Positions 1 through 38,724 of a stretch of DNA of 38,724 bases are shown in pieces; the stretch's first letter is position 1, and the number at the start of each line of letters is the position of its first letter. Both the position numbers and the translations under genes were made by a program. The DNA comes from Hydrogenophilales bacterium CG_4_10_14_3_um_filter_58_23 (GTDB lineage Bacteria > Pseudomonadota > Gammaproteobacteria > Burkholderiales > Sulfuricellaceae). The notes under the pieces are model-generated. The model was not told where the DNA came from. It saw nothing but the letters and a program-made list of their open reading frames with translations, and did not search any database. The stretch lies in contig PFJY01000096.1 in the NCBI GenBank assembly GCA_002784065.1, positions 1 to 38,724 of the forward strand. Direction: 5' to 3'.

Positions 1-122
1 ACGCAATCATTGCACTATTTGGGCTATTCGTGAGCGGGATGATGTATTACCTGAAAAAGCGGCACGAGAACAATCAGCGCCAGTTCGATGATGTCGCACT
101 GCTTGACGACACCCGGCACTAA
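1..122 (+). CDS. 3' end of a small membrane-protein CDS (partial, hypothetical)
   Basis: Frame 3 is open from the window start to TAA at 120-122: ...IALFGLFVSGMMYYLKKRHENNQRQFDDVALLDDTRH*. One TM segment followed by a charged tail. Confidence 0.45.
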   Translation, partial: AIIALFGLFVSGMMYYLKKRHENNQRQFDDVALLDDTRH

Positions 123-125
123 GTT

Positions 126-626
126 TTACAGAATGGCCGGCTCGTCCGGCAGTTCGTTCTCGTTGGCTCCACTCGCCGGATAATGCTGAACCAGATGGCT
201 GGCTACTGCGCGGATTCCCTCCACCACGCCCTGCTCGAAACGCCCCTGGCGGAACGAACGCTCCATCTCCCGGCAGATCACCTCCCAGCCCGGCAGCCCG
301 ACATCGCGATGGATGCCTCTATCGGCGACAATTTCCACACGACGATCAGCGAGCAAAAGATAAATCAGCACGCCGTTATTGCGCTCGGTATCCCACACCC
401 GTAGCTGTGAAAACACCTCCACAGCGCGTTCGCGGGCACTGCGGCCTTGCAGCAGCGCCATGGGATCGAGCGACGCCTCGACGGCGAAGCGGATCTCCCC
501 GAAATGGGTCGCTTCGGATTCCTTGATCGCCGCCTCTATGGCTCGCATCGTGTGCTGAGGGAATACCCGCCTCATCCGCCATGGGGGTGTCAACAAATGT
601 CTGACAAGTCGCCTGATCTTCATCTT
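126..626 (-). CDS. TPM-domain protein (YgcG/Psb32-like), start trimmed to MKIRRLV
   Basis: ORF with EIRFAVEASL...RNNGVLIYLLLADRRVEIVADRGI, typical of TPM domains. Directly follows another TPM gene. Confidence 0.75.
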   Translation of the reverse strand, partial: KMKIRRLVRHLLTPPWRMRRVFPQHTMRAIEAAIKESEATHFGEIRFAVEASLDPMALLQGRSARERAVEVFSQLRVWDTERNNGVLIYLLLADRRVEIVADRGIHRDVGLPGWEVICREMERSFRQGRFEQGVVEGIRAVASHLVQHYPASGANENELPDEPAIL

Positions 627-627
627 T

Positions 628-1470
628 TCACCAATTTCCCGATGCGCCGCCGCCGCCAAAACCGCCGCCCCCACCGCTAAATCCCCCACCACTTCCACCC
701 GACCAGCCACCACCGCCGCCGCTGGACCAGCCCCCGCCACCGTGGCGGCCAAGGAGGGTAAAGATGAAAACGAACAAGCCGGCAACCAGCGCCATCATTA
801 GCGAGGCGAACAATAGCCAAGCGACGACGACTGCGACAGAGCCGGCAACAATCCCGCCGACAAACGGGCCGAGCAGAGCGCGCATCGCGCCCCCCACAAC
901 GACTGCCAGCACGAAACCAATAGCCAGCCAATCTCCGCTGACGCCGCCACCGTCTTTCGACGGAGACGATTTCTGCTCCGGCAACGGCTCACCGTCGACC
1001 ACCTTGATGATGCGATCGACCCCGGCGCGGATGCCGCCGTAGTAGTCATCCTGCTTGAAGTGGGGCGTGATGATTTCACTGACGATGCGCTTCGCCACCG
1101 CATCGGGAATCGCCCCCTCCAGGCCGTAACCCACCTCGATGCGCAACTTGCGGTCGTTCCTGGCAATCAGGAGCAGCACGCCGTCATCCACGCCCTTGCG
1201 CCCGAGCTTCCAGGCGTCGGCCACACGGATGGCGTATTGCTCGATGGTTTCAGGCTGGGTAGTGGGAACGATCAGAACGGCGATCTGGCTGCCTTTTCTA
1301 TTTTCAAAGGCTTGCAGGGTTTGTTCCAGCGCGGCTTGCTGGCCGGGTTGTAGCGTCCCGGTCAGATCGGTGACACGCGCCTTGAGGGGCGGCACCGCCA
1401 CCTCCGCCACCGCCCATGGTGCAGAAAGCAGCCACAGGGCAGCGAGCAGGCTGGTCAGCCAGCGTTGCAT
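628..1470 (-). CDS. TPM-domain membrane protein with Gly-rich C-terminus (YgcG family)
   Basis: Signal peptide, ARVTDLTGTL...QIAVLIVPTT...DDGVLLLIARNDRKLRIEVGYGLEG, TM segments and a GGGGWSSGGGGG tail. Confidence 0.85.
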   Translation of the reverse strand: MQRWLTSLLAALWLLSAPWAVAEVAVPPLKARVTDLTGTLQPGQQAALEQTLQAFENRKGSQIAVLIVPTTQPETIEQYAIRVADAWKLGRKGVDDGVLLLIARNDRKLRIEVGYGLEGAIPDAVAKRIVSEIITPHFKQDDYYGGIRAGVDRIIKVVDGEPLPEQKSSPSKDGGGVSGDWLAIGFVLAVVVGGAMRALLGPFVGGIVAGSVAVVVAWLLFASLMMALVAGLFVFIFTLLGRHGGGGWSSGGGGGWSGGSGGGFSGGGGGFGGGGASGNW

Positions 1471-2076
1471 TTACTTGACGGCCGGCACGGTGCCAAAATC
1501 CACCTTGGGCGCGGTGGAAATTTCTTTCTCATTTTCCACGCTGAAGTTGGGTTTGGTCTTGAAACCGAACATCATCGCGGTGAGATTGCCGGGGAAGGAG
1601 CGCACCGTCACGTTGTACTCCTGCACCGCCTTGATATAGCGGTTGCGAGCGACGGTGATGCGGTTTTCCGTACCTTCAAGCTGCGCCTGCAAGTCGCGGA
1701 ACAAGCCATCGGCCTTGAGCTGCGGGTAGTTCTCCGACACCGCCAGCAGGCGGGAAAGCGCGCTGGTCATCTGGGCCTGCGCCTGTTGGAACTTGGCAAA
1801 AGCCTGCTCGTCGTTAATCAGCTCGGGGGTCGCCTGAATCGAACCCACCTTGGCGCGCGCCTCGGTCACCCGAGTCAGCACCTCTTTCTCGTGCGCTGCA
1901 TAGCCCTTGACCACGTTCACCAGATTGGGCACCAGATCGGCCCGGCGCTGGTACTGGTTGAGCACCTCGGACCAGCTCGCCTTGATCTGCTCGTCGGTGG
2001 ATTGCAACGTATTGTAGCCGCAGCCGCTCAAGGGCAGGGACAGCAGCAAAATAACGGATAACAGCCAGTTACGCAT
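1471..2076 (-). CDS. lemA: LemA family protein (start trimmed to MRNWLL)
   Basis: Lipoprotein-like N-terminus LSGCGYNTLQ; YQRRADLVPNLVNVVKGYAAHEKEVLTRVTEARAKV is typical LemA. RBS-like GGAGG upstream of ATG. Confidence 0.9.
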   Translation of the reverse strand: MRNWLLSVILLLSLPLSGCGYNTLQSTDEQIKASWSEVLNQYQRRADLVPNLVNVVKGYAAHEKEVLTRVTEARAKVGSIQATPELINDEQAFAKFQQAQAQMTSALSRLLAVSENYPQLKADGLFRDLQAQLEGTENRITVARNRYIKAVQEYNVTVRSFPGNLTAMMFGFKTKPNFSVENEKEISTAPKVDFGTVPAVK

Positions 2077-2086
2077 AACGACCTCC

Positions 2087-2124
2087 TGAGTAAGCAACAC
2101 TGTTTTGAGTAAGCAACACTGTTT
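2087..2124. repeat. Perfect 19-bp tandem duplication TGAGTAAGCAACACTGTTT x2
   Basis: Copies at 2087-2105 and 2106-2124, immediately upstream of the lemA RBS. Confidence 0.95.
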
Positions 2125-2803
2125 ATAGTGTAGCCGGTTCTTTGGAACACAAGTCCTGCATGGTCTGTTTCGCCAGGCACAAATCTTCCCACGCCCTGGC
2201 CTTGTCTTGCAGGGTGCGCAGCAAATAAGCGGGGTGATAGGTCACGATCAGCGGAATGCCCTGGTAAGCGTGCACCTTGCCGCGCAGGCTGGCGATGGTC
2301 GCCTCGCGCCCGAGCAGCGTCTCGGAGGCAACTTTTCCCAGAGTCACAATCAGCTTCGGCTGGATCAGTTCGATCTGGCGACGCAGGAAGGGCATGCAGG
2401 CAGCGATCTCATCGGGGAGAGGATTGCGGTTGCCGGGCGGGCGCGACTTCACCACGTTGGCGATATACACGTTATCGCCCCGCTTCAGCCCGATGCTTTT
2501 CAGCATGTTGTCGAGCAGCTTGCCGGCTTGGCCGACGAAAGGTTCGCCCTGGGCGTCCTCGTCCGCGCCGGGCGCCTCGCCGATAAACAGCCAGTCGGCG
2601 TTCTCGTCGCCGACGCCGAACACCGTCCGGGTGCGGGTTTTGTGAAGTTCGCAGGCGGTGCAGCCTGCCACTGCGGCTTTAAGCTCGGCCCAATCCATGG
2701 TTCCTGTATCAACCAGACCAGGCGCATCAGCCGGCACCGCGCGAGCACGCCACACCGGCCCCAGCCCCATTTCCTGAAGATAGAGCTCGCGCCTGCCCGT
2801 CAT
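2123..2803 (-). CDS. Uracil-DNA glycosylase, family 4-like (start trimmed to MTGRRELY)
   Basis: [54 protein letters not shown] and YHPAYLLR motifs. Confidence 0.9.
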
Positions 2804-3261
2804 AATGATAACTCCATCAGAACCGCATCCTCGCGCCCCTCTTCGGCCGGGTAGTATTTCTTGCGCACGGCGATTTCGGAAAAACCGGTGCTCAGGTAAA
2901 GCTGACGCGCCGCAACATTGGAAGGACGCACCTCCAGAAGCAGGGTTTCGGCATGATAATCGCGCGCCCGATCGATCAACTGGTGAAGGAAGCGCCGCCC
3001 CAGCCCCCTGCCCTGCCAACCCGGTGCAATGCCCAGGTTAAGCAGATGCGCTTCGCCCACCGCCACCATCATCACGCTGTAGCCGATCACCAACCCGCTG
3101 AGCTCATACACCCAGCAACTGTAGCCGGCATTGAGCGAGTCGCGAAAGTTGCCGTAGCTCCACGGGAAAGGATAAATCTCGTATTCGATGGCAACCACCG
3201 CCTCAACATCCTCCCTGCCCATTGGGCGGATAGAGGCAATTTCCTGCAACTGTGCGCTCAT
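2800..3261 (-). CDS. rimI: Ribosomal-protein-alanine N-acetyltransferase
   Basis: GNAT motif LGIAPGWQGRGLGRRFLHQLI and LLLEVRPSNVAARQLYLSTGF; adjacent to tsaB. Confidence 0.9.
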   Translation of the reverse strand: MSAQLQEIASIRPMGREDVEAVVAIEYEIYPFPWSYGNFRDSLNAGYSCWVYELSGLVIGYSVMMVAVGEAHLLNLGIAPGWQGRGLGRRFLHQLIDRARDYHAETLLLEVRPSNVAARQLYLSTGFSEIAVRKKYYPAEEGREDAVLMELSL

Positions 3262-3929
3262 CGTTCGCTCGTCTTCAACGCGACTTTATTACGGATATAC
3301 AGCGGCGCTGCTTCGGCCGCATCCATGCCCAAGCCGCGCTTGAACTGCGCGGCGCCCAGCGCGGCGATCTCCGCCGCATGGGGAAAAACATCGGGCATCA
3401 CTTCGACAAGCCGCCCGGCATAACGGCTGCGCAATATCTCGCCATGAGCCGCAAAGCCGTTGCCGCAGCCGGTCCAGTGTTCACCCGCCACATCCGGCGT
3501 TTGCTGCGGCGAACTCAATCCGGGCGCATTCAAGGTACGCCACCCGCCTTCGGTTTTTTCATACACGCCATGGTAAACCTCGCCCATGCGCGCATCCAGG
3601 CAGGCGATCACGCGGCCTGCACCCGATGCTTCGGCCAGCGCCAGCAGCGTACACACCCCCGCCACCGGCAAATCCGCGCCAAATGCCAAGCCCTGCGCCA
3701 CCCCGCAACCGATGCGCAGGCCGGTAAACGACCCCGGCCCCTCGCCAAAAGCGATGCCGTCCAGCGCCTTCAAATCCAGCCCCGCCTCAGCCAGCAATTC
3801 ATGCACCATCGGCAGCAACAGCTCGGAGTGGCGCTGCCCGGCCAATTCCTCGCGCACGAGCATTTCACCATCCAGCCACAAGGCGACGGAACAGAGCTCT
3901 GTAGAAGAGTCGATGGCGAGAATTTTCAT
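3258..3929 (-). CDS. tsaB: tRNA threonylcarbamoyladenosine biosynthesis protein TsaB
   Basis: MKILAIDSSTELCSVAL...GEGPGSFTGLRIG motif. Confidence 0.92.
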   Translation of the reverse strand: MKILAIDSSTELCSVALWLDGEMLVREELAGQRHSELLLPMVHELLAEAGLDLKALDGIAFGEGPGSFTGLRIGCGVAQGLAFGADLPVAGVCTLLALAEASGAGRVIACLDARMGEVYHGVYEKTEGGWRTLNAPGLSSPQQTPDVAGEHWTGCGNGFAAHGEILRSRYAGRLVEVMPDVFPHAAEIAALGAAQFKRGLGMDAAEAAPLYIRNKVALKTSER

Positions 3930-4103
3930 AGGTTGCATAATCGGAATTTTTGGCCCTAATCTCCTCCGTTGAGCTGGGGTGCAAAACTGGAAGCATGACG
4001 ATACTTAGGCTCCTTGGCAAGAGCTGGACGAAAACTCGAGGAATTTACGCGGCCATGCGTCTGCACCACTTGGCCGCCCTTTCGCCCGCGCCAGTACCCT
4101 CCT

Positions 4104-4478
4104 CTACCCCATCTCGATATCCCGCCAAGCGGCAACCCTGTCCAACCCACTATCTTCCCTGCCAGCCCATCCGAGACAGCGGATCAGCAAATCGTTGTCG
4201 ATGGCAAAATCCATCACAAAACGGAACGCTGCCGGGTCTCTTTCCTCCAGCCTGATATCCACCAGCAAACCGCGCCCCCCCTCGATGGTGAGCGGCCTTA
4301 CGCAGGGAGAATATTTCAAACGTCCATCCCCGCCGAAAGTGGAAAACTGTCCCGCAAGCCGGTACACCCAGTCTCCGGGACGAAAGATGTGCCCGGAACT
4401 GACCTTCCCGAGGATCAGCACGGCATCGCAGGAACGCGATGCCACGCAGTCCGCCACCACTTCGCTCATCGCCTTCAT
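4104..4478 (-). CDS. DUF3579-like protein
   Basis: VLILGKVSSGHIFRPGDWVYRLAG...LKYSPCVRPLTIEGGRGLLVDIRLEERDPAAFRFVMDFAIDNDLL resembles my recollection of DUF3579. Start overlaps the stop of the TusA gene. Confidence 0.6.
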   Translation of the reverse strand: MKAMSEVVADCVASRSCDAVLILGKVSSGHIFRPGDWVYRLAGQFSTFGGDGRLKYSPCVRPLTIEGGRGLLVDIRLEERDPAAFRFVMDFAIDNDLLIRCLGWAGREDSGLDRVAAWRDIEMG

Positions 4479-4963
4479 CCCTTGCGAATAAAGAAAGCCC
4501 ATACGCCAGGCCCGGTTTCCTGGGTGTCCAGCAACACGTTCCCGGTCGCTGCGCACCAGGTGCCGACCTCGTCCCTGGTGGACGGGCAGGTGCTGACCAG
4601 CTTCATGATCTGCCCCTGGGACATGGTGTTGAAAATCTTCCTCGCTTCGATCACCGGGCCGGGGCAGACTAGCCCCGTCACGTCCAGGGTTACGTTGGGC
4701 GCAATCGCCGCCTTTTTTCCCTTGCGCACGTAATATTCGGTCGTGCCGCCAGTCTGCTTCTCGGAGTGGATAACCTCGTTTCCCGTCGCCTTCGCCCAGG
4801 AAAACAGGTCATCCCGCGTACCGGGGCAATCCGATTTCAATAGTAAGACTTCGCCGGTTTTTATATCATCCAGCACCCGTTTTGCGCCCAGCAGGGGATG
4901 GGGGCAAACCTGCCCCGTCATGTCCACGACGATATTCGGTTTGATCAGAGTTTCATTTTCCAT
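4475..4963 (-). CDS. Tandem (two-domain) TusA-like sulfur carrier protein
   Basis: Two repeats each with a CPxP motif: VDMTGQVCPHPLLGAKRVL...DCPGTRDDLFSW and LDVTGLVCPGPVIEARKIF...TCPSTRDEVGTW. Confidence 0.85.
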   Translation of the reverse strand: MENETLIKPNIVVDMTGQVCPHPLLGAKRVLDDIKTGEVLLLKSDCPGTRDDLFSWAKATGNEVIHSEKQTGGTTEYYVRKGKKAAIAPNVTLDVTGLVCPGPVIEARKIFNTMSQGQIMKLVSTCPSTRDEVGTWCAATGNVLLDTQETGPGVWAFFIRKG

Positions 4964-5075
4964 GTCCGTTCTCCTCAATTCAATTCATTGAACAGCATAA
5001 TAACAACCCCGGAATTGAAACAAAAAGAATATAAAGCTATTATTAAATAACTTATAGTTATAAGAAGAAACCATC

Positions 5076-6017
5076 ATGAAGCTGCAACAGTTGCGCTACC
5101 TGTGCGAAGTGGCGAAACAGGGATTGAACGTCTCGGCGGCCGCGGAAAAGCTGTACACCTCCCAGCCCGGCGTGTCGAAGCAGATCCGGCTGCTGGAAGA
5201 AGAACTGGGAATCGATATCTTCGTCCGCAATGGCAAGCGGGTGACGGAAATCACCGAACCGGGGAAGGTGATACTCGCGATTGCGGAGCGCCTCCTGCGG
5301 GAGGCGGAAAATCTCAAACTGGCCGGCAAGGACTTCAGCAACGAAAGCAGCGGCAGCCTGGTGATCGCCACCACCCACACCCAAGCCCGCTACGCACTAC
5401 CCCAGACGGTCAAGGCCTTTGTGCTACGTTACCCCGGGGTGAATCTCGTCCTACACCAAGGAAACCCGACCCAGGTGGCGCAGAGGGTGGTGTCGGGCGA
5501 AGCCGACATCGCCATCGCCACGGAAACCATCGCCGAAGTGAAGGAACTGGTGAGCATGCCCTGCCACCAGTGGAGCCACGGCATCATTACCCCGCCCAAG
5601 CACCCGCTGCTGAAGGAAAAAACGCTCTCGCTGGAAGCTATTGCGCGCTATCCGATTGTCACCTATGACACCGCGTTCGCCGGTCGCTCGCGCATCAACC
5701 GCGCGTTCGAGCGCAAGGCGCTTACACCCAGGGTGGTTTTAACCGCCATCGACTCGGATGTGATCAAGACCTACGTGGAACTAGGCCTCGGCATCGGCAT
5801 CGTCGCCAGGATGGCGTTCGACCCGCAGAGTGACAAGGGCTTGCGTATGCTGAACGCCGATCACCTGTTCGAATCCAGCACCACGCGCATCGGCCTGCGC
5901 CACGGCGCCTACCTGCGCGGCTATGTGTACGAGTTCATCCACCTGTTCGCGCCGCATCTGACGCGCGATGTGGTGGACACCACCCTGCGCGGCGGCGGGG
6001 TGGATTTCGAGCTGTAG
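5076..6017 (+). CDS. CysB-family LysR-type transcriptional regulator
   Basis: MKLQQLRYLCEVAKQGLNVSAAAEKLYTSQPGVSKQIRLLEEELGIDIFVRNGKRV is typical CysB/Cbl. Confidence 0.92.
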   Translation: MKLQQLRYLCEVAKQGLNVSAAAEKLYTSQPGVSKQIRLLEEELGIDIFVRNGKRVTEITEPGKVILAIAERLLREAENLKLAGKDFSNESSGSLVIATTHTQARYALPQTVKAFVLRYPGVNLVLHQGNPTQVAQRVVSGEADIAIATETIAEVKELVSMPCHQWSHGIITPPKHPLLKEKTLSLEAIARYPIVTYDTAFAGRSRINRAFERKALTPRVVLTAIDSDVIKTYVELGLGIGIVARMAFDPQSDKGLRMLNADHLFESSTTRIGLRHGAYLRGYVYEFIHLFAPHLTRDVVDTTLRGGGVDFEL

Positions 6018-6047
6018 AATCCGGCGCCCGGTCGGAAGTGCGGATTA

Positions 6048-6446
6048 CTAGCAGGGCGGCACGACCCTGGAAGCAACCCGGCCATGTGCCTGCGCCACTT
6101 GCGCCACCGCCTCTTCAAGCGGCAAGCCCGCCTCCACCCCGTCCATGATCATGCGCTGCAGGATGGCGCCAAGCATCTCCACGTTGCCCTGGCCATGCTC
6201 CCGCAGTGCGCGCAAAAACATCAACATATTGATATCCGCGAACTGCTCCTCGAACTCGTCATAGTCCTTGCCGGTGGCAAGCCAGTAGCAAAGATCGTAG
6301 GCGAGTGCGAAAACTGCGTTCAACTGCTCTTCCCCGATACCTGGCACATTCAGGGATATTTCCTGCATCAGACCATGCCGAAAATCGTCCAGATCATAGT
6401 CCACTTCGCCTTTAACCACCTGCTGCGGTGTAAATTCCCATTCCAT
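6048..6446 (-). CDS. Hypothetical protein, start trimmed to MEWEFTPQ
   Basis: Acidic ORF in the same orientation as the molybdoenzyme operon; adjacent to the ferredoxin gene. Confidence 0.6.
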   Translation of the reverse strand: MEWEFTPQQVVKGEVDYDLDDFRHGLMQEISLNVPGIGEEQLNAVFALAYDLCYWLATGKDYDEFEEQFADINMLMFLRALREHGQGNVEMLGAILQRMIMDGVEAGLPLEEAVAQVAQAHGRVASRVVPPC

Positions 6447-6468
6447 AACTGCCTCCCCCGTGAAAAGA

Positions 6469-7560
6469 CTATCCGAACAGCGATGCAAAATCAGCGTCAT
6501 CTCCCTCGCAGATTGGACAGATTTCTGCCGGAGCGGGCGAGATGAAGAAGCGGTCGCAGCGGGCGCAGCGTTGTTTGCCGAGGGCGTGCAGGATCACCGG
6601 TTCGGATGCCTTGGAAAGACTTTTCAGTTCGTCCTGAAAATGCAACACATGCGGCTGGCAGACCTCGACGCACACACCGCAGCCAACGCAGCGGGAGAAC
6701 TGGAACCCCAATCCCCAGGCCGTTCCGCTTTCCCTGATTTGCATTGCGCCGGTGGGACAGGCGCGGGCGCAGGCCTCGCAGGCAGTGCAGCCGGGCCTGA
6801 CGCCGACTTGGGCGGCGTAAAGCGCCGGATGGGCGGGCAAGGGGGCATGATCCTCCGGTTCGGCTTCAAAGAGGATTTGCAGCAATTCCCGTCCGGCGGT
6901 GGAAAACGGCGCGGCGAAGCGGATTGCCTTGAGGGGAACAGGCTGCGCCTCGATGACGGAAATCGGGCGTGTCAGCTGATCCGCGCCACGCCCGATGAAA
7001 CGGCGAAACAGGTGGCGACGGGAGGGATCGTGCCCAGCCTTGGCAGGTTCCGTTTCGCCCTCGTCAGGCACGCTGATTTCGGCCCACTTGTCGCCGCCGG
7101 CCACGCCCCGCAGCGCTTCGACCGCTTCCAGATGGAGGCCCAGCCGTGCTTCTCCGCGCGCGCCATGAACGCATTCGGCGCAATGCCGGGTGCCGGCCAG
7201 CGTGACGGCAACGCCGCGACTGGTCAGGTAGGCCAGCATCGCCGCATCCAGCCCACCCAGGCAGGGCACGATTTCATCGCCATTGAATTCGGAAGGGGCA
7301 CAGGCGAAAGTCACTTCGGGCAGTTTGACGGCGCGCTTCAACACCTCGATGCGGGGCAGGTTGTCCGCCAGCAGGGCTTCGGTGGGGCAGGCGGCGGCGC
7401 ACAGGGCGCAGTTCCGGCACGCCGACGCGCTGATCCTGATACCTTCGTCGGATAGTTCCACCGCATCGTGGGGGCATGCCTCGGCACAGCGGCTGCACCC
7501 GCTGTAACGGTAGCGGTAGCGGGTGCAGCGGGTGGCGCGGTATTCGGGCTGAGTCAGCAT
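6469..7560 (-). CDS. 4Fe-4S polyferredoxin-like protein with C-terminal Cys-rich (zinc-ribbon-like) segment
   Basis: CSRCAEACPHDA, CRNCALCAAACPTEA, CTACEACARACPTGA, CVGCGVCVEVCQPH and CARCDRFF...CPIC motifs. Confidence 0.85.
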   Translation of the reverse strand: MLTQPEYRATRCTRYRYRYSGCSRCAEACPHDAVELSDEGIRISASACRNCALCAAACPTEALLADNLPRIEVLKRAVKLPEVTFACAPSEFNGDEIVPCLGGLDAAMLAYLTSRGVAVTLAGTRHCAECVHGARGEARLGLHLEAVEALRGVAGGDKWAEISVPDEGETEPAKAGHDPSRRHLFRRFIGRGADQLTRPISVIEAQPVPLKAIRFAAPFSTAGRELLQILFEAEPEDHAPLPAHPALYAAQVGVRPGCTACEACARACPTGAMQIRESGTAWGLGFQFSRCVGCGVCVEVCQPHVLHFQDELKSLSKASEPVILHALGKQRCARCDRFFISPAPAEICPICEGDDADFASLFG

Positions 7561-7563
7561 GAA

Positions 7564-8007
7564 TTATTTGTACTCGTGCAGCGCCTTCCCCTGCTCGCAG
7601 GTATTGCTGGGAATGGTGAAACTTTGCGGCGCAACAAGTTCTGTTCCAGCGGAGGATTTATTGCCGCCCGCCTGCACCTGCTTCCAGGCAGCGTAGCCGC
7701 CTTTCACTGCGTAGACGTCCTCGCCGCTTTTCCCCGCGACCGACCGGGCAGCCGCAAGGGCCCGTTCGTCGCTGTCGCCCACCACCACCGCGAAGCCGCC
7801 CGGCTTGGGCTTGACGCCTTCCTGGTAGACCACGGCGAAGGGGATTGGCTGCTGTTTGCGCCGGCCTTCGCTGCGGGCGTCGATCACGCAGCAGGGCTGC
7901 CCTTTCTTCAGTACTTCCCGGAGCTGGGCGCCATCCAGCAGCGCTGCCCCGGCAGCCCATGCCGGCACGGACACAGCCCATGCCAGCAGAATCAGAAATT
8001 TTCTCAT
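7564..8007 (-). CDS. Exported rhodanese-like protein without an obvious active-site cysteine
   Basis: Signal peptide; CVIDARSEGRRK...AVKGGYAAWKQV rhodanese-like ends; the expected catalytic loop reads VVVGDSDERALAAA without Cys. Confidence 0.6.
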   Translation of the reverse strand: MRKFLILLAWAVSVPAWAAGAALLDGAQLREVLKKGQPCCVIDARSEGRRKQQPIPFAVVYQEGVKPKPGGFAVVVGDSDERALAAARSVAGKSGEDVYAVKGGYAAWKQVQAGGNKSSAGTELVAPQSFTIPSNTCEQGKALHEYK

Positions 8008-8699
8008 GCCACATCCTTTTCTGCGGGTTCCAGTGCCTGGCGCAGGGCCAGCATCGCCGCTTCGTCGTAAAATTCGTTATCGGGAATGGCCAGATTTCTT
8101 GCCTGGCCGTACAGCACCCATGGTAGCAAATCCGCACCGAAGTCCGCCAGAGGGGTCAGGCACAGCCGGCTGCCGAACTGCTCCACCAGTTCGGCGCAAA
8201 GGTTGAGATCGGCGTCGTCGGCGATGTCCGCCCCCAGCAGTGCCAGAGAGGCGCCGCGCTCCAGCATCTGGCCAGTCCACCAGCCGGCTTCGGTGCCGCT
8301 GCGGCTGCCGTCGCTTTTCAGCACTTCCCAGGCCGGTTTGGCATAGGAGGGCGTGACGCATCTGAAATCGGCGTTGGAGGTGAAGTCCAGCGCCCAGTTG
8401 ACCTCCATGCGCCGCGCGGGAACCCATACCCCCACCCTCTCGGCGCCAAACTCCCTGCTCAGGGTCTCGATCAGGCTGCCGTCCAGCAGCGCGGCCTCGC
8501 CCGGCAGCACCCGCGCAGCGCCCCGTGCCAGCAACGCGCGGGCGCGTTCCCGCCCGGCGCTGCGCAGCACCACCGAGACGCGGGTCAGATCCTCGGGCAG
8601 ATCATCGCCATCAAACAGAAAAACAGGCTCCGCAAAAGGAACGCCTGCGGGTTTGGCCCAGCGGCGCAGGGTGATTTCCGGTGTGGATTCGTTCATCAA
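8004..8699 (-). CDS. Hypothetical protein, molybdoenzyme-associated
   Basis: 231-aa ORF overlapping its neighbours by 4 bp (translational coupling). Confidence 0.7.
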   Translation of the reverse strand: MMNESTPEITLRRWAKPAGVPFAEPVFLFDGDDLPEDLTRVSVVLRSAGRERARALLARGAARVLPGEAALLDGSLIETLSREFGAERVGVWVPARRMEVNWALDFTSNADFRCVTPSYAKPAWEVLKSDGSRSGTEAGWWTGQMLERGASLALLGADIADDADLNLCAELVEQFGSRLCLTPLADFGADLLPWVLYGQARNLAIPDNEFYDEAAMLALRQALEPAEKDVA

Positions 8700-9094
8700 T
8701 TCATTACCTGATAGACAAGTTTATTGAAAACGAAAGGCTGCATGGGGCAGTCGGCATCGTGCTCCAGCCATACCAACTGGGGCAGCAAGGTATTCAGGGT
8801 CTCCAGGACGGGCGCAATCTCCAGCCCGCAGTAAACGGGCAGGAAACGCGGCAGCATGGCCAGGGCATCCTCGGCGAGCAGCGCCGCGCCGTCCTGGTTG
8901 TGGTTCTGGGTGAAATGAAAGGACAGCGCGGCAAATGCCAAGCCTTGCAGGAACTGGGCGTCCGGGTCTTCCTGCCCTTTCGATCGGGTCTGGATCAGGG
9001 TGTTCCAGCGCTCTCCCAGCCAGTCGTGGACAGCGCCGAAATTGTTGGCGTTCCACAGCAACGCCAGTTCGTCCCAGGCGAAGGCAGGGTTCAT
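8696..9094 (-). CDS. Small helical protein, possibly DUF309-like
   Basis: NNFGAVHDWLGERWN...FLQGLAFAALSFHFTQNHNQDGAALLAEDAL weakly resembles DUF309; overlaps torD-like stop. Confidence 0.5.
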   Translation of the reverse strand: MNPAFAWDELALLWNANNFGAVHDWLGERWNTLIQTRSKGQEDPDAQFLQGLAFAALSFHFTQNHNQDGAALLAEDALAMLPRFLPVYCGLEIAPVLETLNTLLPQLVWLEHDADCPMQPFVFNKLVYQVMN

Positions 9095-9870
9095 GCATAG
9101 GCCCCGTTTTGGGTTTTGCCGTGCTCGCAGCCGCCGCACACCGGCTCATCGGGATTGAACAACACCTCGATTTCACTTTTCGGCACCACTTCCCGGCCAC
9201 CGTCCACATCGTCCACCCGCACCTTGAGCAGGGCCAGTTCGGCCTCGGCAAAATCGCGCAGCAGGCGGGCAATTTCGCGGTAAAAGGAATGCTCCGTCGC
9301 CCGTGCCAGCAGCGTCGCATAGCCGCGCACCCAGCGCCCCAAGTGGGTGGCCCAGAAACGTTTGACTTCCTTTTCCAGCCGCTTGACGGTAGCCATATCT
9401 CCGCTTTCCAATGCTGCGGCCTGGTTTTCCAGCAGCGCCGCCACGAAGGACAACTCGACCCCGAGCTGGTCCTCGAACACGGCGAATTTACCCGGTTGCA
9501 GCGCGAATCCACAATGCTGATAAATGGCCTTCACATCATGAAATGGTTCCTGCTGAAAACGCCCGGTAAGGCGCGACGATTCCACCGGCGGGCAACCGCC
9601 GGAGGTTGTAAAGAGAGTGGCGTATTCGCAAGCCAAAGTATCCTGAAGCTCGTCCAGGGGGACACCGGTGAAATCGGCATCGAACTGAAAACCCAGGTCA
9701 ACCAGCGCAGCCATGGCTTCCGGCGCACGTAGGGCGGCCAAGTAGTCGCACCCCGGCTCTTCGGCGAAAGCGCCCGCCAGCAACTGATAATAACCGGCGC
9801 GGGCGCGCAATTCCAGAGGGGATAAACTATCTTCCATGGGTTCAATTAAAACTGCATTCTGATTCTGCAT
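9091..9870 (-). CDS. TorD/DmsD-family molybdoenzyme chaperone
   Basis: RARAGYYQLLAGAFAEEP...ACEYATLFTTSGGCPPVESSRL...DQLGVELSFVAALLENQ; downstream of a TAT-exported molybdoenzyme. Confidence 0.85.
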   Translation of the reverse strand: MQNQNAVLIEPMEDSLSPLELRARAGYYQLLAGAFAEEPGCDYLAALRAPEAMAALVDLGFQFDADFTGVPLDELQDTLACEYATLFTTSGGCPPVESSRLTGRFQQEPFHDVKAIYQHCGFALQPGKFAVFEDQLGVELSFVAALLENQAAALESGDMATVKRLEKEVKRFWATHLGRWVRGYATLLARATEHSFYREIARLLRDFAEAELALLKVRVDDVDGGREVVPKSEIEVLFNPDEPVCGGCEHGKTQNGAYA

Positions 9871-9882
9871 GGTAATCCTCTT

Positions 9883-9925
9883 AAAAAAACCCGGTCAAGA
9901 AGAAGGGATGAACTTCAAGACCGGG
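9883..9925 (-). terminator. Rho-independent-type terminator between the catalytic subunit gene and the torD-like gene
   Basis: Minus strand: CCCGGTC...GACCGGG followed by TTTTTTT (arms 9919-9925 and 9890-9896, T-run 9889-9883). Confidence 0.75.
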
Positions 9926-9955
9926 ACACTCCGCTTGCTCAGGGGTAAATCAAAC

Positions 9956-12595
9956 TCAATGGCCGCCGCCTTCCTTGTGCTTGACGCTCCCCGGCCCGCC
10001 CCATGAAGCCATTTCCGGATGCATCTTGCGGTGCAGGTCGCCGGTGTAAGCGTAGCGCATGGTTTCCTTGAAGGCTTCCACGTGCTTCTCCCACGAGGCC
10101 TTGACATCGCCGTACTTGTCGTTCGGCCCGGCCTTGGTCACCTTGACCACGGTGTCGTACCAACCTTGGGAGCCGCCGATGGGGTCGGCCACCACCGGGA
10201 TGATCTGGTTGGGATGCACCCCCTTGTCTTCCCACCACACGTTGTTCAGGTCGGGATCATCCTGCGCGCCCCAGGCGCCGCCTTTCTCTGTTTTGAGCTT
10301 GAGCTGGGCCAGGCGTCCGTAGGCCCAGTGGCCGAAGGCAGTGGAAATGGCCGCTACCTTGGGATGTATCCCCTCGAACACGTAGGCCTTGGTGACCAGA
10401 TAGCCCACCGCGCTCTCCACCCGCACCAGGTCGCCGGTCTTGATGCCCAGCTTCTTGCCGGTTTCGGTGTTCAGCCACACCGGGTTGCTGTGCATGATCT
10501 CCGCCAGCCACTTCACTGCCGATGTGCGTGACTGCTTGTGCACGTTGATCTTGTAGGTGGTAAGGATCATTTCATCGTCGCGCATGGTGCGGTGCCAGGG
10601 AATCTGCTTGAAGGTGGGCATGGGATTGAATCCGTATTCCGCCCATTCGTCCACGCGCACGTTGATGATCCGGTCGTGGGTGGGGAAGCCGGCGTAGTTC
10701 TTGCCCTTGCGCTGGACGCCGACGGCCTTGCCGTTCTTCATGATGGCGCCATTCTTTTCCACCACGGCGCCGGTCATGTCGGCAGCGGACAATTCCTTCT
10801 TGTGCAGGCCGTATTCCGGCTGGATTTCGCGTCCGGTCTTGTCCACGATCTTGCCGGTGGCCGGGTCGAGCTTGCCATAGATCGGCCATACCCCGTGCTT
10901 CTTGAGGAAGTTCAGCCCACCCGCTTCTTTCAGGCCCGGGACGTTGTCGAAGTGGTGGCGCATGTAGTCCTCGCCGTCCTTGAAGTCCCAGTATTTTTTC
11001 ATGCCGCGCTTGCCGTCCGGGTCCAGCTTGTGAATGATGTCGCGCATCATGATGCGGTTCTCGCGCGATTCGCCCAGCGACTTGATCACCGGCTGGCGGA
11101 TACCCAGCCACGGCCACAGGGAGTTGGGCATGGACTCAGGCTCCCAGCGTTCCAAATAGGGACAGTCGGGCAGAATAATGTCCGCCAGCGTCGCTTCCTC
11201 GCCCATGAATGGGGTCATGCAAACATAGAACGGGATCAGCTTCTCGTCACGGTACAGCTTGCCCCACACTGCGTCAGACCCTGGATTGGTGTACACCGCA
11301 TTGTCCTGGTAGGAGAAATAGACGTTGATCTTCTGCTTGCCCTCGGCGATCCAGAACGGCGTCAGATGGCTCACCTTGTGGTGTGCCAAAGGATAATCCG
11401 GATGATCGGCGATCCATGACGGCTTGGCCGGCTTGGGCGGTTCCGGTTGCGGCTGTGGCCAGCCCATGCCGCGCGGCATGCAGTAGCCGCCGCGCACTTC
11501 GATGTTGCCGGTCATGATCGGCAGCATCATGGTGGCTTTCTCGTTATAAGAACCATACAGGTGCTTGGCCGGACCGCGATAGGTATAAGTCGTCGCGGGC
11601 TTGGTGGTAGCAAATTCGCGCGCGATGCGCTCGATCGTCGCCGCCGGCACGCCGGACAGCTTCTCCGCCCATTCCGGCGTGAACTGCTGGTAATGCTCTT
11701 TCAGTTCCGCCACCGTGACGTTGGTCCAGGTTTCGATGAAATCGGAATCCTGCAGATCGTCTCGCAGGATGACGTGGCCCAGTGCCAGAGCCACCGCGCC
11801 GTCGGTGCCGGGAAACACCGGTATCCACTCGTCCGAACGCCCGGCGGTGTTTGACAAGCGCACATCGAAGGTCACCAGCTTGGCCTTGTTGTCCGCCATG
11901 CCATCGGCTAGACGCTGGGAGTAAGGGTTGTGGAAATAGGCCGCTTCCATGATGTTGGAGCCGAAATTGAGGATGTATTTGGCATTCGCGAAATCCGGGG
12001 TTTCGATGTCCGGCCCCCAGGTCGGCTCCATGCCGACCTTCTTGGAGGACTCGCACACCGAGGTATGGTTCATGACGGTGGCGGATCCCAAAGTATTCAT
12101 GAAGCGGTCGACGACGCCGCCGGAGCGGTTGCGGCCGTACTTCAGCATGATGGAGTTGGGGTCTTGCTTGAGCGCGGCATCCAGCTTCTGGGCGATCTCG
12201 GTCAGCGCCTCGTCCCAGGTGATGCGCTTCCACTTGCCTTCGCCGCGTGCGCCCACCCGCTTCAGGGGGTAGAGAATGCGATCCGGGTCATAGCTGTACC
12301 ACATGCCGGAGTTGCCCTTGGCGCACAGCCGGCCACGCGTGGATACGTGCTCCGGGTTGCCTTCCAGCTTGACGATGCGACCGTTTTCCACATAGGCCAA
12401 GGCACCGTCCTGGATGTTGCAGACGTGGCAGGTAATGGGAATCGCCTTGCGCTCGGAGTAGCCAACCGGGTTGAAATCCTTTCCTCCCAATTCGGTCTCC
12501 ATGGCGCGCAGCAGCTTCGGCGAAGCCGCCGCAGCGGCTGTAGTAGCGGCGCTGGCCTGGAGGAAGGCGCGGCGCGTGATTTTGAAATTCAACAT
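9956..12595 (-). CDS. TAT-exported molybdopterin oxidoreductase catalytic subunit (DMSO reductase superfamily, Psr/Ttr/Arx/Arr-like)
   Basis: TAT motif TRRAFLQ; ITCHVCNIQDG-x26-CAKG FeS region; putative Mo-ligand region NHTSVCESSKK; C-terminal molybdopterin-binding domain. Followed by TorD. Confidence 0.92.
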   Translation of the reverse strand: MLNFKITRRAFLQASAATTAAAAASPKLLRAMETELGGKDFNPVGYSERKAIPITCHVCNIQDGALAYVENGRIVKLEGNPEHVSTRGRLCAKGNSGMWYSYDPDRILYPLKRVGARGEGKWKRITWDEALTEIAQKLDAALKQDPNSIMLKYGRNRSGGVVDRFMNTLGSATVMNHTSVCESSKKVGMEPTWGPDIETPDFANAKYILNFGSNIMEAAYFHNPYSQRLADGMADNKAKLVTFDVRLSNTAGRSDEWIPVFPGTDGAVALALGHVILRDDLQDSDFIETWTNVTVAELKEHYQQFTPEWAEKLSGVPAATIERIAREFATTKPATTYTYRGPAKHLYGSYNEKATMMLPIMTGNIEVRGGYCMPRGMGWPQPQPEPPKPAKPSWIADHPDYPLAHHKVSHLTPFWIAEGKQKINVYFSYQDNAVYTNPGSDAVWGKLYRDEKLIPFYVCMTPFMGEEATLADIILPDCPYLERWEPESMPNSLWPWLGIRQPVIKSLGESRENRIMMRDIIHKLDPDGKRGMKKYWDFKDGEDYMRHHFDNVPGLKEAGGLNFLKKHGVWPIYGKLDPATGKIVDKTGREIQPEYGLHKKELSAADMTGAVVEKNGAIMKNGKAVGVQRKGKNYAGFPTHDRIINVRVDEWAEYGFNPMPTFKQIPWHRTMRDDEMILTTYKINVHKQSRTSAVKWLAEIMHSNPVWLNTETGKKLGIKTGDLVRVESAVGYLVTKAYVFEGIHPKVAAISTAFGHWAYGRLAQLKLKTEKGGAWGAQDDPDLNNVWWEDKGVHPNQIIPVVADPIGGSQGWYDTVVKVTKAGPNDKYGDVKASWEKHVEAFKETMRYAYTGDLHRKMHPEMASWGGPGSVKHKEGGGH

Positions 12596-12614
12596 GGTTT
12601 GGTCTCCCTAATCT

Positions 12615-13472
12615 TTAGAAATAGGTCTGGACGATCTGGCCACCGACCAGAATCGAATAACGCAATGCCATTCCGCCCACCAGAATCAGCACTGCGGCGA
12701 TCATCATGCCCTGTTGCTGCTTTCCGAAAGGCGCGAGCAGCAGTGCGATCGGCGCCGCCGTACCGAGCAGCATGCCGACGCCGATAAAAATCGTGCCGAG
12801 CGTACCGGTGGTCATGAACATGAAGGTGAGTTCCTGCCCCACGCCGCCGTAGGCCGTGGTGCCGAGCAGTGACACCAGCATGACGCCCACCGCACCGGCC
12901 GACCAGAGCATGAATCGACGCAGCATGGCGAGCAGTTTCTCGTGCGTCCCCGCCAGAAAAGACGCTACCGCCGCGCCGGATAGCAGGGACATGGCCACGA
13001 ACAATATCGGCATCAATGGCGTGTTCCACACCGGACGGTTCTGGTGCACGGTGAGATCAAAGCCGGTGTAGACCGGCAAGCCCAAGGCCAGGATTGAACC
13101 CAGCACTGCCAGGCGCCGGCTGTCGGTTTCGTCGTTCTTGCGCATCATCCAGTAATAAGCCGCCGATACCGCGCCAAACGAGAGCAAATTCATTCCGCCC
13201 CAAGCCAGCGGCGAAGTGAAGTTGAGGTAGGACGGATTGAGCATGTTGAGGAATCGCAGCGGCTGGGACAGGTCGACGATCAGCAGCAACCCGCCCACCA
13301 CCATCAGCGCGAAGGAGACATAGAAGGCGCTCTTGCGCAGCGGCTCGAATTCCTGGCGGAACCAGGAGAGCATGGAAAAGAAAAACAGCGCCGAAGAAAT
13401 GCCGATGACGAAGAAATAGATCGAATACGTGCTCGACCACGGCATGTGATGAAAGATATTAAAGTCACCCAT
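12615..13472 (-). CDS. NrfD/PsrC/TtrC-type integral membrane quinone-interacting subunit
   Basis: Multi-TM protein with typical NrfD features (FFVIGISSALFFFSML, HKxxAML-like loop); sits between B- and A-subunit genes. Confidence 0.88.
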   Translation of the reverse strand: MGDFNIFHHMPWSSTYSIYFFVIGISSALFFFSMLSWFRQEFEPLRKSAFYVSFALMVVGGLLLIVDLSQPLRFLNMLNPSYLNFTSPLAWGGMNLLSFGAVSAAYYWMMRKNDETDSRRLAVLGSILALGLPVYTGFDLTVHQNRPVWNTPLMPILFVAMSLLSGAAVASFLAGTHEKLLAMLRRFMLWSAGAVGVMLVSLLGTTAYGGVGQELTFMFMTTGTLGTIFIGVGMLLGTAAPIALLLAPFGKQQQGMMIAAVLILVGGMALRYSILVGGQIVQTYF

Positions 13473-13481
13473 GATTTGCTC

Positions 13482-14189
13482 CTATCCCTTGTGGTTTTTG
13501 TTGAAAGCCCGCCTATCCTCTTCCAGCACATCGAGCGGGTTGTAGATCGCGCGGCTGGGCTCGGAAAGGTTGCGGTCCACGCCGATGTAGAACACGTGCG
13601 GCTTGGTGCCTTCCTCGGGACGCAACACCTGAGTCGGCAAGGTGGACACCAGTTTCGACACCTCGCTGCTGGGGTCGTTGATGTCGCCGAAAATTCGCGC
13701 CCGACCGATACAGGTCACGACGCACGCCGGCGCCAGCCCCTGTGTTACCCGATGGTGACAGAAGGTGCACTTGTCCACCACGTGGGTGATGTCGGTATAG
13801 GTGCGGCTCTTGGGTAGCATGAATCGGGCGTTGTAGGGGCAGGACGCCATGCAGGCCTTGCAGCCGATGCAGCGGTCATAGTGCTGAAGCACAAAACCGC
13901 CGTCTTCCACTTTATAAGTGGCCCCCACCGGACAGGAACGCACACAGGGCGGATCGTCGCAGTGGTTGCACAGGCGCGGCATGAAATGCTTGCGCACGGT
14001 GGGATAGACACCCACCACCTTGTATGGCACCCAGGTTCTGAACACGCCCAGAGGCACGTCGAATTCTGCCTTGCACGCAGTCATGCAGGCATCGCAGCCG
14101 ATGCAGCGGCGCAGGTCGATCACCATGGCATACCGCTTCAGGCCCGGCTTTCCCCTAGTTTCGATTGATGAAGTTCGCAATTCGCTCAT
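13482..14189 (-). CDS. Four-cluster ferredoxin-like electron-transfer subunit (TtrB/PsrB/NrfC-like)
   Basis: CIGCDACMTACKAE, CNHCDDPPCVRSCPVGA, CIGCKACMASCPYNA, CTFCHHRV...ACVVTC motifs. Start MSELRTSS at 14189. Confidence 0.9.
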   Translation of the reverse strand: MSELRTSSIETRGKPGLKRYAMVIDLRRCIGCDACMTACKAEFDVPLGVFRTWVPYKVVGVYPTVRKHFMPRLCNHCDDPPCVRSCPVGATYKVEDGGFVLQHYDRCIGCKACMASCPYNARFMLPKSRTYTDITHVVDKCTFCHHRVTQGLAPACVVTCIGRARIFGDINDPSSEVSKLVSTLPTQVLRPEEGTKPHVFYIGVDRNLSEPSRAIYNPLDVLEEDRRAFNKNHKG

Positions 14190-14291
14190 GAGCGCATCTC
14201 CTCCTATTGTGTTTGGCAAACAGCGCTTTGTGCCGTTGTGCCCGATGTCCCGCCGCAAACAGAAAACCAGCTTGCAGCTAACAAGGTTTCA

Positions 14292-14306
14292 GCAATAGCT
14301 GTGCCA
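14292..14306 (-). promoter_or_regulatory. Consensus sigma54 (-24/-12) promoter for the molybdoenzyme operon
   Basis: Minus strand reads TGGCAC-AGCTA-TTGC, a full match to TGGCAC-N5-TTGC, ~100 bp upstream of the B-subunit start; a sigma54-dependent activator is encoded next door. Confidence 0.88.
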
Positions 14307-14368
14307 GGTTAGCTTATGTTAAGACAATCAATCAGATATTGACTGGAATGCGTTCTGGCACTTCATTC

Positions 14369-14431
14369 ATTGTTACCTCCTGGTAATAACAATTCCCCTG
14401 TTACCGGCAGCGGCATTACCAAACAGTAACA
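14369..14431. promoter_or_regulatory. Putative enhancer (UAS) with repeated TGTTAC/GTAACA-type half-sites
   Basis: ATTGTTA...TAACAAT (14369-14393) and TGTTAC (14399-14404)...GTAACA (14426-14431), ~60-125 bp upstream of the -24/-12 element. Confidence 0.6.
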
Positions 14432-14499
14432 CCACTCACCTGTTTATCGCGCCGGGCAATTTGCGTTACACTCAACATCACGATAAGGAGGTATTTCAG

Positions 14500-15351
14500 G
14501 TGCGATTGAGGATGCGGTGGCTGGTGCTGTGCTGGGCCTTGTTGATGGCCGCGAACACGTGGGCTGCGCAAGCGCCCACCCCGATCCGGATCGGACTGAC
14601 GCCGGTCTTCCTCGACGACCAGACCGCCTTCGTCAATACCTGGAGGGTGTACCTGGAAAGCCGTCTGAAGCGACCAGTGGTGTTTGTCCAGCGCGCCAGC
14701 TACCGGGAAATCACCGACCTCATGCGCAGCGGCAAGCTGGATTTTGCCTGGCTGTGCGGCTATCCTTACGTGCGCAACAAACAGTTCATAAATCTGCTGG
14801 CGGTGCCAGTGTATCGGGGTAAACCGGTCTACCACTCTTACCTGATCGTTCCCGCCTCGGACCGGCAAACCCGCTCTATCGCGGATTTAAGGGGCAAGGT
14901 ATTTGCCTTTTCAGACCCCGATTCCAATTCCGGTTACCTGGCGCCCGCCCATGATTTGTATCTGTTGCAGGAAAGGCCCAACACCTTCTTCAGCAAGACC
15001 TTTTACACCTGGTCCCACCGCAAGGTAGTGGAGGCAGTGGCTGCTGGCCTAGCCCAGGGTGGCGCGGTGGACGGTTACATCTGGGATATGCTGGCGTTGC
15101 AGCATCCCGAACTGACGGCGCAAACCCGCGTCGTCAGCGAATCGGCGGAATTCGGCTTCCCGCCCTTTGTGGCGGGGAAAGCGGTCGCGCCGGCGGATAC
15201 GGCAGCATTGCGCAAGGCACTGATTGCCATGACGCAGGACGAGGAAGGACAAAAACTGTTGCGCAACCTGCACCTGGATGGCTTCGTGGCGGGCGACGAT
15301 CACCTGTTCGACGGCATCATTCGGATGATGCGCGCCATCGCGGACAAGTGA
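14500..15351 (+). CDS. PhnD-like periplasmic substrate-binding protein (sensor component)
   Basis: GTG start after AAGGAGG RBS; signal peptide; PIRIGLTPVFLDDQTAF...DFAWLCGYPYV...SDPDSNSGYLAPAHDL typical of PhnD/SsuA-like proteins; abuts HK gene. Confidence 0.85.
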   Translation: MRLRMRWLVLCWALLMAANTWAAQAPTPIRIGLTPVFLDDQTAFVNTWRVYLESRLKRPVVFVQRASYREITDLMRSGKLDFAWLCGYPYVRNKQFINLLAVPVYRGKPVYHSYLIVPASDRQTRSIADLRGKVFAFSDPDSNSGYLAPAHDLYLLQERPNTFFSKTFYTWSHRKVVEAVAAGLAQGGAVDGYIWDMLALQHPELTAQTRVVSESAEFGFPPFVAGKAVAPADTAALRKALIAMTQDEEGQKLLRNLHLDGFVAGDDHLFDGIIRMMRAIADK

Positions 15352-15352
15352 C

Positions 15353-16797
15353 GTGTTCCGCGACCTCAGCTTCCGCTACAAGATCCCCCTGCGCGGCAGC
15401 GTGCTGGTGGTCTTCACCGCGCTGGTAGTCACCGCCTCGCTGATGTTCCGTGCCTACGACGACCTCAAGCGGGACGTGCTGCTGAATTCCGCCAGCATGG
15501 GGCGGGTACTGGCCCACACGATCACCCCGACCATCGTGCACGACGATGTATGGCGCGCCTATGAAATCATCAATTCACCGTTCCAGGCTACCCCGGATGC
15601 GAACCTCAATCAGGCGGAAGAAATCCTGGTGCTGGATGCGCGCCAGCAGGTTTACGTTTCCACCCACCCCAAGCAATACCCCATGCTTTCCGACCCGGCC
15701 CGCGTCAGCCCGGACCTCGCCCGTCTGCAGCAGGCGATCGTAGATTATCGCGGCACCGAGCCGAAATCGATCGAACTGGCCGGATCGGACAAATTCTACA
15801 TGGTAACCCCCATCATTTCCGATGGCGTGGCACTCGGCTCCCTGGTGATGGGATATTCCAGGTCGATGTTCCTGCCGCGCTTCTACGACATCGCCCGTCG
15901 CGCCATCATCATGACACTGCTGGTGCTGGCCGTGCTGTTGCCGATGAATTGGTACTGGGCCTGGCGCATGGCGGCGCCCCTGACCCAACTGGCGAGATGC
16001 ATGGGCAGGGTGGGGCAAACCCTGCCCGACGACCTGGAATGCAACCTGTATGAATCCAGGGACGAGATCGGCCAGGTCGGCATGGCTTTCAAACGCATGA
16101 TGGGCGAGCTGAAGGACAGGGAAAACCTGGAAAAGCAGATGTTCTTTTCCGAGCGGCTGGCGGCGGTGGGACGTCTGGCGGCGGGCATCGCCCACGAGAT
16201 CAACAATCCCCTGGGCGGCATGCTGAATGCGATCAGCACCTTCAAAAAGCATGACAACGCCGACCCCCAGACCGCGAAAACCATCTCGCTGCTGGAACGG
16301 GGCCTGCTCCAGATCAAGGACATCATCGCCGCCCTGCTGGTAGAGGCCAAATTCCAGAGCCATCCTCTCACCGTGCAGGACCTCGAGGATACCCGCACCC
16401 TGGTGCTGCCCGATGCCCACAGGAAAGCGGCAAAACTGGCGTGGGAGAATGACATTCTGGACACCCTGCCGCTGCCTTCGACCCTGGTGAGGCAAATCCT
16501 GATCAACCTGCTGCTTAACGCGATTCAGGCGGTGAAACCGCAGGGGCGCGTGCACTGCCATATTTACCGCGACAGTGACAGCCTGACTTTGTTGATCGAG
16601 AACGATGGCAAGCATATTGCGACCGAACAACTGGCATACCTGTTCGAGCCGTTCGCCTCCGGCCGCGAGGGAGGACACGGCCTGGGATTATGGGTCACCT
16701 ACCAGATCGTGCAACAACTGAAAGGAGAAATCGCAGTGCAAAGCCAGCCTGGGGAAACCCGCTTCATCGTGACCTTGCCGCTAGTGGAGCAGACGGC

Positions 16798-16801
<4 letters not shown>
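15353..16801 (+). CDS. Membrane sensor histidine kinase
   Basis: TM segments, HAMP-like region, H-box RLAAGIAHEINNPLGGMLN, HATPase region LINLLLNAIQAV...GHGLGLWVTYQIV. Confidence 0.92.
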
Positions 16802-18127
<1,326 letters not shown>

Positions 18128-18150
<23 letters not shown>

Positions 18151-18493
18151 TCGATGCGCCTTTAACAATTGTCATCGATGTTGACCTGAACTCAATGATG
18201 GCTCCACAACGCCATAGGCGAGCGCCTAACTTCACCCCGTCAGCCCGGCTGCAAGCAACATAGCCCACGCGGTAGCCCACGCGGTAGCCCATATAGGCGG
18301 TGAAATCCACCATGATCGGCCCGGGGTAAAGCTGCACCATCGCCAGCCCTTCGTTGGTTTCCTCTTCCGTGAGCCAGCCGCGCCGGATCACCAGTGCACG
18401 CAGCTTCTGCAGGATCGCCATGCCGTAGGCCGTCAGGCCCACTTGCAGGAAGGCGAGAAAGATCGTGCGCAGGGGAACTGAGGGCGTATTCAT
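18128..18493 (-). pseudogene. Truncated chromate transporter (ChrA) N-terminal remnant
   Basis: FLAFLQVGLTAYGMAILQKLRALVIRRGWLTEEETNEGLAMVQLYPGPIMVDFTAYMGYRVG resembles the ChrA N-terminus, then diverges after a 12-bp tandem repeat; no multi-TM remainder. Confidence 0.65.
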
Positions 18494-18530
18494 GCCGGTC
18501 AAGTTGTTGGTGACGGAGAGTCATCCATGA

Positions 18531-19244
18531 TTACTCCAGCGCCCGCCCTTCCCCCGCCTCCTCGAAAGTCCGCCCGTCGCGGATGTTGTAGATGCGCCTG
18601 AAAGTGGGGATGATTTTCTCGTCATGGGTGACGACGATGATGGCGGTCTGGTACTGCGTGGCCATCTGGTTGAGGATGCGCATTACCGCCAGGGCACGTT
18701 CGCTGTCGAGCGGCGCGGTGGGTTCATCGGCGAGGATCACCGGTGGCCGGTTGGCCAGCGCACGGGCGATGGACACGCGCTGCTGCTCGCCACCGGAAAG
18801 TTCGGAGGTTTCCGCCTTCGCCCGGTGCGCCACATCGAGCGCCTGGAGTAACTCCAGCGCCCGTGCGCGGGCTTCTCCGTTGGGCCGCCCCGCCAGCATG
18901 GGCAACAGCGCCACGTTGTCGGTCACGTCGAGAAAAGGAATCAGATAAGGGGCCTGGAAGATGAAGCCGATGCGATCCCGGCGCAGCACCCGCAGGTCGG
19001 AAATCTTCCAGGCGTTGTCGTAAATCACCTCGCCGCCCAAGGTCATGCGGCCCTTGGTCGGTTCGATCACCGCCCCCAGGCATTTGAGCAGGGTGGTCTT
19101 GCCGGAGCCGCTGGGGCCGATGAGCCCGACCACCTCGCCGGGAGCGACGCTCATGTTCACTTCCTTGAGCGCATCGACGGCAGTGTCGCCCGCGCCGTAA
19201 CGCTTGCTCAAGCCTTCGATGTGGATGCCGATGCCTTTATCCAT
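18531..19244 (-). CDS. ABC transporter ATP-binding protein (MacB/LolD-like)
   Basis: GPSGSGKTTLLKCLG Walker A, LSGGEQQRVSIARAL signature, ILADEPTAPLD Walker B. Confidence 0.95.
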   Translation of the reverse strand: MDKGIGIHIEGLSKRYGAGDTAVDALKEVNMSVAPGEVVGLIGPSGSGKTTLLKCLGAVIEPTKGRMTLGGEVIYDNAWKISDLRVLRRDRIGFIFQAPYLIPFLDVTDNVALLPMLAGRPNGEARARALELLQALDVAHRAKAETSELSGGEQQRVSIARALANRPPVILADEPTAPLDSERALAVMRILNQMATQYQTAIIVVTHDEKIIPTFRRIYNIRDGRTFEEAGEGRALE

Positions 19245-19245
19245 G

Positions 19246-20439
19246 TCAGCCTCCGATCGCCGTCGCCGGATCGACTTTCAGCGCCGCGCGGATGGCCAGG
19301 GTGCTGGCGAGGGTGCACACCACCATCACCACCACGAAGCCGCGCGCGGCATCCTCGGGCAGCAGCAGCACGTACTTCGGGAACAGCGGCCCCCACAGCG
19401 TGGCGGCGATCTTGCCGACGATGAAGCCGATCACCCCCAGCCCCAGCGCCTGTTGCAGGATCATGCCGGCGATAGTGCGGTTATGCGTGCCGATCAGTTT
19501 CAGCACGGCGATCTCGCGGATTTTTCCGAGCGTCATGGTGTAGATGATGAAGGCGACGATGGCCGCGCTGACGATCATCAGGATCACCAGGAACATGCCG
19601 ATCTGCTTGGCCGCAGTGGCGATCAGCTTGGCGATGAGGATGTCTTCCATCTGCGCGCGGGTATACGCCTGCAGATGCTTCCAGCGGCGGATGTCCTGTG
19701 CCACCGCCTCGGGAGAGCGGCCCTCGGCCACCCGCACCAGCACCGCATTGACGTTGTGGTTGCTGGTCTGCGAGGCGTTGATGGCGTCCAGCAGGCCCGG
19801 CACGCCGGGGCGGTTGAGCGCGGGGTTGGCGGCGGTGCGGGCGCGCTCGTTGACGATGGCGTCGTTGTCCTTGAGGAATTGCGCTTCCTGGGCGTCCTTG
19901 AGGGGGATGAACACCATCGGGTCGCCGCCGGAGGACACCATGCGCCGGGTCAGCCCTACCACGGTGTAATCGTGGCGGCGGATGCGGATGCGGTCGCCGA
20001 CATGGAAGCGGCTCATGACGTCGGCTATCGCCTCGTAGTGGCCGCGGGTAACGCGCCGGCCCGCCACCAAGTAGCCCGGCTCGCCCGGCTGGGCGGGTTC
20101 GAAGCCCACCACCATGGCGCGCACGTCGGTGCTGCCTTTGCGTACCTGCATGGTGAGGTAAGTGACATTGGCGGCCTGCGCCACGCCGGGCATGCCGAGG
20201 ATGCCGCGATAGACATCGTCGTGGATGCTGGACGATTCGGCATAGGGGCCCAGCGTGTCCTTCTGCACCACCCACAGGTCGGCGCCGCTGTTGTTGAGCA
20301 GCACCTTGGCGTCGTCCACCATGCCGCGATAGACGCCCGCCATGGTGAAGGTGACGCCGATCAAGAGCCCGAGGCCCAGCCCGGTGAGGACGAACTTGCC
20401 CCAGGAATGCAGGATGTCGCGACCGGCGAGGCTGATCAT
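19246..20439 (-). CDS. ABC transporter permease (FtsX/MacB-like)
   Basis: MacB-like periplasmic domain and C-terminal FtsX TM region (IREIAVLKLIGTHNRTIAGMILQQALGLG). Confidence 0.9.
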   Translation of the reverse strand: MISLAGRDILHSWGKFVLTGLGLGLLIGVTFTMAGVYRGMVDDAKVLLNNSGADLWVVQKDTLGPYAESSSIHDDVYRGILGMPGVAQAANVTYLTMQVRKGSTDVRAMVVGFEPAQPGEPGYLVAGRRVTRGHYEAIADVMSRFHVGDRIRIRRHDYTVVGLTRRMVSSGGDPMVFIPLKDAQEAQFLKDNDAIVNERARTAANPALNRPGVPGLLDAINASQTSNHNVNAVLVRVAEGRSPEAVAQDIRRWKHLQAYTRAQMEDILIAKLIATAAKQIGMFLVILMIVSAAIVAFIIYTMTLGKIREIAVLKLIGTHNRTIAGMILQQALGLGVIGFIVGKIAATLWGPLFPKYVLLLPEDAARGFVVVMVVCTLASTLAIRAALKVDPATAIGG

Positions 20440-21626
20440 TTCGCGGCTCCGGCCACGGCGTCCACCACCTTGATACGGCTGTCGTCATTGAGCTCGCGCT
20501 CGCTATAGACCACCACCTCGTCGCCAGCCCTCAGCCCTTCGACAATCTGCACCTTGCCGTCGAGGCCCGTTGCGCCGGTCTTCACCGGCACGAAGCGCAA
20601 ACGCCCGTCTGAACGCAGCCACACGCCAGCCTGGGCGCCACGATAATGCAAGCTGGCATTCGGCACGATCAGCGCATCGCTCACGCCGGGCAGGTGCAGC
20701 GTCACGTCCGCCATTTCGTTGCTGGTCACGCCGGGCGGCAAGGTGTCGAAGGCCACTTGGGCGATGCGCTCCTCGGTTACGCTGTCGCTGATCGGTTCCA
20801 CGCGCGCCACCTTGCCTGCCAGCGCCTTGCCGGGACGGGAACGCAGCGTGATTTCTGCCGGCAGACCCGCGCGCAATCCCGCGGAACGGCCCTGATCCAG
20901 CCTCACCGTCACCCACAGGCTTGCGGGGTCCTCCAGCTTGAGTATGGACTGTCCGGCAATCACCGTGGAGCCGGGCTCGGCATCACGCGACGTCACAACG
21001 CCATCGACCGGGACCAGCAAACGGATATTCCCGCGCTGCTGCTGCGCTGCCTCGCGCTCGGCTTCGAGGCGGGCAAGGTCATGCCGGGCGCTGACCAGCG
21101 CGGATTCGGCGGCGGTCAACTGGGCATCCGCCGATTGCTGTTGCTGCAATTTGGTATCCACCACGCTCTGGCTGACGAAGTTCTTTTTGCCCAGATCGAC
21201 GTAGCGCCGCACCTCGCTGGCAGCCAGTGCCTGGCGGCTTTTCGCATCCTGAACCTGGGCCTCGGCGGTAGTCACGGCGCTGCGGCCGCGCTCGGTCGCA
21301 GCCACTGCTGAAGCCACCCGCTTGTCGAGATCCACCGGATCCATTTCCGCCAGCAATTGGCCCGCTTTCACGCTGTCTCCCACATCCACCAGCACGCTTC
21401 TCACCCGTCCGGCGGCAGTCGGCCCGATGAGGTAAGCGCGCCGCGCCTCGACCGTGCCGATGCCTGACAGGGCGGGGGCCACTTCTCCTGTGGTAACCCG
21501 GGTCACGGTCACCTTGATCGGCGCGAGCGGGCCGCTCGTCGTCGCCAACCAGGCGAAGGCTATCAACAACGCAACGCCGAAGGCGGCAAACCAGACCTGA
21601 CGCGGCAAGGTAAAGGGAATTTTCAT
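20436..21626 (-). CDS. HlyD/RND-type periplasmic adaptor subunit
   Basis: IGTVEARRAYLIGPTAAGRVRSVLVDVGDSVKAGQLLAEMDP; coiled-coil hairpin; barrel domain. Confidence 0.92.
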   Translation of the reverse strand: MKIPFTLPRQVWFAAFGVALLIAFAWLATTSGPLAPIKVTVTRVTTGEVAPALSGIGTVEARRAYLIGPTAAGRVRSVLVDVGDSVKAGQLLAEMDPVDLDKRVASAVAATERGRSAVTTAEAQVQDAKSRQALAASEVRRYVDLGKKNFVSQSVVDTKLQQQQSADAQLTAAESALVSARHDLARLEAEREAAQQQRGNIRLLVPVDGVVTSRDAEPGSTVIAGQSILKLEDPASLWVTVRLDQGRSAGLRAGLPAEITLRSRPGKALAGKVARVEPISDSVTEERIAQVAFDTLPPGVTSNEMADVTLHLPGVSDALIVPNASLHYRGAQAGVWLRSDGRLRFVPVKTGATGLDGKVQIVEGLRAGDEVVVYSERELNDDSRIKVVDAVAGAAK

Positions 21627-21652
21627 GGCTTCAGTCCAATCAGTTCACAACA

Positions 21653-22552
21653 TCACAACAAATAGAACCCGCTTAAAACGGCAAGAAGTACGCCCAGCGA
21701 CCCTTTCAGCACCTGCTGTGGAACATGCCTCTGACAGGCCGCTCCCAGATACATCCCGGCCAATCCGCCCAGGCCGAACAGGCTACCCAGCCACCAGTCG
21801 GGTGATGCATAGCCGCCGCCGGGCAACGGCAGAAAAGAATAGACTAGCACGCCAACCACCGAGGTGACGAAAGTTCCCGCTAGCGCCGCGCCTGCCACGA
21901 CATGGATCGGCAGGCGGAACACCGCGATGCAGAACGGCGCGATGATCGCCCCGCCGCCGATACCATAGGTGCCGCCGATGATGCCCACCATGAAAGCCAG
22001 GGCCAGCATGGCGGGGGTACTGAATTCATGCACACAGCCTTGGAAGGTGAATATCACGCGCTCGCGTCCGACGTGCAGGATGCGCAGGCTCATGTCCGAT
22101 GTTGCCGCAACCGTGCCGGGTTGCTGCGGTTTCCTGGCCGCCCACGGAATAAACCCGGACAGCAAACGCCAGCTCAGGTACAACAAAACGGCGCCAACGA
22201 ACAATTTGAAACGCGCTGCATCCGGCAAATACAGGACGCGCAGATAGAACCCCAGCACGATGCCGGGCAGCGTGCCCAAGGTGATGAGCCCCGCCAACGG
22301 CCAGAACATCCGCCCTTCGCGCACGTAGCGCCACACCCCGCCGGGCGTGGCGAACAGGTTGAACACCAGATTGGTGGCGCTGGCGGCAGGACCGGCGAAC
22401 CCCAGCACACTCATCTGGAACGGCATCAGCAAGAAGGCACCGGAGATGCCGACCATGGAACAGAAAAAAGAGAGCACGAATGCCACCAAGGGCGGTAGCC
22501 ACAGCCAGGTTTCCACCCCCGAGGAAGAAAAGTGCCAGTAAAGGGCGCTCAC
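21653..22552 (-). CDS. TauE/SafE family sulfite exporter-like membrane protein
   Basis: Multi-TM with VGISGAFLLMPFQMSVLGF and GGTYGIGGGAIIAPFCIAVFRLPIHVVAGAAL. Confidence 0.85.
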   Translation of the reverse strand: MSALYWHFSSSGVETWLWLPPLVAFVLSFFCSMVGISGAFLLMPFQMSVLGFAGPAASATNLVFNLFATPGGVWRYVREGRMFWPLAGLITLGTLPGIVLGFYLRVLYLPDAARFKLFVGAVLLYLSWRLLSGFIPWAARKPQQPGTVAATSDMSLRILHVGRERVIFTFQGCVHEFSTPAMLALAFMVGIIGGTYGIGGGAIIAPFCIAVFRLPIHVVAGAALAGTFVTSVVGVLVYSFLPLPGGGYASPDWWLGSLFGLGGLAGMYLGAACQRHVPQQVLKGSLGVLLAVLSGFYLL

Positions 22553-23469
22553 GGGTTCTCTAATTCCAGGTAAACATTGCTGGCGTTGAACCGGTGCAGG
22601 CTATCGAAGTTCCGCAGCGAACGGTAGGCGCCATCGTCCAGGGTATTGATGGCGGTTTCCAGGTCGCCCCAGTCTTTCACCGCCTGGGCCATGTGGCTGC
22701 GTAGCAGTCGCAGGTAGTCCCGTGTGTCATGTTGGGCTTGGGCAAGATCGCAGATGTTTCCATGGCCGGGAACGATAAGTTTCGGTGCCAGCTTCTCCAT
22801 CGCCGCGAAGGAATCAAGCCAGTCGCGGCTACTGCCGAAAGGGAAAACACCCAGCATGCGATCCACGAACACCAGGTCGCCGGAAAACAGCACGTTCTGC
22901 TTCGGCAGCCAAACCACGCTGTCTCCCGGCGTATGGCCGCCGTGGAAATGCAGTAGCCGGATTTCCTGCCCGCCCAGACGCAGGGTTTCGGACTGGTCGA
23001 AGAAACGGTCGGGATTGACTGGCTGCGTTCCCGCCATTTTCTTGCCCAAGGTTTGGCGCAGACCGTCCAGCTGCATCCCGCCCCGCGCCTGCATGTCGGC
23101 CAAGGCGGGCCGGGCGGCAACAATCTCGGCGCCGATGGATTTGAAGTAACCGTTGCCCAGCCAGCGGTGATCCTGGCCGCCGGTATTGACGACCATTTTC
23201 ACCGGCTGGCTGGTCACCGTCTTGATGGCGCGATGGATTTTTTTCGCCACCTGCCAAGTGGGGCCGCTGTCGATCACAACCACGCCGTCACCGGTGACGA
23301 TAAAGCCAGTGTTGGCGTTCATGCCTTCGTTGTCGGTGGTGCGCATCCCGGTATCGCCGATGAAGGCGTACACATCGGGAGCCACCTTGACCGGCGTGAG
23401 GGTAAACGCAAAAGCATCGCCCACCGCCAGGCAAGAGAGGAACAGAATAATTCTGGTCAGGCGGATCAT
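22549..23469 (-). CDS. Exported MBL-fold protein with atypical metal motif
   Basis: Signal peptide; FIVTGDGVVVIDSGPTWQVAKKIHRAI; HFHGGHTPGDSVVWLP; FSGDLVFVDRM; VPGHG. HxHxDH region reads NTGGQDHRWLGN. Confidence 0.82.
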   Translation of the reverse strand: MIRLTRIILFLSCLAVGDAFAFTLTPVKVAPDVYAFIGDTGMRTTDNEGMNANTGFIVTGDGVVVIDSGPTWQVAKKIHRAIKTVTSQPVKMVVNTGGQDHRWLGNGYFKSIGAEIVAARPALADMQARGGMQLDGLRQTLGKKMAGTQPVNPDRFFDQSETLRLGGQEIRLLHFHGGHTPGDSVVWLPKQNVLFSGDLVFVDRMLGVFPFGSSRDWLDSFAAMEKLAPKLIVPGHGNICDLAQAQHDTRDYLRLLRSHMAQAVKDWGDLETAINTLDDGAYRSLRNFDSLHRFNASNVYLELENP

Positions 23470-23474
23470 TTTAT

Positions 23475-23906
23475 TTATTGAACACGGTAAGTCGAGTGGC
23501 AGGCCACGCACTGCTGTGTCACCTTCGACAGGCTATCCAGGGCGCGGGGGAGATCGCCTTCCTGCGCGGCCATGGCAAAACGGCTTGCGGCATGATGCAT
23601 CTCCGTGCCAATCGCCTGCATCCCCTTGGGCATGTACGGCGCCATGTGGGAGGCGTTATGCGCGACCATCGAAGTCATTCCAAGCCGGTGTTCGGCGATG
23701 TCCGCCGCCTTGTCCAGTTCCGATTTGGCCAGCAGCGCCAGAATTTCGTTCAGCGCCGCCAAATGGTCGCGCATGTTGGAAAGCTGATGCTGTCTCATCA
23801 TCTCGGGAAAATTGACCTTCTCGCGGGTATCGTCAGCCGCTTCGACGGAAGGCAGAATGCCCGCCGCCAAGGCCAGCACGCACACGATTTTAAAGAGTTT
23901 TTTCAT
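23475..23906 (-). CDS. Cytochrome c'-like protein with C-terminal CxxCH
   Basis: Signal peptide, helical body, C-terminal CVACHSTYRVQ. Confidence 0.8.
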   Translation of the reverse strand: MKKLFKIVCVLALAAGILPSVEAADDTREKVNFPEMMRQHQLSNMRDHLAALNEILALLAKSELDKAADIAEHRLGMTSMVAHNASHMAPYMPKGMQAIGTEMHHAASRFAMAAQEGDLPRALDSLSKVTQQCVACHSTYRVQ

Positions 23907-23955
23907 GTTTTGATACCTCGGCACATTAATCGGAAGGCTCATCTTAAATCAGGCT

Positions 23956-23997
23956 CCCGCATACCGGATATGATTTCAGTCATATACGGTATGCGGG
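23956..23997. promoter_or_regulatory. Near-perfect inverted repeat, possible operator
   Basis: CCCGCATACCGGATATGA (23956-23973) / TCATATACGGTATGCGGG (23980-23997), one mismatch, 6-nt spacer, no T-run. Confidence 0.6.
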
Positions 23998-24007
23998 ATA
24001 ACCGTTT

Positions 24008-24613
24008 TCAAGCATTTCCCAACAGTCTCAGGATCTGGCCTTGCCTTTCGATCAACCCGCGCGCTTCCATATCATTCAGCGTCCGGTAGAGTGTTTCGTG
24101 GGCCAAGTTCATTTCCGCCGCCCACGCCTTGAGCGACCCGGGCAAATGGACCTCGCCTGTTTCTTCGGCGCCTTCAGTCAGAAGATAATGCAGCACGCGA
24201 TCGGATGCGCCCTTCAGGCTCAGCCGTTCGAAACGTTTGCGCAGGGCGCGCAGATTTCCCGCCAGTTCCATGGCCCAGGCGAAGGCAAAACTGCTGTCGC
24301 CCTCCAGAAAAGTGCGGAACACCTTTACCGGAATGGTTAACAGCGTTCCCTCTGCCGTGCAAATCGCAGTGCAATGATAGTATTCGGCACCCAGGCTGGC
24401 TTCGGCAAAATATTCCCCCGCACCGGCACGATGAAGCAATATCTCACCGCCGTCTGCGCCATAACGAACCAGCCTGATTTCCCCAGCGACCACGCGATAT
24501 ATCGCTTGAACGTTATCGCCGAGATGAAACAGCTGTTCGCCTTTCCTGATTGGCCCGATCCTGCAAGTCTGCCTCAGTTCAGACGGGAAAAATGACGGGA
24601 AAAAATCTTCCAT
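24008..24613 (-). CDS. Crp/Fnr-family transcriptional regulator
   Basis: cNMP-like domain (LFHLGDNVQAIYRVVAGEIRLVRY) and C-terminal HTH (AWAAEMNLAHETLYRTLNDMEARGLI). Confidence 0.9.
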   Translation of the reverse strand: MEDFFPSFFPSELRQTCRIGPIRKGEQLFHLGDNVQAIYRVVAGEIRLVRYGADGGEILLHRAGAGEYFAEASLGAEYYHCTAICTAEGTLLTIPVKVFRTFLEGDSSFAFAWAMELAGNLRALRKRFERLSLKGASDRVLHYLLTEGAEETGEVHLPGSLKAWAAEMNLAHETLYRTLNDMEARGLIERQGQILRLLGNA

Positions 24614-24658
24614 AGAGATTAGAGAACCTCGATATTCAACGAACAACAAGGGCTGGAA

Positions 24659-27600
24659 TCAGCGTTGTTTTTCAGATACCCACACATAGAACATCGGCAG
24701 ATAGAACAGGGAGAGCACCGTCCCCAACAATAGCCCGCCGATCGCCGCATCGGCCAACGGAGAAAGGCGCTCCAACCCCACCGCGCGCTGCATGGCGATC
24801 GGAATCATGCCGGCGATGGTGCCGAAGGCGGTCATCAGGATCGGCCGGTAGCGCAACCGGATCGAGTCCATTGCCGCCTCGAATGCGCCACTGCCCGCGC
24901 GACGACGCTCCTGAATGAAATCCACCATCAGGATGGAGTTTTTGATGATGATGGAAAACAGCAGGACGATGCCGAGAATGGCGGGCAAAGCCAGCGCCTT
25001 GTTGAAGGCCAGCAGCCCCCATACCGCACCGATGGCTGAAAGCGGCAAGATGATGATCGACAGCAGCGCCAAAGCAACGCTGCCGTAGGCGGGAGTAAGC
25101 ACTCCGAACAGCAGCAGCACGCCCATCCCCAAACCCGTCAACATGCGCTTGCTTGAATCTGCTCCCGCTGCATTATCGCCCATGTCGCTGGCTTCCACGC
25201 CCGGCGGCAGCACCTTCTGTACCGCGGCAAGAGAGTTCTCGCTCAGAATGCTGATCGGCGCAGTATTGCGATAGCCCAGCACGTCCATGCTGTAGCGGTT
25301 GCCGTTGGTGGTGAGCAGGGAAAGCCCCGGCTGGTTGACGATAGTGCTGATTTCGCCCAGGCTCACCGTGCTGCCGTCCGGCAAGGGGATGGGCAGCAGG
25401 CTCAGGGTCGCCGGGTTGGATCGGTAGGGTTCGCTAAAATAGCTGCGAACCGGGATGGCGCTTACCGTGGGCAGCTTGCTCATGCTGGCCACGGCCGCGC
25501 CCTTCAGGGGCAACTGGGCGAGCACGACGTCGGGGGTCAGGCCGAGCGTGCGCAGTTTGTCCTCGTTCAGCACCAGGCTGGCTTCCGTGGTGTTGGCGTC
25601 CCAGCTCACCGACACCGAGGACAATCCGGGAACGGTTTGCAGTGCCGCCTTGACGCGTTCGGCAGCAGCCGGCAACAGCCGCCAGTCTTCGGCTGTAAGG
25701 CGGATGTCGACCGGCGCCTTGATGGTGGAAAGCGCGGTAGCGCCCGAGTCATAGGCATCGGCGATAGTCACCCCCGGCAGGGCCGCAAGCTGGCGGCGCA
25801 AATCCGCCTCGATCTGCCAACTGCTTTCCTTGCGCTCCAGGCGGTTGACGTAGGTGATGGCGAAGGTCGCCTCCGCCGGCAACTGGCCGGAGCCGAGGGA
25901 AATCACCCCCGCCTCGGAACCGAATGTCGCGCTCACCCGCTGCACCCGCTGGTCCTGCATCAGGCGTGCCTCGAAAGCCTTGAGCCGGTTTTCCGCCACA
26001 TCCACCGGCTCGTTGGCGCCGAATTTCACGTGCACCCGCACGATGCCGGTATCCATCGGCGGCAGCGCGTCCCTGCCGATCAGGGGAATGATGGTCTTGA
26101 AGCTGAACACCAGCAGCATGAAGGCGGGAATCACCAGGATCATGCGGCGGAAAAATCCGCCGTTGAAGGCGAAACGCAGTGCGCCGGCATAGAGTCCCGC
26201 TCCCGGCGCCACGGTGCGCTGGTAAAATTTTTCCATGAAGAGTTCGAGGCGGTTCTTGGGCGGCAAGCCGTTGCGGTACCAGAAGACAGAAAGACGGGGG
26301 ATGAAGGTCACCGCCACGAAATAGGAGGTGAATACCGCGATCACCACCGCCAGAATCAGGTGCTTGAATATCTGCTGGGAAAAGTCGCCGACGAACATCA
26401 GCGGCGCAATCACCACCGCCGTCGCCAGGGTGCCGACGAATACCGGGAACAGCACCTCCTCGGTGCCCCTGCGGATGGCGGTCTGCACGTCCTCATGCAG
26501 TTCGCCCAGGTGGCGTTCGATATTCTCCAGCACCACCACGGCGTCGTCCACCAGCATCCCCAGCGCCAGGATGATTCCGGTCATGACCAGGATATTCAGC
26601 TCCTTGCCGGTCAGCCACAGGATCGCCAGGGTGGAAAGGAACACCAGCGGGATCGACACCAGCGCCGTCGCCACCGCGCGCCAGTTGCCGAGGAAGAACA
26701 GGATCACCACGCTGGTGAAGATAATGGCGTCGCGCAGCGCCTCCACCATGTTGGCGTTGGAGGTCTGGATCAGCTCGCCCTGGGTGTCGGCTATGGAAAA
26801 TTCGATGTTGGGATAACGCGCCTTGAGCCGGGGCAGCTGCGCCTCGATATCGTTGATCGTCGCCTGCACCGCGCCTCCCGGCGCGCGCAACACCGCCACC
26901 GCGATGGCGGGCTTGCCGTTGCCGTGATAGGCGGAATAGCGCTCGGCATGGTCGAGGCGCAGTTCCGCCACGTCGCCCAGCGTCAGGCCGTGGATCAACG
27001 GCAGCAGGCGCAACGCCTCGACGTTGGCGCGCTCGCCGTAGATCGTCAGGGTCAGGCTGCTATCCTTGCCCTGGGCGGTACCCAGCGGCCAATCGCGATT
27101 GAGCTTGCCGAGCAGGTCCTGCAATTGCGCCTGGGAAATGCGGTAGCGGGCAAGCTTGAGGGGGTCGAACTCGACTCGCACCGCCGGCTCGTAGCCGCCA
27201 AAAATCTCCACGTTGGCAATCGCCGGTTGGGTGATGAGGGCAGTGCGGACATCGTTCTCCGCCAGCAAGCGCACCTGGGCCAGAGTCAGGCCGCTGCCCG
27301 CCTTGGGCGAAAGCGCCAGCACCATTACCGGCGAAGTGAAGCCACCCACCGCGTAGACGCTGGAAGGCGGCACCTCGGGAGGTAGCTTGCCGCGCACCCT
27401 GGAGAGCGCGTTATTCACGTCCAGCAGCGCCGCATCCAGCCCCTTCTCGTAATTGAACTCGGCGCGCACGATCGAGACTTCGTTCTTGTTGGTGCTCTGC
27501 ACGTCGCGCACGTGGGAGAGGGCATACAGCTCCTGCTCGATCGGGCGCGACAGCTTCTGCGCCACGGTCAGCGCGGACGCACCGGGCAACTGGGTGATCA

Positions 27601-27736
27601 CCGTGACCTGCGGCCGCTCCACGTCGGGATACATGTTGCGCGGCATGTTCATGTAGCCGACCACACCCAGCAGCGAGGTGATCGCCAGGATCATCTTCAG
27701 CAGCAGCGGACGGTTATGGAAAAATTTGAATAACAT
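24659..27736 (-). CDS. RND efflux transporter permease (AcrB/MdtB-like), start trimmed to MLFKFFHN
   Basis: ~1025 aa; ALGMLVDDAVVVLENIERH and other RND motifs; followed upstream by HlyD and TolC genes. Confidence 0.95.
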   Translation of the reverse strand: MLFKFFHNRPLLLKMILAITSLLGVVGYMNMPRNMYPDVERPQVTVITQLPGASALTVAQKLSRPIEQELYALSHVRDVQSTNKNEVSIVRAEFNYEKGLDAALLDVNNALSRVRGKLPPEVPPSSVYAVGGFTSPVMVLALSPKAGSGLTLAQVRLLAENDVRTALITQPAIANVEIFGGYEPAVRVEFDPLKLARYRISQAQLQDLLGKLNRDWPLGTAQGKDSSLTLTIYGERANVEALRLLPLIHGLTLGDVAELRLDHAERYSAYHGNGKPAIAVAVLRAPGGAVQATINDIEAQLPRLKARYPNIEFSIADTQGELIQTSNANMVEALRDAIIFTSVVILFFLGNWRAVATALVSIPLVFLSTLAILWLTGKELNILVMTGIILALGMLVDDAVVVLENIERHLGELHEDVQTAIRRGTEEVLFPVFVGTLATAVVIAPLMFVGDFSQQIFKHLILAVVIAVFTSYFVAVTFIPRLSVFWYRNGLPPKNRLELFMEKFYQRTVAPGAGLYAGALRFAFNGGFFRRMILVIPAFMLLVFSFKTIIPLIGRDALPPMDTGIVRVHVKFGANEPVDVAENRLKAFEARLMQDQRVQRVSATFGSEAGVISLGSGQLPAEATFAITYVNRLERKESSWQIEADLRRQLAALPGVTIADAYDSGATALSTIKAPVDIRLTAEDWRLLPAAAERVKAALQTVPGLSSVSVSWDANTTEASLVLNEDKLRTLGLTPDVVLAQLPLKGAAVASMSKLPTVSAIPVRSYFSEPYRSNPATLSLLPIPLPDGSTVSLGEISTIVNQPGLSLLTTNGNRYSMDVLGYRNTAPISILSENSLAAVQKVLPPGVEASDMGDNAAGADSSKRMLTGLGMGVLLLFGVLTPAYGSVALALLSIIILPLSAIGAVWGLLAFNKALALPAILGIVLLFSIIIKNSILMVDFIQERRRAGSGAFEAAMDSIRLRYRPILMTAFGTIAGMIPIAMQRAVGLERLSPLADAAIGGLLLGTVLSLFYLPMFYVWVSEKQR

Positions 27737-27755
27737 GGCTTGTCCTGGTTTGGTA

Positions 27756-27827
27756 GGGTGGGCACGTTTTTGTGCCCACGCAGTCAGCGAAGGTTGTTTC
27801 CGCGTGGGCACAAAAACGTGCCCACCC
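27756..27827. repeat. REP/BIME-like perfect inverted repeat between RND and HlyD genes
   Basis: 26-bp arms GGGTGGGCACGTTTTTGTGCCCACGC (27756-27781) / GCGTGGGCACAAAAACGTGCCCACCC (27802-27827), 20-nt spacer; each arm is itself hairpin-forming. Confidence 0.9.
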
Positions 27828-27831
27828 TTGC

Positions 27832-28896
27832 TCAGTTGGGCTGAACGCGGAATGGCACCCCGGCGGCCAGCCGGGTCAGGATGTCGGGGCTGGCGCAGGC
27901 CACGCGTTGGCCGTGCAGCCGGTTGTCCAGCGTGGCGGCGCCCTCCTCCCCCGCTGCCGCCAGCGCAATGCGCAGCGGCTCCACCTTCTTGTCGTCCGGC
28001 AGCCGCAGCACGGTGGCGGACTTTCCGTCGTCATTGAACAGGCAGGCGCGGGGCAGGAACAGGGCCTGGCTGGACTCGAACACCACGGTCCTGACTTCGA
28101 TGCGCGCGCCGGGAATGAAGGCGCCATCCTGGGTGCGCGCCTCGTAGCGGCGCAAGCCTTGCGGGCCGGCTTCCGGCCATGGCCGTAGCGGCAGGGTCTG
28201 GCCGCCGACGCGCAACCCGGTCGGCTGCACGGTTTCCGGCACGCTGACCAGCAAACGGTTGCCGGAGCGGGTATCGACGATCTTCAGCAGGGGTTTGCCG
28301 GGCGTGGCCAGGTCGCCCGGCTGCACCAGGCGCTGGCTGACCACGCCGGCGAAGGGTGCCGTCACCGTGGCATTGCGCAGGTTTTCCCTGGCCGCCGCAT
28401 GGCGGGTCCGCGCAGCAGCAAAGGTAGCCTCGGCCGACTGGAGCTGCTCCTGGGAGACGCCCTGGATCGGGTACAGGACTTGGGCGCGGCGCAGGCGTTC
28501 CTGCTCGGCCTTGAGATTGCTTTCGGCGGCAGCCAGATCGGCATCGAGCGAACTGCCCTGTGATTGCCCTTGGGCTTGCCCCTGGCCTGGCGGGCTCATG
28601 TCGAGGCGCGCCAGCAGGTCGCCGCGCTTGAAGCGCTCCCCCTCGAACAGCGGCAAGGCAGTCACGTAGGCGGTCAGGCGGCTCGACACCATGCTGTCGC
28701 GCACCGCCTGAACATCGGCGGTGGTACGCAAGGTCAGCGCCACCGGCCCTGTTTTCAGGGTTTGGGTTGTCACCACCACCGGCAGCGTCTGCGGGGTTGT
28801 TTCCTGGGCGAGCTGGTGACGCTTCTTCATGACCAGCGCAACGCCGGCACCCACTACGGCAACAAGGATCAGCACTACGACGGCTTTCTTTTTCAT
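27832..28896 (-). CDS. RND efflux periplasmic adaptor subunit
   Basis: MFP features: TADVQAVRDSMVSSRLTAYVTALPLFEGERFKRGDLLARLD, coiled coil, NATVTAPFAGVVSQRLVQPGDL. Confidence 0.92.
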   Translation of the reverse strand: MKKKAVVVLILVAVVGAGVALVMKKRHQLAQETTPQTLPVVVTTQTLKTGPVALTLRTTADVQAVRDSMVSSRLTAYVTALPLFEGERFKRGDLLARLDMSPPGQGQAQGQSQGSSLDADLAAAESNLKAEQERLRRAQVLYPIQGVSQEQLQSAEATFAAARTRHAAARENLRNATVTAPFAGVVSQRLVQPGDLATPGKPLLKIVDTRSGNRLLVSVPETVQPTGLRVGGQTLPLRPWPEAGPQGLRRYEARTQDGAFIPGARIEVRTVVFESSQALFLPRACLFNDDGKSATVLRLPDDKKVEPLRIALAAAGEEGAATLDNRLHGQRVACASPDILTRLAAGVPFRVQPN

Positions 28897-30170
28897 TTTG
28901 CATCCATTCGGGCAATATAGTTTTCAGTCGGCAATCCGGTCAGCACCTGGGCCGCAGACCAGGTAGCCCCGGCGCGCGCTTGGGCCTGTGCCAGGCGATA
29001 ACGAGCATCGAGCAGATTGCGCTCGTGCTGGAAAAGGTTTTCCAGAGTCTGGCTGCCGAGACGCTGCATTTCCCGCTGCACCGCTGCCACCTGCTCACGG
29101 TAGGCCACTTCCTTTTCCACCGCCAGGGCATCTGCGGCAGCCACATCGTAGGAGGCGCGCAAGTTCGCCAACTGGCGGGCGCTGTCGCGTGCGGCGGCCT
29201 CGCTCTGTTCGGCGGCGGCCCGGGCATTCAGCCGTTGCGCATCCGCTTGCCGGTATTGGGTCACGCCCAGCGGCAGGCTCACCACGCCACCCATCGCCCA
29301 AGTATCGCGGGTGTCGCCGCCGCCGACATTGCGAAAGTAATTGGCGTCAAGGCTCAGCAAGGGCAGCAGCGCCCGACGGCTTTCATCGGCCTGGGCACGC
29401 GCCGCCTCGCTGCGGGCCTGCGCGACCCGCGCCGGAAGAGTGGCATCGGGGATGGCGTCTTCCCAGGCGGGGACAGGAATATCGGCACGAGTCGGCAGGA
29501 ATTTTTCACGGCTGCTGGCCTCTTGAAGATCGGCCTGCGCCTGGATCAGCGCGCCATCGAGCACGGCCTCGTCGGCAACCAGCCGAGCCAGTTCGCTCTC
29601 GGCATAGCGGGCGTCGACACCCGCCGTCTTGCCCAATTCCAATTCCTTCCTGATACGGCTATGGGTGGTCTCGACCCGCTGGCGGTACAAAACCAGCGCC
29701 TCGCGCTGTTTGAGCAGCGCCTGCAGGGTGAGATAGGAACTGGCGGTCTGGTGCAACTTGAGCAGGGTTTGCTGGCGGGCCAGCAGTTCGGCTGCATTCA
29801 GGTCGTGCTGCGCCCGTTCCCGGTTTGCGGCGATCACGCCAAACAGATCCACCGGCAGACTGTAGGCCAGCCCGGCTTGGCCGATCCGGTCGGAGATGAG
29901 GGGAGCGCCGGACGTACCGGGGGTATAAACCCCCACCACGCGCTGGCCTTCATAATTGTGCCAACCTGCGGACAGCGCAGCACTGCCGAAATACCGGCCG
30001 GTCGCGGCATCCTTCTGCGCCCGCGCCGCTTCGACTTGACTGGCTGCCGCGCGCGCTTGGGGATGCAGCAGAGCAGCCTGAAGCAAATCGCCCAACTCGC
30101 CCGCCTGCACTGCTGGCCCCAGCATCAGGACGGCCAGAGCGGCGGGAAAGAAACAAAGTTTCGCCTTCAT
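28893..30170 (-). CDS. TolC-family outer membrane efflux protein
   Basis: Signal peptide and two long coiled-coil repeats; in an operon with HlyD and RND genes. Confidence 0.88.
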   Translation of the reverse strand: MKAKLCFFPAALAVLMLGPAVQAGELGDLLQAALLHPQARAAASQVEAARAQKDAATGRYFGSAALSAGWHNYEGQRVVGVYTPGTSGAPLISDRIGQAGLAYSLPVDLFGVIAANRERAQHDLNAAELLARQQTLLKLHQTASSYLTLQALLKQREALVLYRQRVETTHSRIRKELELGKTAGVDARYAESELARLVADEAVLDGALIQAQADLQEASSREKFLPTRADIPVPAWEDAIPDATLPARVAQARSEAARAQADESRRALLPLLSLDANYFRNVGGGDTRDTWAMGGVVSLPLGVTQYRQADAQRLNARAAAEQSEAAARDSARQLANLRASYDVAAADALAVEKEVAYREQVAAVQREMQRLGSQTLENLFQHERNLLDARYRLAQAQARAGATWSAAQVLTGLPTENYIARMDAK

Positions 30171-30171
30171 G

Positions 30172-30654
30172 TCACTTTGCGGCATGGATCTGGAACAGGT
30201 TGTGGCAGTTCACGCAGCTTTGCAGGATGTCCGCCAGTTGCTTCTGGGTGTGCTTGGTATCGCCCAGGCTTTCGGCATCCATCGCCAGCTGGTCAAAACC
30301 GCCGTGGACGGCGAAGGCGAGTTGCTTGAATTCCTTCGGCAGCTTGGCTTTCAATGAATCCGGCACCTCATGGGCCGCCTGGCTGCCCAACGGCTTGGCC
30401 GCCTGCGCCACGGTTTTCAGGTCGTCGCTCGACAGGGCGTCGGCCATGATCTGGATGCCATTCAGGAACTGGCGCATCTCCAGCAAAATCATCGCTCGCT
30501 CGGACGGCTCCAGGCTCAGCGCTTTGCGTTCGTCTTTGAGATTTGCATGATCCCCCGCGCCATGCGAATGCTCATCATGCGCCCATACCGGAGCAGCCAT
30601 AATAATCATTGCCAGTGTGCCCCCCATCAGCATCTGCTTGCCAGACTTCACCAT
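30172..30654 (-). CDS. Exported cytochrome c'-like protein with His-rich N-terminus
   Basis: Signal peptide, AHDEHSHGAGDH, C-terminal SCVNCHNLFQIHAAK. Confidence 0.75.
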   Translation of the reverse strand: MVKSGKQMLMGGTLAMIIMAAPVWAHDEHSHGAGDHANLKDERKALSLEPSERAMILLEMRQFLNGIQIMADALSSDDLKTVAQAAKPLGSQAAHEVPDSLKAKLPKEFKQLAFAVHGGFDQLAMDAESLGDTKHTQKQLADILQSCVNCHNLFQIHAAK

Positions 30655-30680
30655 GCCATCTCTCCTTTTAAACTTGTTCC

Positions 30681-31322
30681 TCATTGATTCCGTGACCGGA
30701 TTCCATTCAGGTAAATCGGGAAAACCTTCTTAGCCTCGTCCAACAGGGAACGCCGACCGCCGAATATGTTGGACTGCAGCACCAAGCCCTGAACCATGCC
30801 GATAAACAGGGTTGCCGCGCTGCCTTCATCAAGGTCGGGCCGGGCAAGACCGGCGGCCTTTGCTTGACCAAGCAAACCCGCAACCCTGGACTCGTAACCG
30901 GTGATGATTTCCTGTATCAACTGCTTCAACCGGGTATCCCGGCGCAGCAAATAATCCGAGAACACCAAGCGCGGAATGGCAGGATGCTTGGCGACAAACG
31001 ACACATGGGCAAGAAAAATTCCTTCCAGCGCTTCCAATGGATTCTCACTACGTGCTGCAGCGGCCTCCACGATGCTCATCAAGCGGCGGCGCACCCAGTT
31101 GATTGCCGCCACCCAGATATCATCCTTGGTCGGGAAATGGCGAAATATTGCACCCTGGGTCAAGCCCATCGCATCCGCCATATCTTGCGTGGTCACCGAC
31201 TCCACCCCGACTTTTGCCGCTAGATCGATTGCCACCTGGACGATCTCCTCCTGACGCTCCTCTGCGCCCATGCGGTGCTTGCGGGGCTTTTCAGTATTAT
31301 TTATCGGGATATTCTTTGGCAT
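30681..31322 (-). CDS. TetR/AcrR-family transcriptional regulator
   Basis: IVQVAIDLAAKVGVESVTTQDMADAMGLTQGAIFRHFPTKDDIWVAA is a TetR HTH. Confidence 0.92.
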   Translation of the reverse strand: MPKNIPINNTEKPRKHRMGAEERQEEIVQVAIDLAAKVGVESVTTQDMADAMGLTQGAIFRHFPTKDDIWVAAINWVRRRLMSIVEAAAARSENPLEALEGIFLAHVSFVAKHPAIPRLVFSDYLLRRDTRLKQLIQEIITGYESRVAGLLGQAKAAGLARPDLDEGSAATLFIGMVQGLVLQSNIFGGRRSLLDEAKKVFPIYLNGIRSRNQ

Positions 31323-31323
31323 C

Positions 31324-31369
31324 TTCCACGTACTAAGATAGTAATTGGTCACTATCTTAGTACGTGGAA
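31324..31369. promoter_or_regulatory. Perfect 19-bp inverted repeat, probable TetR operator
   Basis: TTCCACGTACTAAGATAGT (31324-31342) / ACTATCTTAGTACGTGGAA (31351-31369), 8-nt spacer, abutting the tetR-like start. Confidence 0.85.
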
Positions 31370-31455
31370 CACATCATGTCAAGACATGACACGGCAAACT
31401 TTAAAACGAATGCCAATTGACCTTTCAGCATCATCAAAGTAGAATGCGGCCTCTT

Positions 31456-31532
31456 CGGGGTGTAGCGTAGCCTGGTAGCGCGCCTGGTTTGGGACCAGGA
31501 TGTCGGGAGTTCGAATCTCTCCACCCCGACCA
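31456..31532 (+). tRNA. tRNA-Pro(TGG)
   Basis: CGGGGTGTAGCG...CTGGTTTGGGACCAGG...GTTCGAATC...CACCCCGACCA; anticodon TGG. Confidence 0.95.
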
Positions 31533-31548
31533 GGATTTGTCCGACAAT

Positions 31549-31625
31549 CTGCCCGTAGCTCAACCGGATAGAGCACCAGCCTTCTAAGCTGGGGGTTACA
31601 GGTTCGATTCCTGTCGGGCAGACCA
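31549..31625 (+). tRNA. tRNA-Arg(TCT)
   Basis: CTGCCCGTAGCTC...CAGCCTTCTAAGCTG...GGTTCGATTCC...CGGGCAGACCA; anticodon TCT. Confidence 0.95.
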
Positions 31626-31645
31626 GTTAGGTCTGTTTTATCAGT

Positions 31646-31722
31646 GGTGGCTGTAGCTCAGTTGGTAGAGTCCCGGATTGTGATTCCGGTTGTCGTGGGT
31701 TCGAGCCCCATCAGCCACCCCA
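31646..31722 (+). tRNA. tRNA-His(GTG)
   Basis: G(-1)GTGGCTGTAGCTC...CGGATTGTGATTCCG...GGTTCGAGCC...CAGCCACCCCA; anticodon GTG. Confidence 0.95.
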
Positions 31723-31730
31723 AAAAAAAC

Positions 31731-31762
31731 AAAGGCTTACGAGAGATTGTAAGCCTTTTTTA
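31731..31762 (+). terminator. Rho-independent terminator of the tRNA cluster
   Basis: AAAGGCTTAC-gagagatt-GTAAGCCTTT followed by TTT. Confidence 0.9.
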
Positions 31763-31856
31763 TTTCTGCTTTGGCCGTTTTTTGACTCCAAGTGTCCCCG
31801 TTTTGTCCCCGTTTGTCCTCAAACGTCCCAGTTTGAATGACCCCGTTTTGTCCCCA

Positions 31857-32429
31857 TCAGAAGAAAAGCCCGCCACAAATGAGATATGGCGGGTTCAGCG
31901 TTGCCCATTTCACAGAATCGACGGTTACAACCTTGCCCACCAGCTCGTCCGTCAGTGAGACCTTGCGGACGGTGGAAGTCACGGTGACAGCAATAAGGCG
32001 AGGATCATCGTCCGAACCTGCCAGCCGGGCCTGAATGTCATAGTCGATGTTCTGCGTAAGGCAGCGGGCTGCAAGGGAATCCAATGTTTGCACTTGGATT
32101 CGTCTTTCAAAAATACTATTTTTCTGGTTCAGGCAGTAAGCCGCCATCTGCTTGCCGATCTCTGCAAATCTTTGGCGGGCAGCCTTGGAAGTAGAAAAGC
32201 GCGCCTCCGCTTCCAAGCGCCGCTCACCATCTTGCATATAATCGATCGTCACGGGATCGCCATTATCCGTTTTGCATTCAACCCGACCCCGGTGCAAATC
32301 GGGATAGTCGTCGGTTTGGAAAATGATATGGCTATCCGCGCAAAAGTTCGGCGGGCTGCTATCGGCCTGCGCCAGTGAGGCGGCGGCCAGCAGCAAAAAA
32401 GAAATGGCAATTTTTCTCATGGTTTTCAT
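31857..32429 (-). CDS. Hypothetical exported protein
   Basis: Signal peptide MKTMRKIAISFLLLAAASLAQA; several Cys in mature part. Confidence 0.7.
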   Translation of the reverse strand: MKTMRKIAISFLLLAAASLAQADSSPPNFCADSHIIFQTDDYPDLHRGRVECKTDNGDPVTIDYMQDGERRLEAEARFSTSKAARQRFAEIGKQMAAYCLNQKNSIFERRIQVQTLDSLAARCLTQNIDYDIQARLAGSDDDPRLIAVTVTSTVRKVSLTDELVGKVVTVDSVKWATLNPPYLICGGLFF

Positions 32430-32431
32430 GT

Positions 32432-32677
32432 TTATTCTCCTTTGATGGTAATTTGATTCCAAACCCGGTCTACCCCTTCAGCCAAATCCTCAGCTAGACG
32501 TGAAAGATCAGGGTCGCGCTGGCCGGCAGAGTGGACATAGAGTGCAGCCAGGACGATTTCGACGTGGTGGATAGGGTAAATTTCCATGGCCGTCTGGGCG
32601 CGGGCGAGCAAATTACCAGGTGTCACGTCTTTGCCCAGCGCCTCCAGGCCGATTTCCATTGCGGTTCCGATGCCCAT
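32432..32677 (-). CDS. Small hypothetical protein (81 aa)
   Basis: Tightly packed with neighbours in the same orientation. Confidence 0.6.
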   Translation of the reverse strand: MGIGTAMEIGLEALGKDVTPGNLLARAQTAMEIYPIHHVEIVLAALYVHSAGQRDPDLSRLAEDLAEGVDRVWNQITIKGE

Positions 32678-32678
32678 T

Positions 32679-32936
32679 TCACACCCCCATCCTGGTCAGA
32701 ATTCCGATAATCAAAAGACCAAACGGATAGAACAAAGCAAACCCTATGGCTGCCATTATTAAGACAAATATCGCTGCGCCAGTCACCGCGCCAATCAAGG
32801 CTCCGGCGAGGATGAAGACACGATAAATTGCCTGGAATGGGCGCCAAAACGGCTTTTCCTCCACCATCAAATCACGGTGGGCTTGATGTCCTAAAAAAAG
32901 ACCTCTGATCGAGGTTTGAAGTGCATCTGTTTTCAT
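32679..32936 (-). CDS. Small membrane protein (hypothetical)
   Basis: Start MKTDALQTS after AAAGGAG RBS; two TM segments. Confidence 0.65.
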   Translation of the reverse strand: MKTDALQTSIRGLFLGHQAHRDLMVEEKPFWRPFQAIYRVFILAGALIGAVTGAAIFVLIMAAIGFALFYPFGLLIIGILTRMGV

Positions 32937-32967
32937 TGGTGAATCTCCTTTGCGTTGATGACAATTC

Positions 32968-32998
32968 CAGTTTGCCTGGGAAGAAAAAAACCGTACCG
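32968..32998 (-). repeat. 31-bp element, copy A
   Basis: Plus strand: CAGTTTGCC-TGGGAAG-AAAAAAA-CCGTACCG. Confidence 0.9.
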
Positions 32999-33003
32999 TC
33001 AGT

Positions 33004-33972
33004 TTATTTTGTGCTGGACGAAGCCCCTGTCCCTGCGCTGGCGCGGCTGGATTCGCTTGTGGCAGCAGATTTTTGCTGCGACTTGGAAACATTCGACTCC
33101 AGCCCAAGCATGATCTGCTTGCCGTTGATGTAGCCATTCCCAAAAAATGGCATGCTGTTCTTGATCATCGCAGATCCCTGTGCCGTGCCCTGAAAATCGC
33201 CCTGCCCGTCCATGAAATGGGTGCCGTTGAAGCCGGTCAGGTCCACCGTCTTCTGTGTGCCGGTCGCCTGCGCCACAGCTTGATTCCAGGTGTTCAGCAA
33301 GTCCTGGGCAGAGATAGCCTCCCACTCCGCCCTGATTTTTGCCGCTGCATCATCCGGGTCGGCAAGTACACTGGGTGAAAGCTTGTCCGCAAGGCGCTGG
33401 AAAATCGAATTAGAAAACAGCATGGCGGCTTCTTGGCCGGACATGAAGTTCGATCCGCACTTCTTCGCCTCTTTTGCTTTTGCCGGGGTGGTGAAGAAGC
33501 TCGGGCCGCTGGCCGCCAGCATGTCGCACGGCCAGCCAGCGGTCGGCGCCAGGGCGCTGGCAATCGCCAGTTCACCTCGTCGGCGGATGGCGCCTTCTCG
33601 GGTGGGGACGATGTGTTTTTCAGACAGGAGTTTGGGGTCTTGCATTTTCAAGAACTCGATCGCGGCCACGATATTCGGTTCTGCGAAATATTCATCTGGC
33701 GGTCCAGATGTGAAATTAATATCCCGAGCCGCCGCGGGGTCTGCCACGTTTTTTGCCAGCTCCTGGGCGATCAAAGTTTGCGCCGGCATCGTGACCGTTG
33801 CCTTCGCTGATTTTGTGAAAGACAGTGATTTAATCCAGGACATGACTGTCCCGCTGTCTGCGCCGGCGTTCGCCTCGCTCCCCGCCCCTGCCCCTGCCGT
33901 GGGGCCTGAGTTGGAGCATCCGGCGGATAGACTGATAACGGCCAGTGCTGCAATCATAGTTTTCAGTTTCAT
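33004..33972 (-). CDS. Putative lipoprotein of the mobile segment
   Basis: Lipobox-like VISLSAGCSNSG; 322-aa ORF; overlaps upstream gene. Confidence 0.75.
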   Translation of the reverse strand: MKLKTMIAALAVISLSAGCSNSGPTAGAGAGSEANAGADSGTVMSWIKSLSFTKSAKATVTMPAQTLIAQELAKNVADPAAARDINFTSGPPDEYFAEPNIVAAIEFLKMQDPKLLSEKHIVPTREGAIRRRGELAIASALAPTAGWPCDMLAASGPSFFTTPAKAKEAKKCGSNFMSGQEAAMLFSNSIFQRLADKLSPSVLADPDDAAAKIRAEWEAISAQDLLNTWNQAVAQATGTQKTVDLTGFNGTHFMDGQGDFQGTAQGSAMIKNSMPFFGNGYINGKQIMLGLESNVSKSQQKSAATSESSRASAGTGASSSTK

Positions 33973-34301
33973 TTTTGGTCTCCTTGAGTTTGAGTCAATA
34001 ATTTGTCCATGTCCTGCTTCATCTTCTCCATTTCCTTACGTCGCTTCTCTTCTTTTGCCTTGACTTCATCCTTGGTCTGAGCCAGTTCACGGCTGGAGTC
34101 CTGGGCCTGCTTCTCCAGCGCCGGATCCGGCTTGCCAAGGGCTTCAGCAAACTCTGCGTCGAACTGCGCCTTATCTGCCTGCACCTGGGTTTGCTGGACC
34201 TTGTAATCATCGTGTTGGATATCGAAGGTTGTCAGGTACAGCCACGCAGCAAGAACGGCGGCTGGCGCGGCGATGAATACCCACAAAAGCCCCCCGTTCA
34301 T
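33969..34301 (-). CDS. Single-TM coiled-coil protein (hypothetical)
   Basis: N-terminal TM then charged helical region EVKAKEEKRRKEMEKMKQDMDKLL. Confidence 0.7.
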   Translation of the reverse strand: MNGGLLWVFIAAPAAVLAAWLYLTTFDIQHDDYKVQQTQVQADKAQFDAEFAEALGKPDPALEKQAQDSSRELAQTKDEVKAKEEKRRKEMEKMKQDMDKLLTQTQGDQK

Positions 34302-35029
34302 GCTTCACCTCCTTTCGGCCAGCTGTCGATGGAAAAAAACTTGAACGGGGCACGGTGCTTGTCTGCAAGTGCCACCTTGCCACCCGCCACGGTAACGGCC
34401 CTGACCGCCGCAAACGCCTTTTCCAGTCGTGCTTCCAGCCCCGGTGGAGTGAGGTAATGCACCTCTCCCCACTTCCCGGCCTTGATCTCCTGGAGGTAGG
34501 CGGCGATGATCTCGGCGTACCGCTTCGGCGTTTTGATGTGACGCTCAATTTCGATTGCAACCGATTTGCCATTCGGGCTTGTGGCCTGGGCGTCGGGTAC
34601 TTTTTTTAAGCCCGTGCCGTACAAAACTTTGCCAGGAATCCAATCGGCCCAGCCGGCATCTTCCGCTGCCAGGCGCACCTTCTGAGTGTCCAGGTGGTGG
34701 GGGATGTAGTTGGAATTGGTGCGGCCTAATTCGAAGAATGGACGGTCCTCAAAAACGTCCGAGAGAGCCAGGCCATGAGGTGTCACGCCCCAGAGCTGAA
34801 GGCGCCGCCCGTCGCAAAGGTGCGCCTCGGTTTTTAGCGCGCCTTGTTTTTGAAGGGATTGAAGGGTGCTTACTGCAACAGCCCGGCTAACGGACATCAC
34901 CTGGGCGGCAAGGTGGGTAGACGTATACACTTCGCCAGATGCAAGGAATTTCAGTAACAGTTGGCGCTTGGCATCGCGCCTGGCGTTGCGCTCAATGACG
35001 GTCATTTGTGGAGGTAGTTGTCGTGGCAT
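34298..35029 (-). CDS. wHTH protein with replication-relaxation/MobC-like C-terminal domain (tentative)
   Basis: N-terminal winged-helix-like region (LASGEVYTSTHLAAQVMSVSRAVAVSTLQSLQKQGAL) and VAIEIERHIKTPKRYAEIIAAYL segment. Confidence 0.6.
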   Translation of the reverse strand: MPRQLPPQMTVIERNARRDAKRQLLLKFLASGEVYTSTHLAAQVMSVSRAVAVSTLQSLQKQGALKTEAHLCDGRRLQLWGVTPHGLALSDVFEDRPFFELGRTNSNYIPHHLDTQKVRLAAEDAGWADWIPGKVLYGTGLKKVPDAQATSPNGKSVAIEIERHIKTPKRYAEIIAAYLQEIKAGKWGEVHYLTPPGLEARLEKAFAAVRAVTVAGGKVALADKHRAPFKFFSIDSWPKGGEA

Positions 35030-35078
35030 ATTTTCTCTTTCCTGAGATGCCCTGGCTGATCGCCGGGGTTATGCATTT

Positions 35079-35109
35079 CAGTTTGCCCCGGAAGAAAAAA
35101 ACCGTACCG
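35079..35109 (-). repeat. 31-bp element, copy B
   Basis: CAGTTTGCC-CCGGAAG-AAAAAAA-CCGTACCG. Confidence 0.9.
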
Positions 35110-35427
35110 TTACACATCGTACCCATGGGAAATCAGCACTTGGTGCAGGTTTGCCGCTTCCCATGAACCCGGCCGAGTGATTACCATGCCGGCGTCTTCG
35201 GCTAGCATTGCCAGGAGTTGGGCAGGCGTCAGGGGGCCGTGAGTGGTGGCGCCGTTGCGTGTCTTGTCCGCCTCGCCACATGCCTTCGCCAAGTCTACTA
35301 AGGCTGCTGCGGTGGCCTCGCGGATTGTGATGGTGATGCGTTTCATCGCTGCCCTTTGGTGGGCCTCGGGGGTGCAGGGGGAACACCCTGCGTTGTTATC
35401 TGTGGTGCTGGTTGTTTTTGTTGCCAT
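35110..35427 (-). CDS. Small hypothetical protein (105 aa)
   Basis: RBS AAAAGGAG before ATG; body KRITITIREATAAALVDLAKACGEAD. Confidence 0.65.
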   Translation of the reverse strand: MATKTTSTTDNNAGCSPCTPEAHQRAAMKRITITIREATAAALVDLAKACGEADKTRNGATTHGPLTPAQLLAMLAEDAGMVITRPGSWEAANLHQVLISHGYDV

Positions 35428-35696
35428 GGTTGCTCTCCTTTTCTGTGATGTTCTGCCCTTCGGAGCCGCCTCAAAAAGGGCGGCCAGGGCTGGGCGTTCA
35501 GGCGGTTGCAAGCAGGCGTGACAGCCGGGGTTTCGAGGGTGCGGAATACCGGAACCGGGCGGCCTTTTGCCCGGTGAGGATATACCGCACCCTCGCCGGC
35601 TGGCGCGACTGCTTGCGCCTTTAACCGCCTGCCCAGCCCTGGACGCACTGGGCGGCTCCGAAGGGCAATCACAGAAAAGGTGAACGGCAACAAAAA
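35415..35696. repeat. ~280-bp nested long inverted repeat (giant hairpin/cruciform)
   Basis: Collinear nested complementary blocks of 11, 13, 16, 12, 8, 8, 7, 11 and 6 bp (coordinates in findings). Confidence 0.93.
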
Positions 35697-35912
35697 TTGT
35701 TTCCAGCGCCACGGCGCAGGGCCAGCCTCACCGGCCCGGCGCACCCAACGCGACGGCGCAGCCGTGGCGTTGCACAAAAAGGCCATCTTTGTTCCACACG
35801 ATCTCGCGGTTTTTTGCGAGATGGTGTGGAACCTAGCCAAGGCAAAACCAGCGCTTCAGAGTGATTAAAACCGGTAGTTTCTGTTTTCGATGAAATTCCC
35901 GCCGGGCTTTCG

Positions 35913-37637
35913 TTAAACATCGATCAGGCTCTCCCCTTTTGTTGGCGCTGGCGAATCGATTTCGATTGATTCCTCCGAGGTGGCGGCTTTATCGCCGGCC
36001 ACCTCATGGATTCTGACGGCCTCGACGTCCTTGGCTACTTTGATTGGCTGGATCGACACGAATTTTGGCAACCCATCGCCGTAGAGCACTGCAACAGATT
36101 TCGGAAGGTTCAAAAGCATGTTTGTATCTACGTAATACCGTTCGGATTGCCGAATTGTCCTTTCTGTATCCATCGTTTCAGCCAAGGCTACGTTTTTCTG
36201 TAGCCGGCGGGCTTCATCGTCCACCTGGACGGTGCCGCTCATCGTCGCCAACCATTCGGCTGTAGCGGGATTCATAACGCGGTAACACAGTTTGAGCCGG
36301 CAGTTTTCCACGATGCTGTCAACGACGGCATCGGGATCCAGATCCTTCGGACAGTCCCGGAGGTCGCCCAGGCTTTGATGCGCCAGGACAAGGTGAACTC
36401 CCTTATCACGGGCCGCGCCAAGCCCTTCTAAGGCTGGCCGACTCAGGTGGTACTTCACCTCATCAAGGACAACACAGACGGGACGCAACGGCCCGGCCAT
36501 TCGATCACGACGCTCTGCAAGCTGGATGAAGCGCACCAATAGCAGACGCTGAATGGTCTTCACGATGTCGTTTCTCATGCTGCCGACAAAATATACGACG
36601 CCCCCACTTTCCAGCATCTGCGCCAGATCCACCCCCTGCCCTGATTTCGCGTTGATGCTTAGCGTTTGGGCCAGCTCGCGCAATTTGCCTGCAAATTTTT
36701 CCGCGTCGGCAAGTTCTTCCATGTGGCCGGCAAAAACGGAAGCGGCGGTGCCATTTTCTTGAGCAAGCCATGCCGCAGCGCGGCCGGCTACCTGACGGTC
36801 GGCAATACCATAGAAATCCGAAGCGTCGCCCCGTTCGGACAGAGAAAAAGCGGCCATGAATAATTCATGAATCTCCTCCTTGCTTGCCCCTGAAAATGGA
36901 TTGATTTGTGGCGCATTGGGCGGATTGAGATTCACAAAATGGAACGGCACACCCAGTTTTTTGGCAGTGTGATAAAGCACATGTGGCGCCCATTCATCAT
37001 TTTTAGGATCGCAAAAAAACACTGTCTCGCCTCGGGCGAGAAATTGCGCAGCCATCACGCCCAAACTCACACCTTTACCCGCTCCGGTAGTTCCAACAAC
37101 TTGGGCGTGCGGCGCGCTAGTGCCGACTGGAAAGTCGATGTAAACAGGTTTTTTCTGCTCATCGAGTCCAAGGAAAAGCCCTTTTTTTTGATTGAAGTAA
37201 GGCACGGGATCAAACTGAAGAGACTTGGGCAGAAATTTCTCAATTTGACGAACATCGGTTTTTCGATTCCGTTCTAGGCTTGACCGAATGGTCAACCTGG
37301 ATTTCAGTTTTTCCAATCGCTGAACTCCGTACCTTAGCCAAACAATGACAACGGATAGGCCGATAAAAACAGAAGCCATCCAGAACAGAAAAGTTGAAAC
37401 AGGCATGTAAACATCTTTGGAAATAAGGTATTGAGAAGCCGATGGAATGAAGAAATACAACGTACCTGGCAATAGTCCGATACCACCGATTATCAACAGT
37501 AAATATTTCTTAAATTCGGCATCTTCTGGCTGATTCAATCCAAGAAGGATAGCACCGGAAAGAAACCCGTATGGATACAGAAATAGGAAAAGCCGCGCCA
37601 GTGAAACAACAATAAAAGTAAAAAAGGTATCGAACAT
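35913..37637 (-). CDS. Type IV secretion/conjugation coupling protein (TraD/VirD4-like ATPase)
   Basis: N-terminal TM segments; Walker A VVGTTGAGKGVSLG; FFCDPKNDEW; VCVVLDEVKYHLSRPALEGLGAARDKGVHLVLAHQSLGDL. Confidence 0.9.
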   Translation of the reverse strand: MFDTFFTFIVVSLARLFLFLYPYGFLSGAILLGLNQPEDAEFKKYLLLIIGGIGLLPGTLYFFIPSASQYLISKDVYMPVSTFLFWMASVFIGLSVVIVWLRYGVQRLEKLKSRLTIRSSLERNRKTDVRQIEKFLPKSLQFDPVPYFNQKKGLFLGLDEQKKPVYIDFPVGTSAPHAQVVGTTGAGKGVSLGVMAAQFLARGETVFFCDPKNDEWAPHVLYHTAKKLGVPFHFVNLNPPNAPQINPFSGASKEEIHELFMAAFSLSERGDASDFYGIADRQVAGRAAAWLAQENGTAASVFAGHMEELADAEKFAGKLRELAQTLSINAKSGQGVDLAQMLESGGVVYFVGSMRNDIVKTIQRLLLVRFIQLAERRDRMAGPLRPVCVVLDEVKYHLSRPALEGLGAARDKGVHLVLAHQSLGDLRDCPKDLDPDAVVDSIVENCRLKLCYRVMNPATAEWLATMSGTVQVDDEARRLQKNVALAETMDTERTIRQSERYYVDTNMLLNLPKSVAVLYGDGLPKFVSIQPIKVAKDVEAVRIHEVAGDKAATSEESIEIDSPAPTKGESLIDV

Positions 37638-37671
37638 TTTGGCTTCCTGAAAATCCGAGATTTTGAGATTT

Positions 37672-37702
37672 CAGTTTGCCAGTCCTCAAAAAAACCGTAC
37701 CG
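37672..37702 (-). repeat. 31-bp element, copy C
   Basis: CAGTTTGCC-AGTCCTC-AAAAAAA-CCGTACCG. Confidence 0.9.
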
Positions 37703-37708
37703 CGCCAG

Positions 37709-38468
37709 GCTATCTTTCGCGCGTAGCGCGTCCGGGCGAAGCCCGTTGGGTTGCACCCGCGCTTGCGGGTAACACCCCTTCGCAGAAGGTTTAGGATGGG
37801 CGAAGACCATTAATGAAACCGCGAAGCGGGTTACTCCCCCGCTTAGGCGGGGGCAGGGGGTGGAACGCGAAGCGTGTTGACTGCAAGCGCCAGCGCGCAG
37901 CATTTACCCGCCTAAGCGGGGAAATGTGAAGGGGAGCCGCCGCCATTTTTTGGGAGTGGGCGCAGCCCCACGACAAAAAAAATGAGCGGTGGGACAAGGC
38001 AAAGGCCGGGCAAAGCCCGTGCCGTCTTGCCGCAGTCTCGACGAACGCCCCGCCCCCAAGGCGGGGTTGAGGAGACGGGGGGAGCCGCCAGAAAATCCCG
38101 CCCCCAGGCGGGATAGGGCGCCCCAGCGCCCGGTTTCTGAGTGGGGGGCAAAGCCCCGCCGCCGCTGGAGCGAAGCGCTCACGGCCACCCCGTTTTTTGA
38201 TTCGGCGTCCAGCCGAACCCGCAGGGCAAGGAGGAATGAGCGCAGCGAGTTTCGACGCAGTTAAAAAAGGGGGTGGCCGTGAGCGCAGCGATACGGCGGC
38301 GGCCCCGAGGGAGGCGAAGCCGACCGCTGGAACGAAGTGAAAGCGCAACGAAAGGCAGGCAGGCGGGCGTCCAGCCCGCCAATGCCCCCGCATCCCCGCC
38401 CTAGCGGGGGGCGCTGCAAGCGCCGGGGCATGGTGCCTGACTGTAGGCGCAGCCCGGCAACGCCGGGC
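37709..38468. repeat. Hairpin-dense GC-rich non-coding region
   Basis: About 20 short perfect or near-perfect stem-loops in succession; no convincing protein in any frame. Confidence 0.85.
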
Positions 38469-38478
38469 GTAGCTCCTG

Positions 38479-38612
38479 GGTTTAACCGGGAAAACTCAGG
38501 TTTAACCGGGAAAACGCAAGCACACCACGCAAACACAGGGCGCAACTTCTTATTTTTGCACCTGTTGTTTGCGTGGTGTGCTTGGCTTGTGCGGCAAAAC
38601 CACGCAAGCCAA
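38479..38612. other. oriT/oriV-like repeat block
   Basis: Two 17-bp direct repeats GGTTTAACCGGGAAAAC (20-bp period), a perfect 19-bp inverted repeat (38517-38535/38566-38584) and an 8-bp inverted repeat (38582-38589/38605-38612). Confidence 0.6.
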
Positions 38613-38629
38613 AAGTCAGATTAGGACAA

Positions 38630-38724
38630 ATGCTGTTTGCCGATTTTCTGAAAAATGGGTATCCCCTTGACGCACGTTGCACCTGTGATCCGAAATACCG
38701 GGCGCGCTTCCAGAGCCGCGAAGA
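38630..38724 (+). CDS. 5' end of a possible CDS running off the window
   Basis: ATG preceded by AGGA; open frame MLFADFLKNGYPLDARCTCDPKYRARFQSRE to the window end. Confidence 0.35.
   Translation, partial: MLFADFLKNGYPLDARCTCDPKYRARFQSRE

Follow-up and report, generated by a model that had tools for sequence, protein, structure and literature searches.

In a 38,724-nucleotide stretch of DNA (the window), we found a gene that probably encodes the catalytic subunit of a hitherto undescribed, arsenite-responsive complex iron-sulfur molybdoenzyme, with a proximal [4Fe-4S] cluster (FS0) predicted to be held by three cysteines and one aspartate. The aspartate, Asp63, is a case of fixed conservation, and is due neither to chance nor to a sequencing error. 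The clade to which the protein belongs has so far been concealed by generic 'molybdopterin-dependent oxidoreductase' labels. The genes and sites concerned are listed in Table 1.

An aspartate in the cluster motif of the catalytic subunit

The N-terminal motif in the ORF translation is C56-x2-C59-x3-D63-x27-C91 (IPITC56HVC59NIQD63GALAYVENGRIVKLEGNPEHVSTRGRLC91AKG). The earlier note had reported this motif with a GAC codon at 12409-12407, and both were borne out when the minus strand was read again. The motif departs from the canonical FS0 pattern, C-x2-C-x3-C-x27-C, at the third ligand. The Pfam domains Molybdop_Fe4S4, Molybdopterin and Molydop_binding are present in this order, and the Mo-ligand column is filled by Cys181, as in members of the DMSO reductase (MopB / CISM) superfamily. 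Molybdop_Fe4S4 aligns over the Asp63 motif itself (1.4e-9). Among the curated NCBIfam models, those for PhsA, DmsA, Fdh and ArrA scored best but all fell far under their cut-offs, indicating that NCBIfam holds no specific name for this protein. The closest solved structures were those of Thermus PSR (2vpw, the top match) and ArrA (6cz7).

Table 1. Genes and sites of the cluster, in the order of their positions in the window
Feature	Position	Strand	Basis
Conserved hypothetical protein of the cluster	6048..6500	-	synteny
Polyferredoxin, a relative of the genome's own ArxB2-type protein (29% identity, 3e-18)	6469..7560	-	family match and synteny
Exported rhodanese-like protein	7564..8007	-	Pfam and synteny
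Conserved hypothetical protein of the cluster	8004..8699	-	synteny
DUF309 protein, conserved in the cluster	8696..9139	-	Pfam and synteny
TorD/NarJ-family chaperone	9091..9870	-	family matches
Catalytic subunit, 879 aa, Tat signal (RRAF), Mo/W-bisPGD family	9956..12595	-	ORF and domain/structure matches
Cys181, aligned Mo ligand	12053..12055	-	alignment with ArrA and PSR
Cys91, predicted fourth cluster ligand	12323..12325	-	motif, conservation
Asp63, codon GAC, third [4Fe-4S] ligand column	12407..12409	-	sequence and alignment
Cys59, predicted second cluster ligand	12419..12421	-	motif, conservation
Cys56, predicted first cluster ligand	12428..12430	-	motif, conservation
NrfD/PsrC-type membrane quinone subunit	12615..13472	-	family matches
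Four-cluster ferredoxin subunit (ArxB/TtrB/PsrB-like)	13482..14189	-	ATG at 14189 is the likely start; the ORF as listed extends to 14258
Predicted sigma-54 promoter (perfect -24/-12), TGGCACAGCTATTGCT, upstream of the ferredoxin-subunit gene	14291..14306	-	motif scan
GTAAC core of GTAACA half-site (AioR/ArxR-like)	14372..14376	-	motif scan
GTAAC core of GTAACA half-site	14400..14404	-	motif scan
GTTAC core of half-site	14426..14430	-	motif scan
AioX/ArxX-type periplasmic oxyanion sensor	14461..15351	+	8/8 AioX pocket residues conserved
Sensor histidine kinase (AioS/ArxS-like)	15353..16801	+	family/sequence matches
Sigma-54-dependent response regulator (AioR/ArxR-like)	16690..18150	+	true start probably within ORF

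Conservation and phylogeny of Asp63

Relatives were drawn from the same order, class and phylum, and from a collection with one genome per named species (~85,000 species). The patterns with which the species collection was scanned, GxWxRITW and TAGxxDEW, both lie outside the cluster motif, so that Asp was not favoured in the sampling. One genome scan gave at least 80 loci, the sampling being rich in MAGs. Asp was found at the motif in all 87 relatives with a readable motif, encoded by GAC in 73 and by GAT in 14. The proteins with Asp range from ~53% to 94% identical, and belong to many genera of the Betaproteobacteria, Gammaproteobacteria, Alphaproteobacteria, Deltaproteobacteria, Nitrospirae, SAR324 and Desantisbacteria. 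The earlier note had named two observations that would speak against the aspartate. A sequencing error masking TGC or TGT is ruled out by the 87 loci and their two Asp codons, and a Cys inside the same clade was looked for among them and not found. Outgroup proteins have Cys in this column.

In a diverse 26-row alignment the only conserved cysteines were Cys56, Cys59, Cys91 and the Mo-ligand Cys181; the lost third Cys has thus not been replaced by another. Cys478 was considered as a substitute ligand and ruled out, as A, V, L, T, S or G is found there within the Asp clade. Asp is conserved at a ligand column with no compensating Cys, which is the pattern expected in the sequence of a 3Cys/1Asp [4Fe-4S] protein.

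A tree of 87 rows was calculated by a quick search under LG+G4, with the motif columns excluded. The Asp proteins were monophyletic (SH-aLRT 98); their deep placement is unsure, the outgroup rows being long-branched. Cys is present at column 63 in the nearest outgroups. With the states C, D and T, parsimony gave a minimum of three changes at this residue, which fits one change to Thr and two to Asp. Thr occupies the third ligand column (C-x2-C-x3-T) in a distant group, L021 and L120. The second, independent Cys-to-Asp change at the third ligand occurred in L107, L109 and L110 (CVTRD), within a Cys group that is sister to the Asp clade. The proposal that Asp could define the clade therefore holds in that the clade is monophyletic with no Cys inside it, but not in the sense of uniqueness, as Asp arose separately in these three loci.

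Several relatives depart further from the common pattern. A subclade nested in the Asp clade (L102, L113, L126-L133 and L135) keeps C-x2-C-x3-D while the Mo-ligand Cys has become Gly or Ser, which indicates that Asp can outlive Mo coordination by Cys. Further derived members of the Asp clade (L117, L134, L136 and L137) have lost cluster cysteines together with the Mo ligand, and are probably non-catalytic paralogues. The in-frame stops seen in several outgroup matches are natural C-terminal stops, L115 excepted. In this sister-clade enzyme (G569:C1, also L142), an in-frame TGA stands where the first FS0 cysteine would be encoded (L115 1531-1533; KSV-TGA-LNCSTVCG). When the ORF is read through, it has a Tat signal ahead of the TGA. 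The sequence after the TGA may form a hairpin whose loop contains GU, and SelA is encoded in the genome. The TGA may be regarded as a candidate codon for selenocysteine acting as a natural ligand of a [4Fe-4S] cluster.

Gene cluster and regulation

The gene order FeS - NrfD - catalytic - TorD - DUF309 - hypothetical - rhodanese-like - polyferredoxin - hypothetical, divergent from the sensor, kinase and regulator genes, is found in ~50 relatives. The rhodanese-like protein, read by eye, has the usual catalytic loop without the cysteine. ACR3 arsenite-efflux genes were present in the examined flanks of seven loci as a raw count (L028, L047, L052, L053, L055, L076 and the Azoarcus KH32C plasmid), and ars genes were absent from the surroundings of most loci.

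Attention had earlier centred on Asp63, and the probable control of this operon by an arsenite-type sensor, a more informative context, went unnoticed. The sensor matched AioX with 1e-63 and ArrX with 2e-38, and retains the AioX pocket residues Y88, C106, Y131, S161, N162, S163, H192 and D210 (AioX numbering; YCYSNSHD). The full pocket is present in 56 of 61 rows, AioX included; two of the others are cut short or gapped, and three deviate at one or two sites. When AioX and ArxX were tried with arsenite and nine other oxyanions, arsenite was the only one bound (PMC5908839). ArrX, with the same pocket residues as AioX, nevertheless bound arsenate (PMC5908839), and regulation by arsenite therefore does not settle the substrate of the enzyme.

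Sigma-54 sites were found in 42 of 51 intergenic regions of relatives, against 1.9 expected in shuffles. Half-sites of the form GTAACA/TGTTAC, which is the beginning of the published ArxR site gtaacaattcaagc, were present in 43 of 49 regions, where shuffled sequences gave 4.9. A whole TTGTTA-TAACAA operator occurred in 3 of 53 regions only, and was dropped in favour of the half-sites. Scans with a TtrS model (own genome) and an ArrA model (185 genomes of the class) gave zero matches, with the controls equally silent.

The same genome carries a complete canonical arx cluster on contig C11 (G000; L140 11249-20000 and L141), in which XSR and the genes B2, A, B, C and D diverge, and a moaA-like gene comes next after it. 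The ArxA encoded there (L004) has the diagnostic GRGWG together with a long insertion rich in Lys, Ala and Glu, a feature that has been published for some ArxA. The X, S and R proteins of the window and of contig C11 are 52, 51 and 58% identical, respectively.

Elsewhere in the window, a truncated chromate-transporter fragment (18128-18502) adjoins the response regulator gene. A TauE-type exporter, a metallo-beta-lactamase-fold protein and a cytochrome c'-like protein are encoded consecutively at 21653-23942, and the ORF translations at 24659-30185 resemble those of an RND efflux system, including its membrane-fusion and outer-membrane components. The G+C content is lower at 31800-38700, where an ORF for a TraG/TraD-like coupling ATPase is located (35913-37637); judged by eye, this region looks like an integrated mobile element.

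Proposed function and alternatives

We propose that arsenite would be sensed in the periplasm by the AioX/ArxX-type sensor, and that the signal would pass through the kinase to the sigma-54 regulator, the operon probably being turned on by arsenite. The catalytic subunit would be Tat-exported and act in the periplasm, anchored by NrfD. FS0 would be held by Cys56, Cys59, Cys91 and Asp63, and on the sequence evidence a bond between Asp63 and iron is highly probable. The enzyme would most likely interconvert arsenite and arsenate, or a close analogue, along an electron path of Mo - FS0(Asp) - ferredoxin subunit - NrfD - quinone. That the substrate is an arsenic-type oxyanion seems probable, and we tentatively give a slight preference to oxidation over reduction. 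Asp would lift the potential of FS0 to match a high-potential couple; work on other Fe-S proteins leads one to expect such a shift, which is plausible here.

The substrate might instead be a sulfur compound, namely thiosulfate, polysulfide, tetrathionate or thioarsenate, and the arsenite-type sensor might have been borrowed or might sense a related ligand. PhsA is indeed the best curated model, although its score of 353 bits lies well below the cut-off of 694 (NCBIfam NF012032). TtrB and TtrC are similar to the ferredoxin and the NrfD subunit, respectively. PSR is without the Arg155/His177/Lys186 pattern that is common to the Asp clade and ArrA, which speaks against this reading. A rhodanese-like protein is encoded in the operon and TusA nearby, the TusA gene adjoining the cluster in two relatives only. 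Thiobacillus, Sulfuricella and Sulfuritalea are among the hosts. Taking into account that the hosts are often sulfur or iron oxidisers and that the cluster includes the rhodanese-like protein, thioarsenate or sulfur substrates keep some probability, but we consider them unlikely, as the arsenite residues of AioX are all kept and AioX and ArxX bound neither thiosulfate nor tetrathionate (PMC5908839). An enzyme acting on antimony, either an antimonite oxidase or an antimonate reductase, with arsenite or antimonite being sensed, is more unlikely still. AnrA is a reported antimonate reductase, and antimony and arsenic have enzymes and hosts in common, such as denitrifying Rhodocyclales. Antimonite, however, was bound by neither AioX nor ArxX (PMC5908839).

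A separate alternative concerns the cluster, in which Asp63 would not be a ligand and FS0 would be either [3Fe-4S] or a cluster with its fourth iron bound by water or hydroxide. Just three Cys are conserved at the cluster, and AioA has a [3Fe-4S] cluster. The same type is found in IdrA (PMC10100899). We regard this as improbable, since no other residue ever replaces Asp in the clade, Asp arose twice at one column, and Asp ligates FS0 in NXR (PMC8387239).

We thus prefer an arsenic-type molybdoenzyme with an Asp-ligated FS0. Whether the clade amounts to a further class of energy-metabolism molybdoenzymes for arsenic (or antimony) apart from Aio, Arx and Arr, present in Pseudomonadota, Deltaproteobacteria, Nitrospirae, SAR324 and Desantisbacteria MAGs and with a redox-setting FS0 Asp fixed since its origin, is a nearly even question, on which we lean slightly to the side of doubt. 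The natural change from Cys to Asp, fixed across a large clade and made twice at one column, offers a clean test of potential tuning in the FS0 of this enzyme family. If the regulatory evidence holds, the enzyme would be an unrecognised member of the arsenic cycle that is common in denitrifying, sulfur- and iron-oxidising Betaproteobacteria.

Comparison with known enzymes

PhsA/PsrA supplies the nearest curated model for the catalytic subunit and, with 2vpw, the top structure match, and likewise has an NrfD anchor, but differs in its all-Cys cluster and in other active-site residues. With the arx cluster, the features in common are the divergent XSR, the NrfD anchor, the TorD chaperone, a B2-like polyferredoxin and a Tat-exported Cys-Mo subunit. 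The subunits are related and XSR is divergent as in arxXSR-arxB2ABCD, but the order is B-C-A-D with the polyferredoxin near the end. ArxA itself is ~31% identical to the catalytic subunit and has four Cys and GRGWG, whereas the Asp clade has Asp63 and GR(N/S)R and lies elsewhere in the tree; in place of XGRGWG the catalytic subunit reads YGRNR.

ArrA (6cz7 sequence) has Arg155, His177, Cys181 and Lys186 in common with the catalytic subunit, and we take the equivalents of these residues in ArrA to contact arsenate. The C-type sister proteins deviate at Lys186. ArrA differs in having four Cys and (R/K)GRY against Asp63 and GRNR, and the ArrA model (NCBIfam NF041714) gave 190 bits against a cut-off of 1600. 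As GRNR is the motif of neither ArxA nor ArrA, we assign the catalytic subunit to neither. The Thioalkalivibrio candidate for 'alternative arsenite oxidation' was ruled out as the same gene, being Soe-like and without a Tat signal. We found no published description of the Asp63 clade in the open-licence PMC papers searched.

Ferredoxins had been named earlier as the precedent for an Asp-ligated cluster, but a nearer one exists in Kuenenia NxrA, a DMSO-reductase-family enzyme like the catalytic subunit, whose 3Cys/1Asp FS0 (Cys67, Asp71, Cys75 and Cys115) was seen in a crystal structure, where ours is read from sequence (PMC8387239). Its authors argued that ligation by Asp71 tunes the potential of FS0 (PMC8387239). 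Asp-ligated FS0 chemistry is therefore already known, and it is the third position and the lineage that are undescribed in the searchable literature. NxrA belongs to a distant type II branch (phmmer 1.1e-5); its cluster Asp occupies the second motif position and its Mo ligand is also Asp, whereas the catalytic subunit has Asp at the third position and Cys as the Mo ligand.

Follow-up and report, generated by a model that had tools for sequence, protein, structure and literature searches.

Transcription from hairpins folded in single-stranded DNA (ssDNA) is established for Frpo of the F plasmid and for ssi of ColIb (PMC11541004, PMC7736820). Such ssDNA promoters explain how the anti-defence genes of plasmids are expressed before the DNA becomes double-stranded. 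Candidates for Frpo-like sequences (Frpo') have been collected by BLAST against five known Frpo/ssi sequences, with a threshold of E 1e-6, combined with consensus -35/-10 elements (four islands; PMC11541004). The catalogues of ssDNA promoters considered here rest largely on BLAST comparison with a handful of F and ColIb sequences, and the hairpin described here lies below that horizon: in a comparison with F, its best match to the F region is 20 nt long, with E 0.027, below the Frpo criterion of E 1e-6.

The giant hairpin and its surroundings

The stretch of DNA analysed here (38,724 nucleotides of contig PFJY01000096.1, from a genome of the Burkholderiales; hereafter, the window) contains, beside conjugation genes, a 282-bp near-palindrome (35415..35696; gene-sense strand, minus). 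A repeat finder recovered, at the same coordinates, all the nested complementary blocks that had been picked out by an earlier reading of the letters alone (hereafter, the sequence-only reading), most of them longer than listed there: 35415-35425/35686-35696, 35434-35449/35668-35683, 35454-35470/35651-35667 (17/17), 35477-35495/35631-35649, 35508-35528/35596-35616, and 35534-35560/35569-35595. The nesting thus stands, but the accompanying estimate of about 90 bp was too low, with 102 pairs in the consensus of three sequences and 118 in the window module; altogether, the giant hairpin comprises approximately 100-118 pairs, and its predicted active form is the single-stranded plus strand. Folding of 35400-35710 gave -213.8 kcal/mol (z -15.4) for the plus strand as RNA, -206.0 kcal/mol (z -16.7) for the minus strand as RNA, and -134.3 kcal/mol (z -20.0) for the plus strand as DNA, energies that no shuffle matched. 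The 3' arm includes, upstream of the ribosome-binding site (RBS), the start repeat GAGGCGGCTCCGAAGGGCAG (35453..35472, minus), which pairs with the 5' arm, and the apex is occupied by a variant of CGGCATATCCTC...CGGTATTCC (35543..35587, minus), a core common to plasmids and inoviruses. The hairpin is present in a single copy in its own genome (the search returned just the site itself, once per strand), which argues against a genomic repeat or a MITE.

One end of the hairpin runs into a gene. As the sequence-only reading had recognized, it covers the RBS and the start of a 105-aa ORF (35110..35427, minus), with the RBS GGAGA, the ATG at 35427, and codons 2-5 all inside the hairpin. The ORF consists of a 27-codon leader fused to an MKRITIT... 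domain and has no match in Pfam or NCBIfam. The leader (codons 1-27; 35347..35427, minus) is conserved as DNA, contains a small hairpin, GCAGGG...CCCTGC, and ends in a third repeat, GAGGCCCACCAAAGGGCAG.

The hairpin is, indeed, next to the coupling-protein gene, as originally described: the gene for a TraD/VirD4-like coupling protein (574 aa; 35913..37637, minus) lies upstream, and the gene for a MobC family replication-relaxation protein of the MOBC relaxase type (243 aa; 34298..35029, minus) lies downstream, on the same strand. The MobC protein matches NF041423 with E 1.2e-57 and 195 bits, below the cut-off of 200; a Pfam relaxase search of the same genome was negative. In L009, a contig of a Proteobacteria MAG, relatives of the coupling-protein and mobC genes are followed by the same hairpin and leader and, beyond the leader, by a toxin-antitoxin-like gene pair and a tyrosine-integrase-like ORF (both judged by reading). 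This makes it probable that the window element is integrated and mobilizable (or conjugative), of the MOBC type. A cluster of tRNA-Pro, tRNA-Arg, and tRNA-His genes (31456-31722) lies at what is presumed to be the border of the mobile element and is a possible integration site. Upstream of the giant hairpin, there is a second inverted repeat, with 17-nt arms that are 94% complementary (35791..35832, no strand assigned); its inner sequence is kept in L009 and in another related locus, L008, and it is a possible binding site for a relaxase, a regulator, or another protein.

Recurrence of the module and selection on its pairing

A BLAST search with the region retrieved, from Burkholderia plasmids of the F type (MOBF, MPF_F), a 73%-identical patch that covers 14% of the query; in these plasmids, a giant hairpin likewise reaches and overruns the start codon. 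The conserved module consists of the giant hairpin, the RBS, the ATG, and a leader of approximately 30 codons that is conserved as DNA; its constants are an invariant GAGGCGGCTCC in the 3' arm and CCCCC-GAGGC-Y-CACC at the end of the leader. In beta-, gamma-, and alphaproteobacteria, conjugative plasmids carry such modules in their leading regions, and others stand in integrated elements. The genes behind the modules vary: they encode a 97-aa hypothetical protein, a ParB-like protein, DUF3560, or a DNA cytosine methyltransferase that is followed by ssb (P. aeruginosa and Agrobacterium, and also a Citrobacter plasmid); another is a small gene beside LPD29, and in Caballeronia, the gene is for an N6 methylase and has an antirestriction gene nearby. 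In the F-type plasmids, the module genes lie across the presumed oriT from mobF/traD and all point toward oriT, which is the layout of a leading region. Further copies were found in three more genomes of the order (4/400 including the window), one belonging to the same genus, and a 195-kb IMG/VR contig contains three. The family appears to be newly recognized: literature searches for the core sequence and for the leader peptide gave no description under these sequences. It would mark new leading regions and, with them, candidate anti-defence genes, including the 105-aa ORF.

Different module proteins have one N-terminal peptide in common (for example, NAGVPPAPPEAHQxA, with the version NAGCSPCTPEAHQRA in the window); it might reflect a constraint on the DNA or serve as a tag. 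Across the family, the variable bases of the start repeat and of the third repeat (35348-35367 in the window) tend to match within each copy, with a mean of 3.2 matches out of 5 compared to 2.2 when permuted, and 0/20000 permutations were as good, in a statistic that ignores relatedness. The third repeat could compete with the start repeat for the 5' arm.

Some plasmids carry several copies of the module, each before a different gene, and the relaxases found with the modules belong to the MOBF, MOBP, and MOBC classes. These observations bear on the proposal, also made in the sequence-only reading, that the hairpin is an oriT or a structure bound by the relaxosome. Its position between the coupling-protein and mobC genes would suit this role; however, the copy number and the diversity of relaxases contradict one relaxase-specific site per element, and for an oriT, the second conserved repeat, at 35791-35832, is the better candidate. 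We consider an oriT very improbable. A search for a CloDF13-like nic site yielded just scattered matches with up to two mismatches.

The sequence-only reading had named a lack of homologues with compensatory changes as a ground for rejecting it, and folding and covariation analysis revealed both a strong fold and such changes. In ten Burkholderia copies, RNAalifold predicted 82 pairs, 16 of which are doubly compensated. The global alignment of window-type with Burkholderia-type sequences misplaced the 5' arm, and therefore, covariation across lineages was measured by arm swapping. Among 12 distinct modules, cognate arms reached a mean of -73.0 kcal/mol and swapped arms -50.3 kcal/mol, with the cognate arm the best in 11 of the 12; the arms were taken from each sequence's own fold, which gives some advantage to cognate pairs. 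The wide gap between cognate and swapped arms and the explicit double changes agree that the pairing is selected. Four further pairs, located in the middle and apical parts of the hairpin, are doubly compensated among the window, L008, and L009, and the base of the hairpin differs by lineage yet pairs, as TTTTTGTTGCC/GGCAACAAAAA in the window and as GTGTTTGCGCTC/GAGCGCAAACAC in L003 (plasmid pBCJ2315). The RBS and ATG are buried in 26/26 modules, with 23-36 of the 44 surrounding positions paired to the far arm.

The recurrence of the module before different genes, bounded by the paired repeats (the 0/20000 permutations above), could also be read as the trace of a MITE-like mobile cassette or a recent inverted duplication that has no function as a hairpin. 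Against this reading stand the single copy in the genome of origin and the occurrence in only 4 of the 400 genomes of the order, as well as arms that co-vary and show strand bias (see below), and we give it hardly any credence.

The strand signature and the apical core

In the consensus of the window, L008, and L009, the pairs that are broken in one sequence mostly read A.C or C.A on the gene-sense strand and, hence, G.T on the complement. The same asymmetry was observed for isolated mismatches on the gene-sense strand of 19 distinct modules, with 63 A.C versus 7 G.T and 46 C.T versus 5 A.G when wobble pairs were forbidden, whereas base composition predicts ratios of 1.16 (A.C/G.T) and 1.32 (C.T/A.G). 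The seven isolated mismatches in the window (four C.T, one A.C, one A.A, and one T.T) follow the family pattern. The p-value of 1e-12 for this bias is nominal, as the modules share descent, and a fairer figure is the agreement among modules: with DNA parameters, the template strand is more stable as DNA in 19/19, by a mean of -15.6 kcal/mol (11.3 in the window). Four hairpin regions in the leading region of plasmid F (-5.5 to -14.9), including two Frpo regions, show the same tendency, and five ordinary upstream regions of the window do not (+4.3 to -2.3). The mismatches in F itself (1x1: three A.C and no G.T; mixed under DNA parameters) are too few to judge.

G.T and G.A are the stable kinds of mismatch in DNA. 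The template strand bears G.T and G.A and the sense strand A.C and C.T; therefore, the wobbles are kept on the template strand. Deamination of C in exposed single-stranded DNA could add to the excess of G.T, but the C.T/A.G bias is not so explained. This strand signature is the strongest evidence that the structure, most likely, acts as single-stranded DNA on the template strand of the gene. It also provides a test that needs nothing but the letters: from the strand that bears the G.T and G.A mismatches, one can read off whether selection acts on a hairpin as ssDNA and, if so, on which of its strands.

The same mismatches bear on the possibility of a sense-RNA regulator, that is, a leader RNA with double-stranded DNA as its template, whose folding would govern translation of the ORF. 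The burial of the RBS and ATG in all modules and the conservation of the leader at the DNA level are what such a regulator would lead one to expect. However, the mismatches of the sense strand are of the unstable kinds (A.C and C.T), the opposite of selection on RNA, and there is no Rfam match (the covariance models yielded tRNAs only in the window and none in eight related loci), so that we find this explanation quite unlikely. Thus, among the three options that the sequence-only reading had left side by side, the regulatory RNA is disfavoured by the strand-biased mismatches, and an accidental inverted duplication is rejected because of the co-variation of the arms across lineages; the ssDNA element is retained because of the compensatory changes, the recurrence before leading-region genes, and the strand-biased mismatch pattern.

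The apical core, CTTTCGCGGCATATCCTC...CGGTATTCCACG, is exact in L009, present as a variant in the window, and missing from several modules. A core-bearing query matched 263 plasmid records, and the core pattern was found in 52 IMG/VR stretches; the exact pattern occurs in 0/369 genomes of the class, and for this reason, the core is assigned mainly to mobile elements. It lies upstream of the DNA methyltransferase gene of pBCJ2315 (L003). According to the paper on the enzyme, M.BceJIII, a plasmid enzyme of the strain that harbors pBCJ2315, is single-strand-specific and silent in its native host; we infer that the L003 gene encodes this enzyme. In F, a match to the apical motif GCAAGGGTTCGCTTCGCC of the Caballeronia module (L093) lies ahead of the antirestriction gene.

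The core runs antisense to most genes in six contigs that were assigned to inoviruses by their Zot, secretin, TspB, or Rep genes, and in leading regions, it is in the same sense as the genes. On our reading, both orientations fit one rule, namely, that the template for RNA would be the strand that arrives in the cell as ssDNA; poor fits are the microvirus L045 (core in the same sense as the genes) and plasmids L017 and L019 (no same-sense gene behind the core). In the complementary-strand origin of the M13 type, host RNA polymerase makes the primer at a hairpin on the packaged strand, and the antisense core of the inoviruses resembles this arrangement; unlike that origin, the present hairpins are several times longer and overlap the gene start. 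The hairpins might be single-strand initiation sites only, in which the folded strand primes complementary-strand synthesis, as in ssi or phage minus-strand origins, and the position relative to genes is secondary. The orientation in inoviruses and the presence of the core in small MobV/RepL plasmids, for which priming is an obvious need, are consistent with this simpler role, but the giant modules always end on the RBS/ATG, their pairing tracks the start codon region, and the several copies per plasmid each stand ahead of a gene. We therefore deem initiation alone unlikely.

Several additional occurrences of the core were noted. Positions 6009-6060 and 8522-8557 of plasmid F (L044) show a degenerate core upstream of a DNA methylase gene and the Caballeronia-apex match upstream of the antirestriction gene. 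A second variant of the core, TTTTCC-CGGCATATCCTC...CGGTATTCC-AGTTCC, is present in the IMG/VR contigs L046-L074, in 1-4 copies per contig, mostly, in the same sense as the genes; a TATAAT-like box often follows some 45 nt downstream, with an ATG shortly behind it. Four small contigs (L023, L025, L033, and L036) that encode portal, terminase, or head proteins are, possibly, phage satellites; here, the core is antisense to most genes, and in L036, it adjoins a replication-initiation gene. The core also precedes an ArdC-like gene on the actinobacterial plasmid L018 (Cutibacterium pTZC1; 2021-2088) and is found on small MobV mobilizable plasmids, L015 (a 2.6-kb MobV/RepL plasmid of Salmonella) and L016.

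Proposed function and comparison with known systems

We regard it as likely that the ssDNA hairpin of the template strand is a promoter/initiator of the Frpo/ssi type that serves when the DNA enters the cell and has a probable second role as a lock on translation. In conjugation, the template (plus) strand would enter the recipient and fold into a duplex-like rod with bubbles, on which host RNA polymerase would start, as it does on Frpo/ssi of F and ColIb, and transcribe toward the ORF and, perhaps, mobC. The rod might also be a source of primers for second-strand synthesis and would be lost once the element becomes double-stranded. Transcripts begun inside the hairpin would lack the 5' arm and be translatable; read-through transcripts that include the 5' arm would fold, with the RBS and ATG buried, and translation would be kept off. 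Only the Burkholderia copies contain TTGCAC, followed after 16 nt by a conserved unpaired TAAAAC bubble and then by GCGTCGAGGCGG, and TTGCAC-16-TAAAAC is plausible as a -35/-10 pair. No canonical sigma-70 promoter was found in the window hairpin, which makes the promoter step least secure in this copy; its single terminator-like match, on the plus strand, is below the shuffle mean. If the proposed function is correct, the family extends the ssDNA-promoter mechanism to Burkholderiales, to Agrobacterium, and to an apparently integrated MOBC element.

More tentatively, and with the balance of our judgement against it, the module could be a portable 'entry switch', in which the hairpin is active as a promoter only in ssDNA, one arm buries the RBS and ATG in whatever transcripts arise from double-stranded DNA, and the third repeat of the conserved leader is able to exchange with the start repeat. 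Were this the case, unrelated plasmid genes would be expressed strictly at entry, in conjugative plasmids as well as in integrated mobilizable elements, by a cassette built around a core that is also found in filamentous phages.

Like Frpo (ssiD) of F and ssi2/ssi3 of ColIb-P9, the hairpins of this family are long stem-loops that, in the plasmids, lie upstream of leading-region genes. The Frpo/ssi stem-loop sits on the transferred strand, and in the window, the template strand would be the transferred one. Two regions of F, one ahead of ssb and one at 15.5 kb of L044, which are taken to be Frpo, share with the family the bias of stability toward the template strand, and a 33-nt box located directly before both recurs ahead of the giant hairpins in two relatives of the window hairpin, L003 and L008 (E 1e-6 to 2e-5, with the search confined to the F region). 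The leading-region layout fits in the F-type plasmids that bear modules, and the plasmid modules have methylase, ssb, and antirestriction neighbours in common with the Frpo/ssi systems. In other respects, the family differs from Frpo/ssi: the hairpin sequence is another one, with the window copy undetectable by BLAST and lacking a canonical -35/-10; the hairpin overruns the start codon in all modules; the leader is common to different proteins; and the window element is, apparently, an integrated one of the MOBC type. The Frpo' candidates (PMC11541004) are similar in being hairpins before anti-defence genes, with transcription from the T-strand; the difference lies in the criteria of that search, and individual candidates may overlap with the present family. 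The best reading, on sequence grounds, is that the hairpin would work like Frpo and that, by similarity to F, the window copy falls outside the catalogued set.
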